From NCBI RefSeq assembly GCF_005930475.1, contig NZ_SJEW01000010.1, forward strand, positions 1-64,000: a DNA stretch of 64,000 nucleotides, in the 5' to 3' direction. Shown one piece after another: positions 1 through 64,000 of the stretch (position 1 is its first letter; the number at the start of each line of letters is the position of its first letter). A model generated the notes under the pieces. The model searched no databases. It saw only the letters and a program-made list of their open reading frames with translations, and had not been told where the DNA came from. The stretch comes from Modestobacter altitudinis. Its GTDB lineage: Bacteria; Actinomycetota; Actinomycetes; Mycobacteriales; Geodermatophilaceae. Made by a program: the position numbers and the translations under genes.

Positions 1-101
1 GGATGGGGGCGGGCGTCGCCGGAGTGACAGTCACGATGCACTCCCTTCCTGCACTGCAGGGGTCGCGCGGGTCCAGGTAGCTGCACTCGTGGCACGTCCC
101 C

Positions 102-380
102 TCACCTCGGCACGACTGGCGCGCCCACGAGGGGGGCGAGCTGCGCGGCGGTCTGACGTGCCCGGTGAGCGCTGTCGCGCCCCCACCGATCGGTGATCGG
201 CTCGGGAGGCCACGCTTGGGCACTCCACCAGCCGCCGCCGGTAAGCACCAGGTCGACGCTGCCCGCCAGCCTGGCGACGGTGCGGCTTGCGCTCGGCGTT
301 GTGTCCGGTTGTTTCCATGACAGCTCCAAGTGGTTGAGCCGGGGTGAGGGTCGTGGGAGGGCAAAGCGGCCCAGGGACAA
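102..380 (-). CDS. hypothetical protein near the window edge (doubtful)
   Basis: A 92-residue open frame whose last two thirds read like folded protein (a hydrophobic VDLVLTGGGWW segment, then a charged helix). I do not recognise it. No clear ribosome site is visible and overlapping frames are also open, so it may be a relic or chance frame. It lies downstream of the MFS gene on the same strand. Confidence 0.22.
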   Translation of the reverse strand: MSLGRFALPRPSPRLNHLELSWKQPDTTPSASRTVARLAGSVDLVLTGGGWWSAQAWPPEPITDRWGRDSAHRARQTAAQLAPLVGAPVVPR

Positions 381-473
381 CGGGCGTCTGGACTGGCGGC
401 GGGGTCGGCTGGCTGGCGCGGCCGCCAGGTGTGACCGCGCCAGCCGGGTAGTGCCGCAGGGCGTGAGGTGGCG

Positions 474-1922
474 CTAGGCGTCGACGAGCTTGCTGTCGGT
501 GCGGTCAGCGGCCGGGCTGGCGGCGGGCTTCTGCAGCAGCACGGCGGCGAGGACCGCACCGACGGCGGCGATGCCGGCGGCGCCGAGCAGAGCGGCGGAG
601 AACCCGTTGGTGAGCTCGGCCAGGTTGCCGGCCTCGTCGGCACCGAACGCAGCTGCGACCGCGGTCATCGCGGCCAGGCCCAGCGCGGAGCCGATCTGGT
701 AGCTGGTGTTGACGATCCCGGCGGCCAGGCCGCCCTCCTCCGGCGCCGCAGACGACAGCGCGGTACCGAGCGAGGGGATGAACGCCATCGCCATGCCGGC
801 CGCGGTCACCAGCGACGCAGGCAGCACATCTACGACGAAGCTGCCGTCGGCGTCGATGAACGACAGCCACACCAGGCCAGCGGCCAGCGTCGCGAGACCC
901 GAGACGGTCATCGCGTTCGGGCCAAAACGGGCGATGAGCCTGGGGGCGACCGCGACCATTCCGATCATGATCGTGACGGTCAGCGGCAGCAGTGCGGCGC
1001 CGGAGGCGAAGGCACCCAGGCCGAGGATCTGCTGCAGGTACAGGTTCACGAAGAAGAACATCGGGATCCAGGCGGCTCCGAGAAGCAACTGTGCGACGTT
1101 GGCAGCGGCGAGGTTCGGTGCGCGGAAGATGCCCAGGCGCATCAGCGGCTGACGGAGCGTGGCCTGCAGCGCGACGAACACACCCAGGAGCGCGAGGCCG
1201 CCGAGGCCGGCAAGGAGCGTGCTGGCAGACGTCCAGCCAGCCTCCGGGGCGCGGACGATCGCGAAGACGACCGCGCCGAGGCCGAGCGTGGCGGTGGTTG
1301 CACCGGCGAGGTCGAGCGAGCCGCGGCCGGTCTTCCCGGCGGGCATGACCGAACGGGTCAGCAGCAGGACGACAGCGGCGACCGGGATGTTGATGAAGAA
1401 CACCCACGGCCACGACGCGTATTCGGTGAGGACGCCGCCGAGGAAGACGCCAGCGGTGCCGCCGGCAGGTGCGGCCGCGCCGTACAGGGCGAGGGCCTTC
1501 GGGAACTCGTTACTGCCGCCGAACACCTGGAACAGCAGGGTGAGCGCGGCCGGAGCGATGAGCGCCGAGCCGGCGCCCTGGATCGCGCGGCCAGTCAGCT
1601 CGACCGCGACGCCGTCGGCCAGGCCGGCGACGAGCGACCCGACACCGAGGATCGCCCAGCCCGTGGTGAAGATCCGGCGGGCGCCGAACAGGTCGGACAG
1701 CCGCCCGCCGAGCAGCAGCAGACCGCCGAACAAGATCACGTAGGTGTTGAACACCCAGCTGAGGTCCTGCGGGTCGAAGCCGAGATCGGCCTGCATCTTC
1801 GGCAAGGCAACGCCGATGATCGAAGTGTCCATGATGACCATGAACTGAGCGGCGGCGATGAGCGCGAGAGCGAGCCAGCGCCGGCTGCTCGTCGAACTCG
1901 CCGCGGGTGCGGTGGTTGTCAT
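474..1922 (-). CDS. MFS drug:H+ antiporter, DHA2/EmrB-QacA type
   Basis: A 482-residue membrane transporter of the 14-helix DHA2 group, which exports drugs or dyes using the proton gradient. Hydrophobic segments run along almost the whole chain. The N-terminus has the family signature QFMVIMDTSIIGVALP (about residues 26-41), and a cytoplasmic-loop motif GRLSDLFGARR follows the second helix. Length is usual for the family (470-520). The ATG start has AGGAA six bases upstream. The promoter region carries three 11-bp-spaced heptamers of SARP type, so the nearby SARP gene is its likely activator. No dedicated TetR/MarR gene is adjacent. The substrate cannot be read from sequence. Confidence 0.9.
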   Translation of the reverse strand: MTTTAPAASSTSSRRWLALALIAAAQFMVIMDTSIIGVALPKMQADLGFDPQDLSWVFNTYVILFGGLLLLGGRLSDLFGARRIFTTGWAILGVGSLVAGLADGVAVELTGRAIQGAGSALIAPAALTLLFQVFGGSNEFPKALALYGAAAPAGGTAGVFLGGVLTEYASWPWVFFINIPVAAVVLLLTRSVMPAGKTGRGSLDLAGATTATLGLGAVVFAIVRAPEAGWTSASTLLAGLGGLALLGVFVALQATLRQPLMRLGIFRAPNLAAANVAQLLLGAAWIPMFFFVNLYLQQILGLGAFASGAALLPLTVTIMIGMVAVAPRLIARFGPNAMTVSGLATLAAGLVWLSFIDADGSFVVDVLPASLVTAAGMAMAFIPSLGTALSSAAPEEGGLAAGIVNTSYQIGSALGLAAMTAVAAAFGADEAGNLAELTNGFSAALLGAAGIAAVGAVLAAVLLQKPAASPAADRTDSKLVDA

Positions 1923-1987
1923 GACGGTTCCTGTCTTCTGCGAAGGACAGCCGGCGGTGGCTGTCGAGACGCAGAGTCATGTGCCCT

Positions 1988-2016
1988 TCTGTCCTGCCGC
2001 TGTCCTCGCTCTGTCG
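1988..2016 (-). promoter_or_regulatory. triple heptamer repeat, SARP-type binding site for the MFS gene
   Basis: On the plus strand three heptamers TCTGTCC, GCTGTCC and TCTGTCG are separated by exactly four bases (period 11 bp). On the coding strand of the MFS gene they read CGACAGA-GGACAGC-GGACAGA. Direct heptamers with 11-bp period are the known binding layout of SARP winged-helix regulators. The site ends 66 bases upstream of the MFS start codon. A separate 7-bp inverted repeat GACAGCC/GGCTGTC lies at 1946-1965. Confidence 0.55.
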
Positions 2017-2195
2017 TCCTCGCCACGGCTCACCCGCGACAGCTGCGGCCCTCGAGATCCGTACTGACCCTGTCGCCACGCCTTTCGGGCTGGATACGTC
2101 TTCCGCGGACCGTGCTGTCGCCGCGCATGAGCTTCGTGGCCGTCGGCGCCCGCGACGACGCCCTCGTGGCGGGCGCTGTCCCGGGTCGCGTCGGT

Positions 2196-2213
2196 GGACA
2201 GCGGACGGACAGC
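2196..2213 (+). promoter_or_regulatory. double heptamer repeat, SARP-type site upstream of the small metal-binding gene
   Basis: GGACAGC-GGAC-GGACAGC is two identical heptamers with a 4-bp spacer, 57 bases before the start of the gene at 2271. A reverse copy GCTGTCC sits at 2175-2181. The same heptamer and spacing occur upstream of the MFS gene and of the SARP gene, which argues for one regulator binding all three. Confidence 0.5.
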
Positions 2214-2270
2214 GCAGCAACGCACCTTGGGTGGCGTCAGAGGAACGCCCGCTGGACAAAGGTGAGCGCG

Positions 2271-2498
2271 ATGCTCGAGGTCAGGCTGTCGGTCGGCTCG
2301 ATGCGGTGCAGGCACTGTGTGCGCGAGGTGACCGGCTGGCTCCGTGACGTCGCCGGCGTCCAGACCATCACGGCCGACGCGAGGACCGGCACAGTCGTCC
2401 TCGGCGGCACCATGACCGTCGCCGATGTCCTGGCCGTGTTCGCCGGCTCCCACTACACCGCGCGGGTTGTGGACGCAGCGCCGACTACTGCGACGTGA
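2271..2498 (+). CDS. small heavy-metal-associated (HMA, CopZ-like) protein
   Basis: A 75-residue protein with the ferredoxin-like HMA fold pattern: beta strand, then SMRCRHC (residues 10-16) with the CxxC metal-binding pair at C13 and C16, a helix REVTGWLRDVAGV, and further strands. HMA proteins of this size bind Cu(I) or a similar soft metal and pass it to a P-type ATPase or a sensor. The ATG is preceded by AAAGGTGAG at 2258-2266, which sets the start. Its 3' end overlaps the convergent SARP gene by 14 bp. No copper ATPase is adjacent, so its partner is unknown. Confidence 0.75.
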   Translation: MLEVRLSVGSMRCRHCVREVTGWLRDVAGVQTITADARTGTVVLGGTMTVADVLAVFAGSHYTARVVDAAPTTAT

Positions 2499-5400
2499 GC
2501 TGCCCGGACTTCGCCACGTCCCCCGAGACAGGAGGCGCGCCCAGCCGACCGGCCGCACCGACTGCATCGCCGACCTGACCCCACAAGTCGTCGAGCTCAG
2601 CCTGCTCGTGCGGCGGTGCGGGTCGCGCCGACGCCTGCCGAACCTCGGCGGCACTGCTCAGCCGCTCCTGCGCCTGGTCCCACTGATTCACGGATGCGGC
2701 CACGCGCGCCAGACCCTCCAGGCCGATCGCGAGCAAGGTCGGTTCGGTGTATTGCTCCCCGGCTGCGTGCACCTGCCCGTACCGGTCGGCGGCGTCGTCC
2801 AGCAGCCCCTCGCGCCAGTCGCACCAAGCGACACCGGCGAGTGCCTGACCGACCCACAGCGGAGTACCCAGTCGGGTCAGGCCGCGCACCGCCTCCTCGA
2901 ACAGCGGCCGGGCCGTCGTCGCATCCCCGTCGATGCGGGCAATCTGCGCCCGTCCCAGGCCGGCGAGGACAACACCGGCGGCGTCCCCGACCTCCTCGGA
3001 TGCAGACGCAGCTCGGTCGAACGCGGCCGAGGCTGCCTCACGCTCACCGAGAGCCAGCAACGCGACGCCGAGGTCGGACAACGCCCACTGGGCGGTGTTG
3101 AAGACCCCCGCCGAGCTCGACACCTCGATCGCCTGCTCCAGCACGGGTATCGCCTCGGCGTACCGGCCGAACTCCGTCAGCCCCCACCCCAGATGAAGGA
3201 GAACAGCTGACAGGCCCCAGGCGTCATCAAGCCGGCGGAACGCCTCCGACGCGGTCCGGCCCAACGCCCGCGACCGCGGCTCGTCGCCTCGGCGGATGAA
3301 GTTCTGCAGGCGGACGAACGCGACGACCGCATGACCCCAGTCGTCGGCCTGGGCAGTGAACTGCGCCTCCGCTTCGGCGAGCAGCTGCGCGAACCGGCCG
3401 GCGTCCGAGCCGTCGAGCAGCTCGACTGCGAGCAGCACCTTCGACAGGGCAGCGCGATGCACGTCACCCTCGGCCTCGAACAGCTGCAAGCTCTCCAGCG
3501 CCGTCTCCGCACAGCGCGGGCTGGGATGCACCAGGCAGGCCCGTGGACGCTCGACGATCGACAATGCCTGCAGCGCACGGGCTCGGGCCTGCTGGCTCCC
3601 ACCGGGGGTGGCGATGAGCCTGGACAGCACCTCTCGACCTTCGACGTGCCGTCCCAGGTGCCAGAACAGCGCCAACGAGCCCGCCAGGCGTAGACCGTCT
3701 TCGACCCGACTCGGGTCGGCTGACAGCCACGTCCATGCGGCACGCAGGTTGGGCTGCTCGTTGCGCAGCCGTTGCAGCGCCGCCCGTTGCCCGTGGCCGC
3801 GCAGGCCCTGCTCGGCCTGCTCAGCGACATGCCGGAAGTACGTCGCATGCCGGGCAGCCGCCTCGTCCCGCTCCCCGACGGCGTCGAGCTGCTCGACTGC
3901 GTACTGCCGAAGCGTCTCGAGCATGCGGTAGCGCGACGGCGAGCCGGGCAGAGCACGACCATCGACCGATTGACCAGGTGGTCGAGCACGTCGAACACCT
4001 CACCGCCGGGGATGTCCTCGCCCGCGACGACGGCCTCCGCTGCCTCCAGCGTCCAGCCGCCGTGGAACACGGCCAGGCGCCGGAACGTGCGCTGCTCGGG
4101 CTCCGACAGCAGCGCGTGACTCCACTCGACGGTCGCGCGCAAGGTCCGCTGCCGCGCATCTGCGGTGCGTGGCCCGCTAGTGAGCAGCCCGAAGCGGTCA
4201 CCCAGACGATCGGCCAGGTCCGGCAGCGACAGCGACGACATACGTGCCGCCGCGAGTTCGAGTGCGAGCGGCATGCCATCGAGCTGCCGGCAGACCTGCG
4301 CCAGCGCCAGCAGGTACGGCTCCGACAGAGGCAGCAGGCTCGCGCGGACGGCCGACGCCCGCTCGACGAACAGCGCAGCAGCTGCGAACTGCAGTACCTG
4401 CTCGGCCGGTGTCCCCTCGGGTGGCACCGCGAGCGGCGCGACGCTGACCTGCACCTCGCCGGGAACGGCGAGGGCTTCCCGGCTGGTTGTCAGCACGGTG
4501 ACGTGTTCGGCCGCGCCGAGGATGGCGTCGACGAGCCTGGCGACCGCGTCGATGACGTGCTCGCAGTTGTCCAGCACCAACAGCAGCCGCCGGTTGGCGA
4601 GATAGGCAAGCAGGCGGGCGCGCACCGCCGCATTCGGATCGGCACCGTCCAGCGGCACGCCGAGCGCGTCCGCGACCGTCAGAGGCACGTCATCCGGGTT
4701 GCTCACCGCCGCGAGACGGGCCAGATGGACATGCTGCTCGAAGTAGTCGGGAGCTGGTGCGCAGCGGCCATGGCCAGAGACGTCTTCCCAGCGCCACCAG
4801 GGCCTACCAAGGTGACGAGGCGCTGACGGGTGAGCGCGTCGCTCAGGTGCGTGAGCTCGTCGTCGCGTCCGATCAACCGCAAAGTAGGGATCGGCAGGGT
4901 CCGCTTCGGTCCGGTGTCGGCTTCCTGGCCCACCGCCGGGGTCCGCAATCCTCGCGCGGCGGGTCCGGGCTCGGCAGGCACCGTTGCAGCCAGACCCGGC
5001 TGTGCGGGCACGGCTGCGAGCGCATCGTCCTGCTCGAGGATGCGCTGGTGCACCTTGCGGAGCCCAGCGGACGGCTGCAGCCCCAGCTCGAGATCGAGGT
5101 GCCGGCGGGTGCGGGCGAACACCTCGAGCGCGTCCGCCTGCCGCCCGGCGCGATACAGAGCCGTCATCAGCAGACCGGCGAGCGCCTCCTGCCCGGGGTC
5201 CAACGCGACGAACGGCTCGAGGTCCGCCGCCACCTCGACGTGCCGGCCCGCCACCAGGGCCGCCTCGGCCCGCTCGGTCAACGCGGCCTGCCGCAGCTGA
5301 TCCAACCGGGCGGCCTCGACGGAAGCCCAGCCCTGACCGGCGAAGTCAGCGAGCGGATCACCGCGCCACAGCCCGAGCGCCCCGTCGTACAAAGCCAGCG

Positions 5401-5773
5401 CGTCACCAGCAGCGGTGCCGCGCGTGGCGGTGCGCGCGGCCTGCACCAAGCTCACGAAACGGTGCAGATCCACACGGTCGGCGTCGACGTCGGCGCGGTA
5501 CCCGGACGCCTCCCGAACGATGACGTCAACGTCCTGCGCGGCGAGTGCCCGACGCAGCTTTGACACCCGGAGCTGCAGGGCGTTCAGCGGGTCGGCCGGC
5601 AAGGCGGACTCCGACCACAGCCGGTCGATGAGCGAGCTGGCGGCGACGGTCCGGCGCGGTGAAAGCAGTAGCAGGGCGAGCAAGCCGCGCTCGGCCGCCC
5701 CGGGCAGCTTCGCTGGGTCGTCGTCGACTCGCATCTGCATAGCGCCGAGCAGGCGGAACTCGACCTCGGTCAC
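2485..5773 (-). pseudogene. AfsR/SARP-type regulator (OmpR-like HTH + BTAD + NB-ARC ATPase + TPR), broken by two frameshifts
   Basis: Joined across frames this is one protein of about 1090 residues. The GTG start at 5773 has AAGGGG 7 bases upstream. The first frame (5773-4703) holds the winged-helix DNA-binding domain (about 1-95), the BTAD domain (about 100-250) and a P-loop GPGGAGKT. The second (about 4750-3935) holds the NB-ARC body (LLLVLDNCEH, TTSREALAVPGE, GMPLALELAA). The third (3924-2485) holds TPR helices. Frame 1 passes to frame 2 at CTCCCGAC near 4750, where CTCCCCGAC would restore L-P-D. Frame 2 passes to frame 3 at TGCCCGGC near 3943, where TGCCCCGGC would restore C-P-G. Both breaks are thus one C missing from a run of four. 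They may be sequencing artefacts or real decay. If real, the 356-residue N-terminal product would still carry the DNA-binding and BTAD domains. Confidence 0.8.
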
Positions 5774-5842
5774 GGCGCACCCCTTACTGGCAGTCCGCAA
5801 GTCTGCACCCACCGACCCCGCTCGTACAGGAGACGGAACACC

Positions 5843-5860
5843 ACTGTCCGGACGCTGTCC
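5843..5860 (-). promoter_or_regulatory. double heptamer repeat, SARP-type site upstream of the SARP gene itself
   Basis: On the coding strand it reads GGACAGC-GTCC-GGACAGT: two heptamers with a 4-bp spacer, 70-88 bases upstream of the GTG start at 5773. It matches the heptamers upstream of the MFS and HMA genes, consistent with autoregulation. Confidence 0.5.
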
Positions 5861-5962
5861 ACGGCCGTCGGACCCGGCCGGTGGCAGACAGCGCGCCGAC
5901 AGGACCGGCCGCGACTGTGACATCACCGGCCGGAACGCCGCCGGCACCAGCAGGAGGACCCC

Positions 5963-6120
5963 ATGAGCACCGAGACCTACACCGTCATCGGGATGACCTG
6001 CGGCCACTGCAGCTGCCGTCGTCCTCCCAAGCTGGGCTGGTGCAGCAGCTATCCAGCCAGTACGGCGACCAGTTCACCACTGAGCAGGCCGAGTACGGCG
6101 TCGGCCAGGCCGGCCTCTGA
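5963..6120 (+). pseudogene. chimeric relic: CopZ-like N-terminus joined out of frame to an Ltp-lipoprotein C-terminus
   Basis: An ATG at 5963 with AGGAGG at 5952-5957 opens MSTETYTVIGMTCGHC, the N-terminus of a copper chaperone with its GMTCxxC site, then loses homology after about 17 codons. In another frame, 6019-6120 encodes AGLVQQLSSQYGDQFTTEQA followed by a stop. This looks like the last repeat of the Ltp/host-cell-surface lipoprotein family (hydrophobic helix, YGD, FT-EQAEY). Two unrelated gene ends appear to have been fused by a deletion. The 135-residue frame that continues from the ATG is unlikely to be a working protein. Confidence 0.55.
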
Positions 6121-6128
6121 ACGAGGGT

Positions 6129-6162
6129 GCCTCCGCCGGGCGGGGCGTCAACAGGCGGAGGC
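6129..6162. terminator. hairpin, likely transcription terminator
   Basis: GCCTCCGCC at 6129-6137 pairs perfectly with GGCGGAGGC at 6154-6162 across a 16-base loop, just after the stop of the CopZ/lipoprotein relic. No T-run follows, which is common for high-GC actinobacterial terminators. Confidence 0.5.
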
Positions 6163-6953
6163 GCGCTCAACCGTGGCGACCCGCTCTGTCCGGATCCTGC
6201 GCCCGCTACCGCGGTGGCACCCATTCGGCCGACATTTGCTGCACGCACCCTCTCTCCAGCTTGGTGAAGTGGTTCACCGCCACTCGCCGGCAGCCGTCCA
6301 TTCAGCGCTTCCCTGCGAATTGATCTTGGTCCGTTTGCTCACGTTGACCACAGGAGATAAGCGCAGTTAGGGGTCGTATACGTGCTGAACTGAGCGAACC
6401 TTTAATTGCGATTAACGGTCATATTGAATGCCTAAAGAGTGCCTGCTGCCGTGCAGACGCGCGACGTTCGCCAACAGAGCCGCGTCGCGGCATCGCGTTT
6501 CCGTTGCCCGAATGCTTGCTTTGCTCGGTCCTCGTCGAGGGCCGCCGAACAGACGCCGCATCATCTCCCGCACCGGGAGCCCCCCGGCGGCCAGCAGCGC
6601 ATGGCCGAGTTGGCTCTATCGAGCTGGCTGCTGGCCGAACTTGACTGAGCCGTGCGCTTCCGCCCCGACTTGCGCCGGCGCGGGAGCGCACGACTGCCCC
6701 GACAAAAGTCAGCCAAGAAGCTGTGCAGCGAGGGCGTGCATCCCCTCAAGCAGAAGTCCCGCCGCCAGTTGCTCGGCGAAGCGTCCCGCGAACCGCACTA
6801 GGCGACGAGAGTGCGATTGCTGGGAGGGGTGGGTTGCAGCGGCCACGATGGCTCCTGGCTGCTCGGTGGGAGGCGCTCGGCAGGAGACCAGCGGTCGCTT
6901 CCCATACTTGCGCTCGGCCCACAGCCAGCAGCGCTCGCGCAGAGGTTACCTCG
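6163..6953. other. gene-poor stretch, probably decayed DNA
   Basis: About 790 bases with no frame that looks like a conserved protein on either strand. The part around 6240-6440 is much richer in A and T than its neighbours. Several open frames exist but have the low-complexity Arg/Pro/Ala composition of shadow frames in GC-rich DNA. I see no RNA gene. Confidence 0.4.
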
Positions 6954-7226
6954 CTACACCGGTGGTCTGGGGTCGATGCGTGCGGCGCCGACGTCGCGTC
7001 GCTGCACCCGGTGCTTGTCAAGGATCTTGCGGACGGCGGAAAACGACCGGTCGGTCAGCTCGGCGATCTCGCGCAGGGACCGGCCGGCGGCGTACTGCTC
7101 CAGCACGAACGCCTCGACCCGGGCTTGCACCGCAGGGTCTGGCCGGGAGACGGCGGTAGCGACGAACTCGGGCAGCGGCTGGAGCTGCGGCCGCGGCGGG
7201 TAGGGCACGGGGAAAACCCTAGGCAC
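6954..7226 (-). CDS. small helix-turn-helix protein
   Basis: Up to 90 residues. The C-terminal half contains a helix-turn-helix of the resolvase/transposase kind: a helix AVQARVEAFVLEQYAAG, then RSLREIAELTDRSFSAVRKI (about residues 49-68). This domain type is frequent as stand-alone proteins in actinobacterial mobile DNA. The first 30 residues are Pro-rich and the true start may lie downstream. No catalytic domain follows, so it is either a regulator or the remains of a larger recombinase. It is on the same strand as the frameshifted HTH gene next door. Confidence 0.6.
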   Translation of the reverse strand: MPRVFPVPYPPRPQLQPLPEFVATAVSRPDPAVQARVEAFVLEQYAAGRSLREIAELTDRSFSAVRKILDKHRVQRRDVGAARIDPRPPV

Positions 7227-7257
7227 CTTCCGCTTCTCTGCCCCGGCCGACGGGGGG

Positions 7258-7615
7258 CTACCGCCGCAGGTGCCGGTACAGGCGAGGGGCGGGCGATGCC
7301 GCCCGCCCGGGCGACGTCGGCCATGAGTGCACCGGCGGCCACCGCCTGCCGGATAAAGGGCCGACCCCTCGTTGCTGTCGCGGATCGCCGTCCACGCCGG
7401 AGCCCGCTCGGGCGACCGGGCCCGTGCTCGGCGGTGAGGTCGACGATCCGCCGACGAGCGGCACGGCGTGCGGCAGCTGCGTCACGGAGCTCCGCAAGCA
7501 CCTCAGGCCGCCCGTCGGCCACACCGGGAACGTAACGGGTCGGTGAGCAGGAGCGGCACCCGTCGCAGACGTAGGGAGCACCGGAGACGCACTCCGGGAG
7601 GGGGAAGGTCGCCAT
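7258..7615 (-). pseudogene. HTH-domain protein with a C-terminal frameshift
   Basis: The ATG at 7615 opens a protein with Cys-rich N-terminus (ECVSG, CDGCRSC) and a helical middle. It ends in AVAAGALMADVARAGGIAR, the first helices of a helix-turn-helix. The expected third helix, RLYRHLRR plus stop, is present in the +1 frame at 7258-7290. Removing one C from the CCCC run near 7290 restores IARPRLYRHLRR. Without that correction the frame runs on into the gene at 6954. The function is unknown, probably DNA binding. Confidence 0.45.
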
Positions 7616-7813
7616 GGTGCCCCATCAGTTCACCGGTCGCCGTCGCTGGAAGATTGACCCGCAGGCATGCCTACTGCTGCTCAAGCTGTTGATTGAGGCG
7701 GTGAGCTCGATGTAGCTCAGGCCGGGCGCGGTCCCACGCAAGCCGGCGGGGACGGCGCTATGCGCCCGCCCGTCACGCGGCTCTGCCCGCGCTCGCCAAG
7801 TAGCTTCCAGCCC

Positions 7814-8719
7814 ATGACTGCGGCACTTCCGGACGATGTGGACTCTCTTACCCTGCGCTTCGTGGGGGCGGAGGAGGATGGCACCCCGATCCACGAGCTG
7901 CGGGCGGCCCACGTCGCTCAGGTGCTTCAGGGGTTGGTCGAGCTGTCTAGCGACTTCGGGAAGGCTGGGGCCTTCGGCGACGGACCCGGCGGCTCGGAGG
8001 TGCTGGTCCGGCCAGCCCAAGAGGGCTCATTCATCATCGAGGTCATCCGCTTCGCGCAGGACAACTGGGAGACCGCCACAGCGATGGGCGTGCCGTCGCT
8101 GGGCACGGTTCTCTGGTGGGCGACGAAGTCGGTCAGGGCGGACGTCAAGGACTTCGACCGCCTGGAGAACGGCAACGTGAAGGTCGTCTGGCAGGACGAC
8201 ACCGTGGACGAGATCCCTGCGCGCGCGTGGGACGCGTTGAAGAAGAACAAGCGGCGGCGCAAGAAGCAACTCCGCCAGATCATGACGCCGTTGAGCGACG
8301 AACGGATCTCAGCACTCGAGGTGACGAGTGAGCCGGAACCCGCAGCGGACGAGGCGGACGCAGCGACGCAGGATGCAACGTCGTTCACGCTCACCAGGCC
8401 CGACTACAACGCCGCCCGGCCCGAGGATGAGGTCACGGAGACCCACGACGTCTTCGAGACCGAAGCCCGGATGTCGGCCATCGACTTCGACGACCCGACG
8501 AAGTGGAGGGTCAAGACCGCGGACGAGAAGCGGTCGGCAACGGTCGAGGACGAGGACTTCCTCCGACGCGTCGCCCGCGGCCTGGCGATCAGCCAGGACG
8601 ACATCTTCAAACTGACGGTGCGCCGCGATACCGTCGTGAAGAACGGACGGACGACGACCACGTGGACCGTCCTGAAGGTCGAGAGTCACAGGAAGGCCGC
8701 GCGTGACAACGACGACTAG
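7814..8719 (+). CDS. hypothetical protein, acidic, 301 residues
   Basis: Real coding sequence by composition and length, but the family is not recognised. The N-terminal part (about 1-110) looks like a compact alpha/beta domain (SLTLRF, ELRAAHVAQVLQGLVELS, GSFIIEVIRF). The middle has a Lys/Arg cluster KKNKRRRKKQLRQI (about 139-152). The C-terminal third is acidic with a possible second domain ending in VKNGRTTTTWTVLKVES. A frame exists back to 7760 but the ATG at 7814 fits the domain start best. It overlaps the next gene by 17 bp, so the two are probably co-transcribed. Confidence 0.7.
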   Translation: MTAALPDDVDSLTLRFVGAEEDGTPIHELRAAHVAQVLQGLVELSSDFGKAGAFGDGPGGSEVLVRPAQEGSFIIEVIRFAQDNWETATAMGVPSLGTVLWWATKSVRADVKDFDRLENGNVKVVWQDDTVDEIPARAWDALKKNKRRRKKQLRQIMTPLSDERISALEVTSEPEPAADEADAATQDATSFTLTRPDYNAARPEDEVTETHDVFETEARMSAIDFDDPTKWRVKTADEKRSATVEDEDFLRRVARGLAISQDDIFKLTVRRDTVVKNGRTTTTWTVLKVESHRKAARDNDD

Positions 8720-8897
8720 TCACCGTCGCCTGGACGTAGCCAGCCTGGCCCTGCTCCTCGTTGGCTTGGTCTTCGGCGTGCTCGCCTACTGGCTGATCAC
8801 CGCGCACGACGTAACCCCGCTCGTCCTGATCCCATCGGTCGTGGCCATCACGATCGGGGCCACGCACCTGACCCAGCGCGAGGCGCCGCGGCGGTAA
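8703..8897 (+). CDS. small two-helix membrane protein
   Basis: 64 residues from a GTG start inside the end of the previous gene. Two hydrophobic segments (about 11-31 and 38-53) are followed by a short basic tail. The function is unknown. The 17-bp overlap with the preceding gene suggests they are made together. Confidence 0.55.
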   Translation: MTTTTSHRRLDVASLALLLVGLVFGVLAYWLITAHDVTPLVLIPSVVAITIGATHLTQREAPRR

Positions 8898-8945
8898 CGC
8901 CGACAGGTGCGTTGCTCGGCATGGGCGGCGCCTACCGTGCGACCC

Positions 8946-9200
8946 ATGCAGACCTGGGAGCACGGCACCCTCCGCTTGACCACCGCGCCCCTCGAACTCA
9001 CATTCCATACCGCGGGCGGGGCGACCGTCGCAACCGACGGCGTCGGTCCCCGCCACGTGATGCAAGCCCTGGACGCCCTTTCCGAGGACGGCTGGGAGGT
9101 CATGGGGCCGCCGACGCCCGACCAGGCAGGTGGCGTCGTCATGGCGACCAGCTACTTGCTGCGGCGCCCCAGGTCGGCCGGGGAGCCACCGGTCCACTGA
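8946..9200 (+). CDS. small hypothetical protein, resembles DUF4177-type
   Basis: 84 residues. The pattern GPRHVMQALDALSEDGWEVMG followed by a strand ending YLLRRP resembles the small DUF4177-like proteins, in which LN.LG..GWE is the core motif. The start ATG at 8946 was chosen over an upstream in-frame ATG at 8907 because homology begins at MQTWEHG. No function is known for the family. Confidence 0.55.
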   Translation: MQTWEHGTLRLTTAPLELTFHTAGGATVATDGVGPRHVMQALDALSEDGWEVMGPPTPDQAGGVVMATSYLLRRPRSAGEPPVH

Positions 9201-9445
9201 CTGCACCCCGTCCGGCACGCCGCGTCCCCGTACACCGTCGGGCGGCACCCAGCGCAGCACCGGCCGGTGAAAAGCAGCGTGCCCAGCACGGAGGCGAACA
9301 GCTCCAGCGTCGCTCGCCCCCGGCGCACCTCGCACCGTGCCGCGTCCAGTGAGCCGGCGAGCGCCCTCGCCGTCTGCACCGAGCACGGCCGGCACTCCAG
9401 CTGTCCGACGTGGGCGGCCAGGTGCACGACCTGGCAGCCCTCCAA
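9152..9445 (-). CDS. possible small Cys-rich protein
   Basis: 97 residues with eleven cysteines in CRPC, RCCAGC, ACRTGC patterns, which could bind zinc. It begins (TTG at 9445) directly after the stop of the frame at 9449-9631, in the same register. The two are either coupled genes or one gene split by a nonsense codon. It overlaps the end of the plus-strand gene by 49 bp. Not recognised. Confidence 0.33.
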   Translation of the reverse strand: MEGCQVVHLAAHVGQLECRPCSVQTARALAGSLDAARCEVRRGRATLELFASVLGTLLFTGRCCAGCRPTVYGDAACRTGCSQWTGGSPADLGRRSK

Positions 9446-9448
9446 CAG

Positions 9449-9631
9449 TCAGTGCGCGCACGGGGTCCGTCTTGCTCGACCCACCAGCCGCAGCAGCCTG
9501 CCCGACGGCGCCCGCGTGTAGTTCACGCCGCGGGCGCCGGCCAGCTCCTCGAACAGCGCCGCCGCGTGCTCATGGGCGGCGGTCGGCTGGTCGTCGAGGA
9601 ACACCCGGCGCTGACCTCTGGCGACGGCCAT
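9449..9631 (-). CDS. possible small hypothetical protein
   Basis: 60 residues, ATG start at 9631. The helix PTAAHEHAAALFEELAGARG and a strand-like end look protein-like rather than shadow. The stop TGA at 9449-9451 is followed two codons later in the same frame by the possible gene at 9152-9445. No family is recognised. Confidence 0.33.
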   Translation of the reverse strand: MAVARGQRRVFLDDQPTAAHEHAAALFEELAGARGVNYTRAPSGRLLRLVGRARRTPCAH

Positions 9632-9856
9632 CCGCCCCTTGTAGGAGCGCAGCCCGGACCATCTAGTCTAGGCAGAGGCTGAAGCGCCCGACCCGTTTGC
9701 TCGCAGTGGGCGGTGTCGATGCAGGAGCTACGCCAGGCGTGCACGAGGCACCGCGCTCGCGGCAACGGCCGCCACACGTCTCCCAGACGTGGTAGCCGTC
9801 AGCCTTCGCCAGCTACCCGCCCTCCCGGGGTGCCTGCCTATATGGCCGATGCCTAC

Positions 9857-12169
9857 CTATCGCGGGCGCGCCGGCCCGTCAGCACTAGTGAATTGCTGCG
9901 CAAGGTTCTCAAGGTCCGCATCCTGGACCTGGATGCGCGGCTCATCCTCGAAGTGATACGACACATAGGAGACCGCACCTGCCTGCCGTGACTCAAAGAA
10001 GTAGACGGCATTCTTGGTTTTGCTGGTGGTTGCGCCGATACGCACCAGTGGCACCAGCTTGAGCACCGAGCTGATCGGCGCCTCCCGGGCAACGAAGCTC
10101 AACTGCTCGCTCTCCATCGGCTGGCGGGTGCGTACCTCGAACTCCTCGAAGGACGCGTTGGCGCCCCGGAGCCGCTGCGCGCGACTGTAGGTATGAAGAC
10201 CGTGCTTGAAGCGCCCTTCTGCGGCCAGCACGAGGTCAACATCTTCGAAGGCGGTGCCAAGCGCCTGCTCCACCTCGCTGAGCAGCGTTTCCAGGGAGCT
10301 GAGCCAGCTGTCGAGTTGGGCCGCCGACGTCACGCCGCCGTGGGACCGCTGATTACGCACGACGCGTGCCTGGTGCAGCCGCGTCCATAGCGTCTTGTCC
10401 GCCAAGCGACGCACTAGCTCGCCGGCCGGTCCGGTCGCCCGCTCCAGGGCATCGCGCTGCGCCGTATCGCCGGCAAGCCGGCGCACGTGGCGGGCCAAGG
10501 TCGGCCCAAGGCCAAGCCACAAGGCGAAGTCCGCGCGGTCGAGTAACTGGCGACCTGGCGGGGCGGCCTTGATCAGGTCCGGCTGGACCTCCGTGAACAA
10601 GCCGAGATCCGCTTGAAAGACGCTTAGCAAGACGGCACAGCCGAACTGAGCCGTCGCCTCGAAGAAGTTGATCAGGCTCTGGACGCGGGCCTCCGTGTCG
10701 CGCTGAGCGACGTAACGCTGCAGGACCGAGGCCAGCGGGTACGGCAAGGACTCCAGCCAGCGCTTGACCGGGTCGGCCTTGGCCGCCCGCTCCAGCCGCT
10801 CGACGACACGGGTGGCGGCTTCCGGGTGGCGCCATAGGTCGCCGCGCAACCGGCCAATCGTCGCTTCCATGCTGGCGAGATGCGCGGCGGCCCGGATCAC
10901 TTCGTCCTGGGCGGCGACAGGCGGCAGCGGGATGCGGATGCCGGCCAGTGCTGCCGCCTTTAAATTCGGAATGGTGCTGCCCGTGGCGACGGCTTCGCGC
11001 AGCCGCTTGCCGACCGGACTGGACAACAGTGAGGCGACGTACTCCGAGCGCGCCTTGGCCGGGTCGAGTTCGACTTCGATCAACCGGTACGGCCGCTGAC
11101 CGGTCACCTCGGGCGGGGTCGTCCAAACTTCACCAGCGCCAAGCGTCGGCACGAACAGCGCGTTCGGCGGCGCCTCGTAGGGCTGATCGGGGCGCAAGTT
11201 GAGATTTCGCACGATTCCCAGTTCGCCGACCGATTGCAACTCGTCAGCGGCGAACGCGTCGGCCAGCTCGCGGTTTAGAAGGTAGGGCGCCCAGCCGCGG
11301 TAATCGAAAGAGGTGAGCGCGCCGAGCGACGACTGCTCTCGGTCCGGTCGCCGAGCCAGCAGTTGATCGATGAGGCGCGCCACCGGCGTCCGGGCATCCA
11401 GGCGTGCCACAAACAGATCCGCGGTAGCTTCACCCTCGAAGACGGCCAGGGACGACGGGATGCCTGAAGCCGGAGCAAAGCCAGCCTCAACAGACACCAC
11501 CGCCGTTAGGTACAGGCCAGCATCGGCTAGCGCCCGGCGCAGTGCCATCCCTTGGTCCCCAAACCAGTTGTCAGCCGTCTGGTAGATCAACCGCCCATGC
11601 GGGGCGACGAGCTGCCGCGCCTGCCACAGCATGGCGCCGGCCACGTCGTTCACAGCGGCTGGCGTCACGACTGCGGGACCGTGCGTGGGCAGCCGAAGGC
11701 CTATAGGCGGCCCCAGCCAGACCAGCTCGTAGCGGTCCAGCGCTTCGCCAGATAGCGCCGCCAGGGGATCGCCAAGCTGCCAGTCGGCGCCCGGCAGTAT
11801 CAGCTTGCCGGCTTCGAACGTGTCGTCATGAGGGACGATGCCAGCGACCCGCGCTGCACCGCCGTTGGCAAGGGCCGCCAGAGGCAACGGCGAGGTGACG
11901 TAGGGGTCGATGATCGAGACCGGTGCTAGCCGCTGAGCAAGCGCCGCCAAGAAGTCGAGCAGGTAGCGCGGCCGCCCGAAGCCCCGCTTGCCGGCCGCCG
12001 CGGCTAGATCCGTCACGTCACGCCAGTCAATGGCGATGCCGCGCTCCGTGGCCTTGGCGAGAACTCGGAAGACCTCGATCGGGCCCTCGTTCCGCAGCCG
12101 GTCCGTCTCGGCCCACAGGGGGTTTGTCCGGGGAGGGGCATTGCCACCAGCCGCACTGTGGTCAGTCAT
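9857..12169 (-). CDS. R-M associated protein: inactive MTase fold + HsdS-like segment + C-terminal HEPN motif
   Basis: 770 residues, the last gene of the type I R-M operon, starting 9 bases after the hsdR stop. Residues about 75-250 read like a DNA methyltransferase Rossmann fold. The AdoMet motif is degraded (IDPYVTSPLPL, 87-97) and the catalytic NPPY position is LGPPIG (152-157), so it should not methylate. Residues about 320-440 resemble the end of a specificity-subunit target-recognition half (TIPNLKAAALAGIRIPLPP at 399-417, then AAQDEVI). The C-terminal 330 residues are mostly helical and contain RNQRSH at 605-610. This is the R-N-x-x-x-H ribonuclease motif of HEPN domains. My reading is a DNA-recognising protein with an RNase effector tied to the R-M system, possibly a backup that kills or stalls infected cells. 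The fold assignments are inferred from motifs only. Confidence 0.7.
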   Translation of the reverse strand: MTDHSAAGGNAPPRTNPLWAETDRLRNEGPIEVFRVLAKATERGIAIDWRDVTDLAAAAGKRGFGRPRYLLDFLAALAQRLAPVSIIDPYVTSPLPLAALANGGAARVAGIVPHDDTFEAGKLILPGADWQLGDPLAALSGEALDRYELVWLGPPIGLRLPTHGPAVVTPAAVNDVAGAMLWQARQLVAPHGRLIYQTADNWFGDQGMALRRALADAGLYLTAVVSVEAGFAPASGIPSSLAVFEGEATADLFVARLDARTPVARLIDQLLARRPDREQSSLGALTSFDYRGWAPYLLNRELADAFAADELQSVGELGIVRNLNLRPDQPYEAPPNALFVPTLGAGEVWTTPPEVTGQRPYRLIEVELDPAKARSEYVASLLSSPVGKRLREAVATGSTIPNLKAAALAGIRIPLPPVAAQDEVIRAAAHLASMEATIGRLRGDLWRHPEAATRVVERLERAAKADPVKRWLESLPYPLASVLQRYVAQRDTEARVQSLINFFEATAQFGCAVLLSVFQADLGLFTEVQPDLIKAAPPGRQLLDRADFALWLGLGPTLARHVRRLAGDTAQRDALERATGPAGELVRRLADKTLWTRLHQARVVRNQRSHGGVTSAAQLDSWLSSLETLLSEVEQALGTAFEDVDLVLAAEGRFKHGLHTYSRAQRLRGANASFEEFEVRTRQPMESEQLSFVAREAPISSVLKLVPLVRIGATTSKTKNAVYFFESRQAGAVSYVSYHFEDEPRIQVQDADLENLAQQFTSADGPARPR

Positions 12170-12178
12170 CGCAATGCC

Positions 12179-15100
12179 TCACCGCTCGGAGGACAGATCA
12201 AGGAAGCGCTCGAAGAAGGCACCGAGCCGGGCCAGCACGCGCCGCTTGGTCTCGCCGTGGCCGCCATCAGGCGCGAAGCGCGACACCGGCGGCAGGATCC
12301 TGGTGACGGCGGTGCCGGAGGTCGGGATGGCCCCGTCGCGGAAGGCGTGATCGACGAAGGCTCGGGCCTCCGCTGGCTTGAGGCCTTCGTCGCCGATGAT
12401 GGCCTCAAGCTCAGCCGTGCGCCGGGCCTCAACGAAGCTGCGCCACTGCTCGTCAATTTCGCCGCTAGCTGACACGCGGTCGACGAAGTCGAGGATGAGG
12501 TCCTTCTTGTTTCGCAGCGCCAAGCTGCCATCGACGGCGCGGCGGATCTGGGCCGCGGCCTCGACTTCCTTATCCGTGCCGTTGCCCCGGGCCTCGCGCA
12601 GCTTTTGGACGAGCATCAGGATGTAGTCGACGTTGATCTCGACCTGCTTGATGAGCTCGATCTCAAAAACGATGTCGTCGTTGATCGACTCCTTCTCACT
12701 GTCTCCCGCCTTGCGGAAGTCGGCGTACAGGTTGAGGTAGATACTGCGGTAGTCCTGGCCCTGGCGCTCGGTCAGCAGTTCATTGCCGGCGAACTCATCG
12801 AAGGCCGTCAGGATGTTCTGCACCCGCAAGATGGCCCCGAAGAGGGCGATGAATTCTTTCTGGGCGACCTCTCCGATGATCGGCTCACCGATCGGGAACT
12901 GGTCGAGCAGTTCCTGGGCCCGCTCGGTGTATTCGGCATAGTAGTCGCCAAACGGCTGGAGTAGGACAATGCCGCGGGCTTCCTTGTTACCAAACAGGGC
13001 GATGGCGTCGTTCGTCTCGTCCTCCAGGTTACGGAACGAGACGATATTGCCGTAGGTCTTGACCGAGTTCAGGATGCGGTTGGTCCGAGAGAATGCCTGG
13101 ATCAGGCCATGGTTAATCAGGCGCTTGTCGACGAACAGCGTGTTGAGGGTCGTGGCGTCGAAGCCAGTCAGGAACATGTTGACCACGATGACCAGATCGA
13201 TCTGGCGCTTCTTCAGCCGCTCCGACAGATCCTTATAGTAGTTCTGGAACTTGTCGGACGAGGTGTCGAAGCTGGTGCCAAACATGGCGTTGTAGTCCTG
13301 GATCGCGCTATCGAGGAAGTCACGGGACGAATGGTCCAGCGCACCCGTGTCGAAGCCTTCGTCGTCGAGGTAGTCGTTGCCGACCTCCTCATTGGCGGCG
13401 TAGGAGTAGACGATGCCGACCTTCAGCCGGCGGTCCGGCGTCGCGTCCTGCTGCTGAGATTCAAACTCCGCGTAGTAGCGCTTGGCGGCCTCGATCGAGG
13501 CGGTGGCGAACAGGGCGTTGAAGCCGCGGACCCGCTTGCCGGCCAGGGCGTAGTGCTGGGCCCGCTTGGTCTTCTGGTCGAAGTGCTCGAGCGTGTAGGC
13601 CGCCACCTGGCGCAGCCGCTCCGGGGCCAGCAGCGCCCGCTCGGTGTCGATGGCCGCGACCTGCTTGTCGGTCAGGCCCTCCGGCAGCTTGATGGTGTTG
13701 ACGTAGTCGATCCGGAAGGGCAGAACGTTCTTGTCGTTGATGGCATCGACGATCGTGTAGGTGTGGGCGGCCATCAGGTGCTGCTCGGGTGGGCAGGTGC
13801 TGGGGTCACCGTGTAGGAAGCAACCGAAGGCCTGGGCCGTGGTGCGCAGTTTGGCGTTGCCGCTGCTGCTGGCGTTGACCGCGAAGATCGGCGTTCCGGT
13901 AAAACCGAATAGGTTGTAGCGCTTGAAGGCCTGCGTGATATCGGTGTGCATGTCGCCGAACTGCGACCGGTGACATTCGTCAAAGATGATCACGATGTGG
14001 CCGTTGTAGACGGCATGGCCCTTGTTGCCGTTGATAAAGTTGGACAGCTTTTGAATCGTGGTGATGATGATCTTGGCACTGGGGTTTTCCAACTGCTTCT
14101 TTAGCACCGCAGTTGAGGTGTTGGAGTTGGCCGCACCCTTCTCGAAGCGGTCGTACTCGCGCATCGTCTGGTAGTCGAGGTCCTTGCGGTCGACCACGAA
14201 CAGCACCTTCTCCACCTGCGGCAACTTCGAGGCCAGTTGGGCCGACTTAAAGCTGGTCAGCGTCTTGCCGGAGCCGGTGGTATGCCAGACATAGCCGCCA
14301 GCCGCCAGGCTCCCAAGCTGCTTGTAGTTGGTGGAGACCGCGATCTTCTGCAGGATCCGCTCAGTGGCCACGATTTGGTACGGCCGCATCACTAGCAGCA
14401 GCCGGTCGGCCGTCAGCACGCAGTATTTTGTCAGGACATTGAGCAGCGAGTGCTTAGTGAAGAACGTCTGGGTGAAGCCGGTCAGGTCCTGGATAGGCCG
14501 GTTTGTGGCGTCGGCCCACCAGGAGGTGAACTCGAAGGAATTCGAGGTCTTGCGGCCGCGCTTGGCACCGGCGCTCGCGCTGAGGTGCTGCCGCCGGGTG
14601 GTGTTGGAGTAGTACTTGGTCAGCGTGCCGTTGCTGATTACGAACAGCTGGACGTACTCGAACAGCCCCGAGCCAGCCCAGAAGCTGTCGCGCTGGTACC
14701 GGTCGATCTGATTGAAGGCCTCACGGATGTCGATGCCGCGCCGCTTCAGCTCGATGTGCACCATTGGTAGGCCGTTGACCAGGACCGTGACGTCGTAACG
14801 GTTGGAGCGGGCGGCGCCGCCGTCGCCCTGACTGATCTCGTACTGGTTGATGACCTGCAGGCGGTTGTTGTGGATGCTCGCTTTGTCGATCAGCTTGACG
14901 TTCTTGGTCGAGCCGTCGTCGCGTTGCAGAACCTGAACATGGTCCTCCTGGATGCGCACCGTCTTCTCGACGATGCCCTCGTTCGCGCCGGCGATCTTCT
15001 CGGAAAAGAAGCGCTTCCACTCGGCGTCCGAGAAGGCGATCGCGTTCAGGGTCTCAAGCTGCGAGCGCAGGTTGGTGACGAGCTGCGTCTCGGTCGCAAT

Positions 15101-15271
15101 CGGCAGGTAGTCGTAGGCCTGCGATTGCAAGAGCTTGATTAGTTCGCGCTCCAGGTCAGCTTCGGACTGGTACGAGCTCGCCGATGCAGTGTCCGGGATG
15201 AATTCGGCGACGACTGTGCTCTCGGCACTAACCGCGATCGGCTCGTAACGAACCGGGCCCTGGCCAGTCAC
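12179..15271 (-). CDS. hsdR: type I restriction enzyme, R subunit
   Basis: 1030 residues, the motor and nuclease subunit of a type I R-M complex. The N-terminal nuclease domain has D160 and the ELK pair E174/K176 (PD-(D/E)xK). The translocase has Walker A TTGSGKT (331-337), the DEAD-type box DECH (431-434) and TGTP (458-461), followed by the RecA2 domain and a helical tail that docks HsdM. Length and motif order are complete for the family. The GTG start at 15271 overlaps the hsdS stop as GTGA, so translation is coupled. The enzyme needs HsdM2S for recognition and cuts unmethylated foreign DNA after translocation. Confidence 0.95.
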   Translation of the reverse strand: MTGQGPVRYEPIAVSAESTVVAEFIPDTASASSYQSEADLERELIKLLQSQAYDYLPIATETQLVTNLRSQLETLNAIAFSDAEWKRFFSEKIAGANEGIVEKTVRIQEDHVQVLQRDDGSTKNVKLIDKASIHNNRLQVINQYEISQGDGGAARSNRYDVTVLVNGLPMVHIELKRRGIDIREAFNQIDRYQRDSFWAGSGLFEYVQLFVISNGTLTKYYSNTTRRQHLSASAGAKRGRKTSNSFEFTSWWADATNRPIQDLTGFTQTFFTKHSLLNVLTKYCVLTADRLLLVMRPYQIVATERILQKIAVSTNYKQLGSLAAGGYVWHTTGSGKTLTSFKSAQLASKLPQVEKVLFVVDRKDLDYQTMREYDRFEKGAANSNTSTAVLKKQLENPSAKIIITTIQKLSNFINGNKGHAVYNGHIVIIFDECHRSQFGDMHTDITQAFKRYNLFGFTGTPIFAVNASSSGNAKLRTTAQAFGCFLHGDPSTCPPEQHLMAAHTYTIVDAINDKNVLPFRIDYVNTIKLPEGLTDKQVAAIDTERALLAPERLRQVAAYTLEHFDQKTKRAQHYALAGKRVRGFNALFATASIEAAKRYYAEFESQQQDATPDRRLKVGIVYSYAANEEVGNDYLDDEGFDTGALDHSSRDFLDSAIQDYNAMFGTSFDTSSDKFQNYYKDLSERLKKRQIDLVIVVNMFLTGFDATTLNTLFVDKRLINHGLIQAFSRTNRILNSVKTYGNIVSFRNLEDETNDAIALFGNKEARGIVLLQPFGDYYAEYTERAQELLDQFPIGEPIIGEVAQKEFIALFGAILRVQNILTAFDEFAGNELLTERQGQDYRSIYLNLYADFRKAGDSEKESINDDIVFEIELIKQVEINVDYILMLVQKLREARGNGTDKEVEAAAQIRRAVDGSLALRNKKDLILDFVDRVSASGEIDEQWRSFVEARRTAELEAIIGDEGLKPAEARAFVDHAFRDGAIPTSGTAVTRILPPVSRFAPDGGHGETKRRVLARLGAFFERFLDLSSER

Positions 15272-16470
15272 GCCACGGCCTCCTCGAAGGTAAGCAGCTT
15301 GTCGCGATAATGCTCATACTGTTTGCGCCGGGCGCCGCGCTCAGCACGCAGGCAAATCGAGAGATCGTCCACCAATGCAGAATAGTTGTCGAGAATGGCG
15401 ACAATCCGTTCCTGTTCCGACAGTGGTGGACTAGGGATAGGGATTCGATTTAGATTCGACTGGTTTAGCTTCGGCTGCGCACTGCCCGTAATGTACGGTG
15501 AGAGGTCAATGGAATTGAGATATAGCTCAACGAATCGACGCTTTGCGTACGCGTCGAATTCCAGAATGTGAGCGTGATTATTGACCCAGGTCTTCCCTGA
15601 GATCGAGAAGGCTATCGGCGTCGACCGGGCGAGGAGGTTCGCCCCGTCTTCGGACACAAGAAGATAGTCTCCGTCAAAAATGTATTCACTGACATAATCG
15701 ACAACTCCGGATGCGCCGTAGTAGGGAATCTCACCAGGCTGCCGCGCGGCTTTAGTAACAGGTCTGCGCCGTGAGTCACGGTTTCCGGCAAGTCGATCCA
15801 GCGTCGACCACTCAACGTCATCTTGGAACGAGAGCAGCGCGCTTCGGAAGTGCACGAATTGGTGTCGCCGCGCCGCCAGCTCTGCCGCTAGCTCGCCTTC
15901 GAGCTGCACGTTCAGTGACGTAGATAGGTCGAGGATGCGGACAATCTCCTTTTGTACCTCGACGGGCGGAATCGGGAATCGCACCTTCGCGAGGCGCGTC
16001 TTTGAGACGTTGTAGCGCGTGACGCCACTCGCAGTGCGAACGATCTGCATTCTTAGTCCCGACGACCTAAACAAATATTTCGCGAAATCGGGTTCGAGAA
16101 TACTGACGTCATCAAGCCGGTAACCGATACAGAAGCTGTTGAGATACAGCGGCTCGCTGACCTCGTCAGTAATTACTGACGACATGCCAACCTCTTCGGG
16201 CGTCTCAGAGGACGCGGTGAAGATGACGTCACCTCGGGCCAACGTGCGCTGCTTCTCGCCAGGCGCAATCCGAACGAAGTCGTCGGCCCCAATATTCACG
16301 TCCATGTTGTTGAATGCATTCACATAAGATACGTAGCGAGATTTCCCGCCGGTAAAGTCTGCCTTTGACTTTCCGGTTAGGCCACCAAAAATCGTACCAA
16401 CGTCCCCCAGGGCGGCATACTGCACACCATCCGAGCAGTGCAGGGCGATCAGGTCGTCGATCGCGCTCAC
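15268..16470 (-). CDS. hsdS: type I restriction enzyme, S (specificity) subunit
   Basis: 400 residues with the two-TRD layout: TRD1 (about 15-170) ending KVRFPIPPVEVQKEIV, a conserved helical spacer, and TRD2 (about 205-355) ending NRIPIPSPPLSEQERIVAIL, then the distal helix. It sets the split DNA target of both methylation and restriction. The GTG start overlaps the hsdM stop (GTGA). The gene is clearly richer in A and T than the flanking DNA, which suggests recent transfer or fast exchange of recognition domains. The recognition sequence cannot be predicted from sequence. Confidence 0.93.
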   Translation of the reverse strand: MSAIDDLIALHCSDGVQYAALGDVGTIFGGLTGKSKADFTGGKSRYVSYVNAFNNMDVNIGADDFVRIAPGEKQRTLARGDVIFTASSETPEEVGMSSVITDEVSEPLYLNSFCIGYRLDDVSILEPDFAKYLFRSSGLRMQIVRTASGVTRYNVSKTRLAKVRFPIPPVEVQKEIVRILDLSTSLNVQLEGELAAELAARRHQFVHFRSALLSFQDDVEWSTLDRLAGNRDSRRRPVTKAARQPGEIPYYGASGVVDYVSEYIFDGDYLLVSEDGANLLARSTPIAFSISGKTWVNNHAHILEFDAYAKRRFVELYLNSIDLSPYITGSAQPKLNQSNLNRIPIPSPPLSEQERIVAILDNYSALVDDLSICLRAERGARRKQYEHYRDKLLTFEEAVA

Positions 16471-18035
16471 GAAGCGCTCTTCAGCTCGGCGACAATGGCG
16501 TCGATCTGCGTGCGCAGCCCGCCCTGGCGCTCGACTATGCTCGCAATCTCCGCATTGAGTGCGTCGATATCGACTATCTCGCCGGTGTGTTCGGCCTCGA
16601 CATACGAGGTGACCGCGAGGTTGTAGTCATTCGCCTTGATGTCCTCAAAGGGTACGAGCTTTGTGAAGTGATTAACGTCTTCGCGAGCCGTGAAGGCATC
16701 AAGGATCCGCTGCTGGTTCGCAGCAGTGAGCTTATTTTTGTTTCCCGGATGCACGAACTCGGCGGATGCATCAATGAACAGTACCGCATTGTCTGTTTTC
16801 GACTTCTTGAGCACGAGGACACAGGTCGCAATACCTGTACCGAAGAACAGGTCTGGCGGTAACTGGATAACCGCGTCGACGTAGTTGTTGTCGATGAGGT
16901 ACTGCCGAATCTTTTTTTCGGCTCCGCCACGGTAGAGCACGCCTGGGAACTCGACGATCGCTGCAGTGCCGTTGACGGCAAGCCAGTGCAGCATGTGCAT
17001 CGTGAAGGCCAGATCAGCCTTCGACTTCGGTGCCAGGACGCCAGCCGGCGCATAGCGTGGATCGTTGATGAGCAGCGAGTTACTGTCGCCCTCCCAATTT
17101 ATGGAGTAGGGCGGATTCGAGACGATCGCCTCAAACGGCTCGTCATCCCAGTGGGCGGGGTCAATCAGCGTATCGCCGTGTGCCAGGTCGAACTGTTCGT
17201 AGTTGACGTCGTGCAGGAACATATTGATGCGGGCTAGGTTGTAGGTGGTCAGGTTGATTTCCTGGCCGTAGAAGCCCTGGCGGACGTTGTCCTTGCCGAG
17301 TACTTTGGCGAATTGCAGCAGCAATGATCCTGAGCCGCAGGCCGGGTCGTAGACCTTGTTAACCGCCGTCTTACCGACGACGGTGATGCGGGCCAACAGC
17401 TCACTGACCTCTTGCGGCGTAAAAAACTCACCGCCAGACTTGCCGGCGCTGGAGGCGTACATAGTCATCAGGTACTCGTAGGCATCACCGAAGGCATCGA
17501 TGGTGTTCTCGGTGAATTCGCCACCAAGGTTCAGGTCGCCGATAGCCTCGAGCAGGTTGGTGAGCCGTTCATTGCGCTTCGCCACCGTGGGCCCGAGCTT
17601 TCCACTGTTGACGTCGAGGTCTTCGAACAAGCCCTTCAGATCGTCCTCGCTGGCGGTGCCGATAGCCGAGCCCTCAATGTTCGCGAAGACGCGGGCGAGA
17701 GTCTCGTTCAGATTCTCGTCCCCAGCGGCGCTCTCGCGAACATTGACGAATAGTTCGGTAGGCAGAATGTAGAATCCCTTTTCAGCCACCGTTTCTTTGC
17801 GCCCGAACTCTGCCCGGTCATCGCTGAGGCTGGCGTAATCAAAGTCAGTCTCCCCGGCCTTCCGCTCCTCGGCGTCGAGGTAGGCCGTCAGGTTCTCCGA
17901 AATAAAGCGGTAGAACAGCATACCGAGGACGTAGGTCTTGAAGTCCCAACCGTCGACGCTGCCACGCAGCTGATTGGCAATACGCCAGATCGTTTTATGC
18001 AGCTCAGCGCGCTGTGATTCTTTGGTATTGCTCAT
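16467..18035 (-). CDS. hsdM: type I DNA adenine methyltransferase, M subunit
   Basis: 522 residues, N6-adenine methyltransferase. The N-terminal helical domain (1-150) is followed by the catalytic domain with GEFFTPQEV (202-210), AdoMet motif DPACGSGSLLL (230-240) and catalytic NPPY (307-310). All are intact, so the operon should methylate. It is the first gene of hsdM-hsdS-hsdR-HEPN. A perfect TATAAT lies 12-17 bases upstream of the ATG. Confidence 0.95.
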   Translation of the reverse strand: MSNTKESQRAELHKTIWRIANQLRGSVDGWDFKTYVLGMLFYRFISENLTAYLDAEERKAGETDFDYASLSDDRAEFGRKETVAEKGFYILPTELFVNVRESAAGDENLNETLARVFANIEGSAIGTASEDDLKGLFEDLDVNSGKLGPTVAKRNERLTNLLEAIGDLNLGGEFTENTIDAFGDAYEYLMTMYASSAGKSGGEFFTPQEVSELLARITVVGKTAVNKVYDPACGSGSLLLQFAKVLGKDNVRQGFYGQEINLTTYNLARINMFLHDVNYEQFDLAHGDTLIDPAHWDDEPFEAIVSNPPYSINWEGDSNSLLINDPRYAPAGVLAPKSKADLAFTMHMLHWLAVNGTAAIVEFPGVLYRGGAEKKIRQYLIDNNYVDAVIQLPPDLFFGTGIATCVLVLKKSKTDNAVLFIDASAEFVHPGNKNKLTAANQQRILDAFTAREDVNHFTKLVPFEDIKANDYNLAVTSYVEAEHTGEIVDIDALNAEIASIVERQGGLRTQIDAIVAELKSAS

Positions 18036-18046
18036 GGATTACCCCC

Positions 18047-18052
18047 ATTATA
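18047..18052 (-). promoter_or_regulatory. -10 element (TATAAT) of the R-M operon, with palindrome upstream
   Basis: Read on the minus strand, TATAAT ends 12 bases before the hsdM ATG, so the transcript would start about 5 nt before the codon (nearly leaderless). No good -35 is present at 17-18 bp. An ATTGCAAT palindrome at 18057-18064 lies just upstream and could bind an activator or repressor. A consensus -10 is unusual in this GC-rich DNA. Confidence 0.5.
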
Positions 18053-18777
18053 GAGCATTGCAATAGCAAACAGCAGTTTAGACGGTCTGGCTGGCGGAGC
18101 TTCGGAGGTCGCGACGGGCTTGGCGTGCCTTCTCGTCCCGATTGAGCGGCTGACCACCGTCAACGGGTAGGGAAGGCGCTGCAGGAAAGATCAGCAGCGG
18201 GGCGGTTCGTCCAATGCGTCCGACGGCATGAAGCCGAAGACGAGCGGGGCGTACTGCGGCTGGTCCGACTCGTCGTTCCCCTGCAACGGCGGCCAGAGGT
18301 CGGATGACCGGCCCCGTCGTCGGTGAACATGACGGTGACGCTGACGGTGATGTGCGGGTCGAACGGTATGGGCTTCCAGCACTCCCTCTGCGGCGATGGA
18401 GGCCGACCGGCCGGACACGCCGCCTAGGTAGCCCAGTCGTCGGGGCCGTTGCCCGGGCGGTCGACAGAGAGGCTGGGTTCGACCACACCAGCCTGTGCGC
18501 GCCGGGCCACCTCGCTGCTGTCGGCTGCTTCCGGTGCTAGCTGTCCGGCCCGGCGTGCCTGATCTCCGGGATGCTCCGAGCGCCTTCCAACTCCTGGGCT
18601 CCGGACGGAGGCTCAGAGCACCTACACGCCAGCAGCGCCCTTCAGACCAGCCGACCCGGGCCACATCCGAGCGCGTCAACCGCCCGCCAGCGACCCAACA
18701 GGAACAGCGTCCGATCCGACACACCTGGTGCATCACGGATGATCTTGTCGCGGGACAGGGCTCCTTAGCGTCAGTTT
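18053..18777. other. intergenic region between R-M operon and relaxase; possible oriT region and a relic
   Basis: About 725 bases between divergent genes. In different minus-strand frames there are short protein-like pieces, such as DPHITVSVTVMFTDDGAG near 18310-18365 and QYAPLVFGFMPSD near 18215-18255, which look like one small gene destroyed by frameshifts. The origin of transfer for the MobF relaxase would be expected here, but I could not identify a convincing nic-site inverted repeat. Confidence 0.35.
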
Positions 18778-21700
18778 GTGATGACGCTGCACAAGCTCAC
18801 GGCGGGCGACGGATACACGTATCTGACCCGTCAGGTAGCCGCGCACGACGCCACGGAGCGCGGGCTGGGGGGCCTCGGCGACTACTACAGCGAGAAGGGC
18901 GAAGCTCCCGGCGTCTGGCTGGGGCGCGGCCTTGCCGGTGTGACGGACTTTCCGGTCGGTGAGCAGGTCACCCAGGCGCAGATGGTCGCGCTGTTCGGCA
19001 AGGGACGTCACCCCAACGCCGAGGCGATCCAGCACGCGGCACGGCTGGCCGGCAAGGATCCACAGCAGGTCGACAGGGCCAGCCAGCTGGGCGCGCCCTA
19101 CCGTGTCTTCGACCAGGGCAACGAGTTCCGGCGTCGCTGCGCCGAAGGGTTCCGCGATTACAACGTCGCCCACGACCTGGACGCCGTCACCCCGGTTCCG
19201 GAGGCGGACCGCGCCCGGATCCGCACCGCGCTCGCACGAGCGATGTTCGTCGAGAAGTACGGTCGCCCACCGGCCGACGCCCGAGAGCTGTCGGGTCACC
19301 TGGCGCGGATCTCCCGTCAGGCCACGACGGCCGTCGCCGGCTACGACCTGACCTTCAGCCCGGTCAAGAGCGTCTCGACACTGTGGGCCATCGCCCCGCC
19401 GGAGGTTGCTGCCGTCATCGAACAAGCGCACACGGATGCCATCGCCAACACGCTCGCATGGCTGGAGGACCGCGCGACTTACACGCGGACCGGCCGCAAC
19501 GGGATAGCCCAGGTCGAGGTTCGTGGGCTGATCGCGGCGGCGTTCACCCATCGCGACTCGCGAGCGGGCGACCCGGATCTGCACACCCATGTCGCGATCA
19601 GCAACAAGGTGCAGACGCTCGACGGCCGGTGGCTGGCGCTGGACGGGCGCCTGATCTACCGGAACAAGGTCGCCGCCTCCGAGCGGTACAACACCCGGCT
19701 TGAGGCGCTGCTCGTCGACCGTCTCGGCGTCGCCTTCACCAACCGCCCCAGCACCCAGCCGGGCAAGCGCCCCGTGCGCGAGATCGTCGGCGTGGACGGC
19801 GACCTGCCCGGCTTCTGGTCATCGCGCCGCACGGCAATCGACGCCCGACGGGCGCTGCTGTCGGCTCAGTTCCAAGCCGACCACGGCCGGCCGCCGACAA
19901 CGACGGAGGCGCTGGCACTGGCGCAGCGGGCCAACCTGGAGACTCGACGGGCCAAGCACGAGCCGCGCTCCTACGCCCAACAGCGGTCCAGCTGGCGGCG
20001 AGAGGCGCTGACGGTGCTGGGCGGAGAGCACCGACTGCAGAGCTATCTGGACGGCGTGCTCCGTCGGCGCTCTGGCCAGGGCTGGGTCCGGCGAGCGACT
20101 GACGCCTGGGTGGCCGAGACTGCCGCGAGTCTGGTGCCAGTGGTGGCCAGCACCCGCGCTATGTGGCAGGAGAGCCACGTTCGGGCTGAGGCCGAACGGC
20201 GGACCCGCGCCGCCGGAATACGGCTGGCTGATACTGACCGCGCGGTCGACGCGATCGTCACCGCGGCACTGTCACCCCCACTGTCTATCCGATTGGGCAG
20301 CCAGGAGGCGATTGGCGAACCGGCCGCGCTACGCCGCTCCGACGGCACTTCGATGTACACCGTTGCCGGCTCGGCGTTGTACACCTCAAGCGCGGTTCTC
20401 ACCGCTGAACGAGCCGTCCTAGCGGCGGCCGAACAGCGCGACGCCCGTGTCACCTCGGCCGCGTCGGTCGACATGGCACTGCTCGAGTCGGTGGCCAATG
20501 GGGTGACTCTCAACCCCGGTCAGGCGGAGCTGGTCCGCGAGCTGGCCACCTCGGGGGCCCGGGTGCAGCTCGCGCTGGCACCAGCCGGCACGGGGAAGAC
20601 CACAGCACTGCGAACTCTGGCCGCAGCGTGGCGGCATGGAGGCGGCACCGTCATCGGCCTCGCCCCGTCTGCGGCGGCAAGCGCAATGCTGCGCGAGCAG
20701 GTCGGCCCCGACACCGACACCCTCGCCAAGCTGGTCCACGCCATGGGCACCGGCGTCGACGTCCCGGCCTGGTTTTCCTCGATCGGCCCAAACACCTTGG
20801 TCGTCGTCGACGAAGCCGGCATGGCAGGTACCGGTGACCTGGCCCGGGTGATCGAGTTCGTCACCGCCGCGGGTGGGTCGGTTCGGCTGATCGGCGACGA
20901 CCAACAGCTGGCCGCCATCGGCGCTGGCGGGGTGCTGCGAGACCTCGCTGCCAGCCAGGGCGCGGTGACCCTGACGCAGGTTGTTCGCTTCACCGACCCG
21001 GACACCGGCGCCCCTAACCACGCCGAGGGTGCGGCGTCGCTGGCGCTGCGCGACGGCGACCCAGCGGCCCTGGCCCACTACGTCGACCACGGCCGGGTGC
21101 ACGTCGGCGACCTGGCCACGGTCACCGAGGACGCCTACACCGCCTGGGCGACCGACCAGGTCGCCGGCCGCGACGCCATCATGCTGGCGCCCACCCGCGA
21201 GCTGGTCGCCGAACTCAACGACCGAGCCCGCCGCGAGCGCCTGGCCCAACGGACCGAGCCGATCGGCGCTGACGTCCCGTTGGCCGACTCGTCGCGTGCC
21301 TCCGCCGGGGATGCGGTGATCACCCGCCGCAACGAGCGCACCCTCCCCGTCGGCGCGACAGACTGGGTGAAGAACGGCGACCGATGGACCATCGCCGCCG
21401 TCCACGAGTCCGGCGCCCTCGATGTGATCCACCGTCGGACCGGCCGGCACGTCACCCTCCCGGCCGACTACGTCCAAGCGCACGTCACCCTCGGCTACGC
21501 CACCACCGTGCACGGCGCCCAAGGCGTCACCGCGGACACCTCCTACGCCATCGCCACCGGCTCCGAGTCCCGCCAGCTGCTCTACGTGGCCCTGACCCGC
21601 GGCCGGCACGCCAACCACGTCTTCCTCCCCATCGCCGGGGATGGCGATCCGCACAGTGTGATCACCCGCGATGCGCTGCTGCCGCCCACTGCTGTCGACG

Positions 21701-24330
21701 TACTCGCCCGCGTCTTGGCCCGCGACGACGCACCGACCTCGGCCACGAGCACGCTCCGCGAGCTGGCCGATCCTGCTGTCCAGCTGCATGAGGTCGCCGA
21801 CCAGTACCACCACGCCCTCACCACCGCGGCAGAACAACGGCTGGGAGCCGAGGGCCTGGCCGCCATCGACTCGGCCGCCGAGGCCGCGGCACACGGAGTG
21901 ACCACGCAGGATTCCTATCCCGTGCTGCGCGCGCACCTGGCGCTGTGCGCTGTCACCGGTAGCGACCCGGTCGACGTACTGCGCCGGGCACTGGCGGTCT
22001 GGCGCGGTCTGGACGACGCGCGCGACGTCGCCGCGGTCCTGGACTGGCGCATCGACCCCACCGGGCATCGCTCGACCGGTGCGGGACCGCTGCCGTGGTT
22101 GCCCGCCGTCCCCGAGACGCTGCGGACCGATGCCGAGTGGGGCGACTACCTCACCGACCGCGCCGACCACGTCACTGCCCTCGCCGCCGCCGTCGTCGCG
22201 CGCTCGCGCACCTGGACACCGGCCAGCGCACCGGCTTGGGCCCGCCCGACGCTCGACCATGACGCCGCTCTGGTCGCCGACCTCGCCGTCTGGCGCGCCG
22301 CTCACGGCGTTGACGACGGCGACCGCCGCCCCACCGGACCCCCGCTGCCGGCGGCCGCCGAAGCCCGCGTCCAAGGCGGGCTCAACGCCCGCGCCGACCG
22401 ACTGCTCGGGGACCCGGGCACGGTCACTGCGCGGTGGGCGCCGCTGGCCGAGAGGATCGACCCACGTATCACCGCCGACCCCTACTGGCCGGTCCTGGCC
22501 GAGCGACTGACTACCGCCGAACGCGCGGGCATCGACATCCCCGCGCTCGTTCGCGCCAGCACCGAGCGCGCGCTCCCCGACGAGCAGCCGGCGGCCGCGC
22601 TGTGGTGGCGGCTGACCCGGCACCTCTCCCCCGCCGCGATGGCCGCCGACGCCTCCTCCGCACGGACGGTGCGCCCGGACTGGACTCTCGACCTGGCAGC
22701 CACCCTCGGGCGCGCAGCCGCCGACCGGATGATCGCTGATCCGAGCTGGCCCGTGCTGGCCGCCGCCGTCGACCAGGGTCGGGATCATGGCTGGCGGCCA
22801 GACCAGCTGCTGTCCACTGCGTACGACCTGCTGCGCGCTGGTCACCCTGACGACGAGCCGTTGCGCCCAGACGAGCTGACCACGGCTCTGGCCTGGCGAA
22901 TGGGCCTGCTCACCGAGCCGACATCCGCGGGGGGCAGCGACGCGGCTCTTCCGCCGGATGACCTGAACCAGTACCCGGCGCTGAACGCTGCACCCGACCG
23001 GGACTGGCTGGCCGGCCTCACGGAACCCGACGACACCGAGCCCGCACCCGAACCGCTCGGCTGCGACCCGGTGAGTCTTCAGCACGCCGAGCGCCCCGAC
23101 CAGGGCGACACGTCCCGTTTCGACCGGAACCGGCTCCTCGAGCTCAACCAGGAGGCCGCTGCCTTCTTCGCCGCCCGGTATCGGGACTCCTGGGCGGCGG
23201 CCTACCTCTCCAGGCGGGTGGGCACCGACCTCAGCGACGACGAACGCTTCACCCTGGGCTACGCCCCCGCTGGCTGGACCACCTTGACCGACCATCTACG
23301 CGACCTGGGCGCCTCCGAGGCCGAGATCGTCGCCGCCGGCCTCGGGAGTCGGGCCTCCACCGGCCGGATCATCGACCGCTTCCGCGACCGGATCGTCTTC
23401 GCCATCCGCGACGGCGATGAGATCCACGGCTGGATCGGCCGCCGGAACCCGGCCCTCGACGATGGCAGGGACCACGCTGCTCCGAAGTACCTCAACACTG
23501 CGGAGACCGACCTCTTCACCAAGGGCCAGGAGCTGTACGGGCTCACCGAGGGAGCAGCTGCGCTGGCCACCGGCGCGACGCCGGTCATCGTCGAAGGCCC
23601 CCTCGACGCGTTGGCGGTCACCCTCGCCAGCGATGGCGACTACGTCGGCATCGCGCCCATGGGCGTGGCGTTCACCGACGCACAGGCCGACCGACTCCGA
23701 GCCTTCATCGGTGCGGAACGCCCCGGCGTCATCGTCGCCACGGACGCCGACCGCGCCGGGCAGCTCGCCGCCCAGTGCATCTTCGGGCAGCTCACCGCCC
23801 GAGGCGACGACCCGCGTCACGTCGCCGTCCCGACCGGAAAGGACCCCGCCGAGCTGCTGGAGACGGCCGGCCCCGAGGTCCTACGGCAGGCCCTCGCCAA
23901 CTCCCGAAGTCTCGCCAGCGCGCTCATCGACAGCCGCATAGCCGTCTACGCGGAGCGGCTGCACACCGTCGAAGGCCGGGTACTCGCCGCACGTCGCGCC
24001 GCCCCGATCATCGCGGCGCTTCCGCCGACCAGTTGGCCAACGCACCTGGTGTCGGTTGTGGTGCGCACCGGCATCGCACCAGAAATTGCGCTCGACGAGG
24101 TCCTGGACGCCGCCCGGCGCCCCAATGAGGTTGCCCGCCCGCGTCGCAAGGTGTTGCCCTCTGACCAACCGCTCTCAGGGAACGTCAACATAGATTCGAC
24201 GGTGAACGCCTCCGTGAGGGCAATGGTTTTGGCGGACGCAGGACAGGGGACGCTTGCCAACAGCGTTCAACAAGCTCGGCGGGCTGCCGCCGGAGCTGGT
24301 TCCCGCGCAGGGCAGAGACTGCGACCCTGA
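18778..24330 (+). CDS. MobF/TrwC-type conjugative relaxase fused to helicase and TOPRIM primase-like domain
   Basis: 1850 residues. The N-terminal relaxase (about 1-310) has the nicking tyrosines in GYTYLTRQ (Y13, Y15), a second pair in DYYSEKGE (36-37) and the three metal-binding histidines H258, H269, H271 in HRDSRAGDPDLHTH. A RecD-like helicase follows with Walker A PAGTGKT (602-608) and Walker B DE (678-679). After a long linker, residues about 1490-1800 resemble a DnaG-type catalytic core: CHC2-like N-part, then TOPRIM with VEGPLDAL (E1606) and ATDADRAG (D1656, D1658). The protein would nick oriT, unwind the plasmid and perhaps prime the recipient strand. The start may be GTG 18778 or ATG 18781. 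It is divergent from R-M and opposite to the conjugation operon. Confidence 0.9.
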   Translation: MMTLHKLTAGDGYTYLTRQVAAHDATERGLGGLGDYYSEKGEAPGVWLGRGLAGVTDFPVGEQVTQAQMVALFGKGRHPNAEAIQHAARLAGKDPQQVDRASQLGAPYRVFDQGNEFRRRCAEGFRDYNVAHDLDAVTPVPEADRARIRTALARAMFVEKYGRPPADARELSGHLARISRQATTAVAGYDLTFSPVKSVSTLWAIAPPEVAAVIEQAHTDAIANTLAWLEDRATYTRTGRNGIAQVEVRGLIAAAFTHRDSRAGDPDLHTHVAISNKVQTLDGRWLALDGRLIYRNKVAASERYNTRLEALLVDRLGVAFTNRPSTQPGKRPVREIVGVDGDLPGFWSSRRTAIDARRALLSAQFQADHGRPPTTTEALALAQRANLETRRAKHEPRSYAQQRSSWRREALTVLGGEHRLQSYLDGVLRRRSGQGWVRRATDAWVAETAASLVPVVASTRAMWQESHVRAEAERRTRAAGIRLADTDRAVDAIVTAALSPPLSIRLGSQEAIGEPAALRRSDGTSMYTVAGSALYTSSAVLTAERAVLAAAEQRDARVTSAASVDMALLESVANGVTLNPGQAELVRELATSGARVQLALAPAGTGKTTALRTLAAAWRHGGGTVIGLAPSAAASAMLREQVGPDTDTLAKLVHAMGTGVDVPAWFSSIGPNTLVVVDEAGMAGTGDLARVIEFVTAAGGSVRLIGDDQQLAAIGAGGVLRDLAASQGAVTLTQVVRFTDPDTGAPNHAEGAASLALRDGDPAALAHYVDHGRVHVGDLATVTEDAYTAWATDQVAGRDAIMLAPTRELVAELNDRARRERLAQRTEPIGADVPLADSSRASAGDAVITRRNERTLPVGATDWVKNGDRWTIAAVHESGALDVIHRRTGRHVTLPADYVQAHVTLGYATTVHGAQGVTADTSYAIATGSESRQLLYVALTRGRHANHVFLPIAGDGDPHSVITRDALLPPTAVDVLARVLARDDAPTSATSTLRELADPAVQLHEVADQYHHALTTAAEQRLGAEGLAAIDSAAEAAAHGVTTQDSYPVLRAHLALCAVTGSDPVDVLRRALAVWRGLDDARDVAAVLDWRIDPTGHRSTGAGPLPWLPAVPETLRTDAEWGDYLTDRADHVTALAAAVVARSRTWTPASAPAWARPTLDHDAALVADLAVWRAAHGVDDGDRRPTGPPLPAAAEARVQGGLNARADRLLGDPGTVTARWAPLAERIDPRITADPYWPVLAERLTTAERAGIDIPALVRASTERALPDEQPAAALWWRLTRHLSPAAMAADASSARTVRPDWTLDLAATLGRAAADRMIADPSWPVLAAAVDQGRDHGWRPDQLLSTAYDLLRAGHPDDEPLRPDELTTALAWRMGLLTEPTSAGGSDAALPPDDLNQYPALNAAPDRDWLAGLTEPDDTEPAPEPLGCDPVSLQHAERPDQGDTSRFDRNRLLELNQEAAAFFAARYRDSWAAAYLSRRVGTDLSDDERFTLGYAPAGWTTLTDHLRDLGASEAEIVAAGLGSRASTGRIIDRFRDRIVFAIRDGDEIHGWIGRRNPALDDGRDHAAPKYLNTAETDLFTKGQELYGLTEGAAALATGATPVIVEGPLDALAVTLASDGDYVGIAPMGVAFTDAQADRLRAFIGAERPGVIVATDADRAGQLAAQCIFGQLTARGDDPRHVAVPTGKDPAELLETAGPEVLRQALANSRSLASALIDSRIAVYAERLHTVEGRVLAARRAAPIIAALPPTSWPTHLVSVVVRTGIAPEIALDEVLDAARRPNEVARPRRKVLPSDQPLSGNVNIDSTVNASVRAMVLADAGQGTLANSVQQARRAAAGAGSRAGQRLRP

Positions 24331-24663
24331 GCGAGACGCTGGACACGATGGCCTGTGGGTCGAGCCCTGCCCCTCAAGGCGGAGGTAGCACCCGCCGTCA
24401 CCGCGGCCTAAACACCCCACCCGACGAGTCAACTGAAGTAGGGCAGTCCTTCGTCTCGTTTGGCAACTCGCGACGACGGACTGGCAGTTTCTAGACTGAC
24501 CACAATCCGGCACGCGCGCATCGGGCTCGGGGCGGTTGCATGACCGCGACTCAGGGGTCATCCTTCTGGAATCGGCTCGTCTACGGGGGTCGCATACTCG
24601 TTTACAGGCGCGCCTCATCGGGGACATGCGCTTGCGCTTCGAAACTCAGCCGAGGAAAACACA
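24331..24663. other. spacer after the relaxase
   Basis: 333 bases without a convincing gene. GC content falls towards 24663, marking the boundary to the lower-GC defence gene. No clear terminator or repeat is seen. Confidence 0.35.
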
Positions 24664-25785
24664 GTGATGCGAAATCAAGCTGCGCGAACTCGCAAGGCTC
24701 GCAAGGCTCGCTCTCGTAACGCGCGTGTGCAACGGTCAGTTGTACTCTTACGGTCATTCAAAGATGACACGCCGAGTTGGACTCTAGCGCTCAACCTTTC
24801 AGCACTTCTGGCCGACGTTAAACTCACCCTTGTCGGATCAGAGGCCGAGGGCCAAGCGTTGCGCGACGCGTGGTTTCGAACTAGGCAAACCAAAGAGTCG
24901 TTCGAGCAGCACATTGAGTTTATCACCGCAGATGACAACTCATGGCGTAGGCACGTGGTAGAGGCTCTGGGAAAGGCGGACTGTGTCATCCTTCATCTCG
25001 CGCCTAAACGCAAGACATGGCCAATATTGAGGGTCCCACACATGCGTAAGGAAGGCTTCGGCGACTTCTTCTCCGCTCCACTTATGGATCTCATTACAGG
25101 ACCCAGCGTGCTCCATGAGATCGCCTACCTGGAACGGCTAAACTTATTACCGCGCACAATCCTCTGGATTCATCGCTCTCATGCTGGCTACTTGCTCAGG
25201 ATCATGGCGCACGCGCTTCCCCATGGCGGGGGCTGGTTTAAGAGGGTTGACGCCACGCACGTTCGTGCGCTTACTCCCAGACTGTCCGCACGCAACCGGC
25301 AACTCGGCAAGTTGTGCGGGAGGCATGGCATGGTCCTGCATCGCTCACGCGACGTAAAGACGTATCCGCGGCGATCCAAAAGTTTACTGGAGCTTCGCGA
25401 CCAGGTTCTGCTGGTCCTCTCCAAAGAGAGACGCATCAAGAGTCACTTCCAGCCTACAACCAATGCCCTCGTGGGGAAATCCCCACTTCCCCGACGCCTC
25501 CCGCCTGATGGCGAACTGAAGGTCATACAGTTCGTCAACGTCGAGGATCTGATGCGGATCCCGCCCTTTCGCATTAGCGACGTCGATCCGGCTACGGTCT
25601 TGAAATCATTGTCGGCCGACTCGATTGCGCTTGGATGCCCGTCTTGCCAATGCCCTATCAAACAGATCTTCTTTTATACCCGAGATCGAGAGCATTCCAT
25701 CGTTAGGGGGCGATGTCAGGAATGTGAAGGGTACATGACACTAGAAGATGATGGCACATTATTTCTCGCCACGTATCTGCTGTAG
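24664..25785 (+). CDS. TIR/Rossmann-like protein with C-terminal zinc ribbon, putative defence effector
   Basis: 373 residues, GTG at 24664 or ATG at 24667. After a basic tail (1-24), residues 25-170 look like a TIR/nucleotide-binding type fold: strand RSVVLLRSFKDD, strand KLTLVGS, the pair SWRRHVVEALGKADCVILHL (93-112), then GPSVLHEIAYLE, where E152 is at the place of a TIR-type acidic residue. The C-terminus has CPSC (325-328) and CQEC (351-354), a zinc ribbon. The gene is clearly less GC-rich than its neighbours and uses rarer codons, so it was acquired separately. It converges on the TIR-caspase-SLOG operon. I do not recognise the exact family, and the function is inferred only from fold pattern and context. 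Confidence 0.6.
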   Translation: MMRNQAARTRKARKARSRNARVQRSVVLLRSFKDDTPSWTLALNLSALLADVKLTLVGSEAEGQALRDAWFRTRQTKESFEQHIEFITADDNSWRRHVVEALGKADCVILHLAPKRKTWPILRVPHMRKEGFGDFFSAPLMDLITGPSVLHEIAYLERLNLLPRTILWIHRSHAGYLLRIMAHALPHGGGWFKRVDATHVRALTPRLSARNRQLGKLCGRHGMVLHRSRDVKTYPRRSKSLLELRDQVLLVLSKERRIKSHFQPTTNALVGKSPLPRRLPPDGELKVIQFVNVEDLMRIPPFRISDVDPATVLKSLSADSIALGCPSCQCPIKQIFFYTRDREHSIVRGRCQECEGYMTLEDDGTLFLATYLL

Positions 25786-25885
25786 GCGACCACCCGTCTA
25801 TGGCCGACTGCCCCGCCGAGGAACGCCACCCGCGCCACTCCGAATGCGGCCACGATTGGCATCTCACCTGCATGTGGCGGGCGAT

Positions 25886-26368
25886 TTAGCGCCGACTGGC
25901 CCCTTCTGGCCAGACGACTCGAATGTCTCGTTCCCGTGCGCGAGCGTAGGCGACGACGTCCCCAGTCCCGCCTTTTCCGGCCGCTGGCTTTCCGTCCCAA
26001 ACCGCAACGAGGATCTCGCAGCGGTCGACAACCTCGTGACCGGCGGCCAAGTAGGCGTCTTCGTCGGGTGTTGAGAAGGGCAGGATTGTGGTAGCGCCCG
26101 CAAGGGCTCGCAGGGCGGTATAGGCGTCCCGCGACGAGCTGGAGTCGAAGCTTTGCTCGTAGCTCTCGCTAGGGATGATGGCGTGCAGAAGGCCGCCGGC
26201 TGCAAGGACTGCGAAGCCGAAGATTTGGTCGGCGCCCTCCGCGAGGCTTGTGAGGCCGGTCAAGTCATCTTCTCCCTCGACAGCGAGGATGTCAGCGATG
26301 GCGACCGCGACGTTGCGTCGGGTGGGCGATGTCAGGCCTTGGTGACCGGTACACCCAATTCGCGTCAC
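25886..26368 (-). CDS. SLOG-domain protein (nucleotide-signal sensor), third gene of the TIR-caspase operon
   Basis: 160 residues, essentially one SLOG (LOG/DprA-like Rossmann) domain: strand RIGCTGHQ (3-10), SLAEGADQI (41-49), and the phosphate-binding type loop DGKPAAGKGGT (125-135) after ILVAVW. SLOG domains bind nucleotide-derived signals. In type I Thoeris one is fused to SIR2 in ThsA and senses the TIR product. Here it is a separate protein. Its GTG start at 26368 overlaps the caspase stop (GTGA), so it is made with the protease. It could bind the TIR product, buffer it, or supply a second ligand. Confidence 0.7.
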   Translation of the reverse strand: MTRIGCTGHQGLTSPTRRNVAVAIADILAVEGEDDLTGLTSLAEGADQIFGFAVLAAGGLLHAIIPSESYEQSFDSSSSRDAYTALRALAGATTILPFSTPDEDAYLAAGHEVVDRCEILVAVWDGKPAAGKGGTGDVVAYARARERDIRVVWPEGASRR

Positions 26369-27366
26369 AGCAGACCTTTATCGGCCAGTCGCCAAAAATA
26401 CCGCCCAAGCGGCGTCAGGTAGACGTGACCGCTTTCCATGGCCACCCAGTAGTGATCTCGCCGCTCGTCTGTGGTGACCAAGTTGGCGTTGCGCAGTCGT
26501 CCGACGTAGTCAAACTCCTGCTGCTCGACACTACCGGGGTTGCCCCGCTGTAGCGGTCGACCTTCACCTTCATGGGCGGGGCTCAGCTGCAGGCGGTGAT
26601 CCTCTGACGGGAAGTGATCGGGAAGTCTGCGCAGCAGCTCACTGTCCAGCCATGGTGGTCCAATTCGCAATAGCACAGGTTCAGTAAGATAGGTCTTCAA
26701 GACAGGGCGCTGCTCCCAGGCGTCAAATGCCGGGCTGACGTAGCCATACAAGCTGAGCGCAGTCACGTTACCGCGGTGGTCAGTCGCGCCGCCCTCCAGG
26801 CCGTCTAGCAGTACCCGGGTGAACGCGCCATGCCCCCCAGCCTCTTGAGAGGGTTCGGTTCCGCGACTGGCAGCCATGATGGTGACATTCTCGCGCACGA
26901 CGGCCTTGTTGAGGCGGAAGTTCTCGGCCACTCCTGCTGCCTGAAGTCCCGGAGTGTTCCCCGTGTCACCGCTGAAGCAGCAGTCCAAGAGGATGGTGAC
27001 GCTGCGAGCAGGCGAGTCATTGGCCAGTGTGACCAAGTCGTTCATCGAGACGCCAAGGCTGTTTTGCGCGGCGTCCTGAGTGACGAGGTCTGCACCCCAC
27101 AAGGTCTGCGCTCCGTGCCCCGCGAAGAAGAACAGCAGGTCGGCGTCACGGGCATTGGCGAAGAGGGCCGCTAGGGCGCCGCGCAGCCTGTGCCGCGTGA
27201 TGGTCGCCGAACCCGCTTTACCGGTAATCAGTTCAGTGCGCCAGTTGGGCGACCCGTCGGCGTGCCGAGCGAGAGGATGGCTCAACGCGGTGGCGTCGGC
27301 GACGCAACCGGTCAGCGATCCGACGGTCGGGTAGTGATCAATTCCAACAAGCAGCGCGCGCTTCAC
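26365..27366 (-). CDS. caspase-like cysteine protease (peptidase C14) of a TIR operon
   Basis: 333 residues from GTG 27366, which overlaps the TIR stop (GTGA). Residues 1-190 are a C14 caspase p20 domain: RALLVGIDHYP (3-13), catalytic His in FAGHGA (H84), and catalytic Cys in LLDCCFSGD (C130, with C129 beside it). The C-terminal part (about 280-333) reads like a winged helix ending in LTPLGRYFW. It could be a regulatory or substrate domain. A longer frame exists upstream but covers the TIR gene. Given the neighbours, this is the likely executioner of a TIR-signalled defence, cutting host proteins when the signal binds. The target is unknown. Confidence 0.85.
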   Translation of the reverse strand: MKRALLVGIDHYPTVGSLTGCVADATALSHPLARHADGSPNWRTELITGKAGSATITRHRLRGALAALFANARDADLLFFFAGHGAQTLWGADLVTQDAAQNSLGVSMNDLVTLANDSPARSVTILLDCCFSGDTGNTPGLQAAGVAENFRLNKAVVRENVTIMAASRGTEPSQEAGGHGAFTRVLLDGLEGGATDHRGNVTALSLYGYVSPAFDAWEQRPVLKTYLTEPVLLRIGPPWLDSELLRRLPDHFPSEDHRLQLSPAHEGEGRPLQRGNPGSVEQQEFDYVGRLRNANLVTTDERRDHYWVAMESGHVYLTPLGRYFWRLADKGLL

Positions 27367-27776
27367 GCGTTCTTGCCCTCCCCCATCATCTGATCGACGG
27401 CGGCGGCGATAAGGTTCCACCTCCACGCGATGGTGCGATTACGCTGTAGGCCTCCCGGCAGCGCGCTGCTGCTGCTGGCCCCGTCGACATAGACACCGAA
27501 GACGGGAACGTCGAGGTCCTTCGCCATCTCGATTTCCTTGACCACTCCGGTTGCCGTGGCCATGGAGGGTCCGACCAGGACGATGCACATGTTAGTGCTT
27601 GCCATCTTCATCTTAATCAACCGCTCCCACTCCGCTTGGGGTAGGGCCGTCTTGCTCGACCAGTCATGGATAGTGAAGGGCGTCGGCGAGTCACTCTTCG
27701 CCTGGCCGACGAAAAGAATCTTTGAGAGCTCGTTATGATCAAAGTCAAAACTGACAAAAGCGCGTGGGTCGGACAT
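27363..27776 (-). CDS. TIR-like (ThsB/MTH538-type) protein, first gene of a TIR-caspase-SLOG operon
   Basis: 137 residues. RAFVSFDFDHN (5-15), a long loop, then NMCIVLVGPSMATATG (62-77), KEIEMAKDLDVPVFGVYVDG (80-99). This matches the TIR-like fold of Thoeris ThsB, with E81 the candidate catalytic Glu. Such proteins sense phage and convert NAD to a cyclic ADP-ribose isomer. The ATG at 27776 has GGAGGAG closely upstream. A possible -35 TTGACG lies further up but the -10 is poor. The gene is not fused to a receptor domain, as expected for ThsB. Confidence 0.8.
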   Translation of the reverse strand: MSDPRAFVSFDFDHNELSKILFVGQAKSDSPTPFTIHDWSSKTALPQAEWERLIKMKMASTNMCIVLVGPSMATATGVVKEIEMAKDLDVPVFGVYVDGASSSSALPGGLQRNRTIAWRWNLIAAAVDQMMGEGKNA

Positions 27777-28338
27777 GAACTCCTCCTCGGTACAGGCAGC
27801 GGCTTGGTACCACGTCAAGCACGGGTACAAACACGCAGCGTTACGAGGCGCCCGACCCGAGCGGTGCCGGGTTTGGCCCCTACTAGCCTGCTCGCGCCGC
27901 TGGCTCGCGACCATCACCAACATCAAGCCGCCGCTTCGTTGCGTCCTTCGCGGTGGGCCGCCTTGCCTGAAGTGCCGTTGGACCGTGGTGATCCACAGGA
28001 TGACGCGGACAGCATTCGACCCGCAGGCTGACGCAGAGAACGGATGGGCAGTCCCGCAGCAATCAAGGGGGCACCCGAGGACCCCGCGCCATACACCTCT
28101 GCGGGCTTACCTGCACCAGTGTGTCGTGAGGCATCTGCCTCACACTGTCGTGAAGCCGTGGCGGCTGTCCCCAAGGCCGCCCTCAGGGCGATGGTCGCCT
28201 TGACGCGCGGTCCCAGCCGCGGCGTCCTTGGCGTCACCGCGCAGGCCTCGGCCGACTGCTGCGCCTGAGTCGCGCCCGAGGCGCGTCATCCGGCTCTCTG
28301 CCGCATGCCCGCCGGCAAAGCGGCGGTGTCAGCGGTCG
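27777..28338. other. intergenic region upstream of the TIR operon
   Basis: About 560 bases. It must contain the TIR operon promoter at its lower end. The rest has only Ala/Arg/Ser-rich frames on both strands and no recognised gene or repeat. It separates the defence operon from the end of the conjugation operon. Confidence 0.35.
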
Positions 28339-28821
28339 TCAGCTAGGACGAGACCCGAGGAAGGCCGAATAGCGGCTTTCGGCGGGCCAGGTCTGGTGTC
28401 GACCGGTGCGGCAGGTGCTCTCCCCGAGGCGTTCGACCATGCGGTCGCAGAACATCGGGAAGGCGTAGCGGTTCCACTCTTCGATCAACTCAGGACCGGC
28501 TGAGTTCTCCGCCTGCCAGCGCAGCACCGCCAGGACGGGCAGCTCCCGGGCGATGTGGGGATGGTGGGGCCAGCAGGCCGGGATCATTTGCGCGGGTCGC
28601 CAGGCGAACTCGTGATTCACCCAGGCGGCGACGCCGTGACACCAGGTCCACACCGCCGCGCTGAGCTCGCCACTGCATCCGGCCGGTTCCCACGGGCGCT
28701 CCAGGTCCGAGACGAGATCGGCTCGGGCCGGCCGCGCGGAGTCCCGTCGCCGAACGTCCGCAAGGAGTTCGAGCGCCCCGAGGACGGGGAGCGGCGGCGG
28801 CGGAAACGGCAGGACGTTCAC
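28339..28821 (-). CDS. conserved hypothetical protein, last gene of conjugation operon
   Basis: 160 residues, GTG start overlapping the VirD4 gene stop (GTGA). Trp-rich soluble protein (TWCHGVAAWVNHEFAWRP, WQAENSAGPELIEEWNRY) without membrane segments or known catalytic motif. Its position at the end of the coupled operon suggests a cytoplasmic accessory of DNA transfer. Not recognised further. Confidence 0.7.
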   Translation of the reverse strand: MNVLPFPPPPLPVLGALELLADVRRRDSARPARADLVSDLERPWEPAGCSGELSAAVWTWCHGVAAWVNHEFAWRPAQMIPACWPHHPHIARELPVLAVLRWQAENSAGPELIEEWNRYAFPMFCDRMVERLGESTCRTGRHQTWPAESRYSAFLGSRPS

Positions 28822-30356
28822 CAGGAGTACTCATCGGGCAACTGCGCGAACGGCGAACCGGAAGCGTGGTCGTCACGGCCCGGGGTGAGTCGGTGATCGC
28901 GGGCGTAGGCCAGCGCCGCGGCGGTGCGCTCGGATACGTCGACCACCGCGGTGCGAGCCCGGGTGACGTGCGCGCGGGCGGCGTCCAGCTCGGCCTTCAA
29001 CCGCTGCCCGTCCTTGCCGTCGAGGCAGCGCTGCAGCCTGGCGATGATGGGCGGCGCGGTGCCCGCGACCACGAGGGCGTGCCGCTCGGGCACGCGACGG
29101 ATGTCGCCGGGGCGCAGCACCCGAACGTCCTCGCCGGAGCGGGACGTCCCGATTCCGCCGGGGCCGTCGGTGACGGTCTGCCGGCTGATCCGCACGTCGT
29201 CCAGGAGGTCGGACAGCTCCCGGTAGAAGTGGACGTCCTTGCCGCCGCCGAAGACGACAAGGGTGTTGGTGAGCCCGAACAATGAGCGGGCCTCGTCCTC
29301 GCCATAAGAGACGACCATCTGCTTCCAGGTCTGCGCGGCGTAGATGAACGACAAGCCGAGCGCGCGTTCGTTGGCCATCCGTACCCGCAGTGTGGGCAGC
29401 GGGGTGGTGGAGGGCAGTTCGTCGAGGCAGGCCAGGAAGCAGGGGGTCATCCGCCCGTGCGGTGAGGTGGTGGCGACCTGCAGTGCGGTGTCGAGGACGT
29501 GCTCGGCGACGGCGGTCATCAGCGGCGCTGCGGAGGCGTAGGGGTCGTCGCGGCCGAGGAGGTACACCGTTCCCTGCCGGGTGATCAGGTCGACCAGGTC
29601 GGTCGCCGGCCGTCCAGGCGACGGCACGCAACGGGCGCGGATGTCCGGCTGGAAGAACAGGGCCATGGCCTGCTGAACAGTGGTGACGGTGTTGCCGACG
29701 GTGTCCGGGCTGCCGTGCAGGGCACCGGCCAACAAACCGTCCCAGAAGCGTGCGGCGTGCGGGTGCTGCTGCAGGATCTCGGCCGGTTGCTCGGCGGCGA
29801 CCGGGTTGGCGACCCATTCCAGGACGTGGTCCAGGGTGCGGCCGGTGAGCGCTGCTGCGTGCAGGAAGCCCTGCAGCACCTTGGCGGTCTCGGCGGCGTA
29901 GAACCGCGCTGCGTTGTCCTGCCGGCCGCCGGTGACCGCACCAGAGACCGTGCCGGCCGAGAACGCCTTCGCCCGTCGTTCAGCGATCTGCGGATCGACG
30001 CAGCCAGCGATCGGATCCCACACCAGTTCCGGGATCCCGGGGGCGGCACCGAACGGGTCCAGCACGGCAATCGGGCGTGGCGGGCCGCCGAGGTGACCAG
30101 GCTGCTGACGGCGTCCGGCAGTCAGCAGGAGGTCGTCGACCTTGGTCAGCGTCGCCAGCCCGGCGCCAAGGTGAGCCAGCAACGCCGGGGCCAGCAGGTC
30201 CAGTGTCTTGCCGGACCCCTGCTCGCCGTAGACACCGGTGGTGCGGTCGTACCGGCACCACAGCTCGACACCGCGCGGTCGGGAGGAACGGCCCAGCCGC
30301 CAGCCGACATCGGTGGGCTCGAACCGGGACATGCGCGTTGCTCTCCCCTTCTCCAT
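28818..30356 (-). CDS. VirD4/TraD-type coupling ATPase
   Basis: 512 residues. Walker A GEQGSGKT at 44-51 (counting from the ATG at 30356) and Walker B FLACLDELPS in the middle fit the type IV coupling protein family, which links the relaxase-DNA complex to the secretion channel. Typical motifs GVYGEQGSGKT and FIYAAQTWKQM are present. No N-terminal membrane segment is seen, so it resembles the soluble actinobacterial version. The start overlaps the upstream stop (ATGA). An internal ATG at 30332 with AAGGGGAG upstream is an alternative. Confidence 0.85.
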   Translation of the reverse strand: MEKGRATRMSRFEPTDVGWRLGRSSRPRGVELWCRYDRTTGVYGEQGSGKTLDLLAPALLAHLGAGLATLTKVDDLLLTAGRRQQPGHLGGPPRPIAVLDPFGAAPGIPELVWDPIAGCVDPQIAERRAKAFSAGTVSGAVTGGRQDNAARFYAAETAKVLQGFLHAAALTGRTLDHVLEWVANPVAAEQPAEILQQHPHAARFWDGLLAGALHGSPDTVGNTVTTVQQAMALFFQPDIRARCVPSPGRPATDLVDLITRQGTVYLLGRDDPYASAAPLMTAVAEHVLDTALQVATTSPHGRMTPCFLACLDELPSTTPLPTLRVRMANERALGLSFIYAAQTWKQMVVSYGEDEARSLFGLTNTLVVFGGGKDVHFYRELSDLLDDVRISRQTVTDGPGGIGTSRSGEDVRVLRPGDIRRVPERHALVVAGTAPPIIARLQRCLDGKDGQRLKAELDAARAHVTRARTAVVDVSERTAAALAYARDHRLTPGRDDHASGSPFAQLPDEYSW

Positions 30357-31651
30357 CAGCGTGCCCGGCCCGGGCCGGGCGTCCGTCCGCGGGCCGCCTG
30401 GAGCTGCCGCTGCGTTTCCTGCGTGGCGGCGCTCAGCGCACTCGCTGTCTGCGGCTGATCGAGCAACGCCTGGTTCGCGGCCCACGCCCGGCGCGGGAAG
30501 CCGCCCGTCGTGCGCACGCCACCTTTGGCAGCCTGAGTCGCCACGGCGAGTGACAGCAGCCGGGCGTTGTGCAGGGCACCGGCGACCGGCTGCAGGTCGA
30601 CGGCGTCGGCGCGGACCAGCCCGCCGGGCCGGTAGCCCCTCAAGTAGGCGGCTACCCGCTCGTCCCGCGGCGGGAGGTCGCGCGCGTAGGCCACGAGTGC
30701 TCCGGTGTCTGCCCAGGATCGGACGGAGCGGTAGAGCAGCTGGGTCGCCAGGGTCGGCAGATGCTGGGCCGCCGCTGCGACGACCGCCCGCAGCGGCTCC
30801 GCCCGCAGCGCTGATTCCAGCCCAGGGCGGCTGAGCGATGCGTGCACACGGATGGCCGCGTTCACGGCCGGCGGTACGTGCTGGTGCTGGTGGCGGCTGC
30901 CGTCGTCGTAGGGCCGCAACGCCGCACGCACGGCTCTCCACGCCTCCGCTGCTGTCGCCTGCCTGGCCGGCGACTCGGTGATGGGTCCGAGCCGTTGTGC
31001 GGCGTCGCTGAGCGTCTGGGCGCCGAGCGTGTACGCCAGCACCTCGGCGACCGACGGCGGCTCCGTCGTTCTGGCGGTGGCGTGGAGCAGGACCGCGACC
31101 GCATCCGGCACCACCCGCGCAGGGTCCGCACTCGCCGGAACCGAGGGCCCGGGAATGGGCCGGTCGAGGATCGCGACATGAGCCCGTGACGGGGGCTGCA
31201 GCGCTGCTGTCTGCTGGACCAGCACGGACTGGCGCTCGATCTCGGCGAGCCACTGTGCCGCTGGACCGGCGGGCAGGCCAGGGGCGATCACCTCGGCCAG
31301 CGGCGTGATGGTCTCGGCCACGACGGTGGCGGCAGCCCAGCGGGTGGCAACAGTGGTCTCGTCATGGAGGACGGCGAGGGTGTCGGCGGCGGCGGCCGCG
31401 AGCCTGGTCAGTGTTGACTCAGTTGCCGGAGCACGAACGGCCAGCTGGGTGCAGGCGGCGGCCAGTGCGGCGACCTGCTGCTCACGGCGGTCGCCAGCAG
31501 CTGGCGAGACGCCGTCGCGGCGCAGTTGGGCCAACGCGCGGCCCAGCTGCCCGATCGCGGTGCCTGCGTCGGCGCGGGACCCTGGACTGGAGTCGGTTGT
31601 CCGCGCTGTGTCGGCGAGGGTGTCGAGCAGCTGCCCGAGTGAGGTGGCCAT
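30356..31651 (-). CDS. conjugation-operon hypothetical protein, all-helical
   Basis: 431 residues, Ala/Leu/Arg-rich and predicted helical throughout, with no membrane helix or signal peptide. ATG start overlapping the previous stop (ATGA), and its own stop overlaps the coupling-protein start. A soluble partner of the VirD4-like ATPase is plausible from position. No family is recognised. Confidence 0.7.
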   Translation of the reverse strand: MATSLGQLLDTLADTARTTDSSPGSRADAGTAIGQLGRALAQLRRDGVSPAAGDRREQQVAALAAACTQLAVRAPATESTLTRLAAAAADTLAVLHDETTVATRWAAATVVAETITPLAEVIAPGLPAGPAAQWLAEIERQSVLVQQTAALQPPSRAHVAILDRPIPGPSVPASADPARVVPDAVAVLLHATARTTEPPSVAEVLAYTLGAQTLSDAAQRLGPITESPARQATAAEAWRAVRAALRPYDDGSRHQHQHVPPAVNAAIRVHASLSRPGLESALRAEPLRAVVAAAAQHLPTLATQLLYRSVRSWADTGALVAYARDLPPRDERVAAYLRGYRPGGLVRADAVDLQPVAGALHNARLLSLAVATQAAKGGVRTTGGFPRRAWAANQALLDQPQTASALSAATQETQRQLQAARGRTPGPGRAR

Positions 31652-31962
31652 CAGAGCGCTTCCCGCAGCGCCCGCCGGCCGTGCCGCGCCGCGGCCAGCA
31701 CGTCGGGGTGCGCGAAGTTGTCGGCGTCCAGCCGGCCGAGGATGCGCAGAGCCTGCGTGACGAGCTGTTCAGGGTCGCTGGCGTCGGCGGTCGCGGGCAC
31801 TGGGCCGCTGGGCACACGCAGAGCGGTGAGGGCGGCGAGGCAGTGCAGCTGCGCCGTCGTCCCTGCCTGCTCGTTTCGGGCAGCAGCGGCGAACAGAGCC
31901 GCTGCTTCTGTGCGGGCGGTGGCGAGTTCGCTGCTGTGGCCGCTGTCGGTGGGCAGTGTCAT
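31651..31962 (-). CDS. small helical protein of the conjugation operon
   Basis: 103 residues. AAGGAG eight bases before the ATG at 31962 is one of the few good ribosome sites in the operon and restarts translation after a 142-bp gap. The chain is helical with a conserved-looking DADNFAHPDVLAAARHGRRA tail. Function unknown. ATGA overlap with the next gene. Confidence 0.6.
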   Translation of the reverse strand: MTLPTDSGHSSELATARTEAAALFAAAARNEQAGTTAQLHCLAALTALRVPSGPVPATADASDPEQLVTQALRILGRLDADNFAHPDVLAAARHGRRALREAL

Positions 31963-32104
31963 TGCAGGGCTCCTTCTGGTGGCGGAACAAACGGATTTGC
32001 GTCGGAGAGCGGTCGACGTTGCTTAAGACGGGAGCTGTGCACCGGGCCGGTGAGCGCATCTGTGGATGTCGTCAACACCTGGGGACCGCCCTGTTGACGG
32101 GCGC

Positions 32105-32650
32105 TCATCGACCGGCGCGACGTCGACCGTGGGCGGCCTCCGGGCGATAGCGGTCCGGGCGGATGACCGATCTGGCAGCGCGAAGCTGGCGGATTCCGAG
32201 GGCTTGCTCTGCCTCGTTGCGGCTGGCCATGCCGTTGCCGCGGGGTCGGAACCGGGCGATGCAGATGCCGACGGCGACCGCAGCCGCGAGAAGGGTCGCC
32301 TCGGCCAGTGCGATGCAGGCGTACGTCGGCACGGGTCGGGCGACCCTTCGGAGTTGCTCTGGAGGCAGGCCGCGCCCGGGCTGACCATGCAAGAGCCCGT
32401 CGAGGACCCGGGTGATCGTCTCGGTGCCGTGCGGCCACACCCAGCCACCGCCCCACAGCGCCGAGGCGAGCCCGAGGCCAGCCAGTGCTGCTAGGACGAC
32501 GAGGATCACCGCCGCACCGGTTACGGCGACTGCCAGTTCCCATCCCCGGCTGAGCGGCTGAGGATCACGGCGACGCTGGGACGGCGTAGTCACGCGCAGG
32601 CCCCGGGGTGGTGGTGGCTGTGCATGTTCCTGGTTCGCCTCTCTGTTCAT
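32105..32650 (-). CDS. two-helix membrane protein of the conjugation operon
   Basis: 181 residues from ATG 32650, or 162 from GTG 32593. Two hydrophobic segments (about 40-63 and 110-132) flank an external loop with WPHGTETITRVLDGLL, and a basic C-terminal tail lies in the cytoplasm. Similar proteins sit beside the lytic peptidase in actinobacterial conjugation clusters. The role is unknown, and it may be a channel subunit. Confidence 0.65.
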   Translation of the reverse strand: MNREANQEHAQPPPPRGLRVTTPSQRRRDPQPLSRGWELAVAVTGAAVILVVLAALAGLGLASALWGGGWVWPHGTETITRVLDGLLHGQPGRGLPPEQLRRVARPVPTYACIALAEATLLAAAVAVGICIARFRPRGNGMASRNEAEQALGIRQLRAARSVIRPDRYRPEAAHGRRRAGR

Positions 32651-32718
32651 GCAACGTGTCGGACGGCGACGATCTGGTCCTGCCCGCGGTGGCCTCGGCC
32701 GGCTGGACCGGGACCTGG

Positions 32719-33876
32719 TCAGCCGGCGGTGGTGGCGGCGTGCAGGTCGACCCCGTGGTCGGCCAGCCAAGGCACGGGGTCCACGGGTGCGCCGTCGAGA
32801 CGGACCTCGAAGTGGAGGTGGACGCCGGTGCTGTTGCCGGTGGAGCCCTGGAAGCCGAGCAGCGCACCTGCATTGACCCGCTGGCCCGGAGTGACGGTGT
32901 AGCCCGAGAGATGGGCGTACCGGGTGGTCACCCCGGCGCCGTGGTCGAGTTCGACGAGGTTGCCGTAGCCGGCCAGGTCGAGGTTGCCGTCGCGGTCGCA
33001 GTAGGCGCTGGTGCACGCGGCGGTGAGCACGGTGCCGGCCGCGGCGGCGTACACGGGAGTGTTGCGGGGCCCGGCAAGGTCGGCTCCGGCGTGCTGGCTG
33101 CCCCAGCGAGTCCCGAAGCCGGAAGTGAGGATGCCAGCGGTGGGCCGGGCCCAGGCTCCGTCCGGCACCGGCAGGCCGGGGCAGACACCGTCCAGCGCAC
33201 CGGCCGGGTCAGCAGCCGCAGCCGCAGCTGCGGGCCACAGCATCGCGGTGAGCTGCCGAGCGAGCGGCTCCCAGCGGGTGTAGGCGTCCGCGGAGGCAGA
33301 CACCTGCACGGCCTGCGCGGCTCGGGTCAGCGGGATGGTCTGCCAGTTGGGCACGTCGAGGAGCCGGGAGTAGAAGGCCTCGGCGGCATAGACGGGATCC
33401 ATCAGCTGGCCGACGGTGCCCCAATTCGCGATCCAGCGCTGCTGGAAGGTGTTGACGCTGTCGTGGTCGGAGCCGAGTCCGTCGTGGGGGTAGGTCAGGC
33501 TGGTGGCGGTCACCCCGGCCTGCTCGGTGGTCAGGTCGGGGCTGCTGCCGTCGTTGGCCAGCATCCGCAGCCGCGACTCCTGCCAGGCGGTGGCCAGCGC
33601 CACCGTCGTGGCATACGGCGGTAGGTCGTGCGCGGCTGCGACGTCGGCGATGGTCTGCGCGTGGCCCATCTGGACGGCGTCCAGCGCGATGCCGGCGACG
33701 GTGACTCCGGTCCCGCCGGTCGAGCAGACCGATGATGCGGCTGGCGTACGCGCCGCTGGTCCGGCGAAGACCGCCAGCGGGACCAGCAGCAGGATGAGCG
33801 AGGCAAGCACCGGGATCACGAGGAACGCGGCCAGCCATGGCCACGCCCGGGGCACGCGCTGCGCCGCGCCGGTCAC
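32719..33876 (-). CDS. conjugation cell-wall hydrolase: SLT-like region + M23 peptidase
   Basis: 385 residues. One membrane anchor (13-39), then a lysozyme/transglycosylase-like region with WQESRL (E100) and a hydrophobic repeat. A C-terminal M23 endopeptidase (about 240-370) has the zinc ligands H262/D266 in QHAGADLAG and H355 in HLHFE, plus H322 in RYAHL. It would open the peptidoglycan at the transfer channel. The GTG start at 33876 overlaps the VirB4 gene stop. The M23 set is complete. The transglycosylase assignment is weaker. Confidence 0.85.
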   Translation of the reverse strand: MTGAAQRVPRAWPWLAAFLVIPVLASLILLLVPLAVFAGPAARTPAASSVCSTGGTGVTVAGIALDAVQMGHAQTIADVAAAHDLPPYATTVALATAWQESRLRMLANDGSSPDLTTEQAGVTATSLTYPHDGLGSDHDSVNTFQQRWIANWGTVGQLMDPVYAAEAFYSRLLDVPNWQTIPLTRAAQAVQVSASADAYTRWEPLARQLTAMLWPAAAAAAADPAGALDGVCPGLPVPDGAWARPTAGILTSGFGTRWGSQHAGADLAGPRNTPVYAAAAGTVLTAACTSAYCDRDGNLDLAGYGNLVELDHGAGVTTRYAHLSGYTVTPGQRVNAGALLGFQGSTGNSTGVHLHFEVRLDGAPVDPVPWLADHGVDLHAATTAG

Positions 33877-35396
33877 GCCGGGCCGCCTGTCAGGGCGTCG
33901 TTGGTGTCGGTGAGGGCGACGTCGATCGAGGTGCGGACGGTCTGCACCTTCGCGACGTGGCTGCCGACCAGCCACAGGGCTCGCCCCCTGGCTGCGGCGG
34001 CCCAGTCGGTGACGATGCGCTCGGCCATCGGGTTGAGGCCGAGCAGGTCGGAGAGCTCGTCCCCAATCTGCTCGTCCTGACCGAGCAGCACCTTGGTGGC
34101 GCAGAGATGGAGCAGGTCCTTGGCGATGGCCACCGCCTGGCTGCCAGCGTCGCCGATGGTGAGCATGTCCGACGGCTTGTGTGCCACGACTACCTGGATG
34201 CAGCCGTCGTTGCGGGACAGGCGCAGGTCAGCGTCCAGCGACTTGACCGCCTCCGTGCCCAGTCGCATCTGCTTCCAGCACTCGTCGCGGACGACGATCC
34301 GCATGTCCCCGGGCTCCGCCAGCTGGGTCATCGCCCGGCCCCAGGAGTTGAGGCACGTCAGCGCCACGCCGACGGCTTCGTCGCCGAGCGGGTCCAGCCG
34401 GGACAGGGACAGGGACTGGATCGGTGCGCGCCAGTCCACCGAGACGGTGGTGGGGGCGTCGAACAGGCCGGCCAGGTGCCCGGTGACCAGCGCGCCGAGG
34501 GCGTCACGCAGCGGCCGGGTCTCGTCGAGGAAGTGCTGCCTGGTGGCGTAGCGGCAGGCGTCGACGAGGTCGTCGGTGGGTGCGCGGAGCGCCTGCCACA
34601 CCTGCGGGATGGTGATCTCACGCATGCGGTCGGCACCGTCGGAGTAGCCGGTCAGGTCACGGATGACCTGGCCGACAGCGGTCTCCGCGGTCGGTCCGAA
34701 CGGCACGTGCTGCGACCCGACCAGACCCCGGATGAGCAGCAACCACCGCGCGAACACCATCGCCGCACGGCGTCGTGCCTCGGCGCCGGGCAGCCTGGTC
34801 CAGTCGTTGCCGAGAGGACCGAAGTCCAGCGGGTTGATCCGCGCGGGCAGGCCATGGCCGACCGCGTGCGGCTCGACCTGCAAAGCCCGGCACAGCGGCT
34901 CGTACTCGTCCTTGACGTCCCCGAGCACCAGCGTCCGATAGCCGTAGGCCATCTGACGCAGCGCGAACATCTTGACCGTGCCGGACTTCCCCCTCCCCGG
35001 CGCGCCAAAGAAGATCATGTTCGGGTTGGTGACGCCGGCGACGCCATTGAGCGTCCAGCCGATCGGGTCCGCTGAGAAGGCACCGCCGGAGAGATGGTCG
35101 ACGCCCAGCAGCGCACCGGCGGGCGGCAACCCAGCACCGGCGATCAGCGGCCATATTCCGCCGACCTGCTCGGACGTCATCCGGTAGACGGCAAGCGGTG
35201 CGGGCACCGCCGTCCAGCCCGCCGCTCGACCCGTCCGGCCCCGTCGTCCGACCAGCGAGGTGAAGGGCACGGCGTCTGCCGGGCGGACCGATGCGCTGGG
35301 CGGCATCGGCAGCTGGTGCCCGAAGTCGGAGACCAGCTGGGCTACTCCCCTTCCTTGAGCGATCCGCCGCCGGTGACCGGCGCGCCGGCCGATCAC
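33873..35396 (-). CDS. VirB4-type conjugation ATPase
   Basis: 507 residues from GTG 35396, which overlaps the upstream stop (GTGA). Earlier in-frame codons lie inside the upstream gene. Walker A GAPGRGKS (131-138), Walker B MRIVVRDECWK, and LSLSRLDPLGDEAVG-type body typical of VirB4/TraC motors. It powers assembly of the mating channel. It is shorter than Gram-negative VirB4 because the N-terminal membrane part is carried by the separate SCO6880-like protein next to it. Confidence 0.88.
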   Translation of the reverse strand: MIGRRAGHRRRIAQGRGVAQLVSDFGHQLPMPPSASVRPADAVPFTSLVGRRGRTGRAAGWTAVPAPLAVYRMTSEQVGGIWPLIAGAGLPPAGALLGVDHLSGGAFSADPIGWTLNGVAGVTNPNMIFFGAPGRGKSGTVKMFALRQMAYGYRTLVLGDVKDEYEPLCRALQVEPHAVGHGLPARINPLDFGPLGNDWTRLPGAEARRRAAMVFARWLLLIRGLVGSQHVPFGPTAETAVGQVIRDLTGYSDGADRMREITIPQVWQALRAPTDDLVDACRYATRQHFLDETRPLRDALGALVTGHLAGLFDAPTTVSVDWRAPIQSLSLSRLDPLGDEAVGVALTCLNSWGRAMTQLAEPGDMRIVVRDECWKQMRLGTEAVKSLDADLRLSRNDGCIQVVVAHKPSDMLTIGDAGSQAVAIAKDLLHLCATKVLLGQDEQIGDELSDLLGLNPMAERIVTDWAAAARGRALWLVGSHVAKVQTVRTSIDVALTDTNDALTGGPA

Positions 35397-36919
35397 TGGA
35401 CACCGCGACGTCGAGGCAACCCGATCCCCAAGGGGATGCACGCGGCGGCGAACGCCGAGTCCTGCGCGAGGTCCAAGCGGAGCGGCTTGAATCCGCTCGC
35501 GGTGACGCTGGCCTCCAAGCGGCGGCCGTAGTCGGTGATCGACCACGTGTCGGGCACGGTGACCGACACGGCCAGGCCGACGCGGACGAGCGCGCTCCCC
35601 TCGGACAGCCGGGTGTCCCGTCCTTCGACGCGTGCCGAGTCACGACGGTGTGCTGCGCGCTCCTTGAAACCGCCGCGGCGTCGCATCTCGGTGGCCAGCT
35701 CGGAACTCATCGACTCGTTGCCGACCATCCGGTCGGCCTTGGCAGAGCTGATCGGCTCGAAGAACACCGTGGCGCACCGTCGCTCCCCCGCCGCCGTGGG
35801 TGCGAGCACCGGTGCCAAGGCACCCATGACCGCACCCTTGTCGGGCAGCAGGACCGTGCACGTCGCCGAGTGCCAGGCGTCGTGTGCGTAGTGGCGGCGC
35901 GCCGGCGGCAGTGCCGTCGTGGGTCCGGCAGCGGCCATCGGCAGTGCGCCGACCTTCGGATCGATGCCGCGGTCGAGCTCAGCGGTCGTGAGGGCGGCTC
36001 GGTCGTCGGGGGCGAACCCAGTGCGGATGGCCGCGGCCAGGGACGACGAGTCGAGCCAGGTGACGCTCGTGCAGCCGACCGGTCCGACCAGGCGGGCCTC
36101 AACCTCGCTCATCACGCCCTGGAGGACGCGGGCGCGGCCGTCCACACCGCCGCCGGCCTCCTTGGCCTGCCGCACGATCCGTCGTTCGGGCACGACCACC
36201 GTCAGGAATGCCTCGTGGCGGACGCCGGCCTGGCTCATCATGGCCGCGAGCTCGGCCGTGGCCATCCGCGCCAGCGCCGGGGAGTCCTGCCGGAGATGGG
36301 CCCGCTGCCAGGAGAGCCGCTCGGCACCGTCGTCAGGCAGCGTCCGAATCTGCAGGGCGACGACCGAGACCAGCTCTGTGGTGGCCGCGCCCTCGAGCAA
36401 CTCCGCGAGCCCGGTGCCCATCCGCGCCCGGGCTGGGGCTTCGGTCAACCCGATGCCGGGGTGCGTGAGCCGTGCGACTACGGCCCAGGTGCGCTCTCGA
36501 GCGTCGGAGACGATCACCGGACGGACCAGCAACGGGCCGAACGGCGGCCCGTCGTGGGTCTGGATCCCGGACAGCACTCCCGGCAGGTCGGCGTCGTGGA
36601 GATTGGCTGCGGTTCCGGCGGCGGCGTGGGATTGCCAGTCGGTCCATCCTATGGCGGTTCCGCCGGTGCGGTACGCCCAGTCGAGCGTCCAACGGAGCGC
36701 CGAGCGACCGCGCACGGGCACGGCGACCAGGACGATCAGCACGGCCCACACAGGGATCAGTCCGAGTGCGAGCAGCCACTGGTGCGCTCCCACGGCCAGC
36801 AGCACGGGCAGCCCACCGAGCCCGACGGCGGTCCACGCCTTCGCACTGAGGCCGCCGAACCAACCGGGCTTGTCCTTCGACCACGACCCGTAGCGGATCG
36901 GTCCGGCCTGCCCGCTCAC
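35393..36919 (-). CDS. SCO6880-family conjugation protein (VirB4 partner)
   Basis: 508 residues. Two membrane helices near the N-terminus (about 28-70) and a large cytoplasmic part. It is the expected upstream neighbour of the VirB4-like ATPase in actinobacteria and corresponds to the N-terminal region of full-length VirB4. It has no P-loop of its own. GTG start with GTGA overlap to the VirB6-like gene. Confidence 0.75.
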   Translation of the reverse strand: MSGQAGPIRYGSWSKDKPGWFGGLSAKAWTAVGLGGLPVLLAVGAHQWLLALGLIPVWAVLIVLVAVPVRGRSALRWTLDWAYRTGGTAIGWTDWQSHAAAGTAANLHDADLPGVLSGIQTHDGPPFGPLLVRPVIVSDARERTWAVVARLTHPGIGLTEAPARARMGTGLAELLEGAATTELVSVVALQIRTLPDDGAERLSWQRAHLRQDSPALARMATAELAAMMSQAGVRHEAFLTVVVPERRIVRQAKEAGGGVDGRARVLQGVMSEVEARLVGPVGCTSVTWLDSSSLAAAIRTGFAPDDRAALTTAELDRGIDPKVGALPMAAAGPTTALPPARRHYAHDAWHSATCTVLLPDKGAVMGALAPVLAPTAAGERRCATVFFEPISSAKADRMVGNESMSSELATEMRRRGGFKERAAHRRDSARVEGRDTRLSEGSALVRVGLAVSVTVPDTWSITDYGRRLEASVTASGFKPLRLDLAQDSAFAAACIPLGIGLPRRRGVQ

Positions 36920-38328
36920 AGCGCCGCCCCCGCCGCTGCTGCTTTGCCCGCTCCACCCATCGCTTCGCTGTCACGGGCCCAACCGCTCAGCCCACTGCTC
37001 GGGGCCGGCGGCATCGGTGGCTCAGGCAGCGGCACATGACCTAGGCCTCCCCCATCGGACGCCGGACCGTCAGGACCCGCTCCATCAGCGCTGGACGTTC
37101 GGCTGCGGCTGGCACCCGCGCCACCGTTCGAACGGTGACGGCTCGGCTCGTGGGCCGGTGGTGTCCGGTAGCCGGGATGCCCGACACCGCTCGAGCCGAG
37201 CACATCGGAAGCGATGTCGACGGCCCGGTGAGCCAACGAGGCCGCTGCCCCGGTGCCAGCACCCGCTGCCGAGCCGACCGTCCCGAGCATCGAGCTCAGC
37301 CGGCTCACGGATTGCGCCTCGGCGGCCGCTTCGCCCTGTGACCGGCCATCACCACCGCTCTGCGAGGCGGCGGCGCTGCCCACGTGCTGCCTGCCACCGG
37401 ACACAACCCCGGACAGACCGCCGGCGTCTCCCCATGACTGACGCAGCGCAGATCCCGACGCGGTTCCCGGGTCGACGAAGGCCAGCAGCCGGAAGACCAC
37501 CAGCGGACACACCGCACCGATGGCCACCATGACCGCGCCGATGACGGCCGTGCCCGCCGCCTGGGCGGTGGAGTCCCCGTTGCCTGCGACGACCCCTGCC
37601 GACAGCTGCACGCCGATGCCGAGCACAAGGGCCGCCATGGGGGCGATGAGCAGGCAGGAGAAGAACCAGCGCAGGCTCTTCCAGAACCACGACTTGGTGC
37701 TGTCGCTGACCAGCCCGGCGGCGGCGATCGGCGCGGTGGCGATGAGGATGATCAGCGCCGCCTCACGCACCAACATGATCACCAGGTAGAGGAAGGCTGC
37801 GGGCACGACCAAGAGCAGCGATGAGAAGCCGAGGACGGTGGCCGCCGTCGTGTCGACCACCTCGCGGGGCCAGCTGCTGCTCGGGTCGAACTGCGTCAGG
37901 CTGTCCACGTCGAGCATCGAGCGCAGGACGCCGCGAGACAGCCCCGCGGCAGCCGCGACCAAGCCGCCGGCCATTCCCAGGTAGCCGACCCAGACGAGAC
38001 CGAACTGACCCACGCCCGCCAGCACCCGGCCCAGTGACCGTCCGTCGCGACGGAGGAGGGCCACTGTCAGCTGGACGAACATCATGGTCACCGCGACCGA
38101 GGCCCCGAACCACAGCGTGGTGGGCAGCACCCTCCCCATCGGGCCTTCGGCCGAGACGTCCGGGGTGGTGAACGCGTCGATGACCTTGAACGACAGGGTG
38201 AGGAGCCAGAGACCCGCCGACCAGATGCTGATCATCGCCGCCTTCCAGACGTCGGCGGCTGCTGCCGAGGCGGCGTCCCCGAGCCAGTTCATCGGGTTGA
38301 GGTCGACGGCCACGACGTCGTCACCCAT
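36916..38328 (-). CDS. VirB6/TrbL-like polytopic channel protein
   Basis: 470 residues with six to eight membrane helices between about 28 and 290 (for example FLYLVIMLVREAALIILIA) and a long Gly/Ser/Ala-rich disordered tail (290-470). This matches the inner-membrane channel component of type IV secretion systems. The ATG start overlaps the preceding gene by 8 bp. Confidence 0.75.
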   Translation of the reverse strand: MGDDVVAVDLNPMNWLGDAASAAAADVWKAAMISIWSAGLWLLTLSFKVIDAFTTPDVSAEGPMGRVLPTTLWFGASVAVTMMFVQLTVALLRRDGRSLGRVLAGVGQFGLVWVGYLGMAGGLVAAAAGLSRGVLRSMLDVDSLTQFDPSSSWPREVVDTTAATVLGFSSLLLVVPAAFLYLVIMLVREAALIILIATAPIAAAGLVSDSTKSWFWKSLRWFFSCLLIAPMAALVLGIGVQLSAGVVAGNGDSTAQAAGTAVIGAVMVAIGAVCPLVVFRLLAFVDPGTASGSALRQSWGDAGGLSGVVSGGRQHVGSAAASQSGGDGRSQGEAAAEAQSVSRLSSMLGTVGSAAGAGTGAAASLAHRAVDIASDVLGSSGVGHPGYRTPPAHEPSRHRSNGGAGASRSRTSSADGAGPDGPASDGGGLGHVPLPEPPMPPAPSSGLSGWARDSEAMGGAGKAAAAGAAL

Positions 38329-39163
38329 GGCGGAGGTCCCGGTAACCGACCTCGATGGCCAGGTCGGTGCCAGGCCACACGGACGGCGGAACCGCGGGTT
38401 CCGCGCCCGGTCCGATGAGCCAGCGGTCAGATCGCCAGACCATGCGCTGGCAGTCCGCGATCCCTCCCCGAGCGGTCTGGTTGAGCGTCAGGTCGAGCTC
38501 GAAGTCGACGCAGGGGATGACGAAGTCGGGTCCGACGACTCCCTTGACCTGACCCATGAGAGGGGTGAAGACGATGGCCAGCTCCGACGAGCCCTCGCCG
38601 GACAACTCGGTGGCGCTGAGCACCGTGCGCATCGCCTGGACCCCGGACCAGCTGGTGGTCGTCGGTCCACCGGGGACGGCCCATTCGCTGATCACGGCAC
38701 GGGCGCCGTCCATCGACCCGGACTGCATCGCGGTCTGGTCGATGGCAGCCAGCTGGGCCATGGCCCCTTCCGGCGTGTGCGGGAAGCCGGTGGGCACACC
38801 GGCGGGACCGACCTCGGTGGCCGGCGGGAGCACGATGGGCGGACCGGGGTCGCGCTCCGAGACGGGCCCTGGCCGGGACGCCGACAGGGGCACCGCCGGC
38901 ATCGGCCGGGCGGCCAGCTTGTCCTGGGCTTCTCGGACGGATTGCGTGCCGGTCGGGTCGGGCACGGCCGTGGCCGCCGCCGAACCGGTCGTCGGTCCGC
39001 CCTCCGCTGGGCCGTCGGAGGGGTGCAACGCGTGGACGACGGCGATGACCAGACCAGCAAGCAGCAGGAGGACCGCCCCAGCCACCGCGGCGAGGAGCAC
39101 CAGGAGCCGCCGTGGTGACCACCGTGCCTCGGCAGCCGTTCGGATTGCTCGACGGCCGCCCAT
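38321..39163 (-). CDS. membrane-anchored conjugation protein, VirB8-like role possible
   Basis: 280 residues. A basic N-terminus, one membrane helix (about 18-45: LLVLLAAVAGAVLLLLAGLV), a Pro/Thr-rich linker and an external alpha/beta domain (about 130-280). The layout fits the single-pass VirB8-type scaffold or a TcpC-like protein, but I see no decisive motif. ATGA overlap with the upstream gene. Confidence 0.7.
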   Translation of the reverse strand: MGGRRAIRTAAEARWSPRRLLVLLAAVAGAVLLLLAGLVIAVVHALHPSDGPAEGGPTTGSAAATAVPDPTGTQSVREAQDKLAARPMPAVPLSASRPGPVSERDPGPPIVLPPATEVGPAGVPTGFPHTPEGAMAQLAAIDQTAMQSGSMDGARAVISEWAVPGGPTTTSWSGVQAMRTVLSATELSGEGSSELAIVFTPLMGQVKGVVGPDFVIPCVDFELDLTLNQTARGGIADCQRMVWRSDRWLIGPGAEPAVPPSVWPGTDLAIEVGYRDLRHG

Positions 39164-39450
39164 CAGCAGCCAGTCCCGACGATCGACAGGACGATGACGT
39201 AACCGACGACGTAGAGGATCGCCCCCACCAGGCAGATCAGGATGCCGTCCATGCCGAGGCGGGCACCACGAGGATGGTGGGTGACCCGGCCCCAGATGAG
39301 CATCCCGACGCTTGCGAAGAAGCAGACGCCCAGGATGGCGAGCACGCCCCACTTGACCCAGGACAGGATCTGGTTGGCGTAGACCTGGACCCCCGGCGGA
39401 GCGACAGGGCAGACGGCGGCCGCCAGCGTGTCGGTGAGTTGGGTGACCAT
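39163..39450 (-). CDS. small two-helix membrane protein, possible VirB2/PrgI-like component
   Basis: 95 residues. Hydrophobic segments at about 30-52 and 68-92 with a short basic loop between, and VCPVAPPGV before the first helix. Size and topology fit a VirB2-type pilin or another small channel subunit. No cleavage site is certain. Start and stop both overlap neighbouring genes. Confidence 0.65.
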   Translation of the reverse strand: MVTQLTDTLAAAVCPVAPPGVQVYANQILSWVKWGVLAILGVCFFASVGMLIWGRVTHHPRGARLGMDGILICLVGAILYVVGYVIVLSIVGTGC

Positions 39451-40451
39451 CAAGAAGCGCTTCCTCGAGTCGAGAGTGGGCCTGCGAGTGCCGCCGGCGC
39501 GCCTGGCGCCGTCGGACCGGCAGCGAGTTGGAGCAGGGAATGGCCGGATGCGCGAACCGCCTTGGGAAGGGGGCTGGCGGTGAGCCCGGTGATTGCCAGG
39601 CGCCGGTCCATCGGCATCGGGATCACCCGCCCGGCGCTGCGCAGCGCGCGCAGTCGCGGGCCGAGGCCGGCGGTCACCTCACCCGGCCACTTGGCGGGGC
39701 CGATTGCGGCGATCGCCAGCGGTTGCTGCGTCAGTGAATCGAGCAGGTGCTCGGTGAGTCGCGTCCCGGGCACGGTGGGCCGACACACCACGACGGTGCA
39801 CGTGTAGCCCTCCGCCGGATCACCGTCAGCGAGACCCAGGTCGACGACCGTCACCCCAAGGCGTTCGCCCATGGGCGGGAGTGGCCAGTCGTCGACTGCT
39901 GCGTCGGTCGCCCGGCGGTCGATCGTGACCTGCCCCCGCCGGCCTCGGCGCCAGACCTCAGCCGCGTCGCAGCCCAACTCCGTCGAGGCGGCAGCCACCA
40001 GCCCTGAGCTGAACGGATGCACAGCCTCGATCAGGTGGGTCATGTGGCCCGTCTCGGCCGCAGCATCGCTGATCGCCAGAGCCACCGTGGAGGCCCCCGC
40101 CCCGGCATGAGCAGCCGCGACAGTGATCCATTCGGCCGTCCGGTCGCCGCTGTCACCCCTGATGTCACCCCGGCGCTTCAGCGGCTCCGCCGTGGCGTCA
40201 CCCCAGTCACTCGTGCGCGTGCGCCGCCTGCGCTCCGCCCTGCTCTTGGCCGGTGCGGCCCGGTGCCGTGGAGCCGGCCGCGGATCGTGGTCTGGGCTGC
40301 GAGGTGGCTTCGTCTCTGGCGGGACGGATCGGGTCTCGCGCGCCCGCAGGTCACGAAGGGCTTGCTGGACCTCGGCGACGGACAACGAGCGAGGACTCCC
40401 CTTGACCCCGCGTCCTGAGGCCTCTGCGGGCGTGGATGTCTGCGTGCTCAC
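39450..40451 (-). CDS. ParA/MinD-like protein with degenerate P-loop
   Basis: 333 residues. A disordered basic N-terminal 100 residues is followed by a MinD/ParA-like Rossmann fold: ITVAAAHAGAGASTVALAIS at the P-loop position, VTVVDLGLADG (Walker-B-like), and VVVCRPTVPGTRLTEHLL. The usual lysines of the deviant Walker motif (KGGxGKT) are both absent, so ATP hydrolysis is unlikely. Position in the operon (second gene) suggests a scaffold or DNA-partner role. GTG start overlaps the stop of the HTH gene. Confidence 0.7.
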   Translation of the reverse strand: MSTQTSTPAEASGRGVKGSPRSLSVAEVQQALRDLRARETRSVPPETKPPRSPDHDPRPAPRHRAAPAKSRAERRRRTRTSDWGDATAEPLKRRGDIRGDSGDRTAEWITVAAAHAGAGASTVALAISDAAAETGHMTHLIEAVHPFSSGLVAAASTELGCDAAEVWRRGRRGQVTIDRRATDAAVDDWPLPPMGERLGVTVVDLGLADGDPAEGYTCTVVVCRPTVPGTRLTEHLLDSLTQQPLAIAAIGPAKWPGEVTAGLGPRLRALRSAGRVIPMPMDRRLAITGLTASPLPKAVRASGHSLLQLAAGPTAPGAPAALAGPLSTRGSAS

Positions 40452-41206
40452 GCCACCGCCGCCAGGTACTCCAGGGCGACACTCCGCAGCGCCACCAACG
40501 TGCGGTTCCGACGCCGGTACAGCGTGCGCGTCGAGATGCCGTGCTCGGTCGCGACGATGGAGTCACCACCGCGCTGGCCGCTGTCGCGAGCGCACTCCGT
40601 GCGGGTGAGCAACGCCAGATCGGTGGCATCCACGCCTGACCGCACGGCCCACTGCAGGAGGTCGACGAGGTCGACGTCCTCTGCTTCGCCTAGCCCGCCG
40701 GTCGCGGCCAGGCGATTGATGTCGCCGTCGGCAGTCAGGACCTCGCCGCACTCCGGATGCGACCGGCTCCGCGGGCGCAGCTCGGCGAGCACTGCGCGTC
40801 GTGTCTCGGCTCGTAAGTTCGCGGCCACGGCGCGCGTCCGGCGTTGCCACGGGTAGCGCCGGATCTGACAGGTGAGTTCACCGACGACCACGGCGACGAT
40901 GTCCGGACTCAGGTCGCCCAGCTGGCGGACCATCGTCCACACCAGCCTGCTCAGCAGGTGCAGCAGCAGCTGGAGCGCGTCGTCGTCTCGTCCACCGTCG
41001 GCCGCGGCCAGCCGGACGAGCGCGGCGAGGACAGCGTCACTGCGCTCGTGGCTGGTCCGCTCGGAACAAGCCTCCAGGAAGTCGGAAGCGTGGGAGAGCC
41101 CCGCGAGTGCTGGCTCCGCAGCGGCCCAGCGGGTCAGGATCCCGCCGCTGTCCAGGCGAGCGGCGAGCGCCGGCCAACTACCGACGATGGTGGGGTCGTT
41201 GAACAT
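40448..41206 (-). CDS. HTH/sigma-like regulator heading the conjugation operon
   Basis: 252 residues from ATG 41206, chosen over the upstream ATG at 41224 because GGAGGA lies at 41214-41219. A helical body and a C-terminal helix-turn-helix (about 205-245: SIVATEHGISTRTLYRRRNR) resemble sigma-70 region 4. There is no obvious region 2, so it may be a sigma-like activator or a plain HTH protein. As first gene of the operon it could control transfer by binding the inverted repeat upstream. Confidence 0.65.
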   Translation of the reverse strand: MFNDPTIVGSWPALAARLDSGGILTRWAAAEPALAGLSHASDFLEACSERTSHERSDAVLAALVRLAAADGGRDDDALQLLLHLLSRLVWTMVRQLGDLSPDIVAVVVGELTCQIRRYPWQRRTRAVAANLRAETRRAVLAELRPRSRSHPECGEVLTADGDINRLAATGGLGEAEDVDLVDLLQWAVRSGVDATDLALLTRTECARDSGQRGGDSIVATEHGISTRTLYRRRNRTLVALRSVALEYLAAVA

Positions 41207-41300
41207 GTGTGCGTCCTCCGGCATTAGTGCGATGCCGTTGACGCTCCGGGGAGACGTTCAGGAAGCTGTCAGCCCTTCTCGCAGAGACGTTCCAGTGCCC

Positions 41301-41331
41301 GTCACCCCAAGTACCGGTCCCGTGGGGTGAC
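41301..41331. promoter_or_regulatory. inverted repeat between conjugation operon and DNA ligase
   Basis: GTCACCCCA at 41301-41309 and TGGGGTGAC at 41323-41331 are perfect 9-bp arms with 13 bases between. The site lies about 95 bases upstream of the conjugation operon start and 135 bases before the ligase. A related palindrome is found at the Tad locus (57362). It is an operator candidate. Confidence 0.5.
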
Positions 41332-41466
41332 ACCTCACGCTCCACACGTCGCCTCCGAGGGGGCGTCGCCCACCAGCCGGCCGCGTCTTCCAACGGTCAC
41401 TCGTCAGAGGCATGGGGGCCCGGATCTGCTTCTCGATGTCGGCCCGGGCGGGAGATGGTCCGCGGC

Positions 41467-42450
41467 ATGGCGGCGGTCCCCTCTCAGCTGCGGGGCCCAG
41501 TCGTCGTCGCCCTCGCGCGAGCCGAGCGAGACATCCCCCATCCGGGTGCGCTCCCCGGCGGCTGCCTGTACGAGCCCAAGTGGGACGGCTACCGACTGGT
41601 CATCGTCCGTTCCAAGCAGGCGGTGCGGCTGTGGTCCAAGCAGGGCAAGGACCTCAGCGCCCGGTTCCCCGACATCGCCGCGGCCGCGCGCGAGCACCTG
41701 CCAGCCGGTGCCGTGGTCGACGGAGAAGTAGTCATCTGGAACGGGTCCCGCCTGGACTTCGACCTGTTGCAGCAACGCATGGTCACCTCCCCGAGCAAGG
41801 TCGCTGCGTTGGTGGCCGCCCACCCCGCCTCCTATGTCGCCTTCGACCTGTTGGCCGCCGGAGGTGAAGACCTGCGCGCACTGCCTCTGACCGAGCGGCG
41901 CAAGCAGCTCGAGCACGTCACTCCCTGGATGCCGCCACTGCAGCTGTCCCCGGTCACCTCCGACCGGGAGGAGGCCCGCGGCTGGTTCATCGCCTACCGG
42001 CCCGCCGGCGTCGAGGGCCTAGTGGTCAAGGGTGCCGCCGGCCGGTACGCCGGCGGGCGACGGAACTGGGTCAAGGTGAAGTCGCGGGAGACCACCGAGG
42101 TCATCGTCGGTGGGGTCATCGGCACCCTAAAAGCGCCGCGGCAAGTCGTGGCCGGGCGGGTGCAGGCAGGAGAACTGGTGATGGTCGGCCGGTCCACGGT
42201 GCTCAGCTCGGTGCAAGCCGCTCAGCTGGCGCCGCTGCTGAGTGAGGCGGGCGCAGAGCATCCATGGCCGACCATGATCGGTTCCGGACGCTTCGGCGGC
42301 GGCCGAGACCGGGTCCCCCTCACCCGCGTCGACCCCACCGTGATCATCGAGGTGTCCGCGGACACCGGCCTGCAAGCCGGCGCTTTCAGACACCCGCTGC
42401 GGTTCGTACGGGTTCGGCATGATCTGGGACCCGACGACCTCGACGACTGA
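41467..42450 (+). CDS. ATP-dependent DNA ligase
   Basis: 327 residues. Motif I EPKWDGYR with the adenylated K38, VDGEVV (motif III region), EGLVVKG (motif IV) and WVKVKS (motif V), followed by an OB domain that ends TVIIEVSAD-GAFRHPLRFVRVR. It is the short LigC/LigD-ligase type common in actinobacteria. No Ku or LigD polymerase gene is adjacent. It may seal plasmid DNA after transfer or repair breaks. Start taken at ATG 41467. The ATG at 41455 has no usable ribosome-site spacing. Confidence 0.88.
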   Translation: MAAVPSQLRGPVVVALARAERDIPHPGALPGGCLYEPKWDGYRLVIVRSKQAVRLWSKQGKDLSARFPDIAAAAREHLPAGAVVDGEVVIWNGSRLDFDLLQQRMVTSPSKVAALVAAHPASYVAFDLLAAGGEDLRALPLTERRKQLEHVTPWMPPLQLSPVTSDREEARGWFIAYRPAGVEGLVVKGAAGRYAGGRRNWVKVKSRETTEVIVGGVIGTLKAPRQVVAGRVQAGELVMVGRSTVLSSVQAAQLAPLLSEAGAEHPWPTMIGSGRFGGGRDRVPLTRVDPTVIIEVSADTGLQAGAFRHPLRFVRVRHDLGPDDLDD

Positions 42451-42689
42451 TGCCCAAGTCATCGACAGACTGATCAAGGGCCCCGCCCGAGAAGCGGTCG
42501 CTTCGCTCGACCTCACATTTCCGCGCCGCCAAGCCGGCTGGGTTGGCTCTCCTCCCGCGTCCATGGCCTGGTCGCTCTGCCGGTGCCCTCCGCCCTGCAT
42601 GGGCATCTGGATCGCTGCCTCAAGCACTGAGGACCACCGGGCACCGCCCATCCACAGCTGTGGAAAACACTGATGTGCCAGACGGCCGC

Positions 42690-42953
42690 TCAATCCAGCG
42701 TTCGCAGGTCGCCAGCCAAATGCCAGGCCAGCTCGGCGCCGTCGAAGAAGCGCCCGCGAAAGATCGTGGCCAGCCCAAGCCATGCGCCCTCGGTTGTCTG
42801 CAGCCGCCCCCAGAGCCAGCCCGTTGCCTTGTCCTCCGTGGTCAGCGCGACCGGTCGCGGAGGCGACACCCACGAGGCACCCGGTTGGGCAAGCGCTGCT
42901 GTCAGCTCGTCCTTCAACTGCCCGTCGGGCTCCGGGGTCCACATGACGTTCAC
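42690..42953 (-). CDS. hypothetical protein, about 87 residues
   Basis: GTG start at 42953 (frame is open further, to 43073, but the extension is unlike protein). Contains WLWGRLQTTEGAWLGLATIFR and an acidic C-terminus. Soluble, not recognised. It converges with the ligase across 240 bases that contain only a weak hairpin (GAAGC-GGTC-GCTTC near 42490). Confidence 0.5.
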   Translation of the reverse strand: MNVMWTPEPDGQLKDELTAALAQPGASWVSPPRPVALTTEDKATGWLWGRLQTTEGAWLGLATIFRGRFFDGAELAWHLAGDLRTLD

Positions 42954-43186
42954 GCTATTGCCGCCGCCGGAGACGCCGAGCGGGCAGCACGCCGGCTCAG
43001 GCCTCGGAGGCACCGACCCCTGCTCGTGGCCATGACTGAACGCCTGGGCATCGACCGACTTGCCACCCATCACTGGCGGCAGTCAACCGATGTTTCTTTT
43101 GCCGCGGGCGCCGCGTCGGCGGCGTTCTAAGGGTTCTGGCAGCCCGGTGGGATCACTGGCGCTCGTGCGCCCGCGGGGGTGTTACG

Positions 43187-43576
43187 TCAGCTCTGATTGG
43201 CGGCGTTGGCCGGCGCCGTGCTGTGAGCCGAATCCCCGCTGTCACTCGGTGCCGTTCGACCGACCCGGTGGTCGGCGTGCGACAGAGCTTGGCGAACCAG
43301 CTCGCCGATGTGGTGGTCTGCCAAGGCGTAGTAGATGAAGTTTCCCTCGCGCCGGTTGGTCACCAGGCCGGCCAAGCGGAGCTTCGAAAGGTGTTGACTG
43401 ACCGCAGTGGGCGACGTGCTCGCCAGGTCGGCCAAGCAGGCAACCGAGGTCTCCCCCTGCATGAGGGCCCACAGGATGTTCAGTCGCGTGGGATCAGCCA
43501 GCATCCGCAGCGCGTCGGCGGCCCGTCGGACGTCGTCCACCGCGGGCATGTCGAAGCCATCGATTCCACCGTGCAC
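43187..43576 (-). CDS. ArsR/SmtB-family metal sensor with alpha-5 site
   Basis: 129 residues, winged helix with recognition helix SPTAVSQHLSKLRLAGLV (55-72). The last helix carries D87-x-H89 and H100-x2-H103, the exact spacing of the alpha-5 metal site of CzrA/SmtB/NmtR, which bind Zn, Co or Ni. Metal binding would release DNA. It is divergent from the P1B-4 ATPase and shares a 58-bp promoter region that holds a perfect palindrome. GTG start at 43576. ATG 43549 is an alternative. Confidence 0.88.
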   Translation of the reverse strand: MHGGIDGFDMPAVDDVRRAADALRMLADPTRLNILWALMQGETSVACLADLASTSPTAVSQHLSKLRLAGLVTNRREGNFIYYALADHHIGELVRQALSHADHRVGRTAPSDSGDSAHSTAPANAANQS

Positions 43577-43611
43577 GGCTCCACCCTACTGACCAACCGC
43601 TCTGATAGCGC

Positions 43612-43631
43612 ACCTTCGCATCTGCGAAGGT
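43612..43631. promoter_or_regulatory. ArsR operator between the sensor and the metal ATPase
   Basis: ACCTTCGCA-TC-TGCGAAGGT, perfect 9-bp arms around two bases. It covers the likely Shine-Dalgarno bases (GAAGG 43626-43630) of the ATPase gene that starts at 43635. The bound sensor could therefore cover the start region as well as the promoter. Confidence 0.75.
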
Positions 43632-43634
43632 ACT

Positions 43635-45593
43635 GTGGCTCCAGTGACGACGGCGACGACTTCTCTGCCCAGTGCGACGCCGATGCGTGCACCCAAGCGC
43701 CGGTCAGTGCTCTGGTCCCTGCCGGAGGTCCGGTGGGCAGCGGGTGCTCTGGCCCTGTTTGTCCTCGGTGGACTGGCGCAGATAGGTGGCGCACCGGCGC
43801 CGCTCTACTGGACGCTCTACCTTGCGTGCTATGCCGTTGGCGGCTGGGAGCCGGCCTGGGCGGGGCTGCAGGTGTTGCGGGACAAGGCCCTCGACGTGGA
43901 CCTGCTGATGATCGTGGCCGCGATCGGCGCGGCAGCCATCGGCCAGGTCCTCGACGGCGCGCTGCTCATCGTCATCTTCGCCACGTCCGGGGCACTAGAG
44001 GCATTCGCCACCCGTCGCACCGCCGATGCCGTCCGAGGCCTGAGCGACCTCGCTCCGGAGCAGGCCACGCTGCTGGACGACGGCACCGAGCGCCAGGTGG
44101 CCGCCGCGGACCTGCAGATTGGTGACCGGGTCTTGGTGCGCCCCGGGGAGCGCATTCCTGCCGACGGACATGTGGTGGAGGGCGCATCGGAGGTGGATCA
44201 AGCGTCGATCACCGGAGAGCCCCTGCCCGTGGACAAGGCATCAGGTGACGAGGTCTTCGCCGGCACCGCCAACGGCACGGGGGTTCTGACCCTTGAGGTC
44301 GTCCGGGCCGCTCGCGACAGCGTGGTGGCTCGGATCGTGACCATGGTTGAAGAGGCGTCGGCTACTAAGGCCCGCACCCAGCTGTTTATCGAGAAGGTCG
44401 AGCAGCGCTACTCCGTCGGTGTCGTCGTAGCCACCGTCGCGGTCTTCGTCATCCCGTTACTCGTCGGGGAAAGCCTGCAGAGCGCGCTGCTGCGGGCAAT
44501 GACTTTCATGATCGTCGCCTCACCCTGTGCCGTCGTGCTCGCCACGATGCCGCCCCTGCTGTCGGCAATCGCGAATGCCAGTCGCCACGGGGTCCTCGTC
44601 AAGTCCGCAGTCGTCATGGAGCGCCTGGGCACCGCCACCATCGTGGCCCTCGACAAGACCGGCACCCTCACCCACGGAAAACCCACGGTTGTCGCCGTCC
44701 GGGCGCTGCCCGAAGGCCCCTGCGGAGAGGACGACCTGCTCGCGTTGGCGGCTGCCGCCGAGGCGCCCAGCGAGCATCCGATCGGCCGGGCCATCGTCGC
44801 CGCAGCCCGAGCCCGAGGCACCCAACTGCTGCCAGTGCAGGACTTCCGCGCCGACGTCGGCCGTGGGGTCAGCGCGACCGTGGCCGGCTGGAAGGTGGAG
44901 ATCAGCTCCCCCACCGCGGCGGTGGCCTCTGAGCATGTGGCGATCGTGGCCATGGTCGACGGCGAGCAGAGCCTTGGCCGCACCGCGGTCGTCGTCAGCC
45001 TCAACGGCCGCCCGGTCGGGGTCCTGGCCTTGGCCGATCGGATCCGCAGCGAGGCCGCGCCCGCGATCGCGGCCCTTTGGGCCAGCACGAATCACGAGCC
45101 GGTGCTACTGACCGGGGACAACCCTCGCGCCGCGGCTGCCCTGGCTGCCGACGTCGGCCTCACCGATGTGCGCGCCGGTCTGCTGCCAGAGGACAAGGTG
45201 AGTGCGGTCCACGAGCTCCAACGCGATGGCCGTCGCGTTCTCCTCGTCGGCGACGGGATCAACGACGCACCCGCGCTGGCCGCGGCCGACGTGGGCGTGG
45301 CCATGGGTGGCGTTGGTTCAGACCTCGCGCTCACCAGCGCTGATGCCGTCATCGTCCGCGACGACCTTGGAACCCTGAGCGCGGTCATCCGCCTGTCCCA
45401 CCGCGCCCGCCGCCTCATCGTCCAGAACCTGGTCATCGCCGCCGTCGTCATCACCACCCTGGTCATCTGGGACCTCGTTGGGCACCTGCCCCTTCCCCTC
45501 GGCGTCGCGGGTCACGAGGGATCCACGATCCTGGTCGCCCTCAACGGCCTGCGTTTACTGCGACGTTCTGAGTGGAAGCCTGCCAGCGCCTGA
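43635..45593 (+). CDS. P1B-4-type metal-exporting ATPase (Co/Ni/Fe class)
   Basis: 652 residues. No N-terminal metal-binding domain. Phosphorylation site DKTGT (D340), TGE actuator motif (SITGEP), GDGINDAP hinge, and the transmembrane metal motifs SPC (296-298) and HEGST (627-631). SPC with HEG(G/S)T defines subgroup P1B-4, which exports Co(II), Ni(II) or Fe(II) (CtpD/CtpJ type). It is not a CPC copper or cadmium pump. The neighbouring ArsR protein with alpha-5 site is its likely regulator. Starts at GTG 43635 or GTG 43644. Confidence 0.92.
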   Translation: MAPVTTATTSLPSATPMRAPKRRSVLWSLPEVRWAAGALALFVLGGLAQIGGAPAPLYWTLYLACYAVGGWEPAWAGLQVLRDKALDVDLLMIVAAIGAAAIGQVLDGALLIVIFATSGALEAFATRRTADAVRGLSDLAPEQATLLDDGTERQVAAADLQIGDRVLVRPGERIPADGHVVEGASEVDQASITGEPLPVDKASGDEVFAGTANGTGVLTLEVVRAARDSVVARIVTMVEEASATKARTQLFIEKVEQRYSVGVVVATVAVFVIPLLVGESLQSALLRAMTFMIVASPCAVVLATMPPLLSAIANASRHGVLVKSAVVMERLGTATIVALDKTGTLTHGKPTVVAVRALPEGPCGEDDLLALAAAAEAPSEHPIGRAIVAAARARGTQLLPVQDFRADVGRGVSATVAGWKVEISSPTAAVASEHVAIVAMVDGEQSLGRTAVVVSLNGRPVGVLALADRIRSEAAPAIAALWASTNHEPVLLTGDNPRAAAALAADVGLTDVRAGLLPEDKVSAVHELQRDGRRVLLVGDGINDAPALAAADVGVAMGGVGSDLALTSADAVIVRDDLGTLSAVIRLSHRARRLIVQNLVIAAVVITTLVIWDLVGHLPLPLGVAGHEGSTILVALNGLRLLRRSEWKPASA

Positions 45594-45638
45594 GCCATCC
45601 CGGCTGAAGGCAATGCCGGTCGTTACTGCCGCGAGCGG

Positions 45639-45656
45639 GTGGGGTTGTCACCCCGC
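45639..45656 (+). terminator. hairpin downstream of the metal ATPase
   Basis: GTGGGGT pairs with ACCCCGC (one wobble) around the loop TGTC, 46 bases after the stop codon of the ATPase. A compact GC-rich stem fits an actinobacterial terminator. Confidence 0.45.
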
Positions 45657-45672
45657 GGCTAGCATCGCTGCG

Positions 45673-45995
45673 GTGAGCTTGGTGGCCCTCTCTGCGTCGA
45701 CCGCGGCGCCCGTGCCGACGGTCAGGGCCGCACCACTGGATCGGCTGCCCGGGTCCGCTACCGATGACCCGTTCCTGCGCCTCGCGGCCGCGTGACTGGT
45801 CGGCTACCCAAGAACTCCCCCACCGCCTACCGCCGCGACCTCGAGGCGTGGTCGACCTGGTGCGCGAAGCTCGCGGTGCACCCTCTTGCAGCCGAGCGCC
45901 ATCATGTCGACCTGTGGGTCCGTCACCTCACGTTGCCGCGTGGGCTGTCGAACTGGGCGGCGATGTTCCAGCTCCAATTGTTGGAGCTGCGGCGG
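45673..45995 (+). pseudogene. tyrosine recombinase (integrase) N-terminal relic
   Basis: Frame 45673-45795 gives a leader and PGSATDDPFLRLAAA, then a TGA where WLVGY would be expected (TGG to TGA). From 45792 another frame gives KNSPTAYRRDLEAWSTWCA and HHVDLWVRHLT, the SAM-like core-binding domain of XerD-type integrases. The gene stops before the catalytic domain (no R-H-R-Y residues). It carries at least one nonsense change, one frameshift and a 3' deletion. It probably served integration of an earlier element. Confidence 0.55.
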
Positions 45996-46030
45996 CGGCA
46001 CGCTCGGCGTCTAACGCTGGCCGCTGATGA

Positions 46031-49000
46031 TCAACCGCTTCCGCTCGGCCACTGTCGTCGGAAAAGAATCTCCGCCGTTCTGGGCGGTAGATCCTCCTCG
46101 ACGTCGGCGTCGTGGTTGGCCAAGATCCGGCTGACGTAGGCGTCGGCCTCAGCCTTGTTGCCCTGCGCATCACTGGCTGCGACTAGATCAAGGAGCGGGA
46201 CGTCCTCGAAGCTGCCGGCCCGTAGTGCCACCTGGGCGGCGGCCGCGGCCAGCTCTGGCTGACCGGCGCCCAGATAGTGCGTGGCGACGGTGTGCGCGAC
46301 GTCGACGATCATGGCGGCGTACTCGTGGTCGAGCCGGGATCCTCCGTCCACCAACCACGTGTAGCCGCCGGCCGCTCCGCGACGAGGCGGAGGCACGTCG
46401 AACGGACGGCCGCTGACCAGTTCGAGTGCCGCGCTCAGGTCAGCGACACCGTCGACTCCCCGAGCGTGGCCGCGGACGCGGAGCCGACGGAACAACTCTG
46501 CGTCGATGAGGATCCCGTTGATCCTGTAGCGCCCGGCCGCCGCGGCACTCAGCCCGGAGGGCAGGTAGTCAGCGCCTGTCACCGGATCGGTGCCCAGCCA
46601 CGCCCTCACGACAGAGATGGCTTGGCGCACCTTCGTCTTCCCGACCACGTCTGGTTCGTCCGGCCAGATCGCGGTGGAGTAGCGCTCGCTGGTCACTCCG
46701 CCTGGTCGAGTCGCCAGGTAGGCAACGATCTCGGTGTGGAATTGCCGCCGCGGATTGCGCGCCGGCAGTGAGCCCTGCGCTCGAACCTCGACCGGACCGA
46801 GCAAGGTCAGCTTGGGCCTCGGCGAGGATGGGTCCGCCCAGTCCGCGAGGTCACGGTCGAGGTCGGCATCGGCGTCTTCGACCTGGCGTCGGACAGCCTC
46901 GTTCGTGCCGGGCGCAACTGCCTTTAGGTCGAGCTCGGTGGTCGCGGCGTGGTCGAGATATGACTGGTCGGGTAGAGGCAGAACTGAATCAAGGGACCTT
47001 GTGCGGTCGTCGCCCAGCCGATGCATCGGCTCGTCGTCCAACGCGTCGTGGTAGGCCAGTGGACCGGTCGACTGGCCGAGTCGATCGGTTCGCAGGCCTC
47101 CGCAGGCATCGGAGGAGCCATCCCAGCTCGCTGTCCCATGGGCAAGCGGGATCGGGACATCGACGGTGACGGCGGCCAGCGCCAGTACTTGAGCCAACTC
47201 TGCCGCTTCCTCAACCGGGAGTTGGTGTGGACGAAGTTCGAGCTTGAGCGCTGGGACGTGGAGCAACCCCCTGTCGTCGATCGACAGCTGCCATAGGACG
47301 TCGTTGCCGAGGTCGGCGCCTGAGTCGAGCCCGCTGACGATGACCACCGCCAGTGCGCGTCGAAACGACTCCTTCTTGAGCGCGGTGAGCAGCTGCTTGA
47401 GCTCGTCGCCGTCCGCGGCAACATCCGGCGTGACGAGCAGGACGTGCGGTGACCAGGAGTCCGCATCGACATCATGCAGACGTCCCTCAAGCACATCGGT
47501 GTCGGCGAACCGCAGTGCCTGCGTCACTGATTCGAGCCTTCCGCTCGCTGCCGCGACGGCCGCGCCGACGTCTTCCGTGTAGGTCAACCGATCTGGATTC
47601 AGCTCGGCCAGCTCCCCGCCGAACCCGACCATCGTCACGTGCAGCATCTCGGACCAGGTGTTGTGCGCGAGCTCAGCAGCCAGGAAACGGACCAGGTCGA
47701 GGCCACGCTCGGCGTCGCCGGCGACGGACATCGCCCCGATCCGTTCGAGGTCGAGAAGCCAGTGTTCCCCCTCCGCTGTGGAGCCGACCGAGGCGAGCGC
47801 TGGGTACGGGGCGAAGAAGCGGGATCGATCGAGCTCGTCGTACGGCAGCGGGTCACCTCGCCGCACTGACCACCGGGTGCCTGCCTCATCGACCGTCCAC
47901 GGTGCCGGGACTGGCGACACCGAGCTGGTCAGAACGAGGGTCAGGACGTCGTCGGTCATGCAGACCGCGACCACATCGGGCAGCCGAGCGCCCTCCGCGT
48001 TGGCCAGGGCGTGCACCAGGCTGCGCAGGGCCTGGTCCAGCCACGTGACGTCGGCGCTGCCGGCCGACTGCAGTGCCCGCTCTACCCGCACCAGCTCAGG
48101 CGGGGTGCTGGCGATCAAGCGACCAGGGCGCCGGTGTCGGAACTGTCGTCGTCGGTAGCGCGTCAAAGCTGCCAAGGACACCCCTGCCAGCAGGGTGCCA
48201 CCGCCGACGTAGAGACCCAGCGCGGAGTCCGATGCTTGCTCTGTCGAGCTTCGCGCGTCAGTGGATGACGGCCCGGTGCTGACTTCCCCGGCTGACGTGG
48301 ATGCCGGGGCGGGAGCCGGCGAGGTCGTTGCAGGCTCGACGTCTGGTGGCGGGAGTGCCGGGCCTGCCGGAGGGCCGTCTGGTTGATGGTCAGGCAAAGG
48401 GTCAGTTGCCTGTATAGGAGGCAGCGCAGGTCCCTCCGTCGCCGGGATGCTCAGCTCCCAGCCCGGCCGGATGAGCGCGGGGTCGGTGAAGACCGCCCCG
48501 TCCGGCTCGCCTCGTCCCCTGTTCGCCTGCCAGACCTCCCGCCAGTTCTCTCCGTCGCCGCTGACGTCCTCGGCGATGCTCCACAGGGTGTCCCCCGGTT
48601 GGACGGTGACCATCTCCACCGCAGCCGGTTCAGGAGAACCGGTTGCTCGGGAAGTAGGCAACCCGGTTGCATCGGGCGGTAGAACCAAAGCGGTGCCAAC
48701 GACGATCTCGTTGTCCGGGCCCACGGCAGTCGGATTGAGCTTCAGGATCTCCGGATAACGGAGCGGGTCACCGAGGTAGCGCTGGGCAAGCGCCCACAGG
48801 GTGTCTCGCCGACCAACTTCGTAGACGATCGGCGCTGGAAGTGGCTCGTCCGGAGTGGAGGACGCGGACGCTGTCTGGAGGCCCGCTGCCGTCACCTCCG
48901 TTCCTGACTGCGTCAGCGGGAGCCCGGACGAGACCGCCACTGGCAGCGGCGGCCGCGTGGACGCGGGCCCGGAGTTTCCCGAAACCACTGGGGCGACCGT

Positions 49001-49336
49001 CAACCCGACCGCCACTGCTGCCAGCAATGCAGCCGCCGGCTGCTGGAAGAGCCTCAGGCCCGGAAGAGCGAGCGCGGGTCGTGCCCGTGCGAGCGAGTAG
49101 ACCTCCGCCGCAGTCGAAGCGGTGAAGAGCAACCAGCACACCCAAGCTCCCGCCGCTAGGACGACCTGGATCAACTGCCCGTCGTCTCGGCTCCTCAGAA
49201 GAACGACGACGTCGTCGAACGCCGGCAAGCCGTGCGGCACCAGGTGCAGCAGACCCAGCAGCACCGGCACGCCGACGATGACCGCGGCGAGCACCATGAA
49301 CGCCGCCACGGCTTTGAGCAGCCGCGCTGCCTGCAT
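46031..49336 (-). CDS. membrane LysM + BTAD regulator at the end of the Tad operon
   Basis: 1101 residues from ATG 49336 (GTG 49339 also possible). Three membrane helices near the N-terminus and a further one at about 365-385. Two LysM-type segments (about 170-220 and 240-300: VYEVGRRDTLWALAQRYLGD, VTVQPGDTLWSIAEDVSGD) face the wall. The large cytoplasmic part ends in a BTAD-like transcriptional domain (about 840-1090). Such LysM-BTAD proteins often accompany Tad loci in actinobacteria. It may couple wall state to pilus expression. The stop of the preceding TadE-like gene overlaps its start. Confidence 0.75.
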   Translation of the reverse strand: MQAARLLKAVAAFMVLAAVIVGVPVLLGLLHLVPHGLPAFDDVVVLLRSRDDGQLIQVVLAAGAWVCWLLFTASTAAEVYSLARARPALALPGLRLFQQPAAALLAAVAVGLTVAPVVSGNSGPASTRPPLPVAVSSGLPLTQSGTEVTAAGLQTASASSTPDEPLPAPIVYEVGRRDTLWALAQRYLGDPLRYPEILKLNPTAVGPDNEIVVGTALVLPPDATGLPTSRATGSPEPAAVEMVTVQPGDTLWSIAEDVSGDGENWREVWQANRGRGEPDGAVFTDPALIRPGWELSIPATEGPALPPIQATDPLPDHQPDGPPAGPALPPPDVEPATTSPAPAPASTSAGEVSTGPSSTDARSSTEQASDSALGLYVGGGTLLAGVSLAALTRYRRRQFRHRRPGRLIASTPPELVRVERALQSAGSADVTWLDQALRSLVHALANAEGARLPDVVAVCMTDDVLTLVLTSSVSPVPAPWTVDEAGTRWSVRRGDPLPYDELDRSRFFAPYPALASVGSTAEGEHWLLDLERIGAMSVAGDAERGLDLVRFLAAELAHNTWSEMLHVTMVGFGGELAELNPDRLTYTEDVGAAVAAASGRLESVTQALRFADTDVLEGRLHDVDADSWSPHVLLVTPDVAADGDELKQLLTALKKESFRRALAVVIVSGLDSGADLGNDVLWQLSIDDRGLLHVPALKLELRPHQLPVEEAAELAQVLALAAVTVDVPIPLAHGTASWDGSSDACGGLRTDRLGQSTGPLAYHDALDDEPMHRLGDDRTRSLDSVLPLPDQSYLDHAATTELDLKAVAPGTNEAVRRQVEDADADLDRDLADWADPSSPRPKLTLLGPVEVRAQGSLPARNPRRQFHTEIVAYLATRPGGVTSERYSTAIWPDEPDVVGKTKVRQAISVVRAWLGTDPVTGADYLPSGLSAAAAGRYRINGILIDAELFRRLRVRGHARGVDGVADLSAALELVSGRPFDVPPPRRGAAGGYTWLVDGGSRLDHEYAAMIVDVAHTVATHYLGAGQPELAAAAAQVALRAGSFEDVPLLDLVAASDAQGNKAEADAYVSRILANHDADVEEDLPPRTAEILFRRQWPSGSG

Positions 49337-49761
49337 CACGAGACCCCTTCCCCATGAGTGACCCCGACCTGCAGCTGGGCGGTGTGCGTTCTCGTCTGTC
49401 GGACCACGAACCCCAACAGCGGGGTAGAGGCGCTGACGGTGACGCTCACCTGGACGACGCCTGGCCCGAGGACGCTGACCTGCCCCGTCGCCCCGGCCTC
49501 GACCAGGTAGGACCCGGCCGCGGCGGTCGCCAGACGCACGTCCTCGACTCCACCGGCGGGCACTGGACCAACCGCGATGCTGGCCGCGCGGGCCGCTTCG
49601 GCCGAGTAGGTGTCGGCGCGGTTGCCCGCTTGGATGGCGGTACCTGCGTCCACCAGCGCCGTGACCAGCAGACCGGCGATGAGCACGATGAAGCAGAACA
49701 GCACGGCCACGGATCCGCGCTCGTCATGGCGGACAGCGTGAGTACTCGCGATGCCCTTCAC
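49336..49761 (-). CDS. TadE/TadF-like pilus-locus protein (Rv3654c type)
   Basis: 141 residues, GTG start with GTGA overlap. N-terminal RGSVAVLFCFIVLIAGLLVT helix, then a small secreted domain. Unlike its two neighbours it lacks the Glu at +5 of the prepilin cleavage site, so it may be inserted rather than processed. Similar to the Rv3654c proteins of mycobacterial Flp-like loci. Confidence 0.7.
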   Translation of the reverse strand: MKGIASTHAVRHDERGSVAVLFCFIVLIAGLLVTALVDAGTAIQAGNRADTYSAEAARAASIAVGPVPAGGVEDVRLATAAAGSYLVEAGATGQVSVLGPGVVQVSVTVSASTPLLGFVVRQTRTHTAQLQVGVTHGEGVS

Positions 49762-50219
49762 GACACGTCCCGTGCCGGGTCGAGCGGACTCGTGGCGCTG
49801 TCGCGGAGCGTCCGCGAGCCCGGCAGCCCAGGCACGCCGACATCCGACAGGTCGACGGTGCACGTCACGTTCACGGTGACCGCCGCAGCGGTGCCCGGCG
49901 CACTGAGGAACCCCGAGACGTCCACGGCGACCTGGATGTCGGCGCAGTGCATGTGCCGACTCGCCAGCGCATCGGTCGCGGACGCGGTCGCCACCTGCTG
50001 CGCGGCAGCACTGGACCGGGCGAGCGACGCATCCCGAGCCGCGATCCCTGCGACGCCGCTGATGCTGCTGCCCACCAGCGCGATGCGGGCGCCGATCACC
50101 AGCATCGCGATGACGAGGACCGCGACCGGAAGCAGGATCGCCAGTTCCACGGAGTCGGAGCCGCGGTCGTCCCGCCACCACCGCATGAGCGCCGATCGCC
50201 GCGGCAGCCCGCGTCTCAT
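49758..50219 (-). CDS. TadE-family pseudopilin
   Basis: 153 residues. Basic leader, then RG-SDSVELAILLP: processing after Gly with Glu at +5, the prepilin peptidase pattern, and a hydrophobic helix. The C-terminal domain has two cysteines. A minor pilin of the Tad system. ATGA overlap with the upstream gene. Confidence 0.78.
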   Translation of the reverse strand: MRRGLPRRSALMRWWRDDRGSDSVELAILLPVAVLVIAMLVIGARIALVGSSISGVAGIAARDASLARSSAAAQQVATASATDALASRHMHCADIQVAVDVSGFLSAPGTAAAVTVNVTCTVDLSDVGVPGLPGSRTLRDSATSPLDPARDVS

Positions 50220-50686
50220 GGCGAGTCCGCCGTGGTGAAGCGTTCCTGCCCGCGCACGACGGTGACGTCCACGGACGGATCGAATCCGGGAAGCGGGATC
50301 ACGTTGGGCACGTCCGCCGTCACCCGCACCGAGACGCTGGTAGCCGTCCTCGCCTCGTCGACCGAGTAGCTGGTGATGGCCCCGGTGCCCAGCTGAGCCA
50401 AGTAGTCCTCTGCCGCTTGCTGCCCCACTCCGTCGGCCGCCGCCAGCACGCTGGCAGCGCGTGCGCCCGCCTGGGCCGCGGCGTCGGCCGCTTCCCGGGC
50501 GAAGTACCACAACGCCAACTGCGGCCCGGCGAAGAGCAGCATCACAATCACGGGGAACAGGACCGCCCACTCCACGCTCGACGAGCCACGCTCGCCTTGA
50601 CCGCCGCCGGACAGGGCGGTTCCTGGCCGCATCACTCGGGTGACGCCCGGAGCAACCGACCGGTGGGACATGTGGAAGACCTGCAC
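50216..50686 (-). CDS. TadE-family pseudopilin
   Basis: 156 residues from the first ATG; the true start may be at the ATG that begins MSHRSV. RG-SSSVEWAVLFP shows the Gly/Glu+5 prepilin signature. The secreted domain is beta-rich. It pairs with the next TadE-like gene. Confidence 0.75.
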   Translation of the reverse strand: MQVFHMSHRSVAPGVTRVMRPGTALSGGGQGERGSSSVEWAVLFPVIVMLLFAGPQLALWYFAREAADAAAQAGARAASVLAAADGVGQQAAEDYLAQLGTGAITSYSVDEARTATSVSVRVTADVPNVIPLPGFDPSVDVTVVRGQERFTTADSP

Positions 50687-50701
50687 CCGGGCGCCGACGC
50701 T

Positions 50702-50938
50702 CTACTTGAACAGTGCCGTCTTGCTGGCCACGAAGGCCACCGCCGCCGCGGAGACCGCGCCGCCGAGCGCGATGGCCAGGATGACCATGAAGGCCTTTTC
50801 GGAAGAGTCCGAACCTCGATCGTCGGTGACGTGCTCGGCCCGCAGCCAGCCCAGCAGGAAGATCGCCGTCGCGAACAGCGCAGCGGACATCGTCGCGACG
50901 ACTCGTGCGCCGCGGTCGAACAGGGACGACGTGGACAT
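50702..50938 (-). CDS. Flp-type major pilin candidate
   Basis: 78 residues. Leader, then DRG-SDSSEKAFMVILAI with Glu at +5 after a Gly cleavage point. It has a hydrophobic helix and a very short mature end, as in Flp/Fap pilins. ATG 50938 has GAGAGG five bases upstream. A frame upstream to 50968 exists but the leader looks complete from 50938. Confidence 0.72.
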   Translation of the reverse strand: MSTSSLFDRGARVVATMSAALFATAIFLLGWLRAEHVTDDRGSDSSEKAFMVILAIALGGAVSAAAVAFVASKTALFK

Positions 50939-50964
50939 GAAGGACCTCTCGATCAACGGTGGGT

Positions 50965-51876
50965 TCATGAGGTGACAGCGAACATGCGGAGCAGGAAGGG
51001 AACGAGCACGAACAGGGTCAGTCCGGTGACCAGGAGGGCCAGCGGGCGAGACATGCGCTCGCTCACCTCGTTGGCCTGCCGACGGGCGTCGGACAACTCG
51101 GCATGCCGCAATGTGCGGGCGCTGGCCAGCAGGGTGTTGTAGACGGACGCTCCGTCGGCAGCGACCGCCGCGATGTCGGCCAGGTTGCGCAGCTCGGCGA
51201 CGTCCAGTTCGTCACCGAGGGCCCGGAGGTCGGCCCACGGCTTTCGGCCGGACAGCGCGGCGCGCCGGATGGCACGGTGGATGCGGATGAACGGTGCGCT
51301 ACCCGAGACTTCCGCCGCCTCCTCGAGCGCCTGCTCCACCGATCCTCGAGCACGCCGCTCGCCGGCGACCAAGGTCAGGAAGGACTCGAGATTGCTGCGG
51401 AACTCGACCCGCGCGCCCCTGGCCGTCTCTCGCGCCTCGGCCGAGGGGAGCAGCCATCCGACGGCTGCGAGCGCCACGCCCACAACGGTCGGTATGACGA
51501 ACGGGAACGGGACGCCGACCACCGCCAGGACCAGCCCGATGGATGCGGGGGCGAAGAGCCCGCACAGGGCCAGAGTCAACTTGCGCGCGGCCAGGTCTGA
51601 CGGAGTTCGACCGATGATGGCCAGGTCTGCAGCTGGGACGCCGACGTGTTTTTCGAAGAAGCGCGCCACCGTGGTCGGCAGTCGGTCCCACCCCTGAGCT
51701 GGTCCACGCACTGTGGTGTCGGTTGTCACGATCGCTGGCCGCTCTCTCGGAACTCCCGAGAGCTGCTCGAGCGCGGCAGCCAGCGCTGGGGGCGCGGGTC
51801 GGACAGCCCGGACGCCGAGGACCAGCCCGAGCGCCATGAGCATCCCGCCGAGGGTGGCCAGCTGCAGCCCGGTCAC
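50965..51876 (-). CDS. tadC: Tad pilus inner-membrane protein TadC
   Basis: 303 residues from GTG 51876, overlapping the tadB stop (GTGA). T2SSF-type domain with membrane helices at about 10, 110, 130 and the C-terminus. EFRSNLESFLTLVAGERRARG and RPLALLVTGLTLFVLVPFL are typical. It partners TadB as platform for the ATPase. Confidence 0.85.
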   Translation of the reverse strand: MTGLQLATLGGMLMALGLVLGVRAVRPAPPALAAALEQLSGVPRERPAIVTTDTTVRGPAQGWDRLPTTVARFFEKHVGVPAADLAIIGRTPSDLAARKLTLALCGLFAPASIGLVLAVVGVPFPFVIPTVVGVALAAVGWLLPSAEARETARGARVEFRSNLESFLTLVAGERRARGSVEQALEEAAEVSGSAPFIRIHRAIRRAALSGRKPWADLRALGDELDVAELRNLADIAAVAADGASVYNTLLASARTLRHAELSDARRQANEVSERMSRPLALLVTGLTLFVLVPFLLRMFAVTS

Positions 51877-52739
51877 CGTGCACCACTTGCCTGCGCCGGG
51901 TCCACGAGCACGCGCGGTGACGTCGGGGGGTCGGACAGGCGGCGCATCCACCGCAGGGCCGTCCCGAAGAGCGCGAAGTCAGCCAGCAGTGCCACCTGCC
52001 CGACGGCCGTCGAGTAGCCCGACAGGAAGGTCTGGGCGAAGAGCACCATCCCGACGACCAGGATCAGGGTGGTGACCACGATGGTCCGCATGTTCGACCG
52101 CGGTTTGGCTCGTTCCGCCTCGACCTCACGGAGCATGCGGGAGCGTTCGTCCAGGTCCGCGGCCAACGCGGTGAGCACCTCGGCCAGTCCTGGACCGCCA
52201 TTGCGCTCGCGGAGGATGAGCACCATGGCGATCTTGTCGGCGGCCGGGTCGTCGACGTCCCGTGCGAACTGACGCAACGCCGGCTCCACCCCCTGGGGCA
52301 CCATGCGGGTCACGAGGTCGGTGACGGCTGGGCGGATCGCCGTGGGCGCCGAGTTGAGCGAGCGGCGCAGCGCTTCACGCGTCGAGCCAGCAGCCCCAGA
52401 GCTGATCAGATCGGCGAGCCGTCGGGTCCAGTCCGACAGTGCGTCGGAGGTGGCGATCGCTTGTCTGGACGCCTTGGTCCCACCGAACACCTTCGGCAAG
52501 AAGATCGTGGCGCCGACGGCAGCCAGCGCCGCGACAGGCCAGCCGCTGACCAGCAGGACCAGCACGCCAGCAGCGCACGCACCGAGGTGCAGCTTGGTGA
52601 GCCGCCAGCCACCTGATCGCCGCGTCGCAGACCGCGTCGACGGCAGGACGTTGCCACCGCGGACGGCGACAGCAATCCCAACCAGTCCCGCCGTGGTGAC
52701 GACCCCGGAGAGAGTCAGCAGGAGCGTCCCGGCCGTCAC
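51873..52739 (-). CDS. tadB: Tad pilus inner-membrane protein TadB
   Basis: 288 residues, GTG start overlapping tadA (GTGA). T2SSF domain with two N-terminal and two C-terminal helices. Cytoplasmic part has SDWTRRLADLISSGAAGS and LREVEAERAKPRSNMRTI. Family length is normal. Confidence 0.85.
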   Translation of the reverse strand: MTAGTLLLTLSGVVTTAGLVGIAVAVRGGNVLPSTRSATRRSGGWRLTKLHLGACAAGVLVLLVSGWPVAALAAVGATIFLPKVFGGTKASRQAIATSDALSDWTRRLADLISSGAAGSTREALRRSLNSAPTAIRPAVTDLVTRMVPQGVEPALRQFARDVDDPAADKIAMVLILRERNGGPGLAEVLTALAADLDERSRMLREVEAERAKPRSNMRTIVVTTLILVVGMVLFAQTFLSGYSTAVGQVALLADFALFGTALRWMRRLSDPPTSPRVLVDPAQASGAR

Positions 52740-54217
52740 GAGGCAAGCCCGTGGTCACGAGGTGCAGTCGGCCAGTCGGAAGCGTCGGGATGCAGCCAAT
52801 TGACGTCGAACCCGGCCGCGGTCAACCGCTCGGCCAGTGCGTCGCTGAGCATCCCGGCGCCCCGAGCCCTCGCGCGCCCGTCCCCGGGCCGAGGGGCGAA
52901 GACGGGCACGAGGTCCGGTCGACCGGAGTCGCCGACGGCACCGAGCTCGTAGATGCCGGAGACGAAGCGGGAGTACGCGCGGTCGCGGTGCACGTGCACG
53001 ACCAGGCCGAGGGCAGCCAGCGACCTCAGGACCAGCTCGGTCGACGGTGTCGGATGTGCCTTCAGCGCGTTGATGAGGACCTTGTCGAACACGCCGTCCG
53101 CCGACGGCGAGTGGATGGTGCACATGACCGAGGCGATGCCGCTCGTCGCGGCCTCCAGCAGCGAGGTGACGTAGGCACCGCGGACCTCACCGACCAGCAC
53201 CCACGTCGGTGAGGCTCGCAGCGCCAGGTGCAACGCATCGCCCATGTCGAACCCGCCGCGACCTTCGGCGTTGGGCAGGCGCGATTCGAACGGCCGGCAC
53301 ACGGCGTGCCGTCGGACCAGTTCTCGGCGGTCGGCGTCCCACCGTGGCAGGTGCAGGCCGAGCTCGCGCTCGTCCTCCACCGTGACGACGACGTTGTTCC
53401 AGGGGATCGCATTGCCGAGCGCCCGCAGCAGTGTCGTCTTCCCGACACCAGGCGCCCCGGTCACGAGGGGCGACACGCCCGCTTCGATCGCCGCCTGCAG
53501 GAAGGCCCGCACCGGGGAGTCGACCATGCCCAGTCGCTGGAGGTCGTCGAGGCTCGGGTCGCTGAAACGGTGCACACGGATGACGCCCGCCGGTCGGGGC
53601 AGGACGTCCATGGCCGCTTGCAGGCGCGCGCCCAGTTCGGTGACGCCTTGCAGCCGGACGTTGAGGATCGGGCTTGCGGAGGAGAACTCCCGGCTGGTCT
53701 GCCCGCCGTCCGAGCGCGAGGCGATGGACCGCAGCAGCTGTGCCAGTTCCTCATCGCTGGACGCGATGGGTGGCCCAGCTACGAGTTGTCCATCGACCCT
53801 GCGCAGCATGGTCGGGTCGCACCCCTCGAAGTGGATGTCCTCCACGTCGCTGCGAGCCAGCAGGGGCGCGAGCCGGCCCAGTCCGTCGAGTTCTGCCAGG
53901 ACTGCGGCGAAGATCCCGTCCTCCGTGCTCACAGCCGGCGCCGTCCGCCCGCGGTGTGCCTCGTGCAGCAGCCACTGGTCGTACTCGTCGCGGATCAGGC
54001 TCTTCGTCAGCTCCCTGCGGGGACCAGCTGCGTAGTTCCTGTCTTCGGCGGTCAGCCGGGTCGACACCCGGTCGCGCAGCTCGGCGACCACGCGGTACTC
54101 GACCTCGGTGAGCACCTCGCGGTCACTCTGTGCCGAGGCGACCGCCTTCTGTCCGCGAGCTCGCGAGACGGGCGGTGGTGCGGACGGCATCGCGGTCCAC
54201 GTCTCTTCGATCGTCAC
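52736..54217 (-). CDS. tadA: Tad pilus assembly ATPase TadA (CpaF)
   Basis: 493 residues, VirB11/secretion ATPase. Walker A GAPGVGKTT with K260, the Asp box VTVEDERELGLHLPRW, and WVLVGEVRGAY Walker B region. It drives pilus assembly and retraction. GTG start at 54217 overlaps the TadZ-like stop. The conjugation operon lacks its own VirB11, but the two systems are 11 kb apart and there is no sign of sharing. Confidence 0.93.
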   Translation of the reverse strand: MTIEETWTAMPSAPPPVSRARGQKAVASAQSDREVLTEVEYRVVAELRDRVSTRLTAEDRNYAAGPRRELTKSLIRDEYDQWLLHEAHRGRTAPAVSTEDGIFAAVLAELDGLGRLAPLLARSDVEDIHFEGCDPTMLRRVDGQLVAGPPIASSDEELAQLLRSIASRSDGGQTSREFSSASPILNVRLQGVTELGARLQAAMDVLPRPAGVIRVHRFSDPSLDDLQRLGMVDSPVRAFLQAAIEAGVSPLVTGAPGVGKTTLLRALGNAIPWNNVVVTVEDERELGLHLPRWDADRRELVRRHAVCRPFESRLPNAEGRGGFDMGDALHLALRASPTWVLVGEVRGAYVTSLLEAATSGIASVMCTIHSPSADGVFDKVLINALKAHPTPSTELVLRSLAALGLVVHVHRDRAYSRFVSGIYELGAVGDSGRPDLVPVFAPRPGDGRARARGAGMLSDALAERLTAAGFDVNWLHPDASDWPTAPRDHGLAS

Positions 54218-54996
54218 CCGGCGACCGCCGCGCGCTCGCCCGCGGACCCTGCTGTGACGGCCAGTTGTGCGGCGAGGCTCGCCGTCGCTCGCAACAGTGA
54301 GGACCGCCTCAGAGTCCGCGCGCTCACGGATCCTCCGTCGGAAAGGAAGGACGCGGTGGTCGGGTCGTCGGGTAGCACGCCGACGAGAGGCAGTTGCAAG
54401 GCGCCGGCCACTTCGCTCGCTGAGTACGGCCCGCGTCCCACCACCAGGGCCGACACGGTGGACAGGTCCCCGAGCTGCTGACGCAGCCGTTGGGCAGCGT
54501 CTTGCGTCGCGTGCACCGACCGGACGCTCGGGCGCACGACCAGCAGGACTCGGTCGGCCGCTCGCAGCACAGGCCAGCCGCCGCGGTCGCTTCCCAACCG
54601 GCCTGTGTCAACCAGCACGTCGCGCTCGGTCGTCGCCGCAGTCGCGGCCAGCGACCGGGCAAGTCGTTCCCACGCCTCAGTCGCGAATGAAGCGCCCTGC
54701 ACGCCGTTGGCGAAACCAGGGATCAGCGACAGGTCAGCCTGCTCGGGAACTCTCACTGCGTGGTCGCTGAGCAGCGTGGAAGCCGCATCCACCGACAGGT
54801 CCCGGCGGGCGGCGGTCGACCAGGACAGCAGTCCGCGGTCGACGGTGACCCGGCCCGCGAGCAGCCCGGGTGCCATGTCCCCGCCGGCTGGGTCGCAGTC
54901 CGCGACCAGGAGAGGTCGGGTCCACGCGAGAGCCAGGGCCCAGGTCGATGTCGTCACGCCAGGCGCGGCCTTGCCGGACGTCAGCACGGTGAACAC
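54214..54996 (-). CDS. TadZ-like MinD/ParA-type protein
   Basis: 260 residues. Deviant P-loop SGKAAPGVTTST and ADCDPAGGDMAPGLLA typical of actinobacterial TadZ/CpaE-like proteins that localise the pilus machine. The Walker lysine of KGGxGKT is only half conserved. GTG start at 54996, four bases after the upstream stop. Confidence 0.75.
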   Translation of the reverse strand: MFTVLTSGKAAPGVTTSTWALALAWTRPLLVADCDPAGGDMAPGLLAGRVTVDRGLLSWSTAARRDLSVDAASTLLSDHAVRVPEQADLSLIPGFANGVQGASFATEAWERLARSLAATAATTERDVLVDTGRLGSDRGGWPVLRAADRVLLVVRPSVRSVHATQDAAQRLRQQLGDLSTVSALVVGRGPYSASEVAGALQLPLVGVLPDDPTTASFLSDGGSVSARTLRRSSLLRATASLAAQLAVTAGSAGERAAVAG

Positions 54997-55000
54997 GGCG

Positions 55001-55720
55001 TCACCCAGCCGACGGCAACAGGACGACCGCCAGCGCTCCGGTCGAGGCCAGTCGGGCGACCGTCGGACCGTCATCTGCGGGGAGTCGGACGTCAACCACG
55101 GTCACCTGGGTGGTCGGGTTCGACTGCCCCACTTCGGCAACGGTGGCTTCGATCGACCGCGCCGGGCCCGCCTCCGGTCCGCCGTCGGTCGTTGCGGCCG
55201 TCGGGCCCGGTGTCGGCACGATCAGGATCGGCTGTCCGGGAGTGAGACCGCGGGCTGGGAACTGACCGTCCCGCAGCGGAAGAGCGACTAACAGCTCCCC
55301 CGCTGCGAGCCCGTTCCCCGTGCTGACCTGCGCCTGGGTCAGCAGCTCACCCCGGGACAACGGGACCTGCGCGACCAGCCCGACGACCTCGGACAGCTCT
55401 TCGGCTGGGATGGGCAGCAGGCTGGGATCGGCAGAGACACTGGCGGTGGTCAGGTCATCCGCTGTGATCGTCGAGCCCACTTGCACGTCGCGGGCCACAG
55501 CCAGAACCTCGTTGTGAGCGGTCAACATCTGACCGGCGGCAAGAGCCAAGAGGCCACCCAGCAAGACGACCAGCACGCTGAGGACCAGTGAGCGCCGACT
55601 GACGCGTCGTCTAGCCGCGGCAGTTCTCACGGGCGGAGCTGGTGATGGTCCAGCCCCACCGACAGCCGGCGCCGCGCTGCGTCCTGCTCCGTTGACCGCC
55701 TCGTCGACCCAGGCCGTCAC
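55001..55720 (-). CDS. CpaB/RcpC-like SAF-domain protein
   Basis: 239 residues. N-terminal Pro-rich tail, a membrane helix (about 47-65), then a SAF domain with VARDVQVGSTITADDL (about 75-90) and LPLRDGQFPARGLTPGQ. The homologues sit in the envelope and help the pilus cross the cell wall. GTG start overlaps the next gene (GTGA). Confidence 0.78.
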   Translation of the reverse strand: MTAWVDEAVNGAGRSAAPAVGGAGPSPAPPVRTAAARRRVSRRSLVLSVLVVLLGGLLALAAGQMLTAHNEVLAVARDVQVGSTITADDLTTASVSADPSLLPIPAEELSEVVGLVAQVPLSRGELLTQAQVSTGNGLAAGELLVALPLRDGQFPARGLTPGQPILIVPTPGPTAATTDGGPEAGPARSIEATVAEVGQSNPTTQVTVVDVRLPADDGPTVARLASTGALAVVLLPSAG

Positions 55721-56679
55721 CCGGTCACCACGGACTGGACCTCGGCGACGGCGAAAGATGCACTGGACGTCGTCGTCAGCGCAGGCAAGGTGCCGCTGGC
55801 TCCCGTCGACGACCGCCACGCGACGGACCACTCGATGCCGTACACAGCTGTGACCTCCTGGCCGGGCTCGTGGATCGATGAGTGCAGGTATCGGTAGTCG
55901 CACCCCGCCGGAGACGGCGCCCAGACGCCGTCGGTCGGCTGCCAGGCCACACCCGGGCCCGGGCAGGAGACCGTTGCGCCCCCGTCGCCTGGCGTGAAGC
56001 TCAGAGCGGTCGGAGTGACCGTCACCTCGGCCGACACCCCGCCGGCGTCCGCACGTGCGGTGAGCACCCCGAAGGAGGCCGCGTCGGTCCAGAACCACGT
56101 GTAGGCGTTGACGACCGTGAACGGCTGGCCGCTGTCCAGGGAGCCAGCCGGGTACCGCCCAGGCGTCGGCTCGGGAACGCTCAGGCTCTGTAGCGCCTGC
56201 TGGGCGAGCGCGACGGGGTCGACGACCGGAGGGCCGGCTGGAGCAGTGGCCGACCAGAAGGCGAATCCGTTCGTGCCAGGAACGCTCGTGCCTGTCGACA
56301 GGAACGTGCAGAGATAGATGGCGCCGTCCGTGTGGCCACCCCAGACGGCTGTGCCCATGGGTGGTTGGTCAACGAGCACCTTCACGTAGCACTGCATGCT
56401 CTGCGCCCACCACGCGTCGCCGTCCTGGCAGGGCACCTCAGCACCCGAGGCGGTGAACGTGCAGAGAGATTGGGTGTAGACGGCACCGCGATTCGAGGTG
56501 TCTGCCGTCGATTGGGTCGGCGCTGCGGTCGCTCCACCGGTCCCGACCTGCACCACGCAGAGGCCGTGCGAGTCGTACTGCTGACAGGAGGCAGGGGCTG
56601 CGATGGCGTCCGACAGCGTGACTGCGAGCAGGCAGCTCAAGAGCACCAGGCCAGCAAGACCGGCGGCTACTCGTTGCAC
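55717..56679 (-). CDS. secreted Tad-locus protein
   Basis: 320 residues from GTG 56679, overlapping the lipoprotein stop by 13 bp. Signal peptide GLAGLVLLSCLLAVTLSDAIAAPAS with cleavage near AIA-AP. The mature part has several cysteines and aromatic repeats, and no catalytic motif. It may be an adhesin or cell-wall channel part. Not recognised by family. Confidence 0.65.
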   Translation of the reverse strand: MQRVAAGLAGLVLLSCLLAVTLSDAIAAPASCQQYDSHGLCVVQVGTGGATAAPTQSTADTSNRGAVYTQSLCTFTASGAEVPCQDGDAWWAQSMQCYVKVLVDQPPMGTAVWGGHTDGAIYLCTFLSTGTSVPGTNGFAFWSATAPAGPPVVDPVALAQQALQSLSVPEPTPGRYPAGSLDSGQPFTVVNAYTWFWTDAASFGVLTARADAGGVSAEVTVTPTALSFTPGDGGATVSCPGPGVAWQPTDGVWAPSPAGCDYRYLHSSIHEPGQEVTAVYGIEWSVAWRSSTGASGTLPALTTTSSASFAVAEVQSVVTG

Positions 56680-57281
56680 GAACGCGCCTGCATGTTGGGT
56701 GCTGCGCTCACGCGCCAGGAGCCGACGTCTGGGTAATCGATGTTGACCACCGTCAACTGCGCGACGAGATAGTCCGGGCGATCGGCCGGCACGACCGACA
56801 CGCCGGTCGCATCCGTCGCCTGCACCTGGCTCACGTCGACACAAGCGGTCACGACGACGGTGGGCAGCATTGGCGACGGGGAAGCCGCCGGATCGTCGGT
56901 GAGGTCAATGCTGCTCACCGACGTCGTCACCAGCTGCGACCGGCCGACCTGCCGGTACCCCTGAGCGCGGAACGTCCCGATGGCAGTGGCCTCGCTCGTC
57001 GCCTCTGAGGCGATCGCCACCCCGTACAGGTCGTCGAGGGACCGTGACGCGTCCAGGTACAGGTCGTCGATCGTCGAGAGGTACGTCGTCACGTGCGCGA
57101 CCGCCTGCGCTTCCGCCTCGTCACTCGGATCCGTGCTGCTTCTCGCGGCACTCGTCGACGGCGCGCTCGACGACGCGGGACTCGAGGATGCCGAGGGGTC
57201 ACCGATTGAGGCCGAGCAGGCAGCAACGATGGAGGCGAGGACGACGGCCAGCGCCATCGCTCCTACTCGCGTCGCTGTCAC
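56667..57281 (-). CDS. lipoprotein of the Tad locus
   Basis: 204 residues, GTG 57281 with AAGAGG nine bases upstream. Signal peptide with lipobox VAAC. Ser/Pro/Ala-rich linker, then a globular domain with the motif LVTTSVSSIDLTDDP and a probable disulfide pair. First gene of the operon, so its promoter lies with the palindrome at 57362. Confidence 0.72.
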   Translation of the reverse strand: MTATRVGAMALAVVLASIVAACSASIGDPSASSSPASSSAPSTSAARSSTDPSDEAEAQAVAHVTTYLSTIDDLYLDASRSLDDLYGVAIASEATSEATAIGTFRAQGYRQVGRSQLVTTSVSSIDLTDDPAASPSPMLPTVVVTACVDVSQVQATDATGVSVVPADRPDYLVAQLTVVNIDYPDVGSWRVSAAPNMQARSCNE

Positions 57282-57361
57282 GTGTGACCGCCTCTTCCGG
57301 GTAACCGATGGGTAGCGAGACTGCCTGTTTCGATACGCAACGAACACGGTTCCGCCAGAGA

Positions 57362-57379
57362 GTCACCCGATCGGGTGAC
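57362..57379. promoter_or_regulatory. 18-bp perfect palindrome upstream of the Tad operon
   Basis: GTCACCCGATCGGGTGAC, self-complementary over all 18 bases, 81 bases upstream of the lipoprotein start. It shares the GTCACCC half with the inverted repeat before the conjugation operon (41301). Candidate operator for a dimeric regulator. Confidence 0.55.
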
Positions 57380-57539
57380 AACGGACCGCAGCGCCTTGTC
57401 TGTCATCGGGTCTGGTGTATCGCACTCCTGTGCCACTTCATGGTTTTCCACAAGTTGGATGTGCGGAGCGACCGCTCACCTTCCGGCGACCAGGCACGCG
57501 ACGTGCCTGGTCGATTGAGCGCACCGCCCACGAGGACTG

Positions 57540-58178
57540 GTGAGTTCAACGTGGTCGGCCGCGGTTCTCACCGGGGCGTTGTGCAGTGGACTGGCCGTTC
57601 CGGCATGGACTGCAGGAGGCCTCCGCCACCTGGGTAGGTCGGACTTGAGGACGCCCGTGCTTCAGATCGTCGGGGCGGGTGTCGGCGCTTTGGTGGGAGC
57701 GGCGACAACCCTTGCAGCCCTGCGCATGGGCAGTGCTTGGCTGGCAGCTCCCCTCGTGCTCTGGGGAGCTGCCCTGGTCGCCGCGAGCTGCTGCGACGCG
57801 GTCTCCCAGCGGGTCCCCACAGCTCTCGTCCGACAGGCCATCATTACGACCGGAGTGCTGCTGACCTGCGTACTTAGCTTCCGCGGCGACTGGGACGGCT
57901 TGCTAATGAGCGTGGTCGCCGCCGCGGCGGCCGGCAGTGTCGCTCTGCTGTGCTGGCGTTTCGCCGACGTCGGCTTCGGTGACGTACGCCTAGCGGTCCT
58001 CGGTGGACTGGGCCTGGGCCATGCGACTCACCGCGGCCTGCTCATCGCTGTGATCGCGATGGCGTTGGTCGTCTCGATGCAGGCAACGATCACCGTGCGG
58101 AGGGGCGGGAGCCTGAAGACGCCGATCGCCTTCGGCCCGATTCTCAGCGTCGGCTTCTTGATCGCGGCCGTCTCGTGA
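57540..58178 (+). CDS. prepilin peptidase (A24, TadV-like)
   Basis: 212 residues, seven hydrophobic segments. The two catalytic aspartates are D86 in CCDAVSQRVP and D148 in GFGD (145-148). It lacks the N-terminal methylase domain with CxxC, so it is the short TadV form. It would process the Flp and TadE signals in the divergent operon. GTG start. Confidence 0.85.
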   Translation: MSSTWSAAVLTGALCSGLAVPAWTAGGLRHLGRSDLRTPVLQIVGAGVGALVGAATTLAALRMGSAWLAAPLVLWGAALVAASCCDAVSQRVPTALVRQAIITTGVLLTCVLSFRGDWDGLLMSVVAAAAAGSVALLCWRFADVGFGDVRLAVLGGLGLGHATHRGLLIAVIAMALVVSMQATITVRRGGSLKTPIAFGPILSVGFLIAAVS

Positions 58179-58529
58179 CGTCTGGACATCCCCTTGATCG
58201 CCGTCCAAAGGTCCGGCACGGCGGCATACCACGGAACGTGTGACCTCTGCTTCAGTCCTTCGGAGCCGCCGGACAAGCCACCACCCGAAGGACCGTCACC
58301 TACTGTTCAGCTGGTCAGCGCCAACACCGGGCAGAGTCCGCTCGTTGGAGGTCGCGTCGCTCGATCGCACGGCCGGACGTCGAGGTAATTGCTCCGCGGG
58401 CGGTTCTACGTTGTAAACCGCGTTAAGTCGAGGGCATGCTCGTGTCCCACTGGAGCGAAGAACGACCATGCCTCCCGGTGTCCGCAACTCACGGGGACCG
58501 TCCCTCACCAGCATCCAGGCAGGAAACCG
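58179..58529. other. upstream region of the WhiB gene
   Basis: 351 bases without a gene. An inverted repeat GCGGTT at 58400-58405 and AACCGC at 58416-58421 with a 10-base spacer lies about 110 bases upstream of the WhiB start, in a short AT-richer patch. It could be an operator. Confidence 0.4.
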
Positions 58530-58847
58530 ATGTGGATCACCGCCGAAGTCCTCGCGCTCGCGGCCGTCGCCTGGATCATGATGTGGCGGCTCGACGACTG
58601 GCGTGAATGGGCCCTCTGCGCCGAGGTCGACCCCGACGCCTTCTTCCCGGAGAAGGGCGAGTCCACCCGGGCCGCCAAGAACATCTGCCGCAGATGCCTG
58701 GTGAAGATTGAGTGCCTACGTTCCGCCCTGGCCAACGATGAGCGCTTCGGCGTCTGGGGTGGATTGTCCGACCGCGAGCGCCGCCGGTTTCGTCTGAGAG
58801 CGGCGGACGGCGTGGTGAGACGCGCCAACCCCTCAGAGCCCTGTTGA
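58530..58847 (+). CDS. WhiB-family iron-sulfur regulator with hydrophobic N-terminus
   Basis: 105 residues, ATG preceded by AGGAAA. Four cluster cysteines C30, C53, C56 and C62 with the normal CxxC...C spacing, and the GVWGGL turn (74-79) followed by basic DNA-contact residues. Most WhiB proteins start near the first Cys. Here the first 20 residues are MWITAEVLALAAVAWIMMWR, a membrane-helix-like stretch. If real, the protein could be tethered. Otherwise a later start (for example at the ATG in WIMMW) is used. It is not part of the Tad operon. Confidence 0.8.
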   Translation: MWITAEVLALAAVAWIMMWRLDDWREWALCAEVDPDAFFPEKGESTRAAKNICRRCLVKIECLRSALANDERFGVWGGLSDRERRRFRLRAADGVVRRANPSEPC

Positions 58848-59212
58848 GGCCGTAGCTCCCTCCTGGGGTCACCCAGAGGACAGGATGCGCCTCCTCGGAC
58901 AATTGGCCAGCTGTGGCCGACCCGCTCACGTCCGACGAGCAAGCCCACTGTGGGTGATCCGCAAGTGCTGCGCGACGTGCTGACCAGCGACTCGTCCGTG
59001 GGTATTCGCCGATGTGCCGTTGACACAGGTCATAAGGGCGCGGCGTCCGCGGTCGTCCGTCGGCGTCACCGGTTGTCTGGGCCGCGTTGCTGTAGCGGTT
59101 GCTGTACTTGACACGTCGCACCATGTCGCGGCACACGGGACCGCAGCCGAGTTCCAGGTCAGCGCAGGACGTAGGTCAACTGATGCGAGGGCGTCAGCCA
59201 GCTGTGAAGTCA
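58848..59212. other. intergenic region with a short direct repeat
   Basis: 365 bases between the WhiB gene and the end of the interrupted LGFP/oxidase gene. A 9-bp direct repeat GTTGCTGTA occurs at 59086-59094 and 59098-59106 (12-bp period). A small CTGGG-GTCA-CCCAG hairpin follows the WhiB stop. No gene is seen. Confidence 0.4.
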
Positions 59213-59272
59213 CTACAAGGAAAGGCGTACGTAAGTTGCTGTGGAGGGGATCCCATCCGTCAACAGGAAGAG
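59213..59272 (-). pseudogene. detached 3' end of the LGFP/galactose-oxidase-like gene
   Basis: Reading on from the IS element in the minus direction, codons give FLLTDGIPSTATYVRLSL then TAG. This is the expected last strand of a galactose-oxidase-like domain (GYYMLF..., VR.L). It continues the frame of the gene at 60541-62514 exactly if the IS element and one copy of the GAG duplication are removed. Confidence 0.75.
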
Positions 59273-59297
59273 GGAGCTTCACCCGGTTCTCCGGACA
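59273..59297. repeat. terminal inverted repeat of the IS3 element (orfB end)
   Basis: 25-bp arm, 22/25 identical to the other end. Flanked outside by the GAG duplication. Confidence 0.88.
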
Positions 59298-59312
59298 CAT
59301 CGGGTGTGGTGA

Positions 59313-60137
59313 TCATGCCGCGGTGAGTGCGGCGGTGTGAAGTGCTTCGAACTCTGCGGGACTGCGGTAGCCGAGGGCGGAGTGGCGTCGTCGGGGGTTG
59401 TAGAAGGCTTCGATCCACTCGAAGATCGCCGAGCCGAGTTCGGCTCGAGTCGACCACTGGCGGCGGTCCAACAGTTCGCGCTGCATGGTCGACCAGAAGC
59501 TCTCCATCATGGTGTTGTCCACGCTGGAGGCGACCCGTCCCATCGAGCCGAGCAGCCCGGCAGTGCGCAGCCGGTGCCCGAAGATCCAACTCGTGTATTG
59601 CGATCCGCGGTCGCTGTGCACGATGGCGCCGGGTGCCGGCCGGCGGCGCCAGCGGGCCATTTCGAGTGCGTCGACGACGAGCTCGGAGCGCATGTGGTCA
59701 GCGATCGACCAGCCGACGATGGTCCGGCTGAACACGTCCAGCACCGCGGCGCAGTAGACCTTCCCTTCGGCCGTGGCGTGCTCGGTGATGTCGGTGGCCC
59801 ACAGCCGGTCCGGTGCGTCAGCGGCGAACCGTCGCTGCACCAGGTCCTCGTGGGGGGCCGGTAGCGGCCCGGATCGGCGGTGCTTGCGCCGGTGGCAGAC
59901 CCCGACCAGCCCGGAGGTGCGCATCAGCCGGGCGACCCGTTTGCGCCCGCACGCCAGCCCGAGACCTAGGCGGAGTTCCGCGTGCACCCGAGGCGCGCCG
60001 TAGGTGGCGCGAGAGCTGGCATGCACCTGGGCGATTGTGCTGGTCAGCGACGCGTCGGCGACTGCCCGAGCCGATGGTGGGCGGCCGTTCCACTCGTAGA
60101 AGCCTGAGCGGGAAACCCGCAGGACCCGGCAGGTCAC
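59313..60137 (-). CDS. IS3 transposase OrfB (DDE integrase)
   Basis: 274 residues from the first ATG-like codon, though in practice made as an OrfAB fusion by -1 frameshifting. rve core with D116 (WATDITEH), D176 (HSDRGSQYTS) and E212 (MMESFW), 35 residues apart, all present. HTH_21 region at the N-terminus (RVSRSGFYEW). The fused reading gives KIAFRLVRELAADGFPVAV between OrfA and this frame. Confidence 0.92.
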   Translation of the reverse strand: MTCRVLRVSRSGFYEWNGRPPSARAVADASLTSTIAQVHASSRATYGAPRVHAELRLGLGLACGRKRVARLMRTSGLVGVCHRRKHRRSGPLPAPHEDLVQRRFAADAPDRLWATDITEHATAEGKVYCAAVLDVFSRTIVGWSIADHMRSELVVDALEMARWRRRPAPGAIVHSDRGSQYTSWIFGHRLRTAGLLGSMGRVASSVDNTMMESFWSTMQRELLDRRQWSTRAELGSAIFEWIEAFYNPRRRHSALGYRSPAEFEALHTAALTAA

Positions 60138-60184
60138 CGCAACGGGGAACCCGTCGGCGGCGAGCTCACGAACCAGCCGGAACG

Positions 60185-60475
60185 CTATTTTGGGTCCGGC
60201 AGCACCTCGCGGGCGAAGTACGCGGACGCCCGCTTGAGGATCTCGATCTCCATCTTCGCGACCCGCAGCTCCCGGCGCAGACGCGCCAGCTCGGCCCGCT
60301 CATCGCTGGTCGTGCCCTCGACCCGGCCGGCGTCGACGTCATCGAGCTTCATCCACCGCCGCAAGCAGGACTCCGCGATTCCCAGGTCGTGGGCGATCTC
60401 AGCGATCGGCTTCTCCCGCTGACGGGCCAGCTCCACGGCACGGCGACGGAACTCCAGCGGCTTGGCTGCAGGCAT
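60185..60475 (-). CDS. IS3 transposase OrfA
   Basis: 96 residues. HTH (KPIAEIAHDLGIAESCLRRW, 22-41) followed by a leucine-zipper-like coiled coil (ELARLRRELRVAKMEIEILK, 61-80). Ends PDPK-stop at the slippery heptamer. Acts as DNA-binding part of OrfAB and as inhibitor alone. Confidence 0.9.
   Translation of the reverse strand: MPAAKPLEFRRRAVELARQREKPIAEIAHDLGIAESCLRRWMKLDDVDAGRVEGTTSDERAELARLRRELRVAKMEIEILKRASAYFAREVLPDPK
60188..60194 (-). promoter_or_regulatory. -1 ribosomal frameshift site of the IS3 element
   Basis: On the coding strand C-CCA-AAA immediately before the OrfA TAG stop. It has the X-XXY-YYZ form in the zero frame. Slipping back one base continues into the OrfB frame without stop. 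Confidence 0.75.
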
Positions 60476-60515
60476 CCAGGACTCCTCTCCCAGGCGATTC
60501 TCGCCTCAGGTCAGG

Positions 60516-60540
60516 TGTCCGGGAAACCGGGTCAAGCTCC
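60516..60540. repeat. terminal inverted repeat of the IS3 element (orfA end)
   Basis: 25-bp arm beside the second GAG copy at 60541-60543. Its outermost bases supply the last two codons and the stop of the interrupted host gene. Confidence 0.88.
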
Positions 60541-62514
60541 GAGCATGTAATACCCGGGCGGCGCGACGAAGCCGTCGGGCGGTGTCTGAACCGTGAGGTG
60601 GTCGCTCGCGCGATCCGTGATCTTCAACTCGACATGACGCTGGTCGGCGTTGAATGAGTGTGTGCAGGACCCGCAGCGCAGAAGGCTGACGGAGCTGATC
60701 GCGGACGGGGTCGGCGTGCTGATGGTCGCCGTGCTCGCGTAGGACATCTGCGTGGGCGCTGACGTGATCGTCGGTCGGGGGCCCTTGAACAGATACGGCG
60801 GGCTGTAGAACTCCAGCTTGAGTTGCTCGTCGTGGAAGGGGTCGGGGTTCCACAGGGAGTCGGTTCCGGCGGTGAGGACTCTTCCATCGGGCAGCAGCAG
60901 CGCGGTGGCGTGGTACAGCCGCGGTACGGTCATCGGCGCCACAGTGGTCCACGAGTTTGCCACGGGGTCGTAGAGCTCGGCTTCCCACACCGGGTTGGCG
61001 CCGTTGTCTGCCGATCCGGCGCTGCTGCCGTTCATCACCAGCACGTTGCCATCGGGCAGCAGAACCGCGTCGGGCATCACCCGCGGGTGCGTCATCGGTG
61101 GAGCGAGACGCCAGGCCAGTGGCGCCGCTGCGAAGTCGAGGATCTCGCAGCTGGCTGTCGCCGGCGTTCTGATGGGAATGTCCCCGCCCCCGCCGATCAG
61201 CATCACCCGGGCACGGTAGGGCGGAGCGGTGGTCGGGCGCAGCGGCAGCAGCACGCTGGTGCCCTGCAGACCGTAGGTGCGGGCGTTGCGGTCAGGGCGG
61301 TTCGCGGCTTCCAGCTCCGTGGTGTCGAAGGTGAAGCTGGTCAGGTCCAGAAAGGCCGTTCGGGTGCCACCGTGCATCAGCAACTTGCGGGTTGGTAACA
61401 CGAACAGGAACGGAAACGAAATGAAGGCACCGAAACGGGTCATGGGTGGTGCACTGACCGCCGGTCCGACGGTCCCGGTCGCGGGCGTGAAGATCTCGTA
61501 GGTGGTGTTCTGGTTGCCGACCGGCAGACGCTTTTCACCACCTGCCATGAGCATCCGCCCGTCGGGCAGGGTCACCACGGAGGGGTACCAGCGGGCGGCG
61601 GCGAGGGTTCCGACGTAGGCCCACGACCCTCCGCCGGGACCGCCCGGGGAGAAGGTGTGGACCGAGCGCAACCTGGCCTGGTCCTCCCTGTCACCGCCAG
61701 CCACAAGCAGCCGACCGTCCGGGAGGAACGCGTGTCCGCTGCAGAAGATGTTGGGCAGCGCGGTTTCGCCGTTTGCTCCGTGATAGGCGGGCGTGGCGGC
61801 GGTCCCGGAGGTGAGGTCCAGAACAGCGGAGGCTCCGAAGGGGGTGGGGATGGGGCCCGGGTTCTCAGGGTCTTCCGGCTCCAGGTAGCTGAGGAAGAGC
61901 ACGCCGTTGGTGTGCAGCAGGGCGGTGTGCAGGCCCGAGATGCCCGCATTGAAGGTGGGTTCCTCCCAGACGCCGATCTTCGGCTTCTCCGCCGGACCAA
62001 CCGGCGGAAACTGGGGGCGAGGGAATACCTCATAGGCTCCTCGGCCCGCCTCCCAGTAGATGCAGCCCTTCTCGAAGTCACTGACACGCCCCGACCCATG
62101 CTCGGTGTCTTTCTCGTCGCTCGTCGGATAGCCCAGGACGCTGCGTTCCCAGCCGAGCGAGGACCACAGGCCGTGGATTTCACCGTGAACCTCGTGCGCT
62201 CCGGTCTGCGGCGTCCAGTAGATCGATCCCAGGGTCGGCCCTGCCTGGAAGTGGTTGAACCGGCCGATCCCGTCGGGTGTAGGGGTCTCGTCAGTGGTGG
62301 GGTAGCCCAGAACGCTGCGTTCCCAGCCCAGCGAGGACCACAGGCCGTGGATCGCGCCGTGCACCTCGTGCGCTCCGGTTTGCGGCGTCCAGAAGATCGA
62401 CCCATGCTGAAAATGCTGGAAGCGCCCGATCCCGTCGAGTGTGGGGGTCTCATCACCCGTCGGCGGGCCAAGAAGGGCAGTCACGGAAAGGTATTTGTCG
62501 CCTATCTCGGTCAT
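60532..62514 (-). CDS. LGFP-repeat / galactose-oxidase-like protein, C-terminus cut by the IS element
   Basis: 660 residues from ATG 62514 (AGGAG six bases upstream). Three LGFP repeats (about 1-170: WSSLGWERSVLGYP twice) that bind cell wall or mycolate-type surfaces, then kelch blades (LPDGRLLVAGGD, LPDGRMLMAGGE, LPDGNVLVMNGSS, LPDGRVLTAGTDS) and the Ig-like DUF1929 end of galactose oxidases. No signal peptide is visible, although a surface location is expected. The frame ends YYML-GA-stop, where GA-stop comes from the IS end. The lost tail (18 residues) is at 59213-59272. Oxidase activity cannot be confirmed, as copper ligands were not assigned. Confidence 0.82.
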   Translation of the reverse strand: MTEIGDKYLSVTALLGPPTGDETPTLDGIGRFQHFQHGSIFWTPQTGAHEVHGAIHGLWSSLGWERSVLGYPTTDETPTPDGIGRFNHFQAGPTLGSIYWTPQTGAHEVHGEIHGLWSSLGWERSVLGYPTSDEKDTEHGSGRVSDFEKGCIYWEAGRGAYEVFPRPQFPPVGPAEKPKIGVWEEPTFNAGISGLHTALLHTNGVLFLSYLEPEDPENPGPIPTPFGASAVLDLTSGTAATPAYHGANGETALPNIFCSGHAFLPDGRLLVAGGDREDQARLRSVHTFSPGGPGGGSWAYVGTLAAARWYPSVVTLPDGRMLMAGGEKRLPVGNQNTTYEIFTPATGTVGPAVSAPPMTRFGAFISFPFLFVLPTRKLLMHGGTRTAFLDLTSFTFDTTELEAANRPDRNARTYGLQGTSVLLPLRPTTAPPYRARVMLIGGGGDIPIRTPATASCEILDFAAAPLAWRLAPPMTHPRVMPDAVLLPDGNVLVMNGSSAGSADNGANPVWEAELYDPVANSWTTVAPMTVPRLYHATALLLPDGRVLTAGTDSLWNPDPFHDEQLKLEFYSPPYLFKGPRPTITSAPTQMSYASTATISTPTPSAISSVSLLRCGSCTHSFNADQRHVELKITDRASDHLTVQTPPDGFVAPPGYYMLGA

Positions 62515-62847
62515 TGAGCACTCCTGTGATGATGGGAGAAAGGCCCAATCGCCTACAGTGAGAAACTGCGTGGCCAACCGGGAGCAGTGCCCAGCGAAGC
62601 GCTGGCGTGCTCAGCCGGAATGTCAGTCCTCTGGTGATGCTGGAGGGCGGCGCAATCAGCAGTACTCCGCCGACCCTGGCCACCCATCCGCCCATCCTGG
62701 TCCAGCCCCGTCACCGGATCGTCAATCGCCCGACCGTGGAGGTCAGCAGCCAGCGCTCGGCTGGGTTGCTCGTCTGGCGGGCAGCGGCCGTCTCCTCGGC
62801 GTAGGAGGCGCGCACGGCCGGCGCGGGGCGAGACATTAACTCTGTCC
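62515..62847. other. intergenic region upstream of the LGFP gene
   Basis: 333 bases, no convincing gene on either strand. It must hold the promoter of the LGFP gene and the end of the metal operon. No clear hairpin or palindrome was found. Confidence 0.35.
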
Positions 62848-63588
62848 TCAGTTGCAGCAGTCGCAGCCGGGCTTGCAGCCGCAGCTGTCCTCGGCGCTGG
62901 TACCGGCACCGGCACCGCTGGTGTCGGAGGGCTTGGCGAAGAGCGCCTCGGCCGGTGAGCAGCAGTCCTCGCCTCGCCAGGCCTCGCGGCCTTCCCGCAG
63001 TGCGACCGCGGCGATGACCAGGGCAGCGATGGGGTCAGCCCACGACCACCCGAAGAGGCTGTTGAGCGCAAGACCGACGAGCAGCACGCCGGAGAGGTAG
63101 GTGCACAGCAGCGTCTGTTTGGAGTCCGCCACCGCCGATGCCGAGCCCAGCTGTCGTCCAGCGCGGCGCTGGGCGTAGGACAGGAAGGGCATGATCACCA
63201 GGCTCGCCGCAGCCAGGACCAGCCCGACAGTGGAGTGCTCGGCCTCGCCCCCACCAAGGAGGGCGCGGACGGCGTCGACGGTGACGAAGGCGGCCAGGGC
63301 GAAGAAGGACAGCGCGATGACGCGCAGTGCCCGGTGCTCTCGGGCCTCGCGGATGGCGTGGTCGCGGGCGGAGAACTGCCAGGCCACGGCCAGGGCGGAG
63401 GACACCTCGATGACCGAGTCCAGGCCGAAACCGATGAGCGCCGAGGACGACGCCCGGGTGCCGGCCGTGATGGCGACAACGGCCTCGATGACGTTGTAGG
63501 TGATGGTCGCGGCGACCAGGAAGCGGATGCGTCGCGCCAGCACAGCCCGACGGTCGCTGACGCTCTGGGGCGAGCCGAGGGCGGTCAT
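62848..63588 (-). CDS. CDF-like cation transporter with Cys-rich tail
   Basis: 246 residues, about six membrane helices. The helix-2 type motif GFGLDSVIEVSSALAVAW and ALNSLFGWSWADPIAALVI carry the charged residues (D, E, D) that bind metal in cation diffusion facilitators. The cytoplasmic tail EDCCSP and CGCKPGCDCCN is a soft-metal-binding end, suited to Cd, Zn or Pb. ATG start overlaps the ArsR stop (ATGA), so it is induced with the sensor. Confidence 0.8.
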   Translation of the reverse strand: MTALGSPQSVSDRRAVLARRIRFLVAATITYNVIEAVVAITAGTRASSSALIGFGLDSVIEVSSALAVAWQFSARDHAIREAREHRALRVIALSFFALAAFVTVDAVRALLGGGEAEHSTVGLVLAAASLVIMPFLSYAQRRAGRQLGSASAVADSKQTLLCTYLSGVLLVGLALNSLFGWSWADPIAALVIAAVALREGREAWRGEDCCSPAEALFAKPSDTSGAGAGTSAEDSCGCKPGCDCCN

Positions 63589-63971
63589 GCCAGCGCCTCC
63601 ATCTCCGGGGTGGTCACGTTGCGGGCAGCGATCGAGCCGGTCACGGCGATCAGCAGACGCGCGCCTTCGTCGGTCAGGCGGTACATGACCAGCTTGCCGT
63701 TGCGCCGGGAGGTGGCCAGGCCGGCGTTGCGCAGCGCGCGCACGTGATGGGACACCAGGTTTTGCGACAGCTCGGTGATCCAGGCCAGATCGCAGACGCA
63801 CAGCTCGTCACCGACCCGCAGGGCGGCCGCGATGCGCAGTCGAGAGGGGTCCCCGAGTGCCTTGGCCCGCTCGGCGAACACCCGAATCTCGTCCTCGCCG
63901 GCCAGCTGCGCGCGGACCTGCTCGGCGTGGGGCAGATCGAGACACAGCAGGTCGCAGGCGTCGCTGCTCAT
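63585..63971 (-). CDS. ArsR-family sensor of CadC type
   Basis: 128 residues. Winged helix with recognition helix LSQNLVSHHVRALRNAGL (68-85). Cysteines C58 and C60 in ELCVCDL plus C6 and C10 at the N-terminus reproduce the alpha-3N site of CadC, which senses Cd, Pb and also Zn. It controls its coupled transporter. The promoter lies at or beyond the window edge. ATG with GAAGGGA upstream. Confidence 0.88.
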   Translation of the reverse strand: MSSDACDLLCLDLPHAEQVRAQLAGEDEIRVFAERAKALGDPSRLRIAAALRVGDELCVCDLAWITELSQNLVSHHVRALRNAGLATSRRNGKLVMYRLTDEGARLLIAVTGSIAARNVTTPEMEALA

Positions 63972-64000
63972 GGGTTTCCCTTCCGGTGCTCGGCCCAGGC

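Follow-up and report, generated by a model that had tools for sequence, protein, structure and literature searches.

The DNA analyzed here, referred to as the window, is a stretch of 64,000 nucleotides from Modestobacter altitudinis. Three genes on its minus strand, encoding a TIR protein, a caspase and a SLOG protein in that order, are joined by two four-base GTGA overlaps. The first (27363–27776) encodes a ThsB-type TIR protein of 137 amino acids with a catalytic Glu81. The second (26365–27366) encodes a caspase-like protease of 333 amino acids, counted from the GTG inside the overlap, with His84 and Cys130 and a C-terminal domain at approximately residues 240–333. The third (25886–26368) encodes a stand-alone SLOG protein of 160 amino acids, marked by a signature of Gln10, Glu103 and Gly110 and by a GGTxD loop at Gly133–Asp137. 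The TIR stop meets the caspase start at 27363–27366 and the caspase stop meets the SLOG start at 26365–26368, both on the minus strand, and the letters at the two junctions are GCGTGAAG and CTGTGACG. The ATG of the TIR gene is closely preceded by GAGGAGGAG, a stretch resembling a ribosome site. The original prediction of a three-gene operon with GTGA overlaps holds on direct reading, in its coordinates and at both junctions. Because of these two overlaps, translational coupling of the three genes is likely.

The TIR protein matches the Pfam family PF08937 (ThsB_TIR, E 1.1e-6) and the PADLOC ThsB models, and its Glu81 is kept in 49 of 49 aligned TIRs, in line with its earlier description as ThsB-like with an active-site glutamate at this position. 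The caspase matches PF00656 (E 4e-12). Its fold model (pLDDT 87.7) matches the MALT1 paracaspase with a Z of 23.6 over residues 1–235; the listed fold matches span residues 1–239 at most, with the C-terminal domain outside. The His and Cys are conserved in all 58 caspases of the family, which bears out the proposed H84/C130 protease.

The SLOG protein gave no Pfam, NCBIfam or PADLOC match at E<=1, including no match to the RyR domain (PF02026), and phmmer against PDB sequences gave it no identity. Its fold model, built with 81 sequences, reached a pLDDT of 95.0 and a pTM of 0.91. The best solved fold is YpsA (Z 19.2, 153 residues aligned, rmsd 2.3), with further matches to DprA (Z 14.7), ShosA (14.5), LOG enzymes (11.4) and ThsA (9.3), and a Z of 7.5 against a 3′cADPR-bound SLOG structure. 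As modeled, the third gene product is a SLOG-superfamily protein with a Rossmann-like fold over the whole domain, and the stand-alone SLOG domain that had been proposed is thus found as a separate protein.

Mobile setting of the operon

The operon is flanked on one side by a TrwC-type relaxase-helicase with DnaG-like parts (18778–24330, plus strand) and on the other by a TraG/TraD-type coupling protein (28818–30356, minus strand). Given this position, it is probably cargo of a conjugative element. The G+C content is 58–63% in 24000–28000, against 66–75% in the other 1-kb steps of 18000–34000. A segment spanning 24451–28033 is common to Geodermatophilus nigrescens (L090; blastn, 85% identity) and covers the operon together with a convergent gene; beyond this segment, the 12.5-kb locus of G. 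nigrescens has no more window match at E<=1e-10 (blastn). The convergent gene (24664–25785, plus strand) encodes 373 amino acids without a Pfam, NCBIfam or PADLOC family match. It accompanies the operon in G. nigrescens, and phmmer over loci L031–L185 found no copy besides that one and the window's own. Among the matches listed, a SLOG homologue occurs in none of 10 same-genus genomes. The low G+C, the segment common to the two genera and this absence from the same-genus genomes fit a mobile cassette.

Recurrence of the caspase–SLOG pair

The pairing was followed through 58 caspases, gathered from plasmids, an order survey, a phylum survey and a SLOG search. These were 61 less three distant ones (L107, L110, L118); partial genes and one split gene (L176/L177, genome G671) were not entered. 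The latter is a caspase of the family read as two overlapping frames, split or frameshifted, and followed by a TIR. L001 was omitted as a copy of the window, which is itself entered as L172; L093 and L174 are identical, and L031/L185 and L090/window are near-copies. Taking “beside” to mean within 700 bases of the caspase, a SLOG gene adjoins 36 of the 58. A ThsB-type TIR lies upstream on the same strand in 27 of these, a count that includes the window and some near-copies. Two more (L095, L112) have the TIR on the opposite strand, and seven pairs (L037, L111, L116, L125, L135, L141, L175) have no adjacent ThsB-type TIR. The odd layouts are L135, which is divergent, L141, with a gap of 663 bases, and L035, with SLOG ahead of the TIR. 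The carriers of the pair belong to at least four phyla: Actinomycetota, Pseudomonadota (L031, L033, L035, L185), Bacillota (a Bacillus subtilis plasmid, L089) and Chloroflexota or Thermomicrobiota (L091, L096), the last being metagenome bins whose host is less sure.

Since many pairs came through the SLOG query, two samples chosen without SLOG weigh more. A caspase profile (A1; 19 rows, seven of them SLOG-linked, window included) was run at E<=1e-40 over 396 genomes of the window's phylum, Actinomycetota by inference. It found seven carriers, of which four, counting the window's genome, have SLOG beside the caspase, one has a RyR gene and two have neither. The second sample is a set of 43 plasmid records whose match covers 75% or more of the window's caspase. 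SLOG lies beside the caspase in eight of them (seven downstream, one upstream) and the RyR gene in 19 (18 downstream, one upstream), with both in none. Some of the plasmid records counted are nearly identical to one another (four from Agrobacterium and four of the Rhizobium etli type), the SLOG and RyR tables were matched by hand, and eight plasmid caspase records past 75% coverage and further ones among the 43 were placed by their coordinates.

A search for the conserved three-gene order had been proposed at the outset, and the trio on one strand in 27 loci is its outcome. With the order conserved and both active sites intact, the trio is neither rare elsewhere nor variable at Glu81, and it is not accidental.

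The presence of SLOG also follows the caspase phylogeny. On a tree of 58 rows, the SLOG label requires two changes against a shuffled mean of 17.9, and none of 500 shuffles gave a value as low. The SLOG-linked caspases form one side of a branch, with L035 as the sole outlier; as the SLOG-linked rows came partly from the SLOG search and most of the others from plasmids, sampling could account for part of this signal. The SLOG tree is poorly resolved (157 columns), and on it the caspase-linked SLOGs are not one clade, with 11 changes, four of them forced by starred branches.

Across the 27 three-gene operons, pairwise distances correlate at 0.72 for caspase–SLOG, 0.43 for caspase–TIR and 0.42 for SLOG–TIR, with partial correlations of 0.66, 0.20 and 0.18. 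The bootstrap interval of the gap between caspase–SLOG and caspase–TIR runs from 0.01 to 0.56. Dropping three near-copies changes the two correlations to 0.675 and 0.325, and the 95% interval for their gap, −0.015 to 0.64, then includes zero. On both sets of correlations, the link of SLOG to the caspase is no looser than that of the TIR, and it is probably tighter.

It is highly improbable that SLOG is mere cargo or a neighbor functionally unlinked to the caspase. Most SLOG homologues in the order do lie elsewhere, and a caspase of the family adjoins SLOG at two of the 40 places (out of 55 in the order survey) examined with wider flanks. Against this stand the overlap of the genes, the recurrence of the pairing across phyla and, L035 excepted, its confinement to a single side of the caspase tree. 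The gene neighborhood fits the suggestion that SLOG is a separate partner of the caspase.

The pair is also found apart from its usual TIR. Six of the seven genomes with TIR-less pairs have no ThsB-type TIR at E<=1e-5 (profile A2), one of the six, G639, being 87% complete; the remaining genome, G026, has one elsewhere. A TIR_2 protein adjoins the pair in L116, and L125 has a CATRA-EAD1 protein. Other TIR families may supply a signal to pairs of this kind. As a separate observation, a PLD-helicase touches the start of the pair in L095 (1473–5021) and L112 (380–3931), the two loci with the ThsB-type TIR on the other strand. It was identified as PADLOC PLD_Helicase/PbeA-like in L095, and its homologue in L112 by eye.

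The third-gene slot and other contexts of SLOG

A gene of approximately 91 amino acids adjoins 11 of the 58 caspases (L079–L081, L083, L087, L088, L099, L170, L180, L181, L184) and has a RyR domain match below the Pfam cut-off (E 2.7e-4, 2.2e-3). It comes after the caspase in many of the TIR–caspase operons on plasmids, annotated as “hypothetical protein”, among them L079:3981–4265, L080:3989–4264, L081:3996–4277, L087:3966–4235 and L088:3978–4259. SLOG and the RyR gene are beside the same caspase in none of the 58. In Rhodococcus erythropolis (L099), a TIR–caspase–RyR and a TIR–caspase–SLOG operon lie approximately 1.7 kb apart. The remaining TIR–caspase loci have a second TIR in the third-gene slot, or nothing.

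Relatives of the RyR gene were found in 12 phage records (E<=0.1), for example in Microcystis phage LMM01 (38.7%); the records include MT835687 and NC_008562. The record MT835687 has its own caspase match directly ahead of the RyR homologue. It is possible that these phage homologues act in counter-defense. One SLOG query gave no match at E<=1e-3 in 50,697 phage records, and viral contigs gave one pattern match and no confirmed relative.

LOG enzymes, a branch of the SLOG fold, are hydrolases. This bears on the main rival explanation, that SLOG acts as a sink for the signal or as an off-switch, sequestering or hydrolyzing the TIR product and setting the caspase threshold in parallel to the RyR protein of the same slot. 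That explanation is possible, yet on balance doubtful. The mutual exclusion of RyR and SLOG among the 43 plasmid caspases and the 58 caspases agrees with it, as does the statement of a preprint that phage RyR proteins degrade or sequester 2′cADPR and 3′cADPR (PMC13232231). SLOG and RyR thus both come from folds with members that handle ADP-ribose nucleotides. On the other side, SLOG is retained with the caspase in the six genomes without a detectable ThsB-type TIR, which is not decisive. The lack of a match to the one SLOG query in the phage records, against 12 with RyR relatives, tells weakly in the same direction.

SLOG homologues occur mostly in non-caspase contexts; of the 513 relatives that the search confirmed, the best 80 were retained. 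Q-E-G stands at positions 10, 103 and 110 in 35 of the 36 caspase SLOGs, and Q-Q-G in the remaining one. The same signature is found in none of 49 SLOGs adjoining XRE-TPR or TrkA-RyR genes, in 8 of 45 other SLOGs, and in the SLOG of Novosphingobium (L034). Q-E-G without an adjacent caspase of the family is seen in L102, L107, L108, L110, L113, L118, L120 and L169; some of these have other caspases or TIR-like/STAND genes in the vicinity. XRE-HTH/TPR regulator-like genes adjoin 38 SLOG homologues (L032, L047–L050, L053, L056 and others). A TrkA_N-RyR protein, identified by a Pfam run on L066 only, is beside SLOG in L060, L065, L066, L069, L070, L072, L073, L075, L076, L123 and L128; this would place RyR and SLOG in one putative nucleotide pathway.

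Three SLOGs are tied to membrane proteins. In Novosphingobium, a TIR, an 8xMP membrane protein and SLOG follow in sequence. On a Streptomyces plasmid (L192), SLOG, with I-R-N at the signature positions, adjoins an 8xMP-like gene, with no ThsB-type TIR within the 6.5 kb of that locus. In Caballeronia (L186), SLOG, with R-E-G at these positions, is fused to a DUF4231 region, and an annotated TIR gene comes next. These associations with 8xMP and DUF4231 effectors speak for a sensor or gate coupled to an effector rather than for a pure sink, although two of the three (L192, L186) are without Q-E-G. TIR genes also precede 8xMP-like genes at L034:5417–5989, L079:6115–6579 and L097:4985–5398 (L097 by profile only), a layout that is a separate TIR–membrane-effector arrangement.

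Role of the SLOG protein and relation to known systems

The operon on a mobile element of this soil bacterium is likely an anti-virus system in which an enzyme that makes a signal is combined with a death protease and a separate protein with a nucleotide-binding fold. Our preferred reading, to which a probability of a little under one half (approximately 0.46) is given, is that of a type IV Thoeris variant acting by abortive infection, in which SLOG is the dedicated ligand-binding regulatory partner of the caspase. Going by its family, the TIR would sense the phage and, through Glu81, make an ADP-ribose-type nucleotide from NAD+. SLOG, with its Rossmann-like pocket, would bind this nucleotide or one related to it. 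Bound to the caspase, in a partnership to which the neighborhood, the tree and the co-divergence point, it would then license or gate the protease. The active His84/Cys130 protease would degrade cell proteins and stop phage growth, as in type IV Thoeris. The modeled fold speaks against the SLOG-partner reading, in that the closest solved fold is YpsA rather than ThsA.

The superfamily to which SLOG belongs also includes nucleotide hydrolases, and Asp137 of the GGTxD loop is present in 36 of 36 caspase SLOGs. An enzymatic role, in which SLOG makes or alters the nucleotide signal as a LOG-type phosphoribohydrolase or as a base exchanger with the TIR, could accommodate both points. The catalytic motif of LOG phosphoribohydrolases is PGGxGTxxE. 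By sequence, the loop of the window's protein reads GKGGTGDVV, with GGT and Asp137 but Val138 in place of the Glu at T+3. Moreover, SLOG accompanies the caspase rather than the TIR, and such a role is improbable.

The C-terminal domain of the caspase may bear on how the signal is received. The caspases without SLOG share the two-domain architecture of the SLOG-linked ones, including this domain. With L035, which has the His, set aside, a conserved His at position 305 is present in 22 of the 23 SLOG-linked caspases that fall outside the clade of the window and in 19 of 22 without SLOG, whereas it is missing from all 12 caspases of the window's clade, 10 of which have Asp. Outside that clade, the retained His suggests that a possible ligand site of the caspase itself was not lost. 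The idea that SLOG is a general replacement for a C-terminal ligand site was dropped, as the His is lost in the window's clade only. A further explanation, compatible with either SLOG role, is that the lineage of the window forms a system of its own, with a signal other than that of type IV Thoeris. The missing His argues for it, and the gene order, the TIR family and the caspase family, all as in type IV Thoeris, argue against it; it is unlikely.

N7-cADPR is reported to activate the type IV Thoeris caspase, and the part of that source available mentions no SLOG (PMC12847820). Together with the equal architecture of the non-SLOG caspases, this indicates that such caspases can, in general, probably do without a SLOG sensor. 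A broader proposal regards SLOG and the caspase as a stand-alone, signal-gated protease separable from ThsB. The SLOG would be a sensor in trans, once fused, serving caspase, 8xMP and DUF4231 effectors, with triggers from different upstream modules, and in TIR–caspase immunity RyR and SLOG would be nucleotide handlers able to replace each other. This proposal is tentative and rather doubtful.

Under the preferred reading of SLOG as regulatory partner, or under the sink, the recurrent small gene in the slot, SLOG or RyR and thus of a nucleotide-handling fold, would offer a genetic and biochemical handle on how bacterial caspases are restrained and released. Loss of the partner gene would tell a sensor or gate, with which immunity fails, from a sink or inhibitor, with which the cell kills itself. 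As a pairing of protease and partner across several phyla, it is a candidate new control of bacterial cell suicide.

The TIR–caspase–SLOG operon is unnamed in the literature searched by titles and abstract openings, a search that did not cover the original type IV Thoeris paper and carries no claim of absence from print. YpsA/DUF1273 and DprA are the best fold matches across nearly the whole SLOG protein. They differ from it in sequence (identity of approximately 10–16%) and in gene context, which in the window is an immune-type operon. The TIR–caspase–RyR operons have the same TIR–caspase core and third-gene slot, but a RyR domain takes the place of SLOG, and none of the 58 loci has the two together.

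In type I Thoeris (ThsB with a SIR2-SLOG ThsA), a TIR is likewise combined with a SLOG fold, which there is the cADPR sensor; one study describes a 3′cADPR-selective pocket in the ThsA SLOG domain (PMC11204291). The window differs in having a separate SLOG, closer in fold to YpsA and DprA than to ThsA, and an effector that is a protease and not a SIR2. Should the protease be gated in trans by SLOG, the latter would be the separate-protein counterpart of the type I SIR2-SLOG switch.

The nearest relative is type IV Thoeris, the TIR–caspase system of Rousset et al. 2025 as cited in PMC12847820. In both, a ThsB-type TIR with a catalytic Glu lies directly upstream of a caspase-like protease with His and Cys, and the original designation of the locus as Thoeris-like fits, with both active sites intact. 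The window's caspase is homologous along its whole length, including the C-terminal domain, to the caspases of two-gene TIR–caspase plasmid operons, which we infer to be the characterized type IV Thoeris. The window differs by its third gene, SLOG, and by a caspase clade without the C-terminal His. Type IV Thoeris itself is already known, as are its caspase and N7-cADPR (PMC12847820), and the SLOG partner, as judged from sequence, would be the new part.
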